Positions 1-44,753 of a stretch of DNA of 44,753 bases are shown here, piece after piece; the first letter of the stretch is position 1, and each line of letters begins with the position of its first letter. The stretch is from a virus, in IMG/VR virus record IMGVR_UViG_3300035691_000012, positions 1 through 44,753 of that record; one strand, 5' to 3'. The notes below the pieces were generated by a model, which saw only the letters and a list, made by a program, of their open reading frames with translations, was not told where the DNA came from and searched no databases. Position numbers and translations under genes: made by a program.

Positions 1-127
1 ACCTTGAGCCAGGTGATTATATTGAAGTGTATCTAAAACCGTTCTCATCATCAACAAACATTTTACCAAAAAGCTATCTTACTATAATACCTACAGTTTT
101 TACTGATATTTATTATTCAGATTATCT
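1..127. repeat. Terminal direct repeat, left copy (assembly join)
   Basis: These 127 bases are identical to positions 44627-44753. The repeat lies inside a coding sequence that reads through it in frame, so it is most simply the overlap left when a circular or circularly permuted genome is closed with 127-base words, not a biological terminal repeat. It sets the true genome length at 44,626 bp. Confidence 0.93.
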
Positions 128-1247
128 ACCAGATATTTCGAGTATACAATTCATTAAAAATATTTTTGGTTTGTTTAATGTGGCTACTGATTTTGATCAC
201 TATACAAAGACAGTGACATTAAATTTATTTGACAAAATTTTTGAGAAGGATCCTATAGATCTAAGTAATTATATCGATTTATCCGAAGATCCTAAACAAG
301 ATTTCATAGATTTTATATCCGATTACGGTACAATAAATAGTATGTTGTATAAAGCTTCAGATAATGATAATATAAAAAAATACAATGAAGAGAATATAAA
401 ACAATATGGTTCAGGAGAAATAAAAATAGATAATGATTTCATACAAGGATCAAAATCACTTATCTCATTGGACCTTACAGCAGCCTATAACTACATAAAT
501 AAATGCACAGGAGCATCGTTAATACAGGCAAATTATTTAGAAGAAGATTTATCTTCTGAAAAGACCATTAATAGCGTAACGAATGATGGCGGACAAGCTA
601 AATTTAATTTCACAGCCCCACCACCTGATGCAATGACTACAGGAACAATTGTCAGAATAATAAATTCTGATCTTATTTATCAAGGTAATGCTATAGTAGA
701 ATCTGAAGTAATAGGATCATTTAAATTAATTGATGTTCAATACCAGGGTGCAATTACAAGCGGATCTTTTAAGATTGTTAATTATAAAAATATTGAAAAT
801 CAGGATATAACGTTAGCTATTTTTAAAAAGAATGTATCTGTATCAGACATATCACCATTTAATGATGTAACTATAGTTTATGATTCTCCTGCCAACACAA
901 TTAAGGTTAGCAATATAGGATATATTTTCTTTTCACGAAATAATCAGCCAGAATTAAATATAAACGGAAAAGAGAAATATTCATTAAATTTCGGTGACGG
1001 AGCTTCTGATAATTATCAGATAGGATTGATTGATAATTACTATAAGGAAGCGAACAAGATACTTAATAATCCGATTAAGACATTTTTTACTATGTTGATA
1101 CCGGATTCTGTTTTTGTAAAGCTTACTAATTTAAGACCTATTTATTTGAGATCAGAATTTGGGGTTGGTAAATATTATTTGAATAAGATAAGTGGATATA
1201 AGGATAGCGTAACTCCTTGTATATTTCAACTTATAAAAATACCATAA
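1..1247 (+). CDS. Tail protein, 3' part of gene crossing the contig join
   Basis: This is the C-terminal 415 residues or so of a 732-residue protein that starts at 43675 and crosses the join in frame; 952 + 1247 bases make exactly 733 codons. The ATG at 27 is internal. The protein is rich in Asn, Ser, Ile and beta-prone segments and lacks a catalytic motif I recognise. It sits between another large tail protein and the tape measure gene, whose ATG overlaps its stop by one base (TAATG at 1245-1249). Position suggests a baseplate, tail-hub or distal-tail component. The virion role is inferred from context only. Confidence 0.75.
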   Translation, partial: LEPGDYIEVYLKPFSSSTNILPKSYLTIIPTVFTDIYYSDYLPDISSIQFIKNIFGLFNVATDFDHYTKTVTLNLFDKIFEKDPIDLSNYIDLSEDPKQDFIDFISDYGTINSMLYKASDNDNIKKYNEENIKQYGSGEIKIDNDFIQGSKSLISLDLTAAYNYINKCTGASLIQANYLEEDLSSEKTINSVTNDGGQAKFNFTAPPPDAMTTGTIVRIINSDLIYQGNAIVESEVIGSFKLIDVQYQGAITSGSFKIVNYKNIENQDITLAIFKKNVSVSDISPFNDVTIVYDSPANTIKVSNIGYIFFSRNNQPELNINGKEKYSLNFGDGASDNYQIGLIDNYYKEANKILNNPIKTFFTMLIPDSVFVKLTNLRPIYLRSEFGVGKYYLNKISGYKDSVTPCIFQLIKIP

Positions 1248-3211
1248 TGGCAACCGAGACAACTAAAGAAGAAGTAATAATTGAGTTCAAAATAGATCAG
1301 GGGCAAGCTTTATCTGATTTGAAGAAAACGGAGAAAGCCATTCTTGATAATAAGGAAGCTCAGAAAGAACTAAATGATCAGTACAAAAAGAATCTTGTTA
1401 CTCAGGAAGAATACATTAATGAGAGTATTAAGCTACAGCGTAATCTTAAAACTGAACAGGATAATAGAAGGACATTAGGTAAGTTAATAGATACCGAAAG
1501 CAATTCACGTAATGCGTTGAAGGCTCGCGTAGCTCAGCTCACAAAAGAATACGATAATCTAAATGTAAAAACAAAAGAAGGTAAGGCAAGGTCAACTGAA
1601 CTTGAGAAAGAACTATCTATATTAAATGCACAGATTACAAAAACTTCGAAATCTGCCGGATTATTCAAAGACCAGATAGGTAATTACCCTCATCAATTCG
1701 GAGAAGCAGCTAAGAGCATAAATGTTGCCGGTGTTTCTGTTGGTGATCTTGGAACCAAATTAATGTCATTTGCTAATCCTGCCACGGCGGCTGTTGGTAT
1801 TGTTTCGGCATTGGGTGCAGCTTATGCACGGTCTACGATAGGAGCTAAGGATTTAGAATTTGCGTCCAATCAGTTATCAACAGCCTTAACAATTTCTACC
1901 AATGCTTTTGCTAATTTAATTTCTTCTGCCAAAGATGGAGAGGGTATATTAAGTAAATTAGTTGGTGGATTATTATTTCAGATAAGCCCAGGATTGGCAA
2001 TCCTATCAAGTATGGCTGCACAATCTAAAGAGACATTAGAAGATCTTGGTAGAACTGAATTAGAAATACGGGATAAGGTAAATGATCGATTAGAAACTAA
2101 CCAGGAATTATTATCAGATCTTGGCGATGCACAGGTTTCTTATGATGATAAATTATTTAAAAGTGGTCAGATCATAGATAATCTCAGGGCAAATGAAGAG
2201 GAACTTTTAAAAGTAAAGAAAGATGAATTACAGGAGCTTCAATTTCAATTAGCGCTCGATAAAGAAAATGAAGATCTACAAACTATAGTATTAGAGAAAC
2301 AACTTGAAATATCCAAGATTGAAAAGGATACAACAAAACAAGTTGAGAAAATATTGAGATTAAAAGAGAATCTGACAAGCGCAGAAGAGAAAAGACTTGA
2401 AGCATTACGAAAAGAACGGGATTTATTGAATGACATTGATAGGCGTTCAGCTGGTGGAAATGCCAAATTATCAGGCGATGCAAAAGATCAACAAGTTGAA
2501 TCAGACATTAAAAAATCTTTTGCTATTGATGAATCTAAAACACTGATTGATATTAATCAGTACACACAGGAATCAATAACAAAGTTTACTAAGTCAGAAG
2601 AACAAAAAAGATTTGATGAACACCAAAAATATATCGAAGCTCGTAGATATGCTGATGAGGAAGAACTCGCCTATACTGCTGATGCTGTCGGGGCATTAAG
2701 TCAGTTATTTAAAAAGGGAGGTGATGAATATAAGGCTGTTGCTTCATTACAAACTATCATATCAACTTATGCGGGTGCACAGAAAGCATATGAATCACAG
2801 GCCTCTATTCCTTATGTTGGTCCTGAGCTTGGAGCAGTTGCAGCAGCGGCTGCAGTTGTAGAAGGTCTTGCCAGGCTTGCTGTAATTAACGGAATACAAT
2901 TCGCTGAAGGGGGTTATACCGGATCAGGAGGGAAATATGAACCGGCTGGAGTTGTACATAAAGGAGAGGTAGTTTGGAATCAACGAGATGTTGCCATGGC
3001 TGGTGGCCCTCAAATTGCTAATATGATGCGGCCGACATACAAAGGTTATGCCGATGGCGGAATAGTAACTAGCTCATTGACCATGGACACTAATACCGCA
3101 TTGATGCAAGCCAATGCAATCAAGATGATGCCTAATCCTGTGGTCTCTGTTAAAGAGATAACACTTGCGCAACAAAGAATTCAGGTAAAAGAAAATATTA
3201 GCACATTATGA
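1247..3211 (+). CDS. Tail tape measure protein
   Basis: A 654-residue protein with the tape-measure pattern. Residues about 10-145 and 270-430 are long charged coiled coils. A Gly/Ala-rich hydrophobic stretch lies near 160-260, and a second Ala-rich hydrophobic patch near 520-550. I take ATG 1247, which overlaps the previous stop, and not the in-frame ATG at 1217 inside the upstream gene. Tape measures set tail length and are ejected with the DNA; by the usual rule of about 0.15 nm per residue this one would fit a tail near 100 nm. It ends in an ATGA overlap with the next gene. Unusually, it precedes the capsid gene. Confidence 0.82.
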   Translation: MATETTKEEVIIEFKIDQGQALSDLKKTEKAILDNKEAQKELNDQYKKNLVTQEEYINESIKLQRNLKTEQDNRRTLGKLIDTESNSRNALKARVAQLTKEYDNLNVKTKEGKARSTELEKELSILNAQITKTSKSAGLFKDQIGNYPHQFGEAAKSINVAGVSVGDLGTKLMSFANPATAAVGIVSALGAAYARSTIGAKDLEFASNQLSTALTISTNAFANLISSAKDGEGILSKLVGGLLFQISPGLAILSSMAAQSKETLEDLGRTELEIRDKVNDRLETNQELLSDLGDAQVSYDDKLFKSGQIIDNLRANEEELLKVKKDELQELQFQLALDKENEDLQTIVLEKQLEISKIEKDTTKQVEKILRLKENLTSAEEKRLEALRKERDLLNDIDRRSAGGNAKLSGDAKDQQVESDIKKSFAIDESKTLIDINQYTQESITKFTKSEEQKRFDEHQKYIEARRYADEEELAYTADAVGALSQLFKKGGDEYKAVASLQTIISTYAGAQKAYESQASIPYVGPELGAVAAAAAVVEGLARLAVINGIQFAEGGYTGSGGKYEPAGVVHKGEVVWNQRDVAMAGGPQIANMMRPTYKGYADGGIVTSSLTMDTNTALMQANAIKMMPNPVVSVKEITLAQQRIQVKENISTL

Positions 3212-3390
3212 TAACCAGATTCACAAGATCATTTATCAAAACATGCGTTGACCATAAAATATGCGATGATACTAAACTTCGTGATTATGACATTCTAAAG
3301 GATCATGCGAAGGGAATGACATTAGGCCAGCTTTCAATAAAATATCATCTATCTATAAAGCACATTCACCACCTCATCAAAAAGTACTAA
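3208..3390 (+). CDS. Small basic HTH-like protein
   Basis: A 60-residue basic protein that starts within the tape measure stop (ATGA). Residues about 30-58 read as a helix-turn-helix, with a GMTLGQLSIKYHLS core like that of sigma-factor region 4 or resolvase-type HTH domains. It may be a DNA-binding regulator of late genes or an internal virion protein; there is no direct evidence for either. Its place between tape measure and capsid, translationally coupled, argues for late expression. Confidence 0.6.
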   Translation: MITRFTRSFIKTCVDHKICDDTKLRDYDILKDHAKGMTLGQLSIKYHLSIKHIHHLIKKY

Positions 3391-3436
3391 TCATTAACCA
3401 TATAGGTTAAATGCTATTAAAAACCTAGTTTTTTAA

Positions 3437-5737
3437 ATGGAAATTGCCTTCATGAACGAAGGTCATATTTTCATAGACGAACAAATTAGCCCGGACACCT
3501 ATACAATGGTTAAGCAGCGTTTAACGCAATATGCAGACCGGTCCAAAATTGTAGTTCATATAGCATCACCTGGTGGCTCAGTCTATGCCGGGTATAATAT
3601 TTACAATGCACTTAAATTATCAGGCAAACCTATCAGTGTAATCATTGAAGGCGAAGCTCAATCTATGGCAACCTTTATCGCCTTGGCCGCAAGCCCTGGC
3701 GAACTCAAGATTTGCAACCCGTCAGTATTCATGATCCACATGCCACACTCTGGAATGCAGGGAACGGCAGAAGATTTCGAATCCGGAGCCAGCGAACTGA
3801 GAACCATTGAAAATGATATGGTTAAGGCTTATTCAGATAAGACAGGTATTGCCCCCGATCAGATTCGCGAAATGATGCGTAAAACAACCACACTGAATGC
3901 CGTTGAGGCTGTAAAAATGCGGTTTGCTGATGGTGTTTTGAATAATTATTTAACCGCCGCCGCAATCGGCAAACCAATTAAAAACATGAAAAAAAATATT
4001 ATAGTTACCGGTCTTGAAAAGCTCGCTAAAATGATAGGCGAGGCAGAAGGTAATACAGCTCCATCGGCATACGATGTATCGCTTATTGATGGCACAGTAC
4101 TTTCAGTTGCGGCTCCTAATGAAGATTCCATGATTGGAGCGCCTGCTACTATTGGAGGAGCACCCGCACCTGATGGTGATTATCAAGCGGTCCCTGATCC
4201 TGATGATGTTGGAGGAGTGGGTGATGTTATTACAGTGGCTGGTGGAGTGGTTACGGCTGTAACTGAGCCGACACAGGCAGCTAAACCAGCGATGCCACCA
4301 AAACCAGTTGCCCCTGTTCCGCCACAACAAATACCAGTTACGCCGGTACCTGCACAAGTCGCTACAGATGAAGTTGCGGCACTCAAGGCAGAACTAGCAG
4401 CCATTAAAGCTGAAAAAGAAGCAGCCGCTTCAAAACTTGTAGAACAAACCACCGCCTTAGGCGAAATTAAAAAAGAAGTATTAGCCATGAAATCAAAAAC
4501 AGTAGGCGATGACAATGAGCCATTTATGGGCGTTGTTCCGATAAAGCATGTAGGTAACTCTGGAATACGAGATGCTAAAATGCATAATATCAAAATGTCT
4601 AAGCGTTTCATTCTTGAAAATATGGGATGGCTTGAACAATACTATCCGACAGGACATTTTGATGATGTGAAGAGCACGCCTTCAATGACTTCAATCATTG
4701 AGACGAATTTCAATTTCACATATCCTGGTATTCTGACAACTGACTTATTCTATAAGCCAACACTGTCAAGCCCTGCGCTTTCAGACATGTTTACCATTGA
4801 CCAAGGTATTTCTTTCCAAAAGAGATACAATGTGATACCTGGCTTATCTAAAGTAATCAAGCCTTATACTGGTTGCGGTGCTCCGAATTCAAACAGCTCA
4901 CGCGATTTGATTTCAAGCGTGACACTTCAAACAAAAGAATTCAGAATGCAGGAAGCCTGGTGTAAGGATGATTTTACACAACAATTAACAGGTATTTATA
5001 ATCATCTTGCACAAGAATGGCTTAAGACAGGTGAACGTTCTTTCGATCCGGCAGGCACTCCAATTGACGGAGTAATTCAGGAAGTACTTACAGATGCCAT
5101 GCGCCGTGACTTATTTATACGCGCTACGATGGCAGCAGGCAATAGTTCAAATGCTGATTTCAATCAGATTGATGGTCTTTGGGATCGCTTGATTGATAGC
5201 TCAGGCGCTTCAAATTATTGCGTTGTTAAAGCATCAGGTACATCACTCGGAATGACTGCACCTACTGCAACATCAGCTGCAGATGCATTGGAAGCGGTTT
5301 ACATCCAGTCTAATGATCTGTTAAAAGAGCAAATGGATAAGGCTGTTTTCTGGGTTACTGGTAACATTTACGATGCTTATGTTAATAAGCTGATCGGAAC
5401 CGGAAACGTATCACAAGCTCAATATGAGGCCTTCATCAACGGTATAAAAGGTTCTGGAACCTGGAATGGTGGTATCACTTACAAAGGTATTCCACTTAAC
5501 CCTGTGCGTCTGTGGGATAATTCATTGGCAGATTCAAACAACCCGTTGTTTGGAACTACTAAGAGCTTGATTCTATTGAGTGTTAAACAAAACCACATGC
5601 TAGGCGTTGAAAGCTCAGCTGATCTTAACAAGATCGAAAGCTGGTATGAAATGAAGGATTCTAAGAGATACTACAGATCAGATTTCAAAATCGGTTATCA
5701 GTATTTACATTGCGATCTTCAGACTATAGCTTACTAA
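3437..5737 (+). CDS. ClpP-like prohead protease / scaffold / major capsid protein fusion
   Basis: A 766-residue polypeptide with three parts. Residues 1-190 are a ClpP-type (S14-like) head maturation protease: an SPGGS turn at 44-48, nucleophile Ser76 in EAQSMA, His101 in MIHMP, and probable Asp165 in FADGVLN. Residues 195-320 are Ala/Pro/Gly-rich and low complexity, and 324-366 form an Ala/Lys/Glu coiled coil, as in a scaffold. Residues 370-766 resemble an HK97-type major capsid protein. In most phages protease and capsid are separate genes, so self-cleavage to release mature capsid protein is expected. ATG 3437 is chosen; Met6 is an alternative. No stop or frameshift separates the parts. 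Confidence 0.85.
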   Translation: MEIAFMNEGHIFIDEQISPDTYTMVKQRLTQYADRSKIVVHIASPGGSVYAGYNIYNALKLSGKPISVIIEGEAQSMATFIALAASPGELKICNPSVFMIHMPHSGMQGTAEDFESGASELRTIENDMVKAYSDKTGIAPDQIREMMRKTTTLNAVEAVKMRFADGVLNNYLTAAAIGKPIKNMKKNIIVTGLEKLAKMIGEAEGNTAPSAYDVSLIDGTVLSVAAPNEDSMIGAPATIGGAPAPDGDYQAVPDPDDVGGVGDVITVAGGVVTAVTEPTQAAKPAMPPKPVAPVPPQQIPVTPVPAQVATDEVAALKAELAAIKAEKEAAASKLVEQTTALGEIKKEVLAMKSKTVGDDNEPFMGVVPIKHVGNSGIRDAKMHNIKMSKRFILENMGWLEQYYPTGHFDDVKSTPSMTSIIETNFNFTYPGILTTDLFYKPTLSSPALSDMFTIDQGISFQKRYNVIPGLSKVIKPYTGCGAPNSNSSRDLISSVTLQTKEFRMQEAWCKDDFTQQLTGIYNHLAQEWLKTGERSFDPAGTPIDGVIQEVLTDAMRRDLFIRATMAAGNSSNADFNQIDGLWDRLIDSSGASNYCVVKASGTSLGMTAPTATSAADALEAVYIQSNDLLKEQMDKAVFWVTGNIYDAYVNKLIGTGNVSQAQYEAFINGIKGSGTWNGGITYKGIPLNPVRLWDNSLADSNNPLFGTTKSLILLSVKQNHMLGVESSADLNKIESWYEMKDSKRYYRSDFKIGYQYLHCDLQTIAY

Positions 5738-5745
5738 ACAAAAAA

Positions 5746-5750
5746 GGAGG
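5746..5750 (+). promoter_or_regulatory. Strong Shine-Dalgarno sequence
   Basis: AAAAAGGAGG ends 6 bases before the ATG at 5757. Most genes here lack a visible Shine-Dalgarno sequence, as is usual for Bacteroidota, so this one stands out and suggests a highly expressed virion protein. Confidence 0.6.
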
Positions 5751-5756
5751 CTAAAC

Positions 5757-6323
5757 ATGGCTACGAATAATAGTTGCAAAGCAGCTTCGGGTATTAGTAA
5801 TGGGTGCACAGATCTTCTACGTGTAGGAGGTCTGGATAAAACATTTTGGATTTTTTATAAAAGCCAGCTTGACACCCAGATAAGCTTAACCCAAGTTGCC
5901 GACATTAACGTCTTGGATTTTGGTCCGTACGGTGGTTTGCTTCGTTTTGATGGGCAGAAGTTCTCGCATGAGTACACCTCGCCATTGGTTGTAGCTAACA
6001 CCGGAAATCGTTCCTATGCTCCTACACTTACGATTAAGATTCTGTCTAATACAACGGCTCACGATGTTGTGATTCAGCAATTGAATTTAGGTCAGGATAT
6101 TGTCGCTATCGTGCAGAATAACAATAATGAATTCTTGATTCTTGGTGCAGGTAAAGGGCTTTACGTCACTGCCAATACTTCGGGATCAGGATTGACCGGT
6201 GATGCCGATACGAGCGATACGATTACGCTGACAGGGGCAGAGACTACTAAACCGCTTAGATTCTCGAAAGCTGGCGGTTATCAGGCGACGCTTGATTATT
6301 TGACGGCGTTTGAAATTGGATAA
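5757..6323 (+). CDS. Virion structural protein, major tail tube candidate
   Basis: A 188-residue protein directly behind the capsid gene, with the only strong Shine-Dalgarno sequence I noticed. It is beta-rich, with Thr/Gly/Asn-rich C-terminal strands (TSDTITLTGAETTKPLRF), the composition expected of a tail tube or capsid decoration protein. No enzymatic motif is present. The predicted high expression and size fit a major tail protein; a head decoration protein is the alternative. A structured RNA or terminator follows it directly. Confidence 0.6.
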   Translation: MATNNSCKAASGISNGCTDLLRVGGLDKTFWIFYKSQLDTQISLTQVADINVLDFGPYGGLLRFDGQKFSHEYTSPLVVANTGNRSYAPTLTIKILSNTTAHDVVIQQLNLGQDIVAIVQNNNNEFLILGAGKGLYVTANTSGSGLTGDADTSDTITLTGAETTKPLRFSKAGGYQATLDYLTAFEIG

Positions 6324-6341
6324 TTAGAATTATTTTTTAAC

Positions 6342-6434
6342 TTCGTCTTACCGTGCAACAGATAAGACATTACGAAACCCACATGGGTGATGGCTTTACC
6401 GGTTGCACGGGGGCTTGATCCCAGGTGGGTTTTT
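6342..6434 (+). terminator. Pseudoknotted RNA element with terminator-like 3' end
   Basis: A hairpin GTCTTA/TAAGAC (6345-6350 with 6363-6368) has a loop holding CCGTGCAAC (6351-6359). That loop is exactly complementary to GTTGCACGG at 6402-6410. Between and after these, AAACCCAC (6375-6382) pairs with GTGGGTTT (6425-6432) and runs into TTTTT. The two long pairings interleave (6351<6375<6402<6425), which is an H-type pseudoknot topology. ACCC/GGGT inside 6377-6388 offers a competing local hairpin. It may terminate or attenuate after the highly expressed tail gene, or protect the mRNA 3' end. Confidence 0.5.
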
Positions 6435-6439
6435 GCATT

Positions 6440-6619
6440 ATGGACAAACAGGAAATTAAAAACAGATTGATTGCGGCCCGGGAATTACAGACTGCAAATA
6501 GAGGATCCAAGAACTGGAAGGATGCTTTCAAAGCTTATGAGCAGGCCACGGGAATAAAATTAGATATTGGTTGTAATAAATGTTTTCAACGTGTTTTAGA
6601 TTGGTTAAATGAATCTTGA
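6440..6619 (+). CDS. Small conserved-type phage protein
   Basis: A 59-residue protein with a helical, charged N-terminus and a CNKCF pair of cysteines near residue 45. I prefer ATG 6440 over the in-frame GTG at 6425, which lies within the RNA stem. It overlaps the next gene by 11 bases. Function unknown; it starts the transcription unit that runs into the glycan cassette. Confidence 0.6.
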   Translation: MDKQEIKNRLIAARELQTANRGSKNWKDAFKAYEQATGIKLDIGCNKCFQRVLDWLNES

Positions 6620-7277
6620 TTTTATACAGATAATCTATAATGACATACAAGCCGAGCATTGTTACCCATTCGCAAGGATTCATAAAAACGAAACGCTTAC
6701 GCCGTATTTTGAAAACTCAGTCATTAGAGAACTTATACCAAATTGTAACTCAGGAATTATCGGTATTGTATCCTGGAGGCTCAAGCAAAAAAGAGGCGAC
6801 ATGTTCAGACTTATAGACAAATCTCTGACACTTGAAAAGCTCACAGAAACCGAATATGATGTGGCCGTTCTCACGCCGCGATCGCCTACGCATCAAGCTT
6901 TACATATGGCTGCCAATTGGCATAGCCCAAATTGGACTCCGGCATTTGAAGTATTCAAAAGGTTTCTACGAACTGACCTTGGTATTAAGGTGCCTACTGA
7001 ATTGAGTCATCCTATTTATGAAAATCATTTTGTGGCTAAACGAGAAATTTATCATGAATATGTATCTTCTTGTCTTGTTCCTTCTATCGAATTTATGCAC
7101 AGCAATAGTGACATATTTCTTTGTGACGCGGGCTATGCGAAAAGAAAAACATCAGCCGAACGTCAAAGATATTTTGGACTTACCGGGCGTAAAGATTGGC
7201 CAATTGCCCCGTTTATCTTAGAGAGATTATTCAGTATTTTTTGTGAACGAAAAGGATTTAACATAATAAACTTATGA
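6609..7277 (+). CDS. Protein of unknown function at the head of the glycan cassette
   Basis: A 222-residue soluble protein. I do not recognise a full family. The C-terminal WPIAPFILERLFSIFCERKG has the flavour of capsule-type glycosyltransferases of the DUF4422 kind, which end in an ERL segment, but no DxD motif is visible. It overlaps the next ORF by four bases (ATGA) and so is translationally coupled to the sugar-transfer genes that follow. A role in glycan assembly is inference from context. Confidence 0.6.
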   Translation: MNLDFIQIIYNDIQAEHCYPFARIHKNETLTPYFENSVIRELIPNCNSGIIGIVSWRLKQKRGDMFRLIDKSLTLEKLTETEYDVAVLTPRSPTHQALHMAANWHSPNWTPAFEVFKRFLRTDLGIKVPTELSHPIYENHFVAKREIYHEYVSSCLVPSIEFMHSNSDIFLCDAGYAKRKTSAERQRYFGLTGRKDWPIAPFILERLFSIFCERKGFNIINL

Positions 7278-7507
7278 CAAAAGCATCATTAGAACGAGGT
7301 AGAGAAATAATCGAAGAAATTTCTCATCTAAAATATTCAATGTCAAACGTTCATAAAATTGATCTGTTTGATGTAAATGAACAACGTGCGTGCACGAGGC
7401 AAGCAAATGAATTTTTATGTGAATTAAGCATACAAAAAAAACATGAATTAATTGATGCTATCAATAAAAAAATAGTATCTCTTGAAGCTGAGTTCCAAAA
7501 ACTATGA
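7274..7507 (+). CDS. Small helical hypothetical protein
   Basis: A 77-residue charged, mostly helical protein, coupled by ATGA overlaps at both ends to the unknown 222-residue gene and to the fucosyltransferase-like gene. No recognisable domain. The unbroken coupling suggests co-production with the cassette. Confidence 0.65.
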   Translation: MTKASLERGREIIEEISHLKYSMSNVHKIDLFDVNEQRACTRQANEFLCELSIQKKHELIDAINKKIVSLEAEFQKL

Positions 7508-8304
7508 TAGTATCAAAACACATAGGAAGGCTAGGTAATAACATGTTTCAGATTGCGGCCGCTATCGGATATGCAAAAGAATATGGCTATCAATGGGCAG
7601 CTGATCCAAGCAACGGGCACGGCGAACCATATTCATGTATTCACAAAGTGTTTCCTAATCTACCTAAATCGGCACCATCAGGATTAAGATTCCATGAGCA
7701 CCCAAATAAGTTTTGTGAGAAGCACGGTGTTCACATGGATCTGTGCCATTTTGATTATCATGAAATACCAGACATGGGTCCAGATGTAGCGCTATCAGGA
7801 TTCTTTCAATCTTATAAATATTTTGAGAATGCACAGGAAGAAGTGAGGAAAGTCTTTAAACTAAATATAAATGATGCTTATAAAAATCATACGAGTATCC
7901 ATGTACGCCTTGGCGATTATCTTCAGCATTCAGGTAGTTTCCCTCCTATTACTTCTGATTATTTACATATGGCATTACGGAGTATTCCACATGCCAAAGA
8001 ATGCGTTATTTTTAGTGATGATATATCTCGCGTTAAAGATATGGTTGTTAATGGATTTGAGGAGTATGATTTTGAATTTTCGGAAGGAAAAGACGAATTA
8101 CAAGACATTTCATTAATGGCATCATGTGGTAATCATATTATAGCTAATAGTACATTCTCATGGTGGGCTGCATATCTTGGACATAATCCAAACAGAATAG
8201 TAGTTTCACCATCAGCACAAACTTGGTTCGGTCCAACGGCTGGAGTTAAGCAACCAGTTATTGATCTTATACCATCCAATTGGATTCAAATACATACACG
8301 ATGA
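7504..8304 (+). CDS. GT11 family glycosyltransferase (alpha-1,2-fucosyltransferase-like)
   Basis: A 266-residue protein, close to the usual family length. It has the three GT11 signatures: GRLGNNMFQ at 8-16, the GDP-sugar binding HVRLGDY at 133-139, and NSTFSWWAAYLG at 215-226. Family members move L-fucose, and in some cases L-galactose, from the GDP-sugar to the 2-OH of an acceptor hexose. No signal or membrane segment is visible, so it acts in the cytoplasm on a nucleotide-sugar donor. The GDP-mannose 3,5-epimerase-like gene two positions on suggests GDP-L-galactose as donor (inference). Confidence 0.9.
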   Translation: MIVSKHIGRLGNNMFQIAAAIGYAKEYGYQWAADPSNGHGEPYSCIHKVFPNLPKSAPSGLRFHEHPNKFCEKHGVHMDLCHFDYHEIPDMGPDVALSGFFQSYKYFENAQEEVRKVFKLNINDAYKNHTSIHVRLGDYLQHSGSFPPITSDYLHMALRSIPHAKECVIFSDDISRVKDMVVNGFEEYDFEFSEGKDELQDISLMASCGNHIIANSTFSWWAAYLGHNPNRIVVSPSAQTWFGPTAGVKQPVIDLIPSNWIQIHTR

Positions 8305-9002
8305 TAAGCCTTTGTATTACCACATATCAACGCACAACTATGCTTTTCGAATCATTCGCTAAAGTAATGAATGATAATCGTATTAGCGAGATAGTGATAG
8401 TTGATGATTGTTCGGATTCTGAAACATGGAATGATATTTGCATTCACATCGGATTATTGCACAATGATAAATTCAAGCTTTATCGTAACGATAAAAACTT
8501 AGGATGTTATCATAATAAAAGAGAAGCAGTAAATAAAGCATCAAATGAATTTGTTATACTTTTGGACTCTGATAATATAATTGATGTTGATTACATAGAT
8601 TGTCTTTTCAATAATAAACAATATTGGAATTACGATAGGTTACTTCAACCAGTATTCGCTAAACCACATTTTAATTTTACTTTATATACTGGTTTATTTA
8701 TAAGTAAATCAATAGTCCATGAATATGCAGACCAATCAACATTCACCACGGCATTAAACGCTATGAATTACTTTGTTAATCGTGATGAATTCTTGCGAAT
8801 ATTCGAAGATCGTGAAGAGCCATGGACCGCAGACAGTATTTTAATAAATTACAACTGGCTTAGCGCTGGCAATTCAATTTACTTTTGCCATGGATTAGAA
8901 TACGAACATAGAGTACATGATGGCTCACACTATAAAGAACACCATCGAAAGACAGGTAATCTATTTAATGAAATTGTTAACAAACTAAAAGCAATGCGAT
9001 GA
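8301..9002 (+). CDS. GT2 family glycosyltransferase
   Basis: A 233-residue GT-A fold enzyme. It opens with the strand ISLCITTYQR, followed by EIVIVDDCSD near 37-46 and a DSDN metal-binding motif near 91-94. I start at ATG 8301 (ATGA overlap with the GT11 stop), not at the in-frame ATG 8280. At this length it is little more than the catalytic domain. Donor and acceptor are unknown. It is coupled by ATGA to the epimerase gene. Confidence 0.87.
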   Translation: MISLCITTYQRTTMLFESFAKVMNDNRISEIVIVDDCSDSETWNDICIHIGLLHNDKFKLYRNDKNLGCYHNKREAVNKASNEFVILLDSDNIIDVDYIDCLFNNKQYWNYDRLLQPVFAKPHFNFTLYTGLFISKSIVHEYADQSTFTTALNAMNYFVNRDEFLRIFEDREEPWTADSILINYNWLSAGNSIYFCHGLEYEHRVHDGSHYKEHHRKTGNLFNEIVNKLKAMR

Positions 9003-10033
9003 AAACAGCATTAGTACTCGGGGCTGGTGGGTTCATAGGTTCTCACATGGTTAAAAGATTGAAGTCAGAAGGATATTGGGTTCGCGGTGTTGATTTGAAA
9101 TATCCTGAGTTTTCACAAACTGAAGCTGATGAATTTATAATTGGAGATTTGAGATTAAGAGATTTTGTTTCTGTTGTTATGTTTGCTCCATCTCAATCTG
9201 AAGTGAAGAAAGGAGGATTTGATGAAGTGTACCAGTTTGCGTGTGACATGGGCGGTGCTGGTTATGTTTTTACTGGTGAACATGATGCAGATATAATAAC
9301 AAGTGTTTTGATAAATCTACATGTCGCTGATATTGGAGTAACTTTTGGAATTGGAAAAATATTCTATTCTTCATCAGCTTGCATGTATCCACAAGAAATT
9401 CAAAATAATGTGAAGCCTAATATAAGAATAGGTTATTCATTAAAAGAATCAGATGCTTATCCAGCAAATCCAGATAGTGAATATGGATGGGAGAAACTTT
9501 TCAGTGAACGTCTTTATTTAGCCTATGCTCGAAATTATGGATTAGATGTTCGTATAGCTCGTTTCCATAATATCTATGGACCAGAAGGAACCTATAAAGG
9601 AGGCAAGGAGAAAGCACCGGCAGCAATGTGCAGAAAGGTTATTGAGTCTTTAAGATGGAAACAAGATCTAACTGAACAGATATCAATTAATGATATAGAG
9701 GTTTGGGGCGATGGTTTACAAACACGCTCATTTCTTTATATCAATGATTGTATTGATGCTGTTCGTTTATTAATGCAATCCGATTTCAAAGAACCTATCA
9801 ACATAGGAAGTGAAGAAATGGTGAGCATAAATAATCTTGCGCAGATGGCAATTGATTTATCAGAAAAAGACATTAAGATCAAAAACATTGATGGTCCTAC
9901 TGGTGTTCGTGGTAGAAACTCAGACAACACATTAATAAGAAAAGTATTGAACTGGGAACCCAAATTCTCATTAAAACAGGGGATCGAATTAACTTATCTT
10001 TGGATAAAGTCACAGTATGCGCGAAACTTATAA
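8999..10033 (+). CDS. NAD-dependent epimerase, GDP-mannose 3,5-epimerase-like
   Basis: A 344-residue extended short-chain dehydrogenase/reductase. The Rossmann motif GAGGFIG is at 8-14, SSSACMYP at 124-131, YGWEK (Tyr162, Lys166), HNIYGPEGTYKGGKEKAPAA at 190-209, and WGDGLQTRSFLYI further on. These blocks are those of GDP-mannose 3,5-epimerase, including the cysteine (Cys128) and the lysine of KEKAPAA (Lys205) that carry out the acid-base steps in the plant enzyme. The expected reaction is GDP-D-mannose to GDP-L-galactose (or GDP-L-gulose). Host GDP-mannose would be the substrate. It overlaps the next gene by 17 bases. Confidence 0.85.
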   Translation: MKTALVLGAGGFIGSHMVKRLKSEGYWVRGVDLKYPEFSQTEADEFIIGDLRLRDFVSVVMFAPSQSEVKKGGFDEVYQFACDMGGAGYVFTGEHDADIITSVLINLHVADIGVTFGIGKIFYSSSACMYPQEIQNNVKPNIRIGYSLKESDAYPANPDSEYGWEKLFSERLYLAYARNYGLDVRIARFHNIYGPEGTYKGGKEKAPAAMCRKVIESLRWKQDLTEQISINDIEVWGDGLQTRSFLYINDCIDAVRLLMQSDFKEPINIGSEEMVSINNLAQMAIDLSEKDIKIKNIDGPTGVRGRNSDNTLIRKVLNWEPKFSLKQGIELTYLWIKSQYARNL

Positions 10034-10571
10034 AAACATTCCAGGCGATATGTGCGATTTCCATGATTACTATCGTGGAATAGCTGAACGATTGCCAAAT
10101 GGATGCAGAGTTGTTGAGGTTGGAGTTGCAGACGGTCATAGTGCTATATTCTTAGCTGAGACACTTGCTAACATGGGTAAAGATTTTCATTTGTATATGG
10201 TTGAACCTATGACATACGGCGGTACAGATCAAGCTAACACAATCATACAGAACATTGTTAAGTCTGGCCTTGGCGACAAAATAACTTTGTTGCAAATGGG
10301 TTCTTTGGATGCTTCATGTAAATGGCCAGATAATTGGGCACACTTTGTATTCATCGATGCATCACATCGATATGAATCAACAAAAGCGGACATAAGACTG
10401 TGGCACCGAAAGGTTATGCATGGATGTTATTTAGCTGGGCATGATATGAATGAAGAAGATGGTAAAGAAGTATGGCAGGCAGTTAAAGAAGTTATTCCGC
10501 AGGCTTCAATAATTCAAACATCGAAAGGATTAGGAGTTTGGCAAATTAAAAAGGAAGATTTATGCTTATAG
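10017..10571 (+). CDS. Class I SAM-dependent methyltransferase (Methyltransf_24 type)
   Basis: A 184-residue Rossmann methyltransferase. Motif I is VVEVGVADGHS at about 33-43, an acidic residue follows at MVEP, and motif IV is FVFIDASHRYES near 108-119. This IDASH.Y pattern marks the Methyltransf_24 group, common in sugar and cell-wall loci. Its place in the cassette suggests O-methylation of a sugar or glycan. It overlaps both neighbours by 10-17 bases. Confidence 0.82.
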   Translation: MRETYKNIPGDMCDFHDYYRGIAERLPNGCRVVEVGVADGHSAIFLAETLANMGKDFHLYMVEPMTYGGTDQANTIIQNIVKSGLGDKITLLQMGSLDASCKWPDNWAHFVFIDASHRYESTKADIRLWHRKVMHGCYLAGHDMNEEDGKEVWQAVKEVIPQASIIQTSKGLGVWQIKKEDLCL

Positions 10572-11191
10572 ATTTCAGACAACTATTCCCAAAGTACAAC
10601 ATTAAGCCGCAGGGAGTTCTTCATATAGGCGCAAATGTCGGAGAAGAAGCACCGATTTATCGTGAGCTTGGAATTGACAATCAGGTTTGGATAGAAGCTA
10701 ATCCAGAAATTTATCACAAGCTTAAAATGTTTATCTCTGATAATCCGCATGCGCTTGCTTTAAATTACTGCATTGGTGATGAAGATGGCAAGCAAGTAAC
10801 GTTCCATGTTTCAAATAACGGAAGTCAATCAAGCTCCATTCTTGAATTAGGCACACATAAAATTGCTCATCCTGAAGTTCATTATGTTCAAGATATTTCA
10901 ATGACTACTCACAGGATTGATACAATTCTTAAAGCTCATGATTGGTCTGTATTGCCAATGGACTTCTTAAACATTGATCTTCAGGGCGCAGAATTAATGG
11001 CCTTAAAAGGCATGGGTGATTTATTGAATCGTTTTAAATGGGCTTATCTTGAAGTAAATAAAGCTGAGCTTTACAAAGGATGTGCATTGATTGAGGACAT
11101 TGATTTTTATTTAGGTGCTTATGGATTCAAGCGTGTTGAAACAAAATGGTGTGGAAATACTAATTGGGGCGATGCCCTTTATATAAAATGA
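10562..11191 (+). CDS. FkbM family methyltransferase
   Basis: A 209-residue protein with the FkbM layout. SAM-binding GVLHIGANVGEEAPIYRELG is at about 18-37, a WIEANPEIY segment follows, then MTTHRIDTIL, and the signature DFLNIDLQGAELMALKGM near 139-156. FkbM enzymes O-methylate sugars and polyketides, and are frequent in Bacteroidota phage glycan loci. The reaction here, probably O-methylation of a transferred sugar, is inferred. It is coupled by ATGA to the GT25 gene. Confidence 0.88.
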   Translation: MLIDFRQLFPKYNIKPQGVLHIGANVGEEAPIYRELGIDNQVWIEANPEIYHKLKMFISDNPHALALNYCIGDEDGKQVTFHVSNNGSQSSSILELGTHKIAHPEVHYVQDISMTTHRIDTILKAHDWSVLPMDFLNIDLQGAELMALKGMGDLLNRFKWAYLEVNKAELYKGCALIEDIDFYLGAYGFKRVETKWCGNTNWGDALYIK

Positions 11192-11964
11192 TACTCGACG
11201 AATCTTACGCCAGCTTCATAAATCTACCACATAGACATGATCGTAAGGATCATATGAAACGCGAGCTATCGCGTGTTGGTATTGAAGCAGAATTAACAAT
11301 AGGATTAAATCCTGATCTATTTCAAGGGCCACAATACGCCACCATGAGAAACAGAACGCCTGGCGCTATCGGTTGCCATATGGCACAAGTATCTGTCATG
11401 CGAGAGGCCTTAAATCGCGATAAGCATGCCTTTGTAATGGAGGATGATTTGATCTTCTGCACAGATATAAAAGATCGTTTAGAACACATTACAAACTTCT
11501 TACAGGGCCGGGAGTGGGACGTGGTTTGGCTGGGAGGCACATTTCATTCACCCGCTTTCTGGCATCCTGTAGGACGCTCTAAAATGAATCCTAATTGCTC
11601 ATCAGGAATTGGCAGAGATTGCATTCCTACAGAGGATCCAAGAATAATGCGAACTTATGGGGCATTCTCTACACATGCATATATAGTTAATAAAAACAGT
11701 ATACAAAAGATACTATCACTTTTTGACGAGTACATTCATGAATCAATCGGTATTGATTGGCTTTTCATAAAGCTTCAACCGCAATTAAATTGCTTCGCCT
11801 ATGTGCCAGGATGTGTGAAGCAGATCGATAATCAAAGCGATATAGGAACCGGTATAACTAAGTTCTCAGGATTCTCAAAATTAAACGGTAATGAAGAGAA
11901 TTCAAGATATTGGTTCCAAGATAGAAAAGAAGATTTTGACCCAACATCATTCCAATGGACATAA
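11188..11964 (+). CDS. GT25 family glycosyltransferase
   Basis: A 258-residue protein of the LgtB/Lex2B (GT25) family: SFINLPHRHDRK at 9-20, a GAIGCHMAQVSVMREAL block near 59-75, an acidic VMEDDL metal-binding site near 83-88, and a later DWLFI. These enzymes typically add galactose or glucose to lipooligosaccharide. I start at ATG 11188, overlapping the FkbM stop, instead of the upstream in-frame ATG 11164. It overlaps the next methyltransferase by 10 bases. Confidence 0.86.
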   Translation: MILDESYASFINLPHRHDRKDHMKRELSRVGIEAELTIGLNPDLFQGPQYATMRNRTPGAIGCHMAQVSVMREALNRDKHAFVMEDDLIFCTDIKDRLEHITNFLQGREWDVVWLGGTFHSPAFWHPVGRSKMNPNCSSGIGRDCIPTEDPRIMRTYGAFSTHAYIVNKNSIQKILSLFDEYIHESIGIDWLFIKLQPQLNCFAYVPGCVKQIDNQSDIGTGITKFSGFSKLNGNEENSRYWFQDRKEDFDPTSFQWT

Positions 11965-12482
11965 AGTATAGAATTGATCTCTATAAACTTCTTCCAAAGA
12001 ATCCAGTTACTTGCGAATTAGGAGTAGCTGAGGGAAATTTCAGTTATGATATATGCCGCGAATGGATGCCAACAAAGCATTACATGGTTGATAATTGGAG
12101 CAAGCTAAATGTTCATGGCGATGGGTCAAACGATAATAATTGGCATGATAGAAATTATGAGCAGGCCTTATATAAAATAAGGGATTATCATCAGATTGAA
12201 ATATTAAAAGGTATTACCTGGGAAATGGCAAGACTTGTTCAGGATGCTTCGTTGGACCTATTATATATTGATGCGTGCCATTCGTACGAATGCGTTAAAA
12301 ATGATCTTGCTGCCTGGTATCCGAAAGTTAAGCCTGGTGGAGTAATAGCTTTCCATGATTATCTATCTACCGAATATGGCGTTAATCAAGCTACCAATGA
12401 GTTCGCTCTACAACATGGATTAGAAATACATTTGATACCAGAAAATAAAGTGCCCGATGCTGGAGCGTGGATTAGAATATGA
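11955..12482 (+). CDS. Class I SAM-dependent methyltransferase (second Methyltransf_24 type)
   Basis: A 175-residue enzyme with motif I TCELGVAEGNFSYDI at about 19-33, MVDNWS as the acidic second strand, and LDLLYIDACHSYECVK near 100-115. A PGGVIAFHDY segment follows. It is related in layout to the protein at 10017-10571 but not a close copy. The IDACHSY motif again suggests the sugar-locus group. It is coupled by ATGA overlap to the last glycosyltransferase. Confidence 0.82.
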   Translation: MDIKYRIDLYKLLPKNPVTCELGVAEGNFSYDICREWMPTKHYMVDNWSKLNVHGDGSNDNNWHDRNYEQALYKIRDYHQIEILKGITWEMARLVQDASLDLLYIDACHSYECVKNDLAAWYPKVKPGGVIAFHDYLSTEYGVNQATNEFALQHGLEIHLIPENKVPDAGAWIRI

Positions 12483-13183
12483 ACATAGAAGCCTTTATAA
12501 TAGCATGGAACGAATCTGAAACGATTCATTTAACCATAAAACACTATCAAAAATATTGTTCAAAGATAACCATTTTCGACAATTTCAGCGATGATAATAC
12601 GCGTGAAATAGCCGAATCAATGGGGTGTTACGTTAAATTATTCGGAATTCAGGGCTTATTATCTGATCAGGAATATATAAAAGTCAAAAATAACTGCTGG
12701 AAAGAATCAAAAGCAGACTTTGTTGTAGTGTGTGATGCGGATGAAATACTTGACTTGTCATTTATTCAGGATACTAACGCAACGATTATTAAGACATTTG
12801 GGTGGAATGTTCATTCGACATCATTACCGATTAATAGTTGGCTTGAACAAACTACAGGAGTTTATGATAAAAACTATTCTAAATCGGCATTATTCAGTCC
12901 TAAACTAAAAGAAATTGGTTATATCTATGGTTGCCATGACTGCAAGCCAATAGGTAACGTTTCATATTCTGAATTTACAGTACCTCTATTCCATTATCGG
13001 AACGCCGGAGGATCATATAGGCTTGTTAAAAGACATGCGTTATATAGGCCACGATTGGCACCTATTAACAAAAAATGGAATCTTGGAGAACATTACAACC
13101 ATGAAGATGAAAGGAGAATAAGAGAATGGAAAGAACGATTCGAAAGATCGGTAGAATTTTCACCGGGTTTTATCTTGCAATAA
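12479..13183 (+). CDS. GT2-like glycosyltransferase
   Basis: A 234-residue GT-A enzyme opening with AFIIAWNESETI, then ITIFDNFSDDNT at about 30-41, and a CDADE metal site at 85-89. The WNE start and the C-terminal histidine-rich HYRNAGGSYRLVKRH segment resemble glycosyltransferase family 2 members that act on lipopolysaccharide cores. It closes the cassette and overlaps the next small gene by 58 bases. Confidence 0.83.
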   Translation: MNIEAFIIAWNESETIHLTIKHYQKYCSKITIFDNFSDDNTREIAESMGCYVKLFGIQGLLSDQEYIKVKNNCWKESKADFVVVCDADEILDLSFIQDTNATIIKTFGWNVHSTSLPINSWLEQTTGVYDKNYSKSALFSPKLKEIGYIYGCHDCKPIGNVSYSEFTVPLFHYRNAGGSYRLVKRHALYRPRLAPINKKWNLGEHYNHEDERRIREWKERFERSVEFSPGFILQ

Positions 13184-13362
13184 CCAATAGAAATAATGAA
13201 ATAAGTAATTCGCGCATGCGGATATGTGTTCCTTGTAGAATACGAAAAGGCATAAGATGCGGTGATTGCGGTTGTCTATTAAATCTTAAAACCCGTGTTG
13301 AGGATGAGGAATGCCCAAAAGGATATTGGAAATCATTAACCACGAAGGTTATCAAAATCTAA
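13126..13362 (+). CDS. Small zinc-ribbon phage protein
   Basis: A 78-residue protein with an N-terminal amphipathic helix, then CVPC (34-37), CGDCGC (45-50) and CPKGYW near 63. This cysteine layout is a small family that recurs in structural operons of Bacteroidota phages and probably binds zinc. It starts 58 bases inside the previous gene; the N-terminal helix fits the family, so I keep this start. Role unknown, possibly virion assembly, since the portal gene follows. Confidence 0.75.
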   Translation: MERTIRKIGRIFTGFYLAITNRNNEISNSRMRICVPCRIRKGIRCGDCGCLLNLKTRVEDEECPKGYWKSLTTKVIKI

Positions 13363-13392
13363 TCTTATCGTGTTAATATCTTATTTTGTAGG

Positions 13393-15066
13393 GTGAGAAA
13401 ACCAAAGAAACACAAATTAGAAGGCGCAGAAGATCAACATTATCAACCTCGTCAAAATAACAGGTTTTCAGCATCGCCACGACCTAAAATTTATCATCGA
13501 CATACGCCTGATAATTTAGAACGAGAGGCCACAACACTAGGACAAAAGGATTTCTCAGAAAATACTTTACGTTGGGGTGATAAAAATGATTTCCCGTTGA
13601 TCCTGGCAAAATATGTTCAGGATAGCCCCGCAGCTTCATCATGTATAAGCACGCGTTCAAATTTCATTAAAGGATCTGCTTTTTCTGATCCGGACATGAT
13701 GAAATTAAAAGTGAATAAAAATGGACAGACCCTCTGGGATTTGCATTGTTTGTTATCTGATTCACTCGCCTTATTCGAAGGCTTCACGATTAATTTTAAG
13801 TTTAATGAACTGAATGGAATTACGAATGCCTATAATATGGCAATCGAAAATTGCCGTTTTGTAAAGCCTGATGATGATCTCGCGACTAACATAACGACAA
13901 TCAAATACAATCCTTATTTTGGGACATTAGATTATCAGAAAAAGTATACGAAGGAATATGCGCTTTGGGATCCTGAGAATTTGGAAGAACAGATATCGAA
14001 AAAAGGTACCAAGTTCACCGGTCAAGTTTATTATTATGGAAAAGTAAAGCCTTTATATAGATTCTATCCGGTGCCTGATTACTGGAGTGCAAAGAAATGG
14101 ATTTATATTGATGGTAAGATTCAGGAAGCGCATGCAGAAAACCTTGATAATGGCTTCTTTCAATCAGTAATACTTCAGATGGTTGGTGATCCGTCAGCCA
14201 AATCAAAGAATCCAGCATATATGAAGCGTGTATCTAATCCTGATGGAACATATCGATTAGAACCGGATAAGACAGTAGGAGAAGAATTTGATGATATGAT
14301 GAGTAAATCATTTTCAGGTTCCAGTAAAATGGGCACTGCATTGGTTCTATGGGCTCTTAAAAAAGAAGAAGCTGCAGGTGTTAATCCATTTCCGAGCACG
14401 GCAAATGCTGATTTGTTTATTGCACTACAAGACCTTACAACAAAGAACATAACTATTGCGACAAAGACACCTGGCATTCTGGCAAATATTAGCGAAGGTG
14501 TTAATCTTGGCTCAGGAGGGTCTGAAATTCAAAAGGCAGTTGAATTGATGCAGTCAAATACGGCTCCCGATCGCAACAGATTAGAACAATTTTACAACGA
14601 AATATTACTTCCAAATCTTCAAATTGAAGGACAGAAGATAAAGAAGAATGCAGAAATAAAAATCAAGAATTACAATCCAATAACAGTAGATGTTAAACTT
14701 GAAGATAAGTTTTGGAATGTATTAAATGACAAAGAAAAACGCGATTATGTTAGAAATAATTTTTCTGAAATACAGCTTCAAGATGATGAACCTAAAACCG
14801 ATGCATTAGGAAATGATTTACCGCAAGAAGAATTACAGTTAAATAAGATATTAACAAATCTCACTGCGCAGCAGAACTTCCAATTGATGAGAATTATTCG
14901 TCAATTCGGTAAAGGAACTTTGAATCAAGAACAAGCTACGCTATTATTACAATCTGGCTTTGGGTTCTCTGATGAGCAAATAGTAAAATTCTTAGGACTT
15001 GATGATGCTCCATCAAAAGATATACTGACACCTGAACCAACTACACAATTAACGGTGGCACAATGA
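13393..15066 (+). CDS. Portal protein
   Basis: A 557-residue protein starting at GTG 13393. It has the length and pattern of a portal: a beta-rich N-terminal region with LRWGDKNDFPLILAKYVQ (about 56-73) and DSPAASSCISTRSNFIKG, a long mixed core, a helical stem region around 310-420, and a Gln/Glu-rich C-terminal tail. Portals form the dodecameric DNA gate at the capsid vertex and bind terminase. The gene lies 10 kb downstream of terminase-tail genes, beyond the glycan cassette, which is unusual. A weak promoter-like stretch (TTATTTTG) sits 15 bases upstream. Confidence 0.75.
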   Translation: MRKPKKHKLEGAEDQHYQPRQNNRFSASPRPKIYHRHTPDNLEREATTLGQKDFSENTLRWGDKNDFPLILAKYVQDSPAASSCISTRSNFIKGSAFSDPDMMKLKVNKNGQTLWDLHCLLSDSLALFEGFTINFKFNELNGITNAYNMAIENCRFVKPDDDLATNITTIKYNPYFGTLDYQKKYTKEYALWDPENLEEQISKKGTKFTGQVYYYGKVKPLYRFYPVPDYWSAKKWIYIDGKIQEAHAENLDNGFFQSVILQMVGDPSAKSKNPAYMKRVSNPDGTYRLEPDKTVGEEFDDMMSKSFSGSSKMGTALVLWALKKEEAAGVNPFPSTANADLFIALQDLTTKNITIATKTPGILANISEGVNLGSGGSEIQKAVELMQSNTAPDRNRLEQFYNEILLPNLQIEGQKIKKNAEIKIKNYNPITVDVKLEDKFWNVLNDKEKRDYVRNNFSEIQLQDDEPKTDALGNDLPQEELQLNKILTNLTAQQNFQLMRIIRQFGKGTLNQEQATLLLQSGFGFSDEQIVKFLGLDDAPSKDILTPEPTTQLTVAQ

Positions 15067-15605
15067 CAAATTTAATACCGATAGCATATTTAACAGAGAC
15101 ATGTTTTTTAAGTGACAACATTGATCCTAAAAAATTTCAGGGATTGCTTGAGATGGCGCAGGATGATTTGAAAAATATTTTGAATAAACCATTTTATGAT
15201 GAGATGGTATTACAATACTCAACTACTCCAACAACATTTTCACCAGCGAACACCTCAATATTTCCATATATACAAAAGTATTTAGCATGGCAAACTAATT
15301 TTTGGTTTCAGAAGTTTGCTAATTTAAGCAGCACGCCAACTGGGATAAGGGAATTCTCAGATGATAACAGTGAATTACTTAGTGATGTTAAAATGTTCTC
15401 ATATGAAAAAAGCATTCGTGAACGTGTAACATTTTATAAATATGAATTGATTAATTTTCTTAGAACATCAAGAATAAATGATCCTAATTCATATCCATTA
15501 TGGGTAGATTCATGTAAAGAAGAAATGAGTTTTGCAATATCTTCTATTAATGGTAAGAGCTCAACCAGGTCTGAAATATTTAAGTCAACACGATACAATG
15601 AATAA
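15063..15605 (+). CDS. Head completion / connector-like protein (DUF6712-like)
   Basis: A 180-residue protein, coupled to the portal by ATGA. The start pattern LTETCFLSDNIDPKKFQGLLEMAQDDL with a following LNKPFYDEM resembles DUF6712 proteins that follow portal genes in Bacteroidota phages. It probably forms the head-tail interface. The assignment rests on the N-terminal pattern and position. Confidence 0.65.
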   Translation: MTNLIPIAYLTETCFLSDNIDPKKFQGLLEMAQDDLKNILNKPFYDEMVLQYSTTPTTFSPANTSIFPYIQKYLAWQTNFWFQKFANLSSTPTGIREFSDDNSELLSDVKMFSYEKSIRERVTFYKYELINFLRTSRINDPNSYPLWVDSCKEEMSFAISSINGKSSTRSEIFKSTRYNE

Positions 15606-15951
15606 TAAGACCTATAGAGCTATTAATTATCCGTTAGAGAGCTATGCAAATAAAGCAATAGTAGATGTTTCATTTACATTTACATTGTCCGATGGATCTC
15701 CTTATGATTTCACTGGTAATGCTGGTCTATTTCTTTCAATATACGATAGAAAGGATGGTAAGCTTATTAAACAGTGGATAGACTCTAAAGGTCTTGATTT
15801 ATATGGCAGCACTATTTTATGGAATGAACGTGATGCAACAGCAATGGCATTCAGTTTAGGTAAGTATTATTATGAACTAGGATATACTATTGTAGATTAT
15901 TCAATTGAAGATCAGATTCCTTTAATATTTGGTGAAATGAAATTTATATGA
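15598..15951 (+). CDS. Virion-associated hypothetical protein
   Basis: A 117-residue beta-rich protein. I use ATG 15598, eight bases inside the previous gene, since the longer start at 15532 would overlap by 74 bases. A segment such as DVSFTFTLSDGSPYDFTGN resembles the Ig-like or BppU-type N-terminal domains of baseplate and fibre-anchoring proteins, where a strand followed by a DGSPYDFTG loop is common. It may connect fibre components to the tail. Confidence 0.6.
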   Translation: MNNKTYRAINYPLESYANKAIVDVSFTFTLSDGSPYDFTGNAGLFLSIYDRKDGKLIKQWIDSKGLDLYGSTILWNERDATAMAFSLGKYYYELGYTIVDYSIEDQIPLIFGEMKFI

Positions 15952-16235
15952 CAATTCAAACAAATGATATATCTATAGTAGTAAAACTTGGATTCGGAAT
16001 TCCTGTTATAGAAAGAATAGCAACATTATCATTTTCAAATTGGGATATGTCTACTAACCTTTTCCCCAGTGGGTCGGCTCAATGGCAAAAATATTATGGT
16101 ACAAAATCAGGATCATCTACATTGCTTGATAAGGCTGGAAATCCTTTACCGGATGAAGTAATAGCAATTGCAAAAATTGCTAATGCATCAACTACGGACC
16201 CGAACGACTGGATATTTGAAAACACTATATTCTAA
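15948..16235 (+). CDS. Hypothetical protein upstream of fibre genes
   Basis: A 95-residue protein coupled by ATGA to the preceding gene. It is soluble, without recognised motifs, and ends DPNDWIFENTIF. The coupling and position make a small structural or fibre-associated part likely. Confidence 0.6.
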   Translation: MTIQTNDISIVVKLGFGIPVIERIATLSFSNWDMSTNLFPSGSAQWQKYYGTKSGSSTLLDKAGNPLPDEVIAIAKIANASTTDPNDWIFENTIF

Positions 16236-16240
16236 AGACT

Positions 16241-16582
16241 ATGAAATTCTTACTTACACTTTTAGCGTGGTTAGCTTGGAACATAGCTGAAATGGAGATC
16301 AGGCGACGTGAACTCGATGAAGATGGTAATCCTCAAACAAACTTTTCATTTGCAATTTATGCGAAGGCTAAGAGATTTATATGGGCAGGATCTTTCGTTA
16401 TGATTTTCATTCTACTTATAATCGGTAAGATGAAAATTGATATTTCTAAATTAGGTGATATTGTAGGAACAGATCTATCATGGAATGATCTTTATTACCT
16501 AGCCCCTGGTATTGGATTTGAAGCAATTATTTTTGGCATACGATGGATTCAAAAATACTTTACAAAACGATTAGCACAATGA
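16241..16582 (+). CDS. Small membrane protein
   Basis: A 113-residue protein with three likely membrane stretches: residues 1-15, about 48-62 (WAGSFVMIFILLIIG) and about 84-101. A charged EMEIRRRELDEDG segment lies between the first two. It overlaps the fibre gene by four bases. It may be a holin-like or membrane-anchoring protein, but the lysis genes lie 6 kb away, so the role is open. Confidence 0.65.
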   Translation: MKFLLTLLAWLAWNIAEMEIRRRELDEDGNPQTNFSFAIYAKAKRFIWAGSFVMIFILLIIGKMKIDISKLGDIVGTDLSWNDLYYLAPGIGFEAIIFGIRWIQKYFTKRLAQ

Positions 16583-19485
16583 AAAAAATATTAATACTTA
16601 TACTCACAGTTTGTTCAATTGAAGGATATGGACAAACGATAATGAATCCATCAGGTAGTAATTCACCTGCAAATATAAATAACGCTATTTCATTATCTGC
16701 AACCGCTTCCGGAACTGATACATATACCGCAACGATAATAGGAGCAACCTATACAACAAATAAGGCTTATACATTTACATTCACAAATGCTTGCACAGGA
16801 ACACCGACACCATCATTAAATATCAATGACGGAACAAATTCTTTAGGGGCTATAACTCTAAAAAAATACTCTTCTGGATCACTTGTTAATCTTGCATCTG
16901 GTGATATTTCAGCAGGTCAATCAATTCGCTTTAGATACAATGGAACAAACTTTGTAATGGAGGGTGGATCTGGTTCTGGTGGAGGTAGTACAGCATTCTG
17001 GCCAACAGCAGGCACAAAAGCTTTAACTGGCGATGTCATTATCACTGGAGCAACAGGAACGCATTCTGTAAGCATAGGTAGCGGCACAGATAATATAAAT
17101 GATTTCAATCTTAATACTGATGGCAACACAAATATTACTTCTAATGCTGCCTTTATAAATACTACTGGAATAGCGGATATTACTAGCTCAACACAAAGCT
17201 CACTACACTCTGGAACTTTTGGTTTTGGTCTTTATTCCGGATCTGGTATTCAAATGACTTTGGGTTCGGACGCTACCGGCGATATGTTTTCAAGATCATC
17301 GGCCGGATATTTTGAAAGAATAGCACCTAATTCAACAGCAACTAAAAAGTTTTTAAATCAAACCAGTTCAGGAACTCCTAATTGGGCAATATTGGCAAGT
17401 GGAGATATTCCAAATAATGCCGCAAATACTACAGGTTCAGCCGCAAAATGGACGACTGCTAGAAATTTAGCAGGTAATAGCGTAGACGGATCTGCCAATG
17501 TTGCATTCTCCAATAAATTTATTGTTCAAGGAACTACAGATGCAGGTCTTAGTGGAGCACAGTTTTTAGGTGCATTATCTACTGGTATTGTAAAGAATAC
17601 TACTACAACCGGGGTTTTGAGCATAGCATCAGGTGGCACAGATTATGAATTTCCTTTGACTTTTTCAACTGGTTTAACACGGTCTACAAATACAATAACG
17701 GTTAACACTTCTCAGAATATTTCAACACTTTCAAATTTAACAACGAATGGTTTTGTAACTACTTCAGGCGGAACCGGTGCACTTAGCATAACAGTTCCTG
17801 GCTCTGGTGTTTCGACATGGATAACAACGCCTTCAAGTTCAAATTTAGCAAGCGCGTTGACGGATGAAACAGGAAGTGGTAATGCGGTATTTTCGGCATC
17901 CCCTGCATTTTCAGGAACATTGACTTATGGAACTTTAGGGTATTCTGATACTGATATAGCGTTCTCATTTCAGAAGTCAGTTAATTCATATTTTCAAACA
18001 ATATTCCAGAATACTAATTCAGGCGCAACCGCTAGTACTGATATTGTTATTTCTAGTGATAATGGGACAGCGACAACTCACTATCTTAATTTAGGTAAGA
18101 ATTCAAGCGGATTTACCGGAAGTGGTTCTTTTAATGCTGCTGGATATTCATATTTAACCAGTACAACAGATGATTTAGCAATAGGCACAACTACAAACAA
18201 TGGAATTCATTTTGTAGTTAATAATGGTGCAACTGATGCGATTAGTATAACAGGGGCAGGGGCTTATACATTTAACGGTACAACAACAGCGATACATAAA
18301 GAAATTTTTCCCTCTTTAGGTACTACACAAACTGATGGTGCCGGACTATGGTTACAGAATTCTACATCGGCATCAGCAGGCGCGCAACAAATTTCACCGT
18401 CAATAGTTTTAGAAGGACAGGGATGGAAAACAGCTACCACAGCATCCAGTCAGACAACTAAATTTTTTATTGATGTTTTGCCGGTTCAAGGTGTTAACAA
18501 TCCAACTGCGCAATTAAGATTTAAGAATAGTATAAATGGCGGTGCTTATGGGAATAGTGGTTATGTTGATAGCAATGGTACATTCTCAAGTCCTGCATCA
18601 ACTGGAAATTTAGCCTTTAATATTTCCGCCGTAAGTTCAACTTCCGGTTTTGGTGTAAATAATTCATCACAGGGAATTATAGCAGTTCTTTCAAATGCTG
18701 CAAATGGTTTTGAGGTTGGTGGAAGCATAGGTAATACTATAACGGCTAGATTAGACGTGAGGGGAAGTACTGTAACGGGTGGAACTTTCACCACATTAAA
18801 TATAACTGATAATACAAACACAGCGGCATCAAATGAGGTAATTCAACACTTATTCACTGGACAAGTTGCCCATACATGGAATACAAATACTTATGCAAAT
18901 CAGAGATTTACATATTTTACAAATCAAGGTCTAAAAGCAGCGGCAAGTAATAGCCCAATATTTACAAGGCCAGTTAATTTATCAATACAGGGAGCGCCAA
19001 TTACAGGTGATGCCGCTGTTACTACTACAAACACAATAGGCTTAGAAGTAGAGAGTGTGAATGTTCAAACTGCTGGAACAGCTACTAATAGTTATGGAGC
19101 GATTATAAATGCTCAAACAGGCGCTACAAATAATTATGCAGCCTCTTTCATTGGTGGATCAGTTGGTATAGGAACTTCTTCCCCTGTTAGTTCTTCCGAT
19201 ATATCAGGCAGTATAGGGATGGCTATAACCACAGTAACCGCAAACACTACGTTAGACGCAACCCATCATACTATATTAGCGGATGCTACTAGTGGAAATA
19301 TCACAATTACTTTACCGACTGCTAGTGGGGCAACTAGGCGTGAATACATTATTAAAAAAATAGACTCTTCTGTAAACACTGTAGCTTTTGTTACGGCTGA
19401 GGGAACTACAACTTTAGCTGTCCAATGGAATGGAAAGCAAATTCAAAGTAATGGATCTAACTATTACATAACAGGTTCATTTTAA
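16579..19485 (+). CDS. Large tail fibre / receptor-binding protein with N-terminal signal-like segment
   Basis: A 968-residue Ser/Thr/Gly/Asn-rich protein, highly repetitive in composition, as in trimeric beta-structured fibres. The N-terminus MKKILILILTVCSIEGYGQ reads as a classical Bacteroidota signal peptide. The C-terminus has a beta-prism-like SGNITITLPTASGA segment and ends in YYITGSF, typical of fibre tips. ATG 16579 overlaps the previous stop; the in-frame ATG 16543 would place the signal inside. A signal peptide on a fibre is unexpected, since virions assemble in the cytoplasm; it may be mimicry by a hydrophobic anchor, or the protein may be exported. Confidence 0.75.
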   Translation: MKKILILILTVCSIEGYGQTIMNPSGSNSPANINNAISLSATASGTDTYTATIIGATYTTNKAYTFTFTNACTGTPTPSLNINDGTNSLGAITLKKYSSGSLVNLASGDISAGQSIRFRYNGTNFVMEGGSGSGGGSTAFWPTAGTKALTGDVIITGATGTHSVSIGSGTDNINDFNLNTDGNTNITSNAAFINTTGIADITSSTQSSLHSGTFGFGLYSGSGIQMTLGSDATGDMFSRSSAGYFERIAPNSTATKKFLNQTSSGTPNWAILASGDIPNNAANTTGSAAKWTTARNLAGNSVDGSANVAFSNKFIVQGTTDAGLSGAQFLGALSTGIVKNTTTTGVLSIASGGTDYEFPLTFSTGLTRSTNTITVNTSQNISTLSNLTTNGFVTTSGGTGALSITVPGSGVSTWITTPSSSNLASALTDETGSGNAVFSASPAFSGTLTYGTLGYSDTDIAFSFQKSVNSYFQTIFQNTNSGATASTDIVISSDNGTATTHYLNLGKNSSGFTGSGSFNAAGYSYLTSTTDDLAIGTTTNNGIHFVVNNGATDAISITGAGAYTFNGTTTAIHKEIFPSLGTTQTDGAGLWLQNSTSASAGAQQISPSIVLEGQGWKTATTASSQTTKFFIDVLPVQGVNNPTAQLRFKNSINGGAYGNSGYVDSNGTFSSPASTGNLAFNISAVSSTSGFGVNNSSQGIIAVLSNAANGFEVGGSIGNTITARLDVRGSTVTGGTFTTLNITDNTNTAASNEVIQHLFTGQVAHTWNTNTYANQRFTYFTNQGLKAAASNSPIFTRPVNLSIQGAPITGDAAVTTTNTIGLEVESVNVQTAGTATNSYGAIINAQTGATNNYAASFIGGSVGIGTSSPVSSSDISGSIGMAITTVTANTTLDATHHTILADATSGNITITLPTASGATRREYIIKKIDSSVNTVAFVTAEGTTTLAVQWNGKQIQSNGSNYYITGSF

Positions 19486-19503
19486 ACTTAAATACTATAA
19501 GCC

Positions 19504-20061
19504 ATGAAAATTTTATTTATTATTTTATCTATTTTTTCATCCCTATGTGTCATAGCTCAAGATGTTTCTCCAATCGTTGTCAACCTTAGTGACAATGCTA
19601 AACTTCAATGGAATGGCAGTAATGTTAAAATGAAAGCTACTGTTCTTGATTACAGGCCCGTGATTAATGGTACTAAGGAATTTTACATACTGGTTAAAGT
19701 TTCTTTTTATGAAAATTTAACTGGCTCTTATGGAAGTAAAATAACTGATCTTATAAATGCCGATGGTACACTTTCAAATGACCAGAAAATAAGCTTACTT
19801 TCAATATATTCTGATAGGATAGTAGACCATCAAACTACTGGGTTATGCGCAGATGCAACTAGTGGAAACATAGTTCCATGTTTACAAAATGATGGAATAA
19901 CTCCTACAGTTAACGCAGTTAGTGAAGAAACTTATTGGCAAACCTTTAAATTAAATCAAGTAAGTGGTGTTACATCTATTTCAACTCAAGGAGCTATGGA
20001 TGCTGAATATAAAATAATTCAGGCTATTGTTACTAAAATGAATTCCCGTAAAAACTGGTAG
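19504..20061 (+). CDS. Exported protein of unknown function
   Basis: A 185-residue protein with a clear signal peptide (MKILFIILSIFSSLCVIAQ, cleavage near residue 19). The mature part is beta-rich, with two cysteines near residues 118 and 129 that could pair in the periplasm. It follows the fibre gene by 18 bases and may be a fibre partner or a host-surface factor. No family recognised. Confidence 0.68.
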   Translation: MKILFIILSIFSSLCVIAQDVSPIVVNLSDNAKLQWNGSNVKMKATVLDYRPVINGTKEFYILVKVSFYENLTGSYGSKITDLINADGTLSNDQKISLLSIYSDRIVDHQTTGLCADATSGNIVPCLQNDGITPTVNAVSEETYWQTFKLNQVSGVTSISTQGAMDAEYKIIQAIVTKMNSRKNW

Positions 20062-20107
20062 GGTATAAAAAATGCAAAATTTAAAATCCTACTAAACCGA
20101 TTGAATA

Positions 20108-20386
20108 ATGATAAGATTATTTCTAATTATCCTATTATCGATTTTGGCTTATGCTCCCGCCATTGCTCAGAAAAAAGATTCTGTTAAGTATGAGAAGTTT
20201 GCCAAGGTTCCATTGAATGACATTCAATTATTACTGCAATTATCTCACGAATATAAGCGTACAATTATTTACGATCCTACTATCGAAGAGAAAAACAAAA
20301 CTCAATACTTCAGAAATGTTGAAGCGGCTTTAATTGAGTTGCGTAGAAGAATTTCGATTGATAGTGTTAAAGTGAAAACCAAATGA
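20108..20386 (+). CDS. Small exported protein
   Basis: A 92-residue protein: signal peptide to about residue 20 (ending in AYAPAIAQ), then a Lys-rich helical mature part. It is coupled by ATGA to the esterase gene. Position between exported fibre-locus proteins and the esterase suggests a joint role in the cell envelope; no domain recognised. Confidence 0.68.
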   Translation: MIRLFLIILLSILAYAPAIAQKKDSVKYEKFAKVPLNDIQLLLQLSHEYKRTIIYDPTIEEKNKTQYFRNVEAALIELRRRISIDSVKVKTK

Positions 20387-21273
20387 AAAAACTACTCTTT
20401 TTACTCTTACTTCCTGCGCTGGCTTTCGGACAGAAGTATGATAGTTTATTTGATAATGGCAATGTTTTTGTATACGCAAAAAATGATACCTCATCGTACC
20501 ATAGAGCCATTAATCAACTATTGATCATTCATAATGATAATCATCCTATTGCTAAGGCGGAAGGAAAAATAGTCTATCCAAATGGATTATCATTTAATAC
20601 CTATAGCTTAATTCAATCTTATACCGAACATCCATTACCAGCAAAGAAACCATATCCGCAAGTTTATGCCTACACCGATCACGTTCCGAATGGATTAATA
20701 AAAATGCCTTTACTGATTGCATTAACAGGCTTCGGAGAGAATCATCCAGGCGCTCAGCTTTATGAGGTTCTAAACCCGGGCATCGGTTCGCTTCTTAAAC
20801 ACAATATATTGCCAGTTGACAGCTTTGTAATTCTATTACCTCAAAACACAAATAGAAACCATTATTACGATGTTGAGAGCCTTCATAAATTCGTTGAGTT
20901 CGCTAAGAAGAATTATAATGTAGATACGACACGAGTTTACATTACGGGCCTTTCAGGCGGGGCTATCTCGCTTTACAATTATCTAAGAAAGTATTCATGT
21001 ACGGCAGCTATCACTTGCGCTGGCAGTGGAACTACTAAAAATATTTGCTATAACGGAACTACGAGAACGCCTATTTGGGTATTTCACGGCGACTCTGATA
21101 CGCGTGTAACACCAAATCATGATATTTCTTTTGTGCGAGAGTATAATAAATGTATCGTTCAGGAAAAGGCCGAATTGACTATTTATCCAGGCGTTGGACA
21201 TGACTGCTGGACGAGAACATACTCGAATGAAATGATTTATCGCTGGCTTTTATTTCATCGATCAAACCTATAA
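20383..21273 (+). CDS. Secreted alpha/beta-hydrolase (CE1 / PHB-depolymerase-like esterase)
   Basis: A 296-residue hydrolase with a 16-residue signal peptide (MKKLLFLLLLPALAFG). Catalytic features: nucleophile elbow GLSGGA with Ser191, HGDSDTRV with Asp239, and GVGHDCW with His273, the order and spacing of feruloyl- or acetyl-xylan-esterase-like CE1 enzymes. The DTTRVYITGLSGG segment is typical. It may remove acyl groups from host capsule or surface polysaccharide. It lacks an obvious fibre domain, so it is either exported or a virion enzyme. Confidence 0.83.
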   Translation: MKKLLFLLLLPALAFGQKYDSLFDNGNVFVYAKNDTSSYHRAINQLLIIHNDNHPIAKAEGKIVYPNGLSFNTYSLIQSYTEHPLPAKKPYPQVYAYTDHVPNGLIKMPLLIALTGFGENHPGAQLYEVLNPGIGSLLKHNILPVDSFVILLPQNTNRNHYYDVESLHKFVEFAKKNYNVDTTRVYITGLSGGAISLYNYLRKYSCTAAITCAGSGTTKNICYNGTTRTPIWVFHGDSDTRVTPNHDISFVREYNKCIVQEKAELTIYPGVGHDCWTRTYSNEMIYRWLLFHRSNL

Positions 21274-21318
21274 ATAAGGTTTTGACAAACTAAAGTAAAG
21301 TTATGTGTAAATTAAGTC

Positions 21319-21516
21319 ATGCTTTTCGTGGCTTATATAGAATTTTTAGTAATCATTTTCGGTTTCGCTATTTTTATGACGTTGATAAGACATCTTAAGA
21401 ATACAATCAAAACAGAAAAAATGAAACGTAAACCAATATATTATGTCGAAGTCAAAGAAGAAAAAGCCAGTCAAAAAGAAAGCACTGAAGGCAAAAGCGA
21501 AGAGCAATCCAGTTAA
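21319..21516 (+). CDS. Small single-helix membrane protein
   Basis: A 65-residue protein: one membrane helix (residues 2-22) followed by a Lys/Glu-rich, low-complexity cytoplasmic tail. Its last 74 bases are also used, in another frame, by the Lys-rich protein at 21443. The two frames cannot both be conserved freely, so one may be spurious; the membrane segment itself looks real. A lysis-region role is possible. Confidence 0.5.
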   Translation: MLFVAYIEFLVIIFGFAIFMTLIRHLKNTIKTEKMKRKPIYYVEVKEEKASQKESTEGKSEEQSS

Positions 21517-21577
21517 AACTCTCGAGACACCACCAGGCGGATCAGGCGGAAACAATCCCCCATCAGGTGGCAATTAA
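21443..21577 (+). CDS. Lys-rich, Gly/Pro-tailed small protein
   Basis: A 44-residue ORF read MSKSKKKKPVKKKALKAKAK, then a TPPGGSGG...PPSGGN tail. It is very basic with a flexible tail, a pattern I associate with short nucleic-acid-binding proteins in Bacteroidota phage late operons. It overlaps the membrane protein at 21319 in a different frame and the following gene by 11 bases. Composition alone supports it; function unknown. Confidence 0.55.
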   Translation: MSKSKKKKPVKKKALKAKAKSNPVKTLETPPGGSGGNNPPSGGN

Positions 21578-21953
21578 CAGTCGCATATTTATTGGAATAA
21601 CCATATCACTTTGTATGGCCCTTACCGCTGTATGGAATCTTGCTCCAGCGGATAGGAATCAGTATCATTTTTTTATATTCTCCGAAGAAACTCTGACTAA
21701 AGCTGAATATATTGATTATTTAATGAGCAGGATCATATTTTTCTTGCTTATATACCTCATAAAACCTTCAAGAATTTTTGTCTATCTTTGGTTTGGTTAT
21801 CTGATTGATTTCCTTCTTAATTTCAATGAGGCAGATTATCACATCGGATTAATACCAGTTTCGTATACATCCATTTCGTTTTTTATAATGCTATCAAAAA
21901 CAGGCTATGACTTTTATAAATATCATTTTGATGGAGATACCAAACCCTCCTGA
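21567..21953 (+). CDS. Polytopic membrane protein
   Basis: A 128-residue protein starting at GTG 21567. Four hydrophobic stretches are visible: about 6-24, 50-63 (IIFFLLIYLI), 69-81 and 94-110. It sits in the lysis region, so a holin or holin-partner role is plausible but unproven. It overlaps the following membrane gene by 23 bases. Confidence 0.62.
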   Translation: MAINSRIFIGITISLCMALTAVWNLAPADRNQYHFFIFSEETLTKAEYIDYLMSRIIFFLLIYLIKPSRIFVYLWFGYLIDFLLNFNEADYHIGLIPVSYTSISFFIMLSKTGYDFYKYHFDGDTKPS

Positions 21954-22191
21954 CGGTTGGTTCTGGTATACGCTATGCGGATCATTGGTGGTCTTTATGG
22001 CTATTCTGATATGGAAAATTGGAGTATTTCTAATGGGTCATTTATCAGAAACATTTAAGCAGATAGCAGAAGAACTAAAAATCCTAAATAATAGTGACAT
22101 TCGTCAGAATATGACCCTTGATAACCATGAGGAAAGACTTGATGTAATTGAGGGGAAAAAGATTGTAAAGTACCAAAATCAAAGAAGATGA
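21931..22191 (+). CDS. One-helix membrane protein with coiled-coil tail
   Basis: An 86-residue protein, start ATG 21931 chosen over in-frame 21907. A membrane helix lies at about 12-31, followed by a charged helical tail (LSETFKQIAEELKIL...). This is the layout of small holin-like or lysis-accessory proteins (haemolysin XhlA-like). It is joined by ATGA to the next gene. Confidence 0.62.
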   Translation: MEIPNPPDGWFWYTLCGSLVVFMAILIWKIGVFLMGHLSETFKQIAEELKILNNSDIRQNMTLDNHEERLDVIEGKKIVKYQNQRR

Positions 22192-22358
22192 CATTCAAAG
22201 AACGATACGGCAAAGATCCAAAAGCCTGGTTCGCGGGTGCTTTCATTACTATTTTTTTAATTCTCGTTGCAATAGCCAGTCCTGAATACTGGTATTGGTG
22301 TCTGATTGCTTTTGGTGTTTACGTTGGAATTTTTTGGGCTTTACGTAATAATCCATGA
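22188..22358 (+). CDS. Small two-helix membrane protein
   Basis: A 56-residue ORF opening MTFKERYGKDPKAWFAG, with two hydrophobic helices (about 16-30 and 35-50) rich in Trp. It is coupled by ATGA overlaps on both sides, which supports translation. A holin candidate by size, topology and closeness to the peptidoglycan hydrolase. Confidence 0.65.
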   Translation: MTFKERYGKDPKAWFAGAFITIFLILVAIASPEYWYWCLIAFGVYVGIFWALRNNP

Positions 22359-22744
22359 TCGCGCTGAAGCTTCTTATATGGTTCGCTTTCATATTCGCTC
22401 ATGCTTACCGTGATTGGTGGCTAATCACAATAAAAAAGAAGCATCCAATTTATTGGCAATCCTTTTTATTCATTCGGGTTCCTGCGGGACTATTATATCT
22501 GTCTCTTTGGAATTGGCACAACTTACTTTACTCAGCTAATTACATCTTATTCGAATGCATCTCGTTTTGGTTGTACTTTCCATTGGTATTGAATAAAATG
22601 CGTGGTGAGGTTCCATTTTATCTTGGGAAATCGTCTGGGTATTTCGATGAGCATTTTATAAAGCATCCAGTTCAATTTAGAATTGCCTTAATTTTAGCTT
22701 TAGTGATTTGTATTGTATCAGTGATTGTAATTTATCAACGATGA
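22355..22744 (+). CDS. Polytopic membrane protein
   Basis: A 129-residue protein with hydrophobic segments near 1-17, 34-50, 55-72 and 106-126, separated by short basic loops. It is coupled by ATGA to both neighbours. Lysis role inferred only from position. Confidence 0.65.
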   Translation: MIALKLLIWFAFIFAHAYRDWWLITIKKKHPIYWQSFLFIRVPAGLLYLSLWNWHNLLYSANYILFECISFWLYFPLVLNKMRGEVPFYLGKSSGYFDEHFIKHPVQFRIALILALVICIVSVIVIYQR

Positions 22745-22971
22745 ACTTTTATGGTAAATGGTATAAGACTGATACCGCAGGTAATTGCCGTATCTGGCAC
22801 CATTTTTCAATTTGTATATTTAAGAAAGAAATGCTTGATAAAAAGCTTTTCGGATATTGGAATATGTACTATGATGGTTATTTCCATTTTTTTAATCTAT
22901 GGCCATTTATGATAAGATGGTCGCATAGGGCAATTACTGAACTAGAATACATTGAATCACATTTAGAATAA
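22741..22971 (+). CDS. Aromatic-rich hypothetical protein
   Basis: A 76-residue protein rich in Trp, Tyr, Phe and His (GYWNMYYDGYFHFFNLWPF). Start ATG 22741 overlaps the previous stop. No family recognised. It may associate with membranes. Confidence 0.6.
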   Translation: MNFYGKWYKTDTAGNCRIWHHFSICIFKKEMLDKKLFGYWNMYYDGYFHFFNLWPFMIRWSHRAITELEYIESHLE

Positions 22972-22996
22972 TGGCAAACTTTGATATCTCCATAGC

Positions 22997-23488
22997 ATGA
23001 CACTTTCAGAAGTAGCACGAATCGATATAGGCCAAAAGGAAAAGCCTGGTAATTCAGGATTTGTTGACCCACAATTAGAAAAAGACATGCTTGCAGTCGG
23101 TTGGGCACCTGGATGGTCCTGGTGTGCGTGTATCGTTGAGAAATGGATTTGGAAGGCCTTCCCTAATCGAATACAAGAGCTTAAAAACATCTTTGTTCCA
23201 TCCGCTGTACAGACATTCAAAAATCTTAAACAGGCCGGATATAGCGTTTCAATGATACCTACACCAAACTCAATTGTATTCTGGCAGCACATGAGCGGAG
23301 GTAAAGCAGAATGGACAGGGCACACCGGAGTAGTTTGCGAGGCAATAAACTCTACTACGTTTAAATCTATTGAGGGGAACACGAATGCTAATGGTAGCCG
23401 TAATGGTGACGGTGTTTATTTGAAAGATAGAACGGTTAAATCAGATGTTCAGGATGGTTTGAAAGTGATCGGATTTGTTACGATATAA
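22997..23488 (+). CDS. Endolysin, CHAP/NlpC-P60-like peptidoglycan hydrolase
   Basis: A 163-residue hydrolase. The WSWCACIVEKW block (Cys43 or Cys45 as nucleophile), the GHTGVV block with His109 and a following SIEGNTN give the Cys-His-polar order of small CHAP-type amidases (TIGR02594-like). There is no signal peptide or binding domain, so release through a holin is expected. It is the last + strand gene before a bidirectional terminator. Confidence 0.83.
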   Translation: MTLSEVARIDIGQKEKPGNSGFVDPQLEKDMLAVGWAPGWSWCACIVEKWIWKAFPNRIQELKNIFVPSAVQTFKNLKQAGYSVSMIPTPNSIVFWQHMSGGKAEWTGHTGVVCEAINSTTFKSIEGNTNANGSRNGDGVYLKDRTVKSDVQDGLKVIGFVTI

Positions 23489-23514
23489 AAAAGGCCAGCG
23501 ATTGCCAGCCTTTT
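23487..23514. terminator. Bidirectional intrinsic terminator
   Basis: AAAAGGC at 23489-23495 pairs with GCCTTTT at 23508-23514, with an inner GC/GC pair and a GATT loop. The A run on one side and T run on the other make it act in both directions. It separates the lysis operon from the convergent SPFH gene. Confidence 0.85.
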
Positions 23515-23563
23515 AAACCTACTACTTAAACCATGCCAAACTTCTAAACTAAGTTAGTAATTT

Positions 23564-24331
23564 TTAGTTAACATTCTTAAAGAAAGTTGGAGAAGATCCA
23601 TAAAGCGGCGTTTTACCATCCCATTTATCAATAAATTGCTGTTGTATTAACATAGGCGTTAATGTCATTTGTCGTATTCTATTTGCATCAGCTTCAGCCT
23701 GTGCCTCTACAACTTTAATCTTAGCCTGAGCCTCAGCAGTTTTTAATTGATTTTCAACTTCCATAGCTCTTTGAACTGCTTTATTTTTATTGTTTATGGC
23801 CTCAACTATAATATCAGGGTATTTTAATCCAGAGGTCATCTGCTCTAAATGAAATCCTTCTTTTTCAAGTTGCTGAATTAAGTAGTTCTGAACATTAGTC
23901 TCAAATTCTTCACGCTTTGAAATAATGTCATCAGTTGAATATTTATTGAATTGAATTCTAAAGGCATCTTTAGTGTAGTTATAAATTGTTGTTGCCAATA
24001 TTTCTTCAATATCTTTTCTGTATTTTGTATAAATGCCCGGTGCTGAACCCGAAATTATTTTTAAACTGATGGTTGGATCAACACTAAAAACAGAACCATC
24101 TTTTGCGTTAACCGTGAACGGTTCGTAATCTACCGTTTGCACGAATAGCGGTATTTGTTCCACATCTTCAGTCCATGGATTATACCAAACTCGGCCAGTT
24201 ACTAGATTAACATCTTGAACGCCTTTTTCAGTACCGTATTGTTTAATTAAAATTCCTTCATGCCCAGCATCTATTCTAGTGCAGGAATAAATTGTCGATG
24301 TGATTAATAGAATTAGGATGAGTTTTTTCAT
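23564..24331 (-). CDS. SPFH / prohibitin-like lipoprotein
   Basis: A 255-residue protein. The N-terminus MKKLILILLITSTIYSC looks like a lipoprotein signal with Cys17. The Band-7/SPFH domain follows: HEGILIKQYG, a FTVNAKDGSVFSVDPTISLKI strand pair, then a long helix with EAQAKIKVVEAQAEADANRIR near 207-227, the stalk motif of prohibitins and HflK/C. Such proteins form membrane rings that modulate proteases or membrane domains. In a phage it could protect or remodel the envelope or block superinfection (inference). It is coupled by ATGA to the upstream membrane protein. Confidence 0.82.
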   Translation of the reverse strand: MKKLILILLITSTIYSCTRIDAGHEGILIKQYGTEKGVQDVNLVTGRVWYNPWTEDVEQIPLFVQTVDYEPFTVNAKDGSVFSVDPTISLKIISGSAPGIYTKYRKDIEEILATTIYNYTKDAFRIQFNKYSTDDIISKREEFETNVQNYLIQQLEKEGFHLEQMTSGLKYPDIIVEAINNKNKAVQRAMEVENQLKTAEAQAKIKVVEAQAEADANRIRQMTLTPMLIQQQFIDKWDGKTPLYGSSPTFFKNVN

Positions 24332-24549
24332 TTCTTTTTTGTTTTAGTTATGATTAATTTGATTAGTAAGTAATTAGAAATAAGTAATGCACAAATAAAG
24401 ATTACTCCGAAAACGACTGACATATCAGATTGCGCACGAAGCATCTCTGTGATGAATGAGAAGCTTAAAAATTCAAGCATTATTATTATTGGTGATAGAC
24501 AACAAAATAGAACTATCCAGTTTGTTGCATTATTTTTTACCTTTTTCAT
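24328..24549 (-). CDS. Two-helix membrane protein
   Basis: A 73-residue protein with two hydrophobic segments (about 11-34 and 47-66) and a Lys-rich end. I use the ATG at 24549. The longer start at 24645 would run across the divergent promoter and into the oppositely oriented HTH gene. It is translationally coupled to the SPFH lipoprotein and may be its membrane partner. Confidence 0.6.
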   Translation of the reverse strand: MKKVKNNATNWIVLFCCLSPIIIMLEFLSFSFITEMLRAQSDMSVVFGVIFICALLISNYLLIKLIITKTKKK

Positions 24550-24609
24550 GGACGTAAAATAAACAACTGTTGATTTAATTACCAAGTGTTTAGTGTTAAT
24601 TATTTTCAT

Positions 24610-24617
24610 TACCTTTG
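24610..24617 (+). promoter_or_regulatory. Bacteroidota-type promoter -7 box
   Basis: TACCTTTG matches the TAnnTTTG consensus exactly. It ends five bases before the ATG of the HTH gene at 24622, so the transcript could be leaderless. The -33 element is not clear. Confidence 0.55.
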
Positions 24618-24621
24618 AATT

Positions 24622-24765
24622 ATGGTTCAAATGACAGTAAAGCAATATGCAGATAGCTTAGGTAAAAGCAGGCATACAATTTATTTATGGATTCGTGAAC
24701 AACGTTTACCAAAAGGTGTAAGTGTAAAGGAAATCGCTGGACATAAGATTATTCATACCAAATGA
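24622..24765 (+). CDS. Excisionase/MerR-like small HTH protein
   Basis: A 47-residue ORF. VKQYADSLGKSRHTIYLWIR reads as a winged-helix/MerR-type HTH, as in excisionases, followed by a short wing. It is coupled by ATGA to the next gene and preceded by a consensus -7 box. It may regulate the divergent SPFH unit. There is no integrase in the genome, so a true excisionase role is unlikely. Confidence 0.7.
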   Translation: MVQMTVKQYADSLGKSRHTIYLWIREQRLPKGVSVKEIAGHKIIHTK

Positions 24766-25352
24766 AAAAACTGCCATACATTATCATTATCATTCTGATT
24801 TTATTAATCGGAGCCTTTTACGTTCTCCACACAGAGACTTCAAACAATTCTGAGCTAAAGATAAAAGGACTTAAGGCTGATAACAGAGAACACATAAAGC
24901 GATATGATTCATTAGAGGCCCTACAATCAATCGATAAAGAGAGGTGGTATAAAGATTCAGTTCGTATGTCGATCGCTAACCAGAAGCTAACTAAAGACAA
25001 TGCCAGGCTACAAAGACGAGTTTCTGAAACCAGGTCTGTTAAGGAAGTTCAGCAGGCTATAGATTCTATTCCAGAAGTGGCCACCGCATTCAATGCGGAT
25101 GACTCGTTAGCGCTTGGTTTAAAGAAACAAGTTGATACGCTCACAAATCAATTAACCAAACAGGCAGATAGTTTCCGGGCACAACTCAATATATCAGAAG
25201 CCAAAAATAAAGAACTTAAAGGACAACTTGTAAATGATGAAGCTGTGATTGAAGAACAGGATAAACAAATAAAGAAAGGCAAGACCATCGGGAAAATTAA
25301 AACGGTTTTAATTGGAGTAGCTTTCATTATTGGGCTGGCAATTGGACTTTAA
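24762..25352 (+). CDS. Membrane-anchored coiled-coil protein, spanin-like
   Basis: A 196-residue protein: N-terminal membrane helix (residues 4-24), a long charged coiled coil (about 28-165), and a second hydrophobic helix at the C-terminus (about 178-196). Hydrophobic ends joined by a periplasm-spanning coiled coil suggest a spanin-like fusion of inner and outer membrane at lysis. An alternative is a membrane-bound envelope factor. Its 3' end overlaps the convergent zinc-finger gene by 26 bases, with no terminator visible. Confidence 0.62.
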   Translation: MKKLPYIIIIILILLIGAFYVLHTETSNNSELKIKGLKADNREHIKRYDSLEALQSIDKERWYKDSVRMSIANQKLTKDNARLQRRVSETRSVKEVQQAIDSIPEVATAFNADDSLALGLKKQVDTLTNQLTKQADSFRAQLNISEAKNKELKGQLVNDEAVIEEQDKQIKKGKTIGKIKTVLIGVAFIIGLAIGL

Positions 25353-25707
25353 GCCAATCTTCAAAATCTTGCGCAACATAAAATTCACAAGTCTTAGGCA
25401 TTTCTTCATTGCACTTATCGCCCATATCGAAAGCATTACCTTTAGCTGCAACTGACGGCGGATGAATAAAGCAATCTCTCTTTTCACAAAACAAAACACT
25501 AACAACTCTCTCTGATTCACCATACTGATCAGCATAACCAGACCATATAGTTTCATTTTTCTTTGCTAATATTTTGCAACTATGACAAGGGCGTAGGTAG
25601 TCAGGTCTTTTTTTACATGCCTCCTCATGCTTCTCGCAGAAACGTTTTAGCTGAAACATTTTTCTACAATATTCACATTTGTATATTTCGCGTGTTTCTA
25701 TTTTCAT
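25327..25707 (-). CDS. Zinc-finger-like hypothetical protein
   Basis: A 126-residue protein with a C2H2-like N-terminus (YKCEYCRKMF...KHEEAC) and further CHSC, FCEKRDC and CEF cysteines, so probably two zinc sites. It is the last gene of the long minus-strand early unit and is coupled by ATGA to the gene upstream. Nucleic-acid or protein binding is likely; specific role unknown. Confidence 0.72.
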   Translation of the reverse strand: MKIETREIYKCEYCRKMFQLKRFCEKHEEACKKRPDYLRPCHSCKILAKKNETIWSGYADQYGESERVVSVLFCEKRDCFIHPPSVAAKGNAFDMGDKCNEEMPKTCEFYVAQDFEDWLKVQLPAQ

Positions 25708-25958
25708 TGCTGGGTTGTTGACTGGTCTTTAACTTCTTCAAAATTTTTATCAAAGTAGTCTTTTGCAACATACCATAGATCTTTGTGGTTTTCTGGATTT
25801 CTTGCAATATACCCCTGCGCAAAAACATTAGGAAATTCTTTCATTAGTGCTTTGTCAGGATTCGATATTGATATACCTGTCAAGTCCTCGCCAAAGACAA
25901 CATTTCTCATCTCAGCTACATTAGTACGTTTGTATTTTTTAAATTCATCGTGTTTCAT
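25704..25958 (-). CDS. Hypothetical early protein
   Basis: An 84-residue protein (MKHDEFKKYKRTNVAEMRNV...). ATG 25958 is preferred over the in-frame GTG at 25982. It is soluble and mixed alpha/beta, with no family recognised. About 125 bases upstream (25959-26083) hold no convincing gene. Confidence 0.62.
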   Translation of the reverse strand: MKHDEFKKYKRTNVAEMRNVVFGEDLTGISISNPDKALMKEFPNVFAQGYIARNPENHKDLWYVAKDYFDKNFEEVKDQSTTQQ

Positions 25959-26083
25959 ATTTCCATTTTTAAAACCCTCCACTCAAACAACTCATCCTTT
26001 AAGCTATCAAATTCAAATCAAACCCCTTTAACTATGAACTCTTTTAATAAGGCGAGAAGTTTGAGCGTTAGGTTAGTTCTTAA

Positions 26084-26275
26084 TTATTTACAACCAAAAG
26101 AGTTTGAAACGCCTTTGCAGTTTGACACAGGAACATACTGAGCAAAAGTAGGACTTACTTTCACACATTTACAATCACTTGTCCAGGCGTATTCATTAAT
26201 AACTTTTTTCTCTTTTACTGTAGCAGTTACAGAAACCGCAATAGCAATAAATGCAAATACAATTAACTTTTTCAT
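26084..26275 (-). CDS. Small exported cysteine-containing protein
   Basis: A 63-residue protein with a signal peptide to about residue 19 (MKKLIVFAFIAIAVSVTA) and four cysteines in the mature part (CKC, C, C). It may form disulphides in the periplasm. Function unknown; a phage-coded envelope factor. Confidence 0.65.
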   Translation of the reverse strand: MKKLIVFAFIAIAVSVTATVKEKKVINEYAWTSDCKCVKVSPTFAQYVPVSNCKGVSNSFGCK

Positions 26276-26305
26276 AATAGTTCGCTTTACGATGAGCGAT
26301 AACGT

Positions 26306-26617
26306 TTATTTCATATTGAATTTAAGCCATTCTTTTTTATTCTTAAACTCTGTAGGAGTTATTACAAATTCTTTTTCACTGCACTGAAGTTTGTATTCTT
26401 TTATGATAAGTCTATAAATTTCATGCCGATTAGGAAAGTAGCCTCCTGTAGTGGAGTAAAAATATGACCCCCAACGCAAACCATTTGTAATTGAATCTAC
26501 AGATATATATGTTGCCATGAAGAATCTTTCTTTAACTTTAGGTTGAGTTTGAGCCTTGACCATCATAGCAACCAGTAATAAGATTGCAAGTAGTAGTAAT
26601 ATTCGTGCTGTTTTCAT
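26306..26617 (-). CDS. Exported hypothetical protein
   Basis: A 103-residue protein with a signal peptide (residues 1-22, ending in MVKAQ). The mature part has mixed alpha/beta composition. It pairs with the neighbouring exported protein at 26084, suggesting a small early module acting outside the cytoplasm. Confidence 0.66.
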   Translation of the reverse strand: MKTARILLLLAILLLVAMMVKAQTQPKVKERFFMATYISVDSITNGLRWGSYFYSTTGGYFPNRHEIYRLIIKEYKLQCSEKEFVITPTEFKNKKEWLKFNMK

Positions 26618-26622
26618 AACGT

Positions 26623-26961
26623 TTATTTCTTTAGCTTTTCAATTTCTTCAATTATGGTCTTCAGATTTTCTGCTATCTTCAAAAGATTCCTATATGAAAT
26701 ATCTTTCGGGTCAAGTGATAAAAGTATATTAAATTTAGACTGTACATCATCAATAGCCTGATTATATGTTTTGATAAAAAAAGACTCTTCTTCCAATTCA
26801 GCAGAATATCGCTCACACTTTGTTGAACAATTACTATATTCAAGATCATTAGAACATCTGCATTTCGGTTCCTCTTCTTTAGCAAGCTTTAGAATGGCTA
26901 CTTCATAAGGTTCGGCTGGAATATCACAACCTGAGTTATCAGGATTATTATAAGTAGGCAT
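26623..26961 (-). CDS. Cys-rich, helical hypothetical protein
   Basis: A 112-residue protein: a Cys cluster (CRCSNDLEYSNCSTKC, about 34-49), then a charged helical tail. The reading frame stays open for about 17 plausible codons upstream of the ATG (VEGFEYELETRFTDGW) without ATG, GTG or TTG, so the true N-terminus may be longer and use a rare start, or be truncated. Function unknown. Confidence 0.62.
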   Translation of the reverse strand: MPTYNNPDNSGCDIPAEPYEVAILKLAKEEEPKCRCSNDLEYSNCSTKCERYSAELEEESFFIKTYNQAIDDVQSKFNILLSLDPKDISYRNLLKIAENLKTIIEEIEKLKK

Positions 26962-27005
26962 CCATCCGTCAGTAAACCTGGTTTCAAGTTCATACTCAAA
27001 TCCCT

Positions 27006-27200
27006 CTACTCTACTTGGAATATATCACCGGGTTTTAAAAGTTCATCTGAATCACAGCCTCTTCTAACTTTGAAGAAATCACCCATAATGGAATATACAA
27101 TTCCTTTGAGTACTTCCGGATTCTCAATTCTAATGTTCACACCATCAATAATAGCGTAGAATATATTAGGAAATTCGAATAGAATAGTTAAAGTTTTCAT
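27006..27200 (-). CDS. Hypothetical protein
   Basis: A 64-residue beta-rich protein coupled by ATGA to the upstream methylase. No motif recognised. The KPGDIFQVE end suggests a small barrel-like fold. Confidence 0.62.
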   Translation of the reverse strand: MKTLTILFEFPNIFYAIIDGVNIRIENPEVLKGIVYSIMGDFFKVRRGCDSDELLKPGDIFQVE

Positions 27201-27667
27201 TGTTTAGATTTCAGTATAAAGCATGCAATATGCCGACCAGTTCCTTTTCCTATTGATCCATCTTCAATTGCATGCCATCGAACATCACCAAGATTCCTAA
27301 CATCACAACCAATAACTTTTAAAAGCATTAACACCCATTTATCGATAGGGTATACTAAGACGACTGTTTTTCCTTTTGCATGCTCTTCGATTGCTTTCCT
27401 AACCCACGCGGTTGGCCCTTTCTTTTTTCCTTGATGCAGTATGGATCCAAATGGTGGATTTACATAACTAGATTGACCCCATTCACAGGTAAGGCCGTCA
27501 AATCCTTCCGGTAGTGGGTAAGGGCAAGGATCAAAATCGAAATTGAATTCAGTATTTAATTGAGCGTATAAATCAGGCGGCGTTAACCAATAATGCTTTT
27601 TATCTACTCTATTTCCTTTGTGGAATTTGTTTTCAGATGGAATGAGTAGGCTTTGATGTTTTTTCAT
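27197..27667 (-). CDS. Phage DNA N6-adenine methyltransferase (Dam-like, PF05869 type)
   Basis: A 156-residue protein with YWLTPPDLYAQL at 27-37, DPCP at 46-49 and the catalytic NPPF at 70-73, the hallmarks of the small phage DNA N6-adenine methylases. These methylate adenine in phage DNA to evade host restriction or mark it. No partner endonuclease lies next to it, so it is an orphan methylase. Target site cannot be read from sequence. Confidence 0.87.
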   Translation of the reverse strand: MKKHQSLLIPSENKFHKGNRVDKKHYWLTPPDLYAQLNTEFNFDFDPCPYPLPEGFDGLTCEWGQSSYVNPPFGSILHQGKKKGPTAWVRKAIEEHAKGKTVVLVYPIDKWVLMLLKVIGCDVRNLGDVRWHAIEDGSIGKGTGRHIACFILKSKQ

Positions 27668-27698
27668 AGTTCTAATAGAATGTTGAGTACTTTGATTT

Positions 27699-28016
27699 TC
27701 AGGGCTTGTCAGGCAGCGTGTGAATGAAATTATTTACCTCAATTGCTCGTTCTTTTATTTGAATCCCCCAATCTCTGTAGTATTTTATATCAAGGTCTTT
27801 ATCCTCTTGTGCCATGTATTCACCGACTCGCATTATAAATGAAAGAACCGTTGCTGACCAGTGGTGTGACCCAATCTCGCTGTTTGAAAACTTGCTTATC
27901 TTATTAAGATTTTCAAGTCTTGTAATTTCGGAATTTAATATATCAAATGTGAATTGTTCAATTGACTTTCCACATGTCGATTCCCCCCAAAGTTTTTGTA
28001 TTTCTTCTAGTGTCAT
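27699..28016 (-). CDS. Hypothetical early protein
   Basis: A 105-residue helical soluble protein, coupled by ATGA to the upstream gene. There is no motif I can assign. Confidence 0.62.
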   Translation of the reverse strand: MTLEEIQKLWGESTCGKSIEQFTFDILNSEITRLENLNKISKFSNSEIGSHHWSATVLSFIMRVGEYMAQEDKDLDIKYYRDWGIQIKERAIEVNNFIHTLPDKP

Positions 28017-28243
28017 GGTTCAACTGTTTCGATTAGTTCAAGAAATCTTTTGCATGCTGCTATCCACCCACGATCGTATGGATCATTTTCATTCAAAATA
28101 TCAATAGTCTTTTCCTTTTCAATATCTCTTTTAAGGGATGATTTGAACATATCCTTAAATTCTATACAAATAGAAGATGCTGTTGTTGTTAAATCATTGG
28201 CAGCTTCTTCCCAAGCCTGTTCTGCTTTCTCTCTGTCTGTCAT
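28013..28243 (-). CDS. Hypothetical early protein
   Basis: A 76-residue helical, acidic protein (MTDREKAEQAWEEAAN...). Ends in an ATGA overlap. No family recognised. Confidence 0.62.
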   Translation of the reverse strand: MTDREKAEQAWEEAANDLTTTASSICIEFKDMFKSSLKRDIEKEKTIDILNENDPYDRGWIAACKRFLELIETVEP

Positions 28244-28292
28244 GGCCTAGTAGGTTTAACAGGTTCATCGTAAACAATCCAAATAGTTGAGT

Positions 28293-28928
28293 TCATAAGT
28301 TTTTAAAGTTTAACTGAGTCCATTCTTTTTCCTCTATAAAACCTGGTAGCGGCTTACCTGTATAAGCGTCAAAGTTGGCGCGTATCCATGCGGTGTGGCG
28401 TTCTCGCTTTTCTATTTCTTCAAGTGAAGGCGGTCGGTATCTTTCTTTAATTTCCGGAACATCCGATAATTGGCTGAACTTGCTTTTCAATTTGCTTCCG
28501 GTGTGCTCAACCTTTTCAGGATGACCGACTTTATTTAAAGCTTGCTGCCATTTTTCTATTGCTTTGTCGCGCGCCTCACCAGTTAATGGCTCAGCATTAA
28601 CTTTTTCACCTTCAGACTTCTTTGCCTGTTCGTCAACATATCGTGAATAATAAGGCCCCTTAACGCTGTCAAACCAGTTGAATAAAATCTTACCGTTTAG
28701 CCCTATGAATTTAGGATCTGAATAGATCTTATCCCGGATTATGTTTTGCATGTCAAGCTCAGGAATGTAACTGAACATTCCACAAACTTTGCACAACTCA
28801 TCAAGTAAAGCGTTTATCTCCCTGGTATGATCTTTCTTATCTGGGAACTCTTCGTATATCTTTTCGAGTTGGCGTAGGCCTGCCATCTTGTAAAGGTTGT
28901 TTAGGAGTGTGAAAAAGAATTCGCGCAT
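28293..28928 (-). CDS. Hypothetical protein, possible replication accessory
   Basis: A 211-residue soluble protein with helical N-terminal half, a Lys/Glu-rich linker and a C-terminal HTAWIRANFDAYTGKPLPGF block followed by EEKEW. It has the size and position of replication initiation or helicase-loading accessory proteins, but I cannot name a family. An in-frame ATG at residue 15 is an alternative start. It follows the RNA methyltransferase gene closely. Confidence 0.6.
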   Translation of the reverse strand: MREFFFTLLNNLYKMAGLRQLEKIYEEFPDKKDHTREINALLDELCKVCGMFSYIPELDMQNIIRDKIYSDPKFIGLNGKILFNWFDSVKGPYYSRYVDEQAKKSEGEKVNAEPLTGEARDKAIEKWQQALNKVGHPEKVEHTGSKLKSKFSQLSDVPEIKERYRPPSLEEIEKRERHTAWIRANFDAYTGKPLPGFIEEKEWTQLNFKNL

Positions 28929-28931
28929 TTT

Positions 28932-29375
28932 TTAATTTGATTTTATGTATCTGTCATAAATAACAATTGAGCCAGCAACAGAAACATTCAAACTTTGTTC
29001 TCCAGGCAAATAAATTATTTCTTGACAATGATCAATTGCCTGTTTTGTCAATCCATTATCTTCTGCGCCCAATAAATAACATGCTCTTTTTGGATGCTTA
29101 AATGATTCAATTGGGGTTGCTGATTTTATCAATTCAATACCAATCAACTCACATCCATGCGGCCTATGATCATTAAAGTCTGTAAAATCTTTGTAAATGA
29201 ATGTCGGTATATGTCGGCTACTTTTCATTGTATCGCTAGCTTGTTCTTTGAATCGGCTACCAATTAGAAATATGAAATCAGCATCAAATATTTGGGCTGT
29301 ACGAAATAAAGTGCCATAGTTCATTGATGTCTTCATATTCAAACAACCAATTCCGAAATAACCATTCTTTCTCAT
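28932..29375 (-). CDS. SpoU/TrmH-type RNA 2'-O-methyltransferase
   Basis: A 147-residue SPOUT enzyme. Motif 1 is NYGTLFRTA (19-27, with Asn19 and Arg25), motif 2 LLGAEDNGL (101-109), and motif 3 LPGEQSLNVSVAGSIVIYDR (123-142), which together form the trefoil-knot SAM site. It is short, at the minimal-domain length of TrmL-like tRNA enzymes, and lacks the N-terminal RNA-binding extension of rRNA enzymes. The likely reaction is 2'-O-methylation of a tRNA or other RNA. This enzyme class is rare in phages. It is coupled by ATGA to the upstream gene. Confidence 0.87.
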   Translation of the reverse strand: MRKNGYFGIGCLNMKTSMNYGTLFRTAQIFDADFIFLIGSRFKEQASDTMKSSRHIPTFIYKDFTDFNDHRPHGCELIGIELIKSATPIESFKHPKRACYLLGAEDNGLTKQAIDHCQEIIYLPGEQSLNVSVAGSIVIYDRYIKSN

Positions 29376-29623
29376 AGATCATCAAAATTTAACTTCTGTG
29401 CTACTTTCTTAGGTCGTGGCATCTTAGACAACCATCCATTTACAAGTCTCTTAAAATCGCATGCATTGCTGTTTTCGAGCCTGACTTCATCAGCTATTAA
29501 GAACCCGAAACTTTGGGCTATAGCTTCATCCATGTCTTTGCCTTTGTGGAGCATTGACATTGTTTCTAACCACCGTTCATCAAGCTGTGATTTCCAGTAG
29601 TCGAGTGTCATTTTTTCCTGCAT
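29372..29623 (-). CDS. Hypothetical protein
   Basis: An 83-residue helical protein with a conserved-looking FKRLVNGWLSKMPRP block near the C-terminus. It overlaps the upstream gene by 16 bases and the RNA methyltransferase gene by four. The pattern recalls small DNA-associated proteins of Bacteroidota phages, without a named function. Confidence 0.62.
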   Translation of the reverse strand: MQEKMTLDYWKSQLDERWLETMSMLHKGKDMDEAIAQSFGFLIADEVRLENSNACDFKRLVNGWLSKMPRPKKVAQKLNFDDL

Positions 29624-29838
29624 GGCAATTCATGTTTAGCTTCATGTTCAGCAATATTAAGATCAGATAATTCAATTTGAAGTTCTAAAGCTTTTATTAA
29701 AAATCTTGCCCTATCTTCAGACTCTTTTTTACTAAAACCAATAGCAACATAACATGTATTACCAGCTGGTGTTTTGATATCAGTAGTCCATCGCTCAATG
29801 TCACTGATATATCTAGCGTTTAAATTAAAATTGTTCAT
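29608..29838 (-). CDS. Hypothetical protein
   Basis: A 76-residue protein with a beta-rich first half (WTTDIKTPAGNTCYVAIGF) and a helical second half. It is coupled by ATGA to the upstream RHH gene. Function unknown. Confidence 0.62.
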   Translation of the reverse strand: MNNFNLNARYISDIERWTTDIKTPAGNTCYVAIGFSKKESEDRARFLIKALELQIELSDLNIAEHEAKHELPCRKK

Positions 29839-29981
29839 GATTTCTTTTGCTTTAAAGAATCAACAAAATCTTGCAATGCATTCTCAATGACATTGTTTAA
29901 TGATCGGCGTTCTTTCTTCGCCTCTTTTTTTAGAGTTTGAATTATACTAGATTCAATTCTCATAGTTTGATGCTGTTTCAT
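29835..29981 (-). CDS. Ribbon-helix-helix (CopG/Arc-like) protein
   Basis: A 48-residue ORF: MKQHQTMRIESSIIQTLKK, then helices with ERRSLNNVIENAL. A short beta strand (TMRIESS) followed by two helices is the RHH fold of CopG/Arc repressors. It is coupled by ATGA to the downstream gene. The tandem TAACACA repeats just upstream are candidate operators, so it may control its own unit. Confidence 0.75.
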   Translation of the reverse strand: MKQHQTMRIESSIIQTLKKEAKKERRSLNNVIENALQDFVDSLKQKKS

Positions 29982-30010
29982 GACACTAAGTAACACAGCG
30001 TAACACAAGT
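29981..30010 (-). promoter_or_regulatory. Tandem 10-bp repeats, candidate operator
   Basis: Positions 29991-30000 and 30001-30010 read TAACACAGCG and TAACACAAGT, and 29981-29990 is a weaker third copy (TGACACTAAG). The 10-bp period puts the copies on one face of the helix, as for RHH dimers binding side by side. They sit directly upstream of the RHH gene. Confidence 0.45.
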
Positions 30011-30052
30011 ATGCAAATTATTAATGATATTTATTTTTAATGTGACGTTGCA

Positions 30053-30463
30053 TCAATAAATACATAGACATTCATTTTTAGCCATGCCTATGATTATTTC
30101 GCGTAATCTGGCAGGCTCAATTGACAAAGCTTGTTCATTGGTTAGTCTTAAAATTCCTCTCACTTCACGGAATGACATTATTATCTTCTCGCGTTCGGCA
30201 TCCTTCATTATCTGAGTTTGCGTGAAATGATAACCGCCATCGATCTCAATGGCTATTCGATATTTAGATAGAAAGAAGTCTGCAATAAAAATATGATCAT
30301 CATTTTTAAAAATCTTTTGAAACCTATGTTTTAAAAATCCAGCATCCAGTAACTTTATTCTAAATACTCTTTCAGCTTTAGTTGCATTCTTTCTAAGTTC
30401 AATAGCAGCACGACTACTCCACCTAGCTCTTAAACTTTTTAATGTTCTTTTCTTTTTAACCAT
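30053..30463 (-). CDS. DUF559 / Vsr-like endonuclease-fold protein
   Basis: A 136-residue basic protein. The PD-(D/E)xK core is FIADFFLSKYRIAIEIDGGYH: Asp62, then Glu73-Ile-Asp75, typical of DUF559 proteins related to Vsr mismatch endonucleases. The N-terminal 25 residues are very basic and probably bind DNA. A role in DNA repair, recombination or host DNA damage is likely; the specific target is unknown. Confidence 0.83.
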   Translation of the reverse strand: MVKKKRTLKSLRARWSSRAAIELRKNATKAERVFRIKLLDAGFLKHRFQKIFKNDDHIFIADFFLSKYRIAIEIDGGYHFTQTQIMKDAEREKIIMSFREVRGILRLTNEQALSIEPARLREIIIGMAKNECLCIY

Positions 30464-30513
30464 TTGCTTACTGGTTTAGATTCTTGTTGAGAAAGAGAAG
30501 GGCAGTCTTATCC

Positions 30514-30811
30514 TTAGACGCCTTCCCTACTTTGCTTGACTGGATGAGTTCCGTCTTCAAAAGTCCTTATATGAACACCGCGTCTATAAGTTTGAAAAGA
30601 TACTTTTGGAGTTTCGGCCTCCGTGGTAGCGTGCTTCTCTTCATTGGGCTGCACTTGTCGATATGCTACATCCTCCCAGATCGACTTAGTCTGTTCTTAC
30701 CCTGGCGTATATTCTCCCGTCGATAAGAATTGATTCTAAAGCCTCTAATGCGGCGGCAGCGTCATACTCGGTTGCCTGTCTGATTAGTTAAACTTTGGAA
30801 TTTTTTGACAT
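30514..30811 (-). pseudogene. Broken small gene with one in-frame stop and one frameshift
   Basis: From ATG 30811 the frame reads MSKNSKV, a TAA at 30790-30788, then LIRQATEYDAAAALEALESI and IDGRIYARVRTD to TAA at 30688-30686. From about there the +1 frame continues as coherent protein (SIWEDVAYRQVQPNEEKHAT ... FQTYRRGVHIRTFEDGTHPV) to a stop at 30514. The 298-base span is 3n+1, matching one single-base shift. The second part has no ATG of its own. Two lesions in about 97 codons suggest a decayed gene. A TAA read-through plus +1 slip (GAC TAA G) is a less likely alternative. No other clear gene lies in 30464-30970. Confidence 0.55.
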
Positions 30812-30857
30812 AAAAAAAGCCCGCATTCTGGAAGACATGCGAGCTAGGCTTTATTGG
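30812..30857 (-). terminator. Intrinsic terminator of the early unit
   Basis: On the minus strand AAAGCC pairs with GGCTTT and, inside, CGCAT pairs with ATGCG (with an AGCTA bulge), followed by TTTTTTT. The ATG of the broken gene follows the T run at once. This terminator lies in the middle of the early minus-strand region, so expression of downstream early genes needs read-through or another promoter. Confidence 0.72.
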
Positions 30858-30925
30858 TTAAAACCTTCGCCCTTTACTGATGCTTCCAGACAGCAATAAA
30901 GGGGAATTTGAAATTACAAGGCGAA
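30812..30925 (-). ncRNA. Candidate kissing-loop RNA element
   Basis: A second hairpin, CCCTTTA/TAAAGGG (30870-30876 with 30897-30903), has a nested TGCT/AGCA stem whose loop (minus-strand GTCTGGA) is complementary to the terminator loop (minus-strand TCTTCCAGA). TCTGGAAG at 30827-30834 and CTTCCAGA at 30883-30890 are exact complements over eight bases. This allows loop-loop pairing between the upstream hairpin and the terminator hairpin, and could gate termination. Confidence 0.42.
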
Positions 30926-30970
30926 ATTATCTCTTTCCTACCTTTCCTCAAAACAAATCAGAGAAATAAT

Positions 30971-31159
30971 TTAATTAGAATCTTTAAAGGCTTCCTCTAT
31001 GTGTTTACGGAACTCATTAACCATATCATCGATGGTAATTTCGCCTGATTTAACAGCCTCTTCTAATTGATCAGAACTTAATTGTTCGTCTTCCTTTCGA
31101 TCATAGAAAAGAAAATCAATGCATAAATCGGAAATAGTATCTAAAATTGTTTGTTTCAT
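30971..31159 (-). CDS. Small acidic hypothetical protein
   Basis: A 62-residue acidic helical protein. The segment DQLEEAVKSGEITIDDM recurs in closely similar form (DQLIEAVKSGEIDPLAV) in the protein at 33308-33790, so the two share a short helical module. No function known. Confidence 0.62.
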   Translation of the reverse strand: MKQTILDTISDLCIDFLFYDRKEDEQLSSDQLEEAVKSGEITIDDMVNEFRKHIEEAFKDSN

Positions 31160-31196
31160 TTTCTTATCTTTTTAGTTAACCCCGTTAAAACTCTAC

Positions 31197-31625
31197 TTAC
31201 TTTTTAGATAGTCTTGATTCTGAAAATCCCATTTTATAAGCCCATTCTGGTGAGCCTTCAATTTTGATGTGCCCCATACGAGATACCGGCTTCCAGAATC
31301 TAATATCTAAAAGTAATGGTATATCGTTAGCCTCCGCCCAGGAGTCGTAAAATTCGTCGTGCGAACGGCCTAAACTATGATGTGGTTCTATCGCCGGAAA
31401 CCTTGGAAAAACAACACACATTTTATCAATAATCCATTCGTCACGCATTAGAGCATATCGTTTCAAATAAGAAGAAAGTTTTCTACTTATCTTACGGATA
31501 GGCTTAGATATTTTCTTCGGTTTAAGCGCGTCTGTTTCTTCCTTGCGTTTACGTCTGTTGCATGAGCTGCAATACCCGTTACGTTCCGGTAAGTTTTGGC
31601 AATCTGGATGTAGGCAGCAAAGCAT
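31197..31625 (-). CDS. NinG / HNH-like protein
   Basis: A 142-residue basic protein with an N-terminal zinc knot (CLHPDC...YCSSC), a Lys-rich middle (KPKKISKPIRKISRK) and an HNH-like AIEPHHSLGR. This arrangement resembles phage lambda NinG/Rap-type recombination nucleases that act on branched DNA. The resemblance is by pattern only. It overlaps the coiled-coil gene upstream by one base. Confidence 0.66.
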   Translation of the reverse strand: MLCCLHPDCQNLPERNGYCSSCNRRKRKEETDALKPKKISKPIRKISRKLSSYLKRYALMRDEWIIDKMCVVFPRFPAIEPHHSLGRSHDEFYDSWAEANDIPLLLDIRFWKPVSRMGHIKIEGSPEWAYKMGFSESRLSKK

Positions 31626-31963
31626 TATCGTTCGTCAAATTGTGAAAGTGTCTTATTCTCGTCTTCAAGTTCGGCTATGCGCTCCTTTGCTTTTAATAGC
31701 TCTTCTTCCGCACTATCGCGGTCTCGTTTAGCACGATCAGATTCGTAAGCAAATTTGCTCGCTTGTATTTTAAGTTCTTTCTTCTCATTATTAAGCAGTT
31801 CTATTTGATCATACAAATTTCCGATAGTTTCAGATTGATTATTATTTAGAATCACCTGCTTAGCGTGACTTTCTGCAAGATCGTTGTAAACCTTTTTTAA
31901 GGTGGCTAGTTCTTCCTCTGCTTCAACTAATTGTCTCTCTAAGTCTGTTATATTATTCGGCAT
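31625..31963 (-). CDS. Coiled-coil protein
   Basis: A 112-residue protein, nearly all coiled coil (heptads throughout, Glu/Lys/Leu-rich). I use the second Met (MPNNITDLERQLVEAEEEL). There is no enzymatic motif. It may scaffold the neighbouring DNA-processing proteins. Confidence 0.63.
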   Translation of the reverse strand: MPNNITDLERQLVEAEEELATLKKVYNDLAESHAKQVILNNNQSETIGNLYDQIELLNNEKKELKIQASKFAYESDRAKRDRDSAEEELLKAKERIAELEDENKTLSQFDER

Positions 31964-31985
31964 CATATCCTAACCATGTTTACGT

Positions 31986-32153
31986 TTAAAATTTACTGTC
32001 TCTATTTAAGAGATCAACTAAGCATATTATAAATCCACCAGTAATAATACCACAACCTAAAATTATGCCATCCCTATCACGATAGATGATATCAGGTATA
32101 AGAGCCATAAGCACACCAGGAATAAAGTAAAGCATTCTTTTAAAGTATTTCAT
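31986..32153 (-). CDS. Small two-helix membrane protein
   Basis: A 55-residue ORF opening MKYFKRMLYFIPGVLMALIP, with a second hydrophobic stretch GIILGCGIITGGFIICLV. It overlaps the upstream stop by four bases. One of several tiny membrane proteins in this early region. Confidence 0.6.
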   Translation of the reverse strand: MKYFKRMLYFIPGVLMALIPDIIYRDRDGIILGCGIITGGFIICLVDLLNRDSKF

Positions 32154-32338
32154 CCGTGCTTACGTTTATAAGCTCTCTTCATGTTATCGCGATTCTTCTT
32201 AGCTGATTCATCCGATTGCTTCGTGTCTTTAGTGAACGTCAGATCTTCTCCGAAAGGATTAGGCACGTAATTATATCCGCCAGTTGAGTTTGATCGATAG
32301 ATTGGTGCTATCTTTGTTATCTTCTTTGCCATGATCAA
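32150..32338 (-). CDS. Small basic hypothetical protein
   Basis: A 62-residue basic protein with a central STGGYNYVPNPFGEDLTF block and a Lys/Arg-rich C-terminus. It starts at either Met1 or Met3; the ATGA overlap with the gene upstream favours Met1. Possibly nucleic-acid-binding; function unknown. Confidence 0.62.
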   Translation of the reverse strand: MIMAKKITKIAPIYRSNSTGGYNYVPNPFGEDLTFTKDTKQSDESAKKNRDNMKRAYKRKHG

Positions 32339-32541
32339 TTCTGTTTAGGTATAAAATACTTTGCATACGTCTTGCCTGATTTAGTTCTTACCATTTCAGT
32401 AACGATATTGTATCCATCATTACGAAGCCTGTTTATTAGCACAGCTAAGCGCCAATGATTCCACCACTTTAAGCATTGAGCCTGAGTAACGGTGCTGCCT
32501 AGAAGGAGCCTAACTTTTAAACGTTCCTTGATGTTTGTCAT
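32335..32541 (-). CDS. Winged-helix/HTH-like small protein
   Basis: A 68-residue protein whose layout is a helix-turn-helix followed by a wing: LLLGSTVTQAQCLKWWN, then HWRLAVLINRLRNDGYNIVTE and a KSGKTYAKYFIP strand pair. This resembles the Helix-turn-helix_39-type domain of phage DNA-binding proteins. It overlaps the upstream gene by 32 bases. Confidence 0.66.
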   Translation of the reverse strand: MTNIKERLKVRLLLGSTVTQAQCLKWWNHWRLAVLINRLRNDGYNIVTEMVRTKSGKTYAKYFIPKQN

Positions 32542-32794
32542 TGTACCATTTTATAAAGTTGATAACCTTTTCACGAGTAATTGAAATCTCAATGCATTCA
32601 AATGAATTAACAATTTGCTTAACCATTGATTTCCATTCATCAAAATCATTTAAAAAGTCTGAATCAAATATGTGTTTAACTACCAGCATAAGCATATTCC
32701 AATCTGACTCATAGAACCAAAGATCTTCTTTCATGTGAGGTTTACCTCCTTGTGAAATATAAAACTCTTCAATCAATTCATTATCTGTTTTCAT
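32510..32794 (-). CDS. Hypothetical early protein
   Basis: A 94-residue acidic, aromatic-rich helical protein, coupled by ATGA to the membrane protein upstream. No family recognised. Confidence 0.6.
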   Translation of the reverse strand: MKTDNELIEEFYISQGGKPHMKEDLWFYESDWNMLMLVVKHIFDSDFLNDFDEWKSMVKQIVNSFECIEISITREKVINFIKWYNDKHQGTFKS

Positions 32795-32958
32795 AAGTCC
32801 GGCGTAATTTGATGTAACACTACAATAATGCTAATAATGGAAACCACAGTGCAAAACGAGATACTGCATCCCAAGTAAAACAAGTCCTGAATGAATGATC
32901 TTTGAATGTGGTAGACTATTTCTTGGGGTAGGTTGTTGGGTGTGTATGGTTGTTTCAT
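32791..32958 (-). CDS. Small one-helix membrane protein
   Basis: A 55-residue ORF: MKQPYTPNNLPQEIVYHIQR, then a single membrane helix (about 31-50, SFCTVVSIISIIVVL). Coupled by ATGA on both sides, which is good evidence of translation. A TGTAACAC motif like the RHH-linked repeats lies near its 3' end. Confidence 0.6.
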   Translation of the reverse strand: MKQPYTPNNLPQEIVYHIQRSFIQDLFYLGCSISFCTVVSIISIIVVLHQITPDL

Positions 32959-33308
32959 ATCAGATTGCCTTTATAAGTTGAAATGATCTGCTCCATTTTA
33001 GCGATGTAATAGCTTTCACTATCCTTATATCCTTCGGCATCTTGTTCCCAAAGGCGATACATAACAGCGCGTAAACGTTGACCTGGTGTCTTACCTTTAA
33101 GTTCAGGATCCATTGAATCAATGATTAGCCGTTCTTTACTTTCGATTTGCTTAGCTGAAAAATAGGCGTAGCAAACTTTGTTACGAAGTCCGAATAATTC
33201 GGCGGCTTTCCCTGGCGATAGTTCCTGAGTTTGAACATTCACAGATATGCTACCATCTTTAAGCGAACGGATTGTTTCAACAACTACAGGTATTAAAAGG
33301 CCTTCCAT
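32955..33308 (-). CDS. Hypothetical protein, DNA-metabolism neighbourhood
   Basis: A 117-residue protein with a beta-rich N-terminus (RSLKDGSISVNVQTQELSP) and a helical C-terminus with GKTPGQRLRAVMYRLWEQ and YYIAKMEQII blocks, seen by me as a recurring Bacteroidota phage pattern. Its place next to a possible OB-fold protein suggests a replication or recombination accessory, unproven. Confidence 0.62.
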   Translation of the reverse strand: MEGLLIPVVVETIRSLKDGSISVNVQTQELSPGKAAELFGLRNKVCYAYFSAKQIESKERLIIDSMDPELKGKTPGQRLRAVMYRLWEQDAEGYKDSESYYIAKMEQIISTYKGNLI

Positions 33309-33790
33309 TATTTTATTGATATATTAAGTCCTGAAGTAGAAGTTTTAACCGGCGGATGAATAAGAACTATTTCTCCTGTAGATTCATCGACTACTCGTAA
33401 AGGTTCTTTTAAAGTCTTCAGGAACTCACAGCGCACCTTCAGAGCCTCGTTTGCCTTATCAGCAGTCTTTGCCAGCTCTTCATAAATTGTGTCTCCACAG
33501 CCAGCGTAATTGTATTTGGTGCCATGTTCAGTCTTTTGAATATAAGCTCCAAGAAATTCGAACTTTTGTTCAGGATACTTCGCGGCAGCAGTTAATTGAT
33601 TCTGAATCGTTTCTTTATTCACCCGTTCCAAAACCATTTCAATAGCTTTGATTTGTATGCGGACTGCAAGTGGATCAATTTCACCTGATTTCACAGCTTC
33701 AATTAATTGATCAGACATTATGTTTATGCCTGTTAAAGAAGTGCTAAATTGTTGTAGCACCCCTGTAGCGGTTGTTGGTAGATTATTCAT
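33308..33790 (-). CDS. Hypothetical protein with shared helical module
   Basis: A 160-residue protein. The DQLIEAVKSGEIDPLAVRIQ segment near residues 27-45 is also present in the protein at 30971-31159. A long helix follows (KAIEMVLERVNKETI), then ELAKTADKANEALKVRCEFL, and a beta-rich C-terminus. It has the layout of phage proteins linked to ssDNA handling, but no motif proves this. It is coupled by ATGA overlap to the neighbour upstream. Confidence 0.62.
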   Translation of the reverse strand: MNNLPTTATGVLQQFSTSLTGINIMSDQLIEAVKSGEIDPLAVRIQIKAIEMVLERVNKETIQNQLTAAAKYPEQKFEFLGAYIQKTEHGTKYNYAGCGDTIYEELAKTADKANEALKVRCEFLKTLKEPLRVVDESTGEIVLIHPPVKTSTSGLNISIK

Positions 33791-34185
33791 AGCTTTGAAA
33801 TCATTTCGTTATAAAGAATGTCAAAATGTGTAGGCAAATCTTTAAGATCAAGTTTCCCAGCAACAACCAAATCTTTAGTATAAGCCATAGCAAAGGAGAT
33901 CATTTGAACCCGTGGTTCAGGTGAAGTTCGTCCGCCTTTCGGCCAATTACCTCCATTTTGTTGAGATGGTATCACAGCTTTTATTTTGCTGCCTTTTTCA
34001 TTTACTTCGATTGTATAAGTAAGCTCTTTACCAGGATTGATCTTTTCTGGCATTTGATCCTTACAACCAATCTGACCTTTGTCGCCATTATCTAATTCAA
34101 TTTCGTGATAAAATACTTGGCCTCCTTTTGGATTGTTCCAAACATTTTTGAATGTTGTTCGTGTAATCTTTGCTGTCTTTTCCAT
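33787..34185 (-). CDS. OB-fold-like protein, possible single-stranded DNA-binding protein
   Basis: A 132-residue protein. The N-terminal 70 residues alternate strands with WNNPKGGQVFYHEIELDNGDKGQIG and a TYTIEV strand, resembling an OB barrel. A disordered SQQNGGNWPKGGRTSP linker and a helical tail follow. An SSB-like role is inferred from fold pattern and neighbours. Only coupling and position support it. Confidence 0.58.
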   Translation of the reverse strand: MEKTAKITRTTFKNVWNNPKGGQVFYHEIELDNGDKGQIGCKDQMPEKINPGKELTYTIEVNEKGSKIKAVIPSQQNGGNWPKGGRTSPEPRVQMISFAMAYTKDLVVAGKLDLKDLPTHFDILYNEMISKL

Positions 34186-34234
34186 TTCCGTTTATCGGTT
34201 TTAGTTGTTGTGTTTCTGGCATGTTCTAAAGTGT

Positions 34235-34348
34235 TTATAAAATCTTTTCCTGATTCTTTCTGATGCGCCTAAGTTCATAGACTAATGAAAGTCCGACAAC
34301 AATGCCAGTAATGAACTGACAGGATAGTAAAAATATTATTGCTTCCAT
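34235..34348 (-). CDS. Tiny one-helix membrane protein
   Basis: A 37-residue ORF: membrane helix MEAIIFLLSCQFITGIVVGL, then a basic tail (LRRIRKNQEKIL). It has the positive-inside pattern of an N-out small membrane protein. It fills the otherwise empty gap between the OB-fold-like gene and the next early gene. Confidence 0.55.
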   Translation of the reverse strand: MEAIIFLLSCQFITGIVVGLSLVYELRRIRKNQEKIL

Positions 34349-34352
34349 AGTT

Positions 34353-34622
34353 TTAAAACGGTAAAGATGAATATACTTCCTGAACTCTCGCAACAATATG
34401 CTTACGGCCATAACGACCTTTCATATAAGTTGCTGATAAAATGTAGTGCTGCATTTCATCCCTGCTAACACTTGATTCATCACTATCGAACCTAAGCTCG
34501 AATGATTTTAGAAAAGTGTCTGTCATGTCAGCAAAGATTAATATTGCTGCATGCTCCGGTGTCTGGTCAGGAACTTGCATTCGCTCTTGTTCTGTGATTG
34601 AGTTTAGAGGTGATTGTATCAT
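34353..34622 (-). CDS. Hypothetical early protein
   Basis: An 89-residue protein, mixed alpha/beta, with a MIQSPLNSITEQERMQVP start and a YMKGRYGRKHIVARVQEV segment. No family recognised. Five bases separate it from the gene upstream and four from the tiny membrane gene downstream. Confidence 0.6.
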   Translation of the reverse strand: MIQSPLNSITEQERMQVPDQTPEHAAILIFADMTDTFLKSFELRFDSDESSVSRDEMQHYILSATYMKGRYGRKHIVARVQEVYSSLPF

Positions 34623-34627
34623 AGCTT

Positions 34628-34855
34628 TTATACAGCTCTATATCTCACCACTGTTTCATTATTGAATTTCTTATTAGCTTCGCTTTTAAGCTCAGCCAAT
34701 AACTTTTTAGACTTAGTGTCCAATTGATCTTTTTTTGAAAAGAAACGCCAATTTATTTTTGAACGCATGGCAATAGCTTCGCGCAAAAAATGTCCTTCAG
34801 AATATTTATCGTTATTGATAAGATCTGAATTTGAATGTGTAATGTGAGTTTTCAT
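34628..34855 (-). CDS. Hypothetical early protein
   Basis: A 75-residue basic helical protein (KKLLAELKSEANKKFNNETV). No domain recognised. Confidence 0.6.
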   Translation of the reverse strand: MKTHITHSNSDLINNDKYSEGHFLREAIAMRSKINWRFFSKKDQLDTKSKKLLAELKSEANKKFNNETVVRYRAV

Positions 34856-34880
34856 AGTAGTATATAAGTTAAAAGTATAG

Positions 34881-35048
34881 TTAAAAATGAATAATGCATT
34901 GGTAGATTACATAGGCCAAAGTACATAGACCTATCACGAATAACAATCCGTTTACTGTTCCTCGGATGCCATTATGACGTTGATTATTTTTATCTTCGTA
35001 ATACTGGTCATCTTCAGTGTGGTGGTAATGGTCAGGTTCGTGGTACAT
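34881..35048 (-). CDS. Small one-helix membrane protein
   Basis: A 55-residue protein: a His/Asp/Tyr-rich polar head (MYHEPDHYHHTEDDQYYEDK) and a C-terminal membrane helix (about 34-52). ATG 35048 is chosen because the longer frame (to 35207) overlaps the preceding gene out of frame. The His-rich head could bind metal. Confidence 0.57.
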   Translation of the reverse strand: MYHEPDHYHHTEDDQYYEDKNNQRHNGIRGTVNGLLFVIGLCTLAYVIYQCIIHF

Positions 35049-35052
35049 GTCT

Positions 35053-35442
35053 TTAGAATTTATAATCCTGATCGTCATCTTCATAGTCATAATCAATATC
35101 AAATTGAGCCTGCCAATTCTCATTTTTATATTGGTTAAGCATCGCAATTTCATTGATGGTTCTATCTCCTTCTGATTTAGATTCGATACGCTTACATTCA
35201 CTTTCAAAATTATTCATTTTGTAAACACCATCATTACGATTTGCAGCATTTGATTTCGCTTTCTTATATTGACTGATTGCTTTATCTGATAATCGTTGAC
35301 AATTCTTACGCGCATCGTCAAGTTCAGCAGGCGTTATCCCTTTATCATTTTCAAGTGACATTGAAGCTTCGAAATGAGAATAGTCGTAGCTTAGCATTAC
35401 TTTAACAGAAGCACTTTTAATGATGGTTGAAGATTTTTTCAT
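35053..35442 (-). CDS. Hypothetical early protein with acidic tail
   Basis: A 129-residue protein: N-terminal beta strands (SASVKVMLSYDYSHFEASMS), a helical middle, and an acidic C-terminal DYDYEDDDQDY tail, as in DNA-mimic or DNA-binding-protein partners. No family recognised. Confidence 0.62.
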   Translation of the reverse strand: MKKSSTIIKSASVKVMLSYDYSHFEASMSLENDKGITPAELDDARKNCQRLSDKAISQYKKAKSNAANRNDGVYKMNNFESECKRIESKSEGDRTINEIAMLNQYKNENWQAQFDIDYDYEDDDQDYKF

Positions 35443-35447
35443 ATTTG

Positions 35448-35552
35448 CTAGTTTAAGTGAACAAACATTTTAATAAGCCATACTCCCAAAGTAAAGAGTA
35501 CAGGCGTTAAGAAGCCGATTAAGGCTATGATTATGGTTTCAGGTTTTTTCAT
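35448..35552 (-). CDS. Tiny one-helix membrane protein
   Basis: A 34-residue ORF with one long hydrophobic helix (TIIIALIGFLTPVLFTLGVW) and short basic ends. It overlaps the preceding stop by four bases, which supports translation. Confidence 0.55.
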   Translation of the reverse strand: MKKPETIIIALIGFLTPVLFTLGVWLIKMFVHLN

Positions 35553-35800
35553 TCTTCTAATTGCTTTAAAAGCTCATCAGTCAATTCTATTGAACTCTTA
35601 ACTAAAAGAGCATATTCACATGCTGGAATAAAATGGCCATTAACCTTATCCTCATCTGTATAGCCCGAAACCATCCCTTTCAATAATTCAATAGAAAATA
35701 ATTCTCGCTTTGAAAGACCATATTTTGGCTCTACACATGAGTGGTCACCAGTTGGATAAACTGATGAAGAACCGTTAACTATAAAATCATTCTTTGCCAT
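35549..35800 (-). CDS. Hypothetical early protein
   Basis: An 83-residue acidic protein with a polar N-terminus and helical C-terminus. No recognised motif. Confidence 0.62.
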   Translation of the reverse strand: MAKNDFIVNGSSSVYPTGDHSCVEPKYGLSKRELFSIELLKGMVSGYTDEDKVNGHFIPACEYALLVKSSIELTDELLKQLEE

Positions 35801-35805
35801 AATAT

Positions 35806-36066
35806 TTATTCTTCTAAGTAACCTTTACCCTCACAGAACATACAACCGTCAGCACTCGGAGCGTCCACACAATCAACATTTATCTCATGCTCACCTGATC
35901 CGTCACATTCAGTGCATTTTATGATTTGTTCGGAATAGCGGCGGCATACTTCTGGCCAATCCTCATTATTAAATAGGTCTATTGCATTATGTAACTCTTC
36001 TCCTTTATGTTGTTCAAATACAATTTGTTCCTGTATTCGATTAAGTAATTCTTGATTCAGTTTCAT
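35806..36066 (-). CDS. DnaJ-type zinc-finger-like protein
   Basis: An 86-residue protein. The C-terminal half has CTECDGSGEHE and CMFCEGKGYL, two CxxCxGxG repeats like those of DnaJ zinc fingers, preceded by a helical N-terminus. It may assist folding or bind nucleic acid or protein. It is coupled by ATGA to the upstream gene. Confidence 0.7.
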   Translation of the reverse strand: MKLNQELLNRIQEQIVFEQHKGEELHNAIDLFNNEDWPEVCRRYSEQIIKCTECDGSGEHEINVDCVDAPSADGCMFCEGKGYLEE

Positions 36067-36296
36067 AGCTCAAGGTTCTTTAAAAAATTATCAGCATATT
36101 CACCGGATTTCTTCATTGAGTGCTCGTATCTATCCTTATTTTTTGAGACATCACGAATATCATTTACCAACAGCTCAACTAATTCACACATTTCAACAAG
36201 ATTACTTAATCGAATGTCGTCCCTACTTGCGTCACCAGCAGGATTGATATTACCAATCACTTTATTAACGACCCCATAGATGTTAATTTTTTCCAT
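36063..36296 (-). CDS. Hypothetical early protein
   Basis: A 77-residue charged helical protein (MEKINIYGVVNKVIGNINPA...). It follows the long-loop terminator at 36310-36396 directly. No family recognised. Confidence 0.6.
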   Translation of the reverse strand: MEKINIYGVVNKVIGNINPAGDASRDDIRLSNLVEMCELVELLVNDIRDVSKNKDRYEHSMKKSGEYADNFLKNLEL

Positions 36297-36309
36297 AATT
36301 ATAGTTGTT

Positions 36310-36396
36310 TAAAAAAGCCATCCCCTATCTGAAATCAATTCAGTAAAGACCAAGCTGTCAGTTTCCCCAGATAAATTAGAATTTCGGGGAATGGCT
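36310..36396 (-). terminator. Terminator-like hairpin with long structured loop
   Basis: AGCCATCCCC (36316-36325) pairs with GGGGAATGGCT (36386-36396) with one bulged base, and on the minus strand the stem runs into TTTTTT. The 60-base loop itself folds: TATCTG/CAGATA (36326-36331 with 36368-36373) or CTGAA/TTCAG (36329-36343). It lies after only three genes of the early unit, so it probably attenuates transcription. Confidence 0.62.
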
Positions 36397-36404
36397 CTTA
36401 TATT

Positions 36405-36680
36405 TTAATCTCTATCTTCTCTAAAGTAATGACCATCAGCATAGCAATGGTCTTTCATTTCTTGATACATTCTACCGATTTCCGAAACTATAAATTTCTC
36501 ATTATCCATCATTTCAGGAGTAAATGGTTTGCTATTATCTATTTTAACGCCCACATTTCCGTGATATCTAATAGAAATTAAAGTACTGCAATAAGGCCTC
36601 ATATCAGTGTGAAGATGTCTTTCAAATTTTATATCGAAGCCTAGTTTTCCAAGCTCAATTATTTTATCGTAAAGTGTCAT
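36405..36680 (-). CDS. Hypothetical early protein
   Basis: A 91-residue mixed alpha/beta protein, starting at ATG 36680 (overlapping the stop of the tiny ORF upstream). It has FDIKFERHLHTDMRPYCS and GHYFREDRD segments. No family recognised. Confidence 0.62.
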   Translation of the reverse strand: MTLYDKIIELGKLGFDIKFERHLHTDMRPYCSTLISIRYHGNVGVKIDNSKPFTPEMMDNEKFIVSEIGRMYQEMKDHCYADGHYFREDRD

Positions 36681-36778
36681 CACTTTTTAAGTTTAGTTAA
36701 TGCTATTTTAATTCTCTCACTCATAGGAGTAGTAGCCATGGAGTGTAAGATGAGGCGGTCGGTGGTGGTTATGGTCAT
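36680..36778 (-). CDS. Tiny early ORF
   Basis: A 32-residue ORF (MTITTTDRLILHSMATTPMS...) chained by ATGA overlaps between the genes on both sides. The overlaps are the only support; a translational-coupling leader is an alternative. Confidence 0.45.
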   Translation of the reverse strand: MTITTTDRLILHSMATTPMSERIKIALTKLKK

Positions 36779-36909
36779 AGCCTTACAAGATAAATTATAG
36801 ATCCGTCATTTTGCGGACACAACCAATCGTCACAAATTTTAGTAGCATCAAAAACATGTTTTGAACACGCCACATTAAATAATATTCTATATTTTGGTTT
36901 GAAGTTCAT
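36775..36909 (-). CDS. First gene of the early unit, small Cys-containing protein
   Basis: A 44-residue ORF with cysteines in VACSKH, ICDDWLC. It is the first gene behind the minus-strand promoter at 36936-36943, giving a 5' leader of about 20-25 bases. Function unknown. Confidence 0.55.
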   Translation of the reverse strand: MNFKPKYRILFNVACSKHVFDATKICDDWLCPQNDGSIIYLVRL

Positions 36910-36935
36910 AATCCGTTCCGTTTAATGTTGTTGAA

Positions 36936-36958
36936 CAAATGTAATATCATTTTGATAT
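36936..36958 (-). promoter_or_regulatory. Early promoter with palindromic operator
   Basis: On the minus strand TACATTTG (36943-36936) fits the TAnnTTTG -7 consensus. The perfect palindrome ATATCA-TTT-TGATAT (36944-36958) abuts it directly upstream. A TTG for the -33 region lies 17 or 22 bases further up. A repressor at the palindrome would block the promoter of the whole early unit. Confidence 0.68.
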
Positions 36959-37001
36959 ACAAGTCAAGTATTTCAATGAAAATAAATAAATATTTTTTTA
37001 C

Positions 37002-37033
37002 TTGCTTTTTAATATCATTCTAATATATCTTTG
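37002..37033 (+). promoter_or_regulatory. Rightward promoter with matching operator
   Basis: TATCTTTG (37026-37033) is an exact -7 box, with a TTG at 37002-37004, 21 bases upstream. The operator copy ATATCA-TTC-TAATAT (37012-37026) differs at one arm position from its twin and again touches the -7 box. It should drive the RHH gene 19 bases downstream. Confidence 0.68.
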
Positions 37034-37051
37034 TGGTAACAATTCAGAATT

Positions 37052-37198
37052 ATGGCAAAGACAGGTAAAAAGGATGAAAAAAAGCTATTATTGAGGCTTC
37101 CTAAAAAGGCTTTTGATGCTGTTAAAAAGGCATCTGAAGCAAATAAACGTTCAATGAATGGTGAAATTGAGTTTACTTTGACTGAGAAATATATTTGA
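37052..37198 (+). CDS. Arc/CopG-type ribbon-helix-helix repressor candidate
   Basis: A 48-residue protein: basic N-terminus, beta strand KKLLLRLP, helix AFDAVKKASEANK, turn and helix RSMNGEIEFTLTEKY. This is the Arc repressor layout, including the NGEI start of the second helix. It sits behind one of two promoters that share the palindrome, so autoregulation and control of the early unit are likely. It ends just before a GC-rich hairpin. Confidence 0.78.
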   Translation: MAKTGKKDEKKLLLRLPKKAFDAVKKASEANKRSMNGEIEFTLTEKYI

Positions 37199-37222
37199 GG
37201 GGCTAGCAGTTGGTTAGCCCCT
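37199..37222 (+). terminator. Hairpin after the RHH gene
   Basis: GGGGCTA pairs with TAGCCCC around a short loop directly after the stop at 37198. The following T tract is weak (TACTTTG), so it may be a partial terminator or an mRNA end protecting hairpin upstream of the tRNA-like gene. Confidence 0.55.
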
Positions 37223-37234
37223 ACTTTGAAAGAC

Positions 37235-37366
37235 GGGGATGTGGCGAAACTGGTAGACGCTGCAATAAATGGCTGAAGTCTTTCATCGACAGACATGTAG
37301 ATGATTGAATAGGCGCAAAGCTGATGAGCATTTGTATTGGAGGTTCGAGTCCTTCCATCCGCACCA
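37235..37366 (+). tRNA. Type II, Leu-like tRNA-like gene with about 40 extra bases
   Basis: The 5' end GGGGATG and the 3' CATCCGC-A-CCA form an acceptor stem with one G-G mismatch and an encoded CCA. The D arm (GCG-AAACTGGTAGA-CGC) is complete and typical of tRNA-Leu. The T arm is GGAGG-TTCGAGT-CCTTC. Between them lie 78 bases, where a normal type II tRNA has about 35. TGCA and AAATG (37261-37271) can pair with CATTTGTA (37329-37336) next to the T arm, giving a long stem in place of the anticodon arm, and TCATC/GATGA forms an inner hairpin. I cannot assign an anticodon. It could be a decayed tRNA, an intron-containing tRNA or a tRNA mimic. Confidence 0.55.
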
Positions 37367-37560
37367 CAAAACCCAGGTTCCTAATGATTTTTCGGAATAG
37401 TTAGGAGTCATGAGAACCGATGACAGCCGGAAAGACGGCAAACTTTGATACCTTAGGCCGTAAAAACGATACCGGTTTCTTGATTCTGTGAGTGCGAGGA
37501 AACAGAGTCCATCTAAGTGAAAGCTAAGTCGCATGTATCGAGGCGCTTCAAGTTAATACA
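37367..37560 (+). ncRNA. Highly structured non-coding stretch
   Basis: No ORF fits here, yet the stretch holds several stable hairpins: GGTTC/GAACC enclosing CCTAA/TTAGG (about 37376-37424), AGCCG-loop-CGGC (near 37430), and GATTCTGT/ACAGAGTC (8 bp with a 12-base loop, near 37480-37510). It follows the tRNA-like gene at once and may belong to the same transcript, or be a packaging-site or leader RNA upstream of the terminase genes. Confidence 0.42.
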
Positions 37561-37571
37561 AATTAAACGCG

Positions 37572-37856
37572 ATGAAAACAATCATAATACTAATAGCTAG
37601 CCTATTTAATCATCATTCAGACATAATAAGCCTGGATAACGGAAGAACTGAGCTTACAATATCAGTTAGTAAAATAACTGTCAAATCCGATATTATTGAA
37701 CCTAAAGAATTAATACATTATTTGGATAGAATATTCACAGATAGCGATGTTCAATACTATAATATTGAATTTCAAACACACGGGGAAATATTAATAGTGG
37801 ATGAGATATCCTATAAAAGAATACCAAATTTTGTAAATAAAGCATTAAATCGCTAA
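37572..37856 (+). CDS. Hypothetical protein upstream of the terminase genes
   Basis: A 94-residue protein with a short hydrophobic N-terminus (MKTIIILIASLF) and a beta-rich body (NGRTELTISVSKITVKSD, QYYNIEFQTHGEILIVDEI). A signal peptide is possible but weak. No family recognised. Confidence 0.6.
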   Translation: MKTIIILIASLFNHHSDIISLDNGRTELTISVSKITVKSDIIEPKELIHYLDRIFTDSDVQYYNIEFQTHGEILIVDEISYKRIPNFVNKALNR

Positions 37857-37927
37857 TTTAGCGACCATGTACAACGTAACTCAGACGAACGAAAGAGCGC
37901 ACACTTTGCAAGGAGTGTAAGAAATTT

Positions 37928-37961
37928 AGCCCATGACCTTAACACAGTTTTGGGCTTTTTC
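37928..37961 (+). terminator. Intrinsic terminator before the terminase genes
   Basis: AGCCCA (37928-37933) pairs with TGGGCT (37951-37956) and is followed by a T run. It lies 27 bases before the small terminase gene. A smaller ACACT/AGTGT hairpin stands just upstream. If active, late genes need antitermination or a promoter hidden in the last bases before 37988. Confidence 0.7.
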
Positions 37962-37987
37962 ATTGATAAACCCGAGCAACTATCTAT

Positions 37988-38404
37988 ATGCCAGCAGGCC
38001 AACCAAAAATATTCAAAACACCGGAAGAACTCTTCAGCAAGTTCAAAGAGTACTTAGAATGGGTTAAAGCCAATCCATATAAATGGCATGACTTCGTAGG
38101 CAAGGATGCTGAAGAGGTATGGAAAGAAAGGCAGCGCCCTATTACCTGGAGTGGATTTGAAGGCTGGCTAGCATCAAATGATATAGCTGCTCATTTAGGT
38201 CATTATGAGCAGAATACAGACGAAGGATATGCTGAATTCTTGCCCACCATTCGCGCAATTAAGCGTATTTGCAGCCAAGATGTTATCGACGGTGCCCTTG
38301 CTGGAGTATTTAATCAGAACATTGCAGCACGCATTGAAGGCCTTGCTGATAAAAAAGAGATTGATAAGACATCGCGTAAGATCAAATTCACTGACGCAGG
38401 ATAA
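37988..38404 (+). CDS. Terminase small subunit (gp3-like DNA-packaging protein)
   Basis: A 138-residue protein with the MPAGQPKIFKTPEELFSKF start and PITWSGFEGWL block, then a helical C-terminus, matching the DNA-packaging gp3-like small terminase family of Bacteroidota phages and prophages. It recognises the packaging site and recruits the large subunit, whose gene follows 46 bases on. Confidence 0.82.
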   Translation: MPAGQPKIFKTPEELFSKFKEYLEWVKANPYKWHDFVGKDAEEVWKERQRPITWSGFEGWLASNDIAAHLGHYEQNTDEGYAEFLPTIRAIKRICSQDVIDGALAGVFNQNIAARIEGLADKKEIDKTSRKIKFTDAG

Positions 38405-38450
38405 CCAAATATAATTTTTGTTTTTTCGGTAGCATACAAAATAAAATTTC

Positions 38451-39662
38451 GTGCACGATATAGAAATAGAAATTGAACGCCCTAAACTAACATCATATCA
38501 AAAGGCAATACTATACTCTCCTGCCAGGTTTACAGTCACAAAGGGAGCCACTAAGATAGGTAAGACATTCCCGCATCTATGGTGGTTATTCGAGAAAGCA
38601 CACGAAGATATACCAGGAAACAACAAAATACGCAATTATTGGTGGGTGGCACCCGTATTCTCCCAGGCAAAAATAGCTTTTAACCGTTTACGTAGAGTTG
38701 CGATTCAATGTGGTTATCGAATCAATGAATCAGAACTATTCATAGAACTATCATCAGGCAATAGGATTTGGTTCAAATCAGCTGATAATCCTGATAATTT
38801 GTATGGTGAAGATGTTTACGCAGTTGTTTTTGACGAGTTCACCCGGGCGAAAGAAGAAGCATGGACAGCTCTTAGATCGACATTAACCGCAACAAAAGGG
38901 CAATGTAAGTTCATTGGGAATGCCAAAGGCCGCAAAAATTGGGGGCACAAACTTTGGTTAAAAGCCAAATCAGGTGAGGCCGGGTATGAAGCGTTTAAGG
39001 TAACAGCATATGATGCCGTTGAGGCTGGCATTCTTGAACTGGAAGAAATTGAGCAGGCAAAAAGAGATTTGCCAGAACTGGCATTCAAAGAACTGTATCT
39101 CGCCGAGGATCTTGACGACCAAGCAAACCCTTTCGGGATTCCATTCATACAAAAACAAATCAAACCATTATCAAACAAAACACCGGTCGCTTTTGGAATA
39201 GACCTCGCTAAATCCGTGGATTGGACCGTAGTAATAGGATTGGATGATAATGGCGATCAATGCTTTTTTGACCGATGGCAATCCGATTGGGGCCAAACCC
39301 GCAGACGGATCATATCAATCGTGGGCTCAACGCCTGCAGCAATAGACAGTACTGGTGTCGGTGATCCGATAGTCGAGGATATTCAAAAAGAATGTTACCA
39401 AGTGGAAGGATATCATTATTCATCAGCCAGCAAACAAAAGCTTATGGAAGGCCTTGCATCAGGGCTACAGAATGGTTTAGTTAGCGTATTGGATGGTGTT
39501 CAGCGTGATGAAATGGAAGCATTCGAATTCATTTATAGTCGCACTGGGGTGCGTTATGGTGCCCCTGAAGGCATGCATGATGATACCGTTAACTCATTGG
39601 CATTAGCATACCACAAACTTAAAGATAGACCTTCAGCACCTTATTTCAGTACGCACCGATGA
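38451..39662 (+). CDS. Terminase large subunit
   Basis: A 403-residue packaging ATPase/nuclease starting at GTG 38451. A Walker A variant GATKIGKT is at 32-39, Walker B VVFDE at 125-129, and a coupling motif FIGNAKG near 154-160. The RNase H-like nuclease has Asp in GIDLAKS (about 246), Asp in AIDSTGVGDP, and DD in HDDTVNS near the C-terminus. It cuts and pumps DNA into the prohead through the portal. It is coupled by ATGA to the tail chaperone gene. Confidence 0.93.
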   Translation: MHDIEIEIERPKLTSYQKAILYSPARFTVTKGATKIGKTFPHLWWLFEKAHEDIPGNNKIRNYWWVAPVFSQAKIAFNRLRRVAIQCGYRINESELFIELSSGNRIWFKSADNPDNLYGEDVYAVVFDEFTRAKEEAWTALRSTLTATKGQCKFIGNAKGRKNWGHKLWLKAKSGEAGYEAFKVTAYDAVEAGILELEEIEQAKRDLPELAFKELYLAEDLDDQANPFGIPFIQKQIKPLSNKTPVAFGIDLAKSVDWTVVIGLDDNGDQCFFDRWQSDWGQTRRRIISIVGSTPAAIDSTGVGDPIVEDIQKECYQVEGYHYSSASKQKLMEGLASGLQNGLVSVLDGVQRDEMEAFEFIYSRTGVRYGAPEGMHDDTVNSLALAYHKLKDRPSAPYFSTHR

Positions 39663-40312
39663 AAATACAAATCAAACTTAACGGTATTCTTGTTTCACGT
39701 GAAATACCAACATCGTGGAATCAGGTCAATTTTAAAATGTTCTTGGAGCTGCAGAAATGCAAATCAGACTTTGTTAAGGTCATGGCCCTATTTACCGGAA
39801 TAGAAGAAAAGATCATCCGAGAGGCTAAGATTATAAATCTGGATGACATTATTCTGGCAGTTGGATTCCTGAAGAATGAACCTGTTAATAGCGTTCCAGA
39901 ATCTATTTTAAGCTATAAAATACCAAAAGACTTGGGCTATGAATCTATTGCACAATTCGAGGATATCAAAGATACCCTTAAAAAATCATCAGAAATGACC
40001 ATAGAACAGCATCTTGATAACTATCCATTGTATTGCGCTATCTATGCTTGCAACCCCTATGACTGGAAAAAAGCTGAAGAAATGAAAGATTTATTCTTAA
40101 ATGCACCATGTCAGGAGGTACTTGGCATAGGAAATTTTACATTAGCGAAATTGATCGGATTGAACTTCAACACCGGTCAAGGCTTCCACCCGCTGGTTAT
40201 ACTCCTGAGGAACTTCAGGCTGGCTTTGACCGTATGGCGACTTCGTTTGGCTTTTATAGTACGCTCCTTTACATGGAAAAAGAAACAGGATATAAGCGTA
40301 AAGAGCTTTTAG
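39659..40312 (+). CDS. Tail assembly chaperone, zero-frame product
   Basis: A 217-residue protein. The first 160 residues (ISTSWNQV-like REIPTSWNQVNFKMFLELQK, then a helical region) resemble the G-type tail chaperones of Bacteroidota phages. From about residue 160 the frame turns into poorly structured, basic sequence that is the out-of-frame reading of the next ORF, which points to a frameshift near 40132-40138. Confidence 0.72.
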   Translation: MKIQIKLNGILVSREIPTSWNQVNFKMFLELQKCKSDFVKVMALFTGIEEKIIREAKIINLDDIILAVGFLKNEPVNSVPESILSYKIPKDLGYESIAQFEDIKDTLKKSSEMTIEQHLDNYPLYCAIYACNPYDWKKAEEMKDLFLNAPCQEVLGIGNFTLAKLIGLNFNTGQGFHPLVILLRNFRLALTVWRLRLAFIVRSFTWKKKQDISVKSF

Positions 40313-40410
40313 AATGGTCGGTATATGATTTTAACTACAATATTGTTTATCTTGCTCATCGAACTGCAACGGTTAAACGGTATTCAGAGATAATGAGGAA
40401 TAAGAAATGA
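39659..40410 (+). CDS. Tail assembly chaperone, -1 frameshift fusion product
   Basis: The slippery heptamer A AAT TTT (40132-40138, in the zero frame) permits a -1 shift, after which the frame reads YISEIDRIELQ ... GFYSTLLYMEKETGYKRKEL to the stop at 40410. The fusion would be 250 residues: 160 plus 90. A hairpin GATCGG/CCGGTC with an inner TTGA/TCAA follows at 40153-40178. This is the G/GT strategy used by tail chaperones. The internal ATG at 40108 makes independent translation of the second frame an alternative. Confidence 0.68.
40132..40178 (+). promoter_or_regulatory. Candidate -1 ribosomal frameshift signal
   Basis: The heptamer AAATTTT is in register with the zero frame, and a stem-loop of 6 + 4 bp begins 14 bases downstream. 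The spacing is longer than the usual 5-9 bases. The frames on either side fit a -1 shift. Confidence 0.6.
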
Positions 40411-40619
40411 GTGAACAATATAAAAATGATTTCGACAAGGGTTATGAGTATGCACTCAAAAATTATAACCCCAATACAGGAATAATGCAATATCCTAATG
40501 GATTTTCAAATGCTTTTGCAGAGGGTGTGATTTCGGGTAGATATAAAGTAATAAAAGACACATTTGGAGAATTTAAATCAATCAATTGGAATCAAGGTAA
40601 GGCAAATATAATAAGATGA
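40407..40619 (+). CDS. Hypothetical protein in the tail region
   Basis: A 70-residue Asn/Gly-rich protein joined by ATGA to both neighbours. No family recognised. Confidence 0.62.
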   Translation: MSEQYKNDFDKGYEYALKNYNPNTGIMQYPNGFSNAFAEGVISGRYKVIKDTFGEFKSINWNQGKANIIR

Positions 40620-41056
40620 CACGCGCCGAAATACGTCAACTTATAAATGATGGCATTAAAGTGCTAGGGAATCAAATAAGTTTTGGATCTGGACGTATTA
40701 CTGAATTCAACAAAGATAGATCAAAAGAGTACCCTTTCATATGGCTTGAGAGCCTCTCCAATAATCCTGATGTAATCCATTATGGCGCTCACATGGATCA
40801 CTGGAAAGTGGTTTTACATATTGCCATGAAAGACAAAATAGATTCTTCAGCTGACGAGTATGAAGATATCATTGATAAATGTGATCTAATAGCACAGAAG
40901 CTTACTAAGATTTATGTTGATTCGCTTGAATCTGCAAAACTTGTTGATTTTGATTCCACTGAACGCATGCCATTTATTCATAAGCATGCCGATGATACCA
41001 GTGGAGTTATTCTTTCATTCACTATAAATGTGCCAGACACTACAAATGTATGCTGA
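40616..41056 (+). CDS. Tail completion / terminator-like protein
   Basis: A 146-residue protein: N-terminal helices, then strands with YPFIWLES, WKVVLHIAMKDK, and a C-terminal SGVILSFTINVP. The two long strand pairs with a preceding helix resemble phage tail-terminator or minor-tail (gpU-like) folds. Its position among tail genes supports a joining role. Confidence 0.55.
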   Translation: MTRAEIRQLINDGIKVLGNQISFGSGRITEFNKDRSKEYPFIWLESLSNNPDVIHYGAHMDHWKVVLHIAMKDKIDSSADEYEDIIDKCDLIAQKLTKIYVDSLESAKLVDFDSTERMPFIHKHADDTSGVILSFTINVPDTTNVC

Positions 41057-41520
41057 TAAATATACTGATTAAATATGGTCAATTAGGAGTAGAGGCTATC
41101 AAGCAGGCAGTTGGTAAGATATCGGCCACCGGTGAGACGGCACATTCAGTTCATTTCAAAGTACAGGCTCAAGGCGCAATAACCACGCTTACAATATATG
41201 GGCGTAAGTTCTTCAAAGCTATTGAGACCGGACGAGGACCACGCAAGACAACAAAAGATAGTGGCTTTAAGGATTATATGATGAAGTACATGCGCGCCAA
41301 AGGGATAGGATCGGGACTATCACCAAAGAAATTTGAACAACTTGCTAAATTCCTGGTTCTGAAGATTAACAAAGAAGGCGACAAAACCTTTAAACAAGGC
41401 GGCCGTTTAGTTTATACTCCGGTGCTGGAGAAGCTTAAAAAAGAAGTTGTAAAGGCTGTTTCAAAAGAACAGACTAAAGTCTATACAAACATATTCATCG
41501 ATGGGTTTAAGCATAATTGA
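41050..41520 (+). CDS. HK97 gp10-like head-tail or tail completion protein
   Basis: A 156-residue basic protein. The HSVHFKVQAQGAITTLTIYGRKFFKAIETGRGPR block is like the core of HK97-gp10-type tail-completion proteins: a strand pair followed by an E.GRGP turn. It overlaps both neighbours by 7-20 bases. Confidence 0.62.
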   Translation: MLINILIKYGQLGVEAIKQAVGKISATGETAHSVHFKVQAQGAITTLTIYGRKFFKAIETGRGPRKTTKDSGFKDYMMKYMRAKGIGSGLSPKKFEQLAKFLVLKINKEGDKTFKQGGRLVYTPVLEKLKKEVVKAVSKEQTKVYTNIFIDGFKHN

Positions 41521-43678
41521 AAGACCTCAGGGGGTTATTTTAGGAACCTGTGTAGCGGCAACGATACACGAAGATTATGCTACATATGCCACGATAGAAA
41601 CAACATCAGCCCATAATCTAAATACCGGCGATTGGGTTTACATAAGTTCTTTTGTGGAGGATTATAACGGATTCTGGCAGGTTCAAAATGTATCAGCTAT
41701 CCGGTTTTTTCTTTTAAATCCAGATGGAAGTTATGTTCCTTGGGTAGTAGATGCGGACATTACCTATTGCCCTCAGCAATCATTACATTCATGGTCTGCT
41801 ATACATTTACCGATAGTTTACAAAATCAAATCGGATCTATACCCGACGAATAACTTTGATGTTTTTGTGACGGTATCAAGTTATGCAAATGCTAGCGGTT
41901 ATACCAAGCTTACATTGTCAGCATCATTAACAATAAATGAGCTTGAATATATACAGATTTCGGGGGCACTATCATCACAAGTGAATGGAATATTCCAGGT
42001 CATTGATAAATCTTCATCCAGTGTCATAACGATAGATCTTGCTTATGATTCCTCATTATCATTCTCAGGAGGAATGGTAATATTATATTATTCTAATTAC
42101 CATGTCATCGTAAATATCTATGCAGGGCTTCCAGCAACACATAGCCAATACGTAAAAAAACCTTACCAGTTAGCAGGCACTTTCAGATTCATACCAGATT
42201 CAAACAATGAAGTCATGTTCTCTGTTGCTGAGTTAGTTAAGGCATATATAGAGATTAGCAATAACATGATTCAATCATCTTGGCCGCTTAATTTGGATGC
42301 GTTCTCAGGATTCTATATTACTGTTCAAGAAAGTTATGACACATCTGATGGTTACACAATAACCACGTTTGAAGGCGAAGAATCAAACGACATTAATAAT
42401 TTTGAAGGCGTTGCCATTAATTCAAAGCTTGAATTTAAGAATCAATATTCAGGATTTATGACAGAGTTCATAGGTACTTGGTTAACTAAGTTTATAATTC
42501 CAAAAGTTTGGCCCGGGTATCTATTCGATATTTCATTTATAAATATTTTCAGTTCACTTGACGTTATCATAACAATAGTTAAAAAACTAAATGGATCGAC
42601 AATATCCACAGAGACGCAAACAATATCGAGTCCTGATTATGGTGTAATTAGACAAATCATATCAGCTGAATCAAGTTATGATCAATATTGCATTAAGGCC
42701 TCTACATTGGGTTCATCAGGAATACCAGAGACAACGACAAATGTAACATTACCAGCATTAAGTTCAGGTGTTAATAATGCAGGATCTGGAATAGACTGGA
42801 CAACCGGAGCAAGTCCGAATGTGGCACTACCTTACACAACAGGAATCATGAGTAATGTTTCTGATATATGGTCAGAAAATCTTGCTTTTATAGCAGGCAA
42901 TACATATTCATTTAATGTTAACTGGACTAGCTCAGATATGCTGGCACTTAACATTACAATCAGTTTTTATATTTATATTTTAGACTCATCAAATAATATC
43001 ATAGAATCAAGTGTTACTGATGTAACAACGGGAGCAACACGAAATAGCACCATAACATTTGTAGCCACAGATCCAGATGTAAAATATGGTATTAAAGCAA
43101 GACTTGTAAAGACTGGTGCTACAGTTGGCGGTGGTAATATCACAATTACTATTAATTCAATAACAGCAACTACAACAACACCAGGTACGCCACCAATACC
43201 AGCACAAGATATAACAGATGAAATTTGTTTAAGTATTGTTAATGAATGCACGACAAATGCTATTCAATTGACTTGGCTTAATAATCTTGGTGGGTTTGAT
43301 TATTGGGTTTTCGGATCCGGTCAGCCAACTGACAAAGAATATATACGTGATATAACAGATTCAGGTGAAACAAAAGTTAATTTATTTTCAGAGTGGCCTA
43401 AATCATATGGTCAAGATGCTAATACTATACGTAGGCAGACATTCAGGAATTCGAATAAAAAGATTTTAGTCCATTCTCAGTATCTTACTTTGGATGAACT
43501 GCAAGCAATTGAATATATTAAAAGCTCCATACTGGTAGAAATGGTGAATTCAAGATCTGATAAGCGTCGCGTAATTGTTGATACAGATTCATGGAGCGCT
43601 TATAAAGACAATGATAAGCTTTACAATTTATCATTTACTATTTCTTATACGGATGACATACCTTCACAACGATTATGA
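41501..43678 (+). CDS. Large tail protein
   Basis: A 725-residue beta-rich protein. Segments include HNLNTGDWVYISSFVEDYNGFW, a barrel-like turn repeated with variation near residue 135-170, and Thr/Asn-rich Ig-like strands near 430-560. This is the pattern of large distal-tail or baseplate proteins of Bacteroidota phages. I keep the ATG 20 bases inside the previous gene. It is coupled by ATGA to the next large tail gene. Confidence 0.72.
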   Translation: MGLSIIERPQGVILGTCVAATIHEDYATYATIETTSAHNLNTGDWVYISSFVEDYNGFWQVQNVSAIRFFLLNPDGSYVPWVVDADITYCPQQSLHSWSAIHLPIVYKIKSDLYPTNNFDVFVTVSSYANASGYTKLTLSASLTINELEYIQISGALSSQVNGIFQVIDKSSSSVITIDLAYDSSLSFSGGMVILYYSNYHVIVNIYAGLPATHSQYVKKPYQLAGTFRFIPDSNNEVMFSVAELVKAYIEISNNMIQSSWPLNLDAFSGFYITVQESYDTSDGYTITTFEGEESNDINNFEGVAINSKLEFKNQYSGFMTEFIGTWLTKFIIPKVWPGYLFDISFINIFSSLDVIITIVKKLNGSTISTETQTISSPDYGVIRQIISAESSYDQYCIKASTLGSSGIPETTTNVTLPALSSGVNNAGSGIDWTTGASPNVALPYTTGIMSNVSDIWSENLAFIAGNTYSFNVNWTSSDMLALNITISFYIYILDSSNNIIESSVTDVTTGATRNSTITFVATDPDVKYGIKARLVKTGATVGGGNITITINSITATTTTPGTPPIPAQDITDEICLSIVNECTTNAIQLTWLNNLGGFDYWVFGSGQPTDKEYIRDITDSGETKVNLFSEWPKSYGQDANTIRRQTFRNSNKKILVHSQYLTLDELQAIEYIKSSILVEMVNSRSDKRRVIVDTDSWSAYKDNDKLYNLSFTISYTDDIPSQRL

Positions 43679-44753
43679 TAATTAAAGTAGGCGATGAATA
43701 TCTTGATTTCGATGGAGAGCTTTATATAGAAAGATCATGGAAACTATTTGAGGACATTACATCCACTACCGGCGATTTTTCATATCAATCACAGGTTAAC
43801 GCCACCATAAAAAATAAACGTTTACTAAACGTAAATGACATTAATCTATCCGGTAATAATAGGTATAAAAAAGTATCGGCTGAAATACAGAATGACTCAG
43901 GTAACACTTTGTATAATGGATATATTCGTGTTGAAAATGTAACAACAAAAATAATACTATTCAGTTTCTTCTCTGGGAATAACAATTGGATTGTTGAGAT
44001 AAACTCAAATTTGAGTGATTTAAATTTTAGCAGATTCGATGTATCAAATACATTCGACGTTATTCAAAATAGCTGGTCAAATGATAACGGAATAGTGTTT
44101 CCGTTATTTGATAAGGGGGAGTTATTTGATAGATTGAATAGAGTCTTAGTTCATAATAATACTAGCTTTGATATCAATAATGATTTTTATCCATTCATAT
44201 TTGTAAAGGATATTATCAGTGGAATATTTAAACATCATAATCTTAAAATAGATGGAGAGCTTTTGAGTAATCCTACTTACAATGAACTTGTAATTACATC
44301 ATCACTCAAAAATCAAAAAGATAAAATAGATGCCAGTACATCTAAAGTTGGTGTTTCATCCATACAAACTATATCAAGCGGATCGTTTTCAAGGATAAAT
44401 TTCTATGATAATATACCTGGTTATTCAGACGGCAGTGACAATCTTTGGGATAATTCTATTGCCAGATACACCGCTATTAAAAATACAAATGTTAGCATAG
44501 AATTAGTATTGAATGTTAATATTTCAAGTAGCACACAACAATATACGTTAGAAATTAGAAAAAGTGGAACGGCATTTTATACTGTAGATTTCTATTGGAT
44601 AGGGCAAATCACAAAAACCTCAATTGACCTTGAGCCAGGTGATTATATTGAAGTGTATCTAAAACCGTTCTCATCATCAACAAACATTTTACCAAAAAGC
44701 TATCTTACTATAATACCTACAGTTTTTACTGATATTTATTATTCAGATTATCT
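43675..44753 (+). CDS. Tail protein, 5' part of gene crossing the contig join
   Basis: It starts MIIKVGDEYLDFDGELYIER in an ATGA overlap and remains open to the last base. It continues in frame at position 1 and stops at 1247, for 732 residues. The N-terminal part alternates strands with a WKLFEDITSTTGDFSYQ segment typical of baseplate-hub-like proteins in Bacteroidota phages. Role inferred from context. Confidence 0.78.
   Translation, partial: MIIKVGDEYLDFDGELYIERSWKLFEDITSTTGDFSYQSQVNATIKNKRLLNVNDINLSGNNRYKKVSAEIQNDSGNTLYNGYIRVENVTTKIILFSFFSGNNNWIVEINSNLSDLNFSRFDVSNTFDVIQNSWSNDNGIVFPLFDKGELFDRLNRVLVHNNTSFDINNDFYPFIFVKDIISGIFKHHNLKIDGELLSNPTYNELVITSSLKNQKDKIDASTSKVGVSSIQTISSGSFSRINFYDNIPGYSDGSDNLWDNSIARYTAIKNTNVSIELVLNVNISSSTQQYTLEIRKSGTAFYTVDFYWIGQITKTSIDLEPGDYIEVYLKPFSSSTNILPKSYLTIIPTVFTDIYYSDY
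44627..44753. repeat. Terminal direct repeat, right copy (assembly join)
   Basis: Exact copy of positions 1-127. Together with the open reading frame that crosses it, this shows the sequence closes into a 44,626-bp circle or circularly permuted molecule. Confidence 0.93.

Follow-up and report, generated by a model that had tools for sequence, protein, structure and literature searches.

Genomic context of the head gene

The window analysed here is the whole 44,753 nt of IMG/VR virus record IMGVR_UViG_3300035691_000012. Its forward strand carries, at 3437..5737, a single gene in which a ClpP-type head protease, a scaffold region and a predicted HK97-fold major capsid protein follow one another in one open frame with an ATG start (766 aa, 83.0 kDa). 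A tail tape measure protein gene lies upstream (1217..3211; phrog_1506, 3e-28), and a conserved small gene directly 3' of the capsid-coding part (5757..6323; phrog_19091, 2e-5) adjoins the capsid gene in relatives too. Genes for the portal protein (13393..15066; phrog_11226, 1e-38) and the terminase large subunit (38451..39662; phrog_2, 5e-32) follow, all on the forward strand. The presence of tape measure, portal and terminase genes indicates that the window derives from a tailed phage. A distant relative, phage BS-TP3, infects Bacteroides salyersiae and has its protease, capsid and portal genes in the order seen in the window, and the host of the window virus is therefore probably a member of the Bacteroidota.

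The interval between the capsid-coding region and the portal gene (6609-13183) is occupied by a sugar- and methyl-transfer cassette, comprising a gene at 6609-7277, a GT11 fucosyltransferase-like gene, a GT2, an NAD epimerase, two Methyltransf_24 genes, an FkbM methyltransferase, a GT25 and a second GT2. A glycosyl cassette was present at the same place in the relatives with a fused head gene and in several of those with split genes (L004, L005 and L006), and was reduced to a homologue of the 6609 gene and one glycosyltransferase in L020 and L022. The 6609 gene, which nearly all of these relatives have, gave no Pfam or PHROGs match. The cassette could serve in glycosylation of the virion or of the host surface.

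Further downstream, at 16543-21273, four consecutive genes have apparent bacterial signal peptides as judged by eye, which is unusual in the late region of a tailed phage. They encode a 980-aa fibre-like protein, proteins of 185 and 92 aa, and a 296-aa esterase/alpha-beta hydrolase-like protein with a GLSGG motif.

Domain architecture of the fused gene

The first 171 residues (3437..3949) form a ClpP-like serine protease domain. Residues 5-169 matched the Pfam family CLP_protease (PF00574) at 2.4e-32, the domain scored 123.3 bits against the NCBIfam model NF045542, 'head maturation protease, ClpP-related' (cut-off 120), and its predicted structure superposed on ClpP 6mx2 with E=1e-14 and a target TM-score of 0.81. 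The catalytic residues Ser76 (3662..3664), His101 (3737..3739) and Asp165 (3929..3931) were all present and were invariant among close relatives, in agreement with the protease and triad proposed in an earlier note on this DNA. The distant relatives with split genes, L037, L038 and L044 (BS-TP3), have Thr at the position of the catalytic Asp, reading FAT or FIT where the close family has FAD or FVD. Judged from these sequences, conservation of the protease triad stops at the close family.

The region between protease and capsid was resolved into several parts by a full-length structural model. Residues 172-209 (3950..4063) are a disordered and poorly conserved linker (pLDDT ~38-42) that nevertheless contains a conserved Met184. 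Residues ~210-280 (4064..4276) are predicted as a small beta domain of six strands (pLDDT ~77-94), kept in both fused and split relatives, and are followed by a disordered Pro/Ala-rich segment at residues 281-308 (4277..4360; pLDDT ~38-40). The description of this region as a low-complexity linker in the earlier note thus applies only to the Pro-rich segment; it does not suit residues ~210-280, where a domain of about 70 aa is predicted with confidence. The coiled coil described there was recovered, as a single predicted 45-residue helix directly after the Pro-rich segment (residues 309-353, 4361..4495), and it gave a weak match to the head scaffolding protein family phrog_206 (E=0.006). A further helix at residues 378-402 (4568..4642) corresponds to the C-terminus of the scaffold protein that split relatives encode separately. 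The junction, residues 414-425 (4676..4711; TPSMTSIIETNF), matches the start of the separate capsid gene and is the predicted processing zone.

The remaining part, residues 417-766 (4685..5734, 38.8 kDa), with a folded core from ~448, had no match to Pfam, NCBIfam or PHROGs models over residues ~417-766, and searching PDB sequences with a profile of the capsid part returned nothing meaningful. Its structure was predicted from 24 aligned relatives with moderate confidence (pLDDT 73.6). In a Foldseek search this model matched the HK97 capsid protein 1ohg with E=5e-9 and a probability of 1.00, and the list of matches consisted of HK97-fold capsid proteins throughout, with target TM-scores mostly of 0.45-0.67. 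The predicted structure therefore places the capsid part in the HK97-fold class, as a full capsid protein in line with the earlier proposal. It was 52-63% identical to its close relatives. Among the open reading frames of the window examined with profile libraries, no separate capsid gene was found. The profiles and predicted structures together support the order of protease, scaffold and HK97-fold capsid protein within one frame, and they identify the capsid protein, missed by Pfam and NCBIfam, of a group of phages, probably of Bacteroidota.

Fused and split relatives

Relatives of the window gene were collected from two IMG/VR scans. The same unbroken fusion was found in eight other contigs (L001, L002, L008, L009, L011, L014, L015 and L025), at 45-58% identity to the window protein, which confirms the uninterrupted frame (3437..5737) described in the earlier note. 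Frame errors do occur in this dataset. In L024 the frame is broken at 4065, near the start of the separate capsid gene, probably through a sequencing or assembly error; in L010 it is broken at 2993-2996, inside the scaffold coiled coil. A fusion created by the artefactual loss of a stop codon can nonetheless be ruled out and has a negligible probability, since eight contigs share the same unbroken frame together with a junction that is absent from split relatives.

In nine close contigs (L004, L005, L006, L016, L017, L020, L021, L022 and L024), and also in the distant L037, L038 and BS-TP3, the same parts are encoded by separate genes. At these split loci, the protease-scaffold gene stops within a few bases of the ATG of the capsid gene, and this ATG aligns with Met417 of the window protein. 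The separate capsid proteins typically begin M-A-S-A-L-E-T-N-F-N-Y-T-Y-P-G, corresponding to M-T-S-I-I-E-T-N-F-N-F-T-Y-P-G from residue 417 of the window protein, and the last residues of a separately encoded scaffold (FLAENFPLLKRN before the stop in L005, for instance) correspond to the window helix F-I-L-E-N-M-G-W-L-E-Q-Y-Y-P. The old gene boundary therefore lies at about residue 417.

In a tree of capsid sequences, the fused rows together with L003, L007 and L010 formed one clade (100/100) nested inside the split rows. The tree was rooted on the split outgroup L037/L038/L044, whose branches are long, so the position of the root is not beyond doubt. The nesting of the fused clade among split relatives indicates that the fusion arose once by the joining of neighbours, and one in-frame fusion of neighbouring genes is the simplest account. 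The reverse course, in which the fused state was ancestral and the separate genes of the relatives are products of fission, is very unlikely: similarly ordered fused genes do occur in unrelated phages, but here all fused rows fall into one clade nested among split rows, and L037, L038 and BS-TP3, the distant outgroups, have separate genes. With close relatives that keep the same parts in separate genes, the family allows a direct study of how fusion affects assembly and the natural boundary of the capsid protein.

Some further observations were made among the relatives. L010 groups with the fused clade, and its two frames share no more than a few bases, at a place with no obvious slippery site; it probably represents a broken frame or a sequencing error, and could be a real split. 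A distant group of capsid genes (L027-L036) encodes proteins of ~430 aa that are ~24-32% identical, and no ClpP-type protease was detected in the flanks examined. A scan of bacterial genome contigs returned no relative.

A conserved candidate start codon between protease and scaffold

The earlier note had reported that no internal start separates the domains, and had concluded that every capsid subunit would carry its own protease. Both statements are probably wrong. When the Met residues of the linker were located by anchoring on the catalytic-Asp motif, an in-frame ATG was found 17-30 residues after this motif, within the disordered linker, in 20/20 loci, fused and split alike. When the rows were instead anchored on the linker Met, no other position was conserved. 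In the window this candidate start is the codon of Met184 (3986..3988), and translation from it would give a scaffold-capsid protein of 583 aa (63.0 kDa) that lacks the protease; such a protease-free product would make a protease on every subunit improbable.

The presence of a Met somewhere in a 14-residue stretch of one sequence has a probability of about 0.34 by chance and is not rare, and the argument for an internal start therefore rests on all 20 rows together with the nucleotide context. The 15 nt upstream of the internal ATG contained a mean of 9.05 A, compared with 5.02 at 300 other in-frame ATGs and 9.36 at the true capsid starts of the split relatives. An A was present at position -3 of 18/20 internal ATGs (86/300 of the other ATGs), with enrichment also at -6, -12 and -13. 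The mRNA structure around the internal ATG was weak, at -1.6 against -6.2 kcal/mol. The excess of A was partly synonymous: resampling of synonymous codons gave 7.65 +/- 0.20 A against the 9.05 observed, and the ratio of the lysine codons AAA and AAG was 33:4 near the internal ATG and 424:347 elsewhere. The p-values for A content, mRNA structure and lysine codon choice were 3e-11, 5e-10 and 1e-5 respectively, and are optimistic because the sequences are related and not independent.

The ATG of Met184 in the window had the most A-rich upstream context among 26 internal ATGs examined, with a stretch at 3971..3985 that has 10 A in 15 nt and A at -3, -6 and -13. The fused rows were slightly less A-rich than the split rows (8.25 against 9.58), and the context was weaker in two fused genes: L008 has 6 A in 15 nt, and L015 has 5 in 15 and lacks A at -3. 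In Flavobacterium johnsoniae, a member of a phylum without Shine-Dalgarno signals, initiation is driven by the positions enriched here, -3, -6, -12 and -13 (PMC6847099). From conservation and context we infer a second translation start at Met184, which is well supported on these sequence grounds, and the gene probably makes both an 83-kDa protease-scaffold-capsid protein and a 63-kDa scaffold-capsid protein.

Two other readings of the locus were weighed against this one. The first holds that there is a single product, each capsid subunit carrying protease and scaffold with cleavage timed by assembly. The frame is indeed open from 3437 to 5737, and a full-length product is required for the protease to exist, but a start-like ATG is conserved at the place of Met184 in all 20 loci, including the split relatives and the Bacteroides phage BS-TP3, and the Gifsy-type genes considered below have a parallel Shine-Dalgarno/ATG; a single product is accordingly unlikely. 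The second, distinctly less likely still, is that Met184 is kept not as a start codon but for a protein reason, such as a self-cleavage site of the protease between protease and scaffold. This would fit the predominance of Lys and Asn before Met184 in many rows, which could form such a site. Selection is nonetheless visible at synonymous sites, in the preference for AAA over AAG, and in the weakness of the local mRNA structure. Beyond this, no conservation was seen in the flanking residues, and the gammaproteobacterial cases, in keeping with the needs of their hosts, have a Shine-Dalgarno sequence where the window family is A-rich. A second start at Met184 remains the better explanation of the conserved ATG.

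An internal start at the capsid junction itself, Met417, was also considered and was rejected for the family. The junction Met is absent in the fused L008, L011 and L015, and the capsid protein alone is therefore not made from a start there.

Proposed assembly of the head

The existence of a head encoded by one gene raises the question of how the phage avoids equipping every one of its several hundred subunits with a protease. The comparisons above show the fusion, the folds and a single fused clade: the protease-scaffold gene and the adjoining capsid gene of a phage lineage, probably of Bacteroidota, were joined once, in frame. We propose that the resulting gene is read from two starts. Full-length 83-kDa chains would bring the protease, and 63-kDa chains from Met184 would serve as scaffold-capsid subunits without it. 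Both products would co-assemble through their capsid and coiled-coil/scaffold parts, giving a procapsid in which only some subunits have a protease. Once enclosed in the procapsid, the ClpP-like protease would cleave the chain where the two genes once met, near residues ~414-418, a site predicted solely from the position of this old boundary by comparison with split relatives. Cleavage would free a capsid protein of ~38-39 kDa and would destroy the scaffold and the protease itself before DNA packaging. We assign this account as a whole, from the single in-frame fusion to the cleavage near ~414-418, a probability of roughly 0.7.

The suggestion in the earlier note that cleavage must be timed with assembly is retained in part, since one would expect the capsid protein to be released by proteolysis within the assembled particle; the premise of a protease on every subunit is not. 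The conserved internal start would be a specific answer to the question of protease per subunit, and one that would apply to Gifsy-2 and similar phages.

Comparison with known head genes

The earlier note had contrasted the fusion with the usual separate genes. The fusion is real, but it is less unusual than was suggested, and the architecture itself is not new. A 'tripartite capsid gene' has been described for Salmonella phage Gifsy-2 (Effantin et al. 2010, Virology 402:355, as cited in PMC8814770 and PMC8538268), and NCBIfam curates such fusions as NF045540 (ClpP-like prohead protease/major capsid protein fusion) and NF045541. Protease-scaffold-capsid fusions are also reported from actinobacteriophages, in Microbacterium cluster EE, Arthrobacter clusters AN, AX and FE, Gordonia clusters CW and DM, and Rhodococcus phage RRH1 (PMC7302621). 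What is new here is the capsid family, a fusion that arose independently and has sister phages with split genes, and a probable second start.

The Gifsy-2-type gene family includes F10, Fels-1 and mEp043, and at least 68 phage records hold genes with 80% or higher coverage of the mEp043 version. Genes of this type resemble the window gene in uniting, in the same order, a ClpP-like protease, a central scaffold-like part and an HK97-fold capsid protein, and in having an in-frame ATG with an initiation signal just after the protease, at codon 211 in mEp043. Between Gifsy-2 and the window, the protease alone aligns, at about 29-38% identity, and no significant blastp match was found between the capsid parts. 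Membership of NF045540 was rejected for the window gene, which scored 125.3 bits over residues 25-326 only, far below the cut-off of 475, compared with 949.6 for Gifsy-2 and 1013 for F10, and whose capsid part lacks sequence homology to Gifsy-2. On these comparisons the window gene shares the architecture as an instance of its own, and its fusion was a distinct event in a lineage where members with separate genes persist.

Ten Gifsy-type genes were examined at the protease/scaffold border (L045, which is Gifsy-2, L046, L040-L042, L047-L050 and L043). In 9/10, all but the divergent Vibrio PE001 (L043), AGGAG or GAGGA precedes an ATG in the equivalent position, although the residue encoded there varies (E, K or Q). 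An internal Shine-Dalgarno and start is thus possible at the border of the known tripartite genes. The actinobacteriophage fusions share the same three functions in one gene and differ from the window gene in their unrelated capsid sequence and high-GC hosts; the RRH1 protease, to judge from a weak TIGR01543 match, belongs to the HK97 prohead protease type, unlike the ClpP-like protease of the window. In RRH1 (L051), AAGGA precedes an ATG at the protease/scaffold border.

The border ATGs of the Gifsy-type genes and RRH1 suggest that fused head genes generally may be two-product genes. A statement to this effect was not found in the open-licence literature searched. We lean towards the view that fused protease-scaffold-capsid genes are two-product genes across unrelated lineages (Bacteroidota phages whose ClpP protease is joined to a new capsid family, the Gifsy-2 type, and possibly RRH1 with its HK97-type protease), in which a start at the border, written in the initiation code of the host (A-rich or Shine-Dalgarno), would set the ratio of protease-bearing to protease-free subunits.

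The predicted arrangement has parallels in phages with separate head genes. In the C/Nu3 system of lambda, the protease has a C-terminal scaffold, and the scaffold alone is also made from an internal in-frame start. The split relatives of the window, with their conserved internal ATG, would resemble this system; the lambda capsid protein E is encoded by a separate gene, whereas the window capsid is fused to its scaffold. In HK97, the scaffold is the N-terminal delta domain of the capsid protein gp5 and the protease gp4 is a separate gene. The predicted 63-kDa product of the window would be a scaffold-capsid fusion like gp5, with which it shares the predicted capsid fold (1ohg); the HK97 protease is of another family and separately encoded, whereas that of the window lies in frame upstream. 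The Bacteroides phage BS-TP3 (PQ571276), whose capsid protein is 23% identical over 71% of the query, is like the window in its order of ClpP protease, capsid and portal and in its conserved internal ATG, and differs in encoding protease-scaffold and capsid as separate genes.
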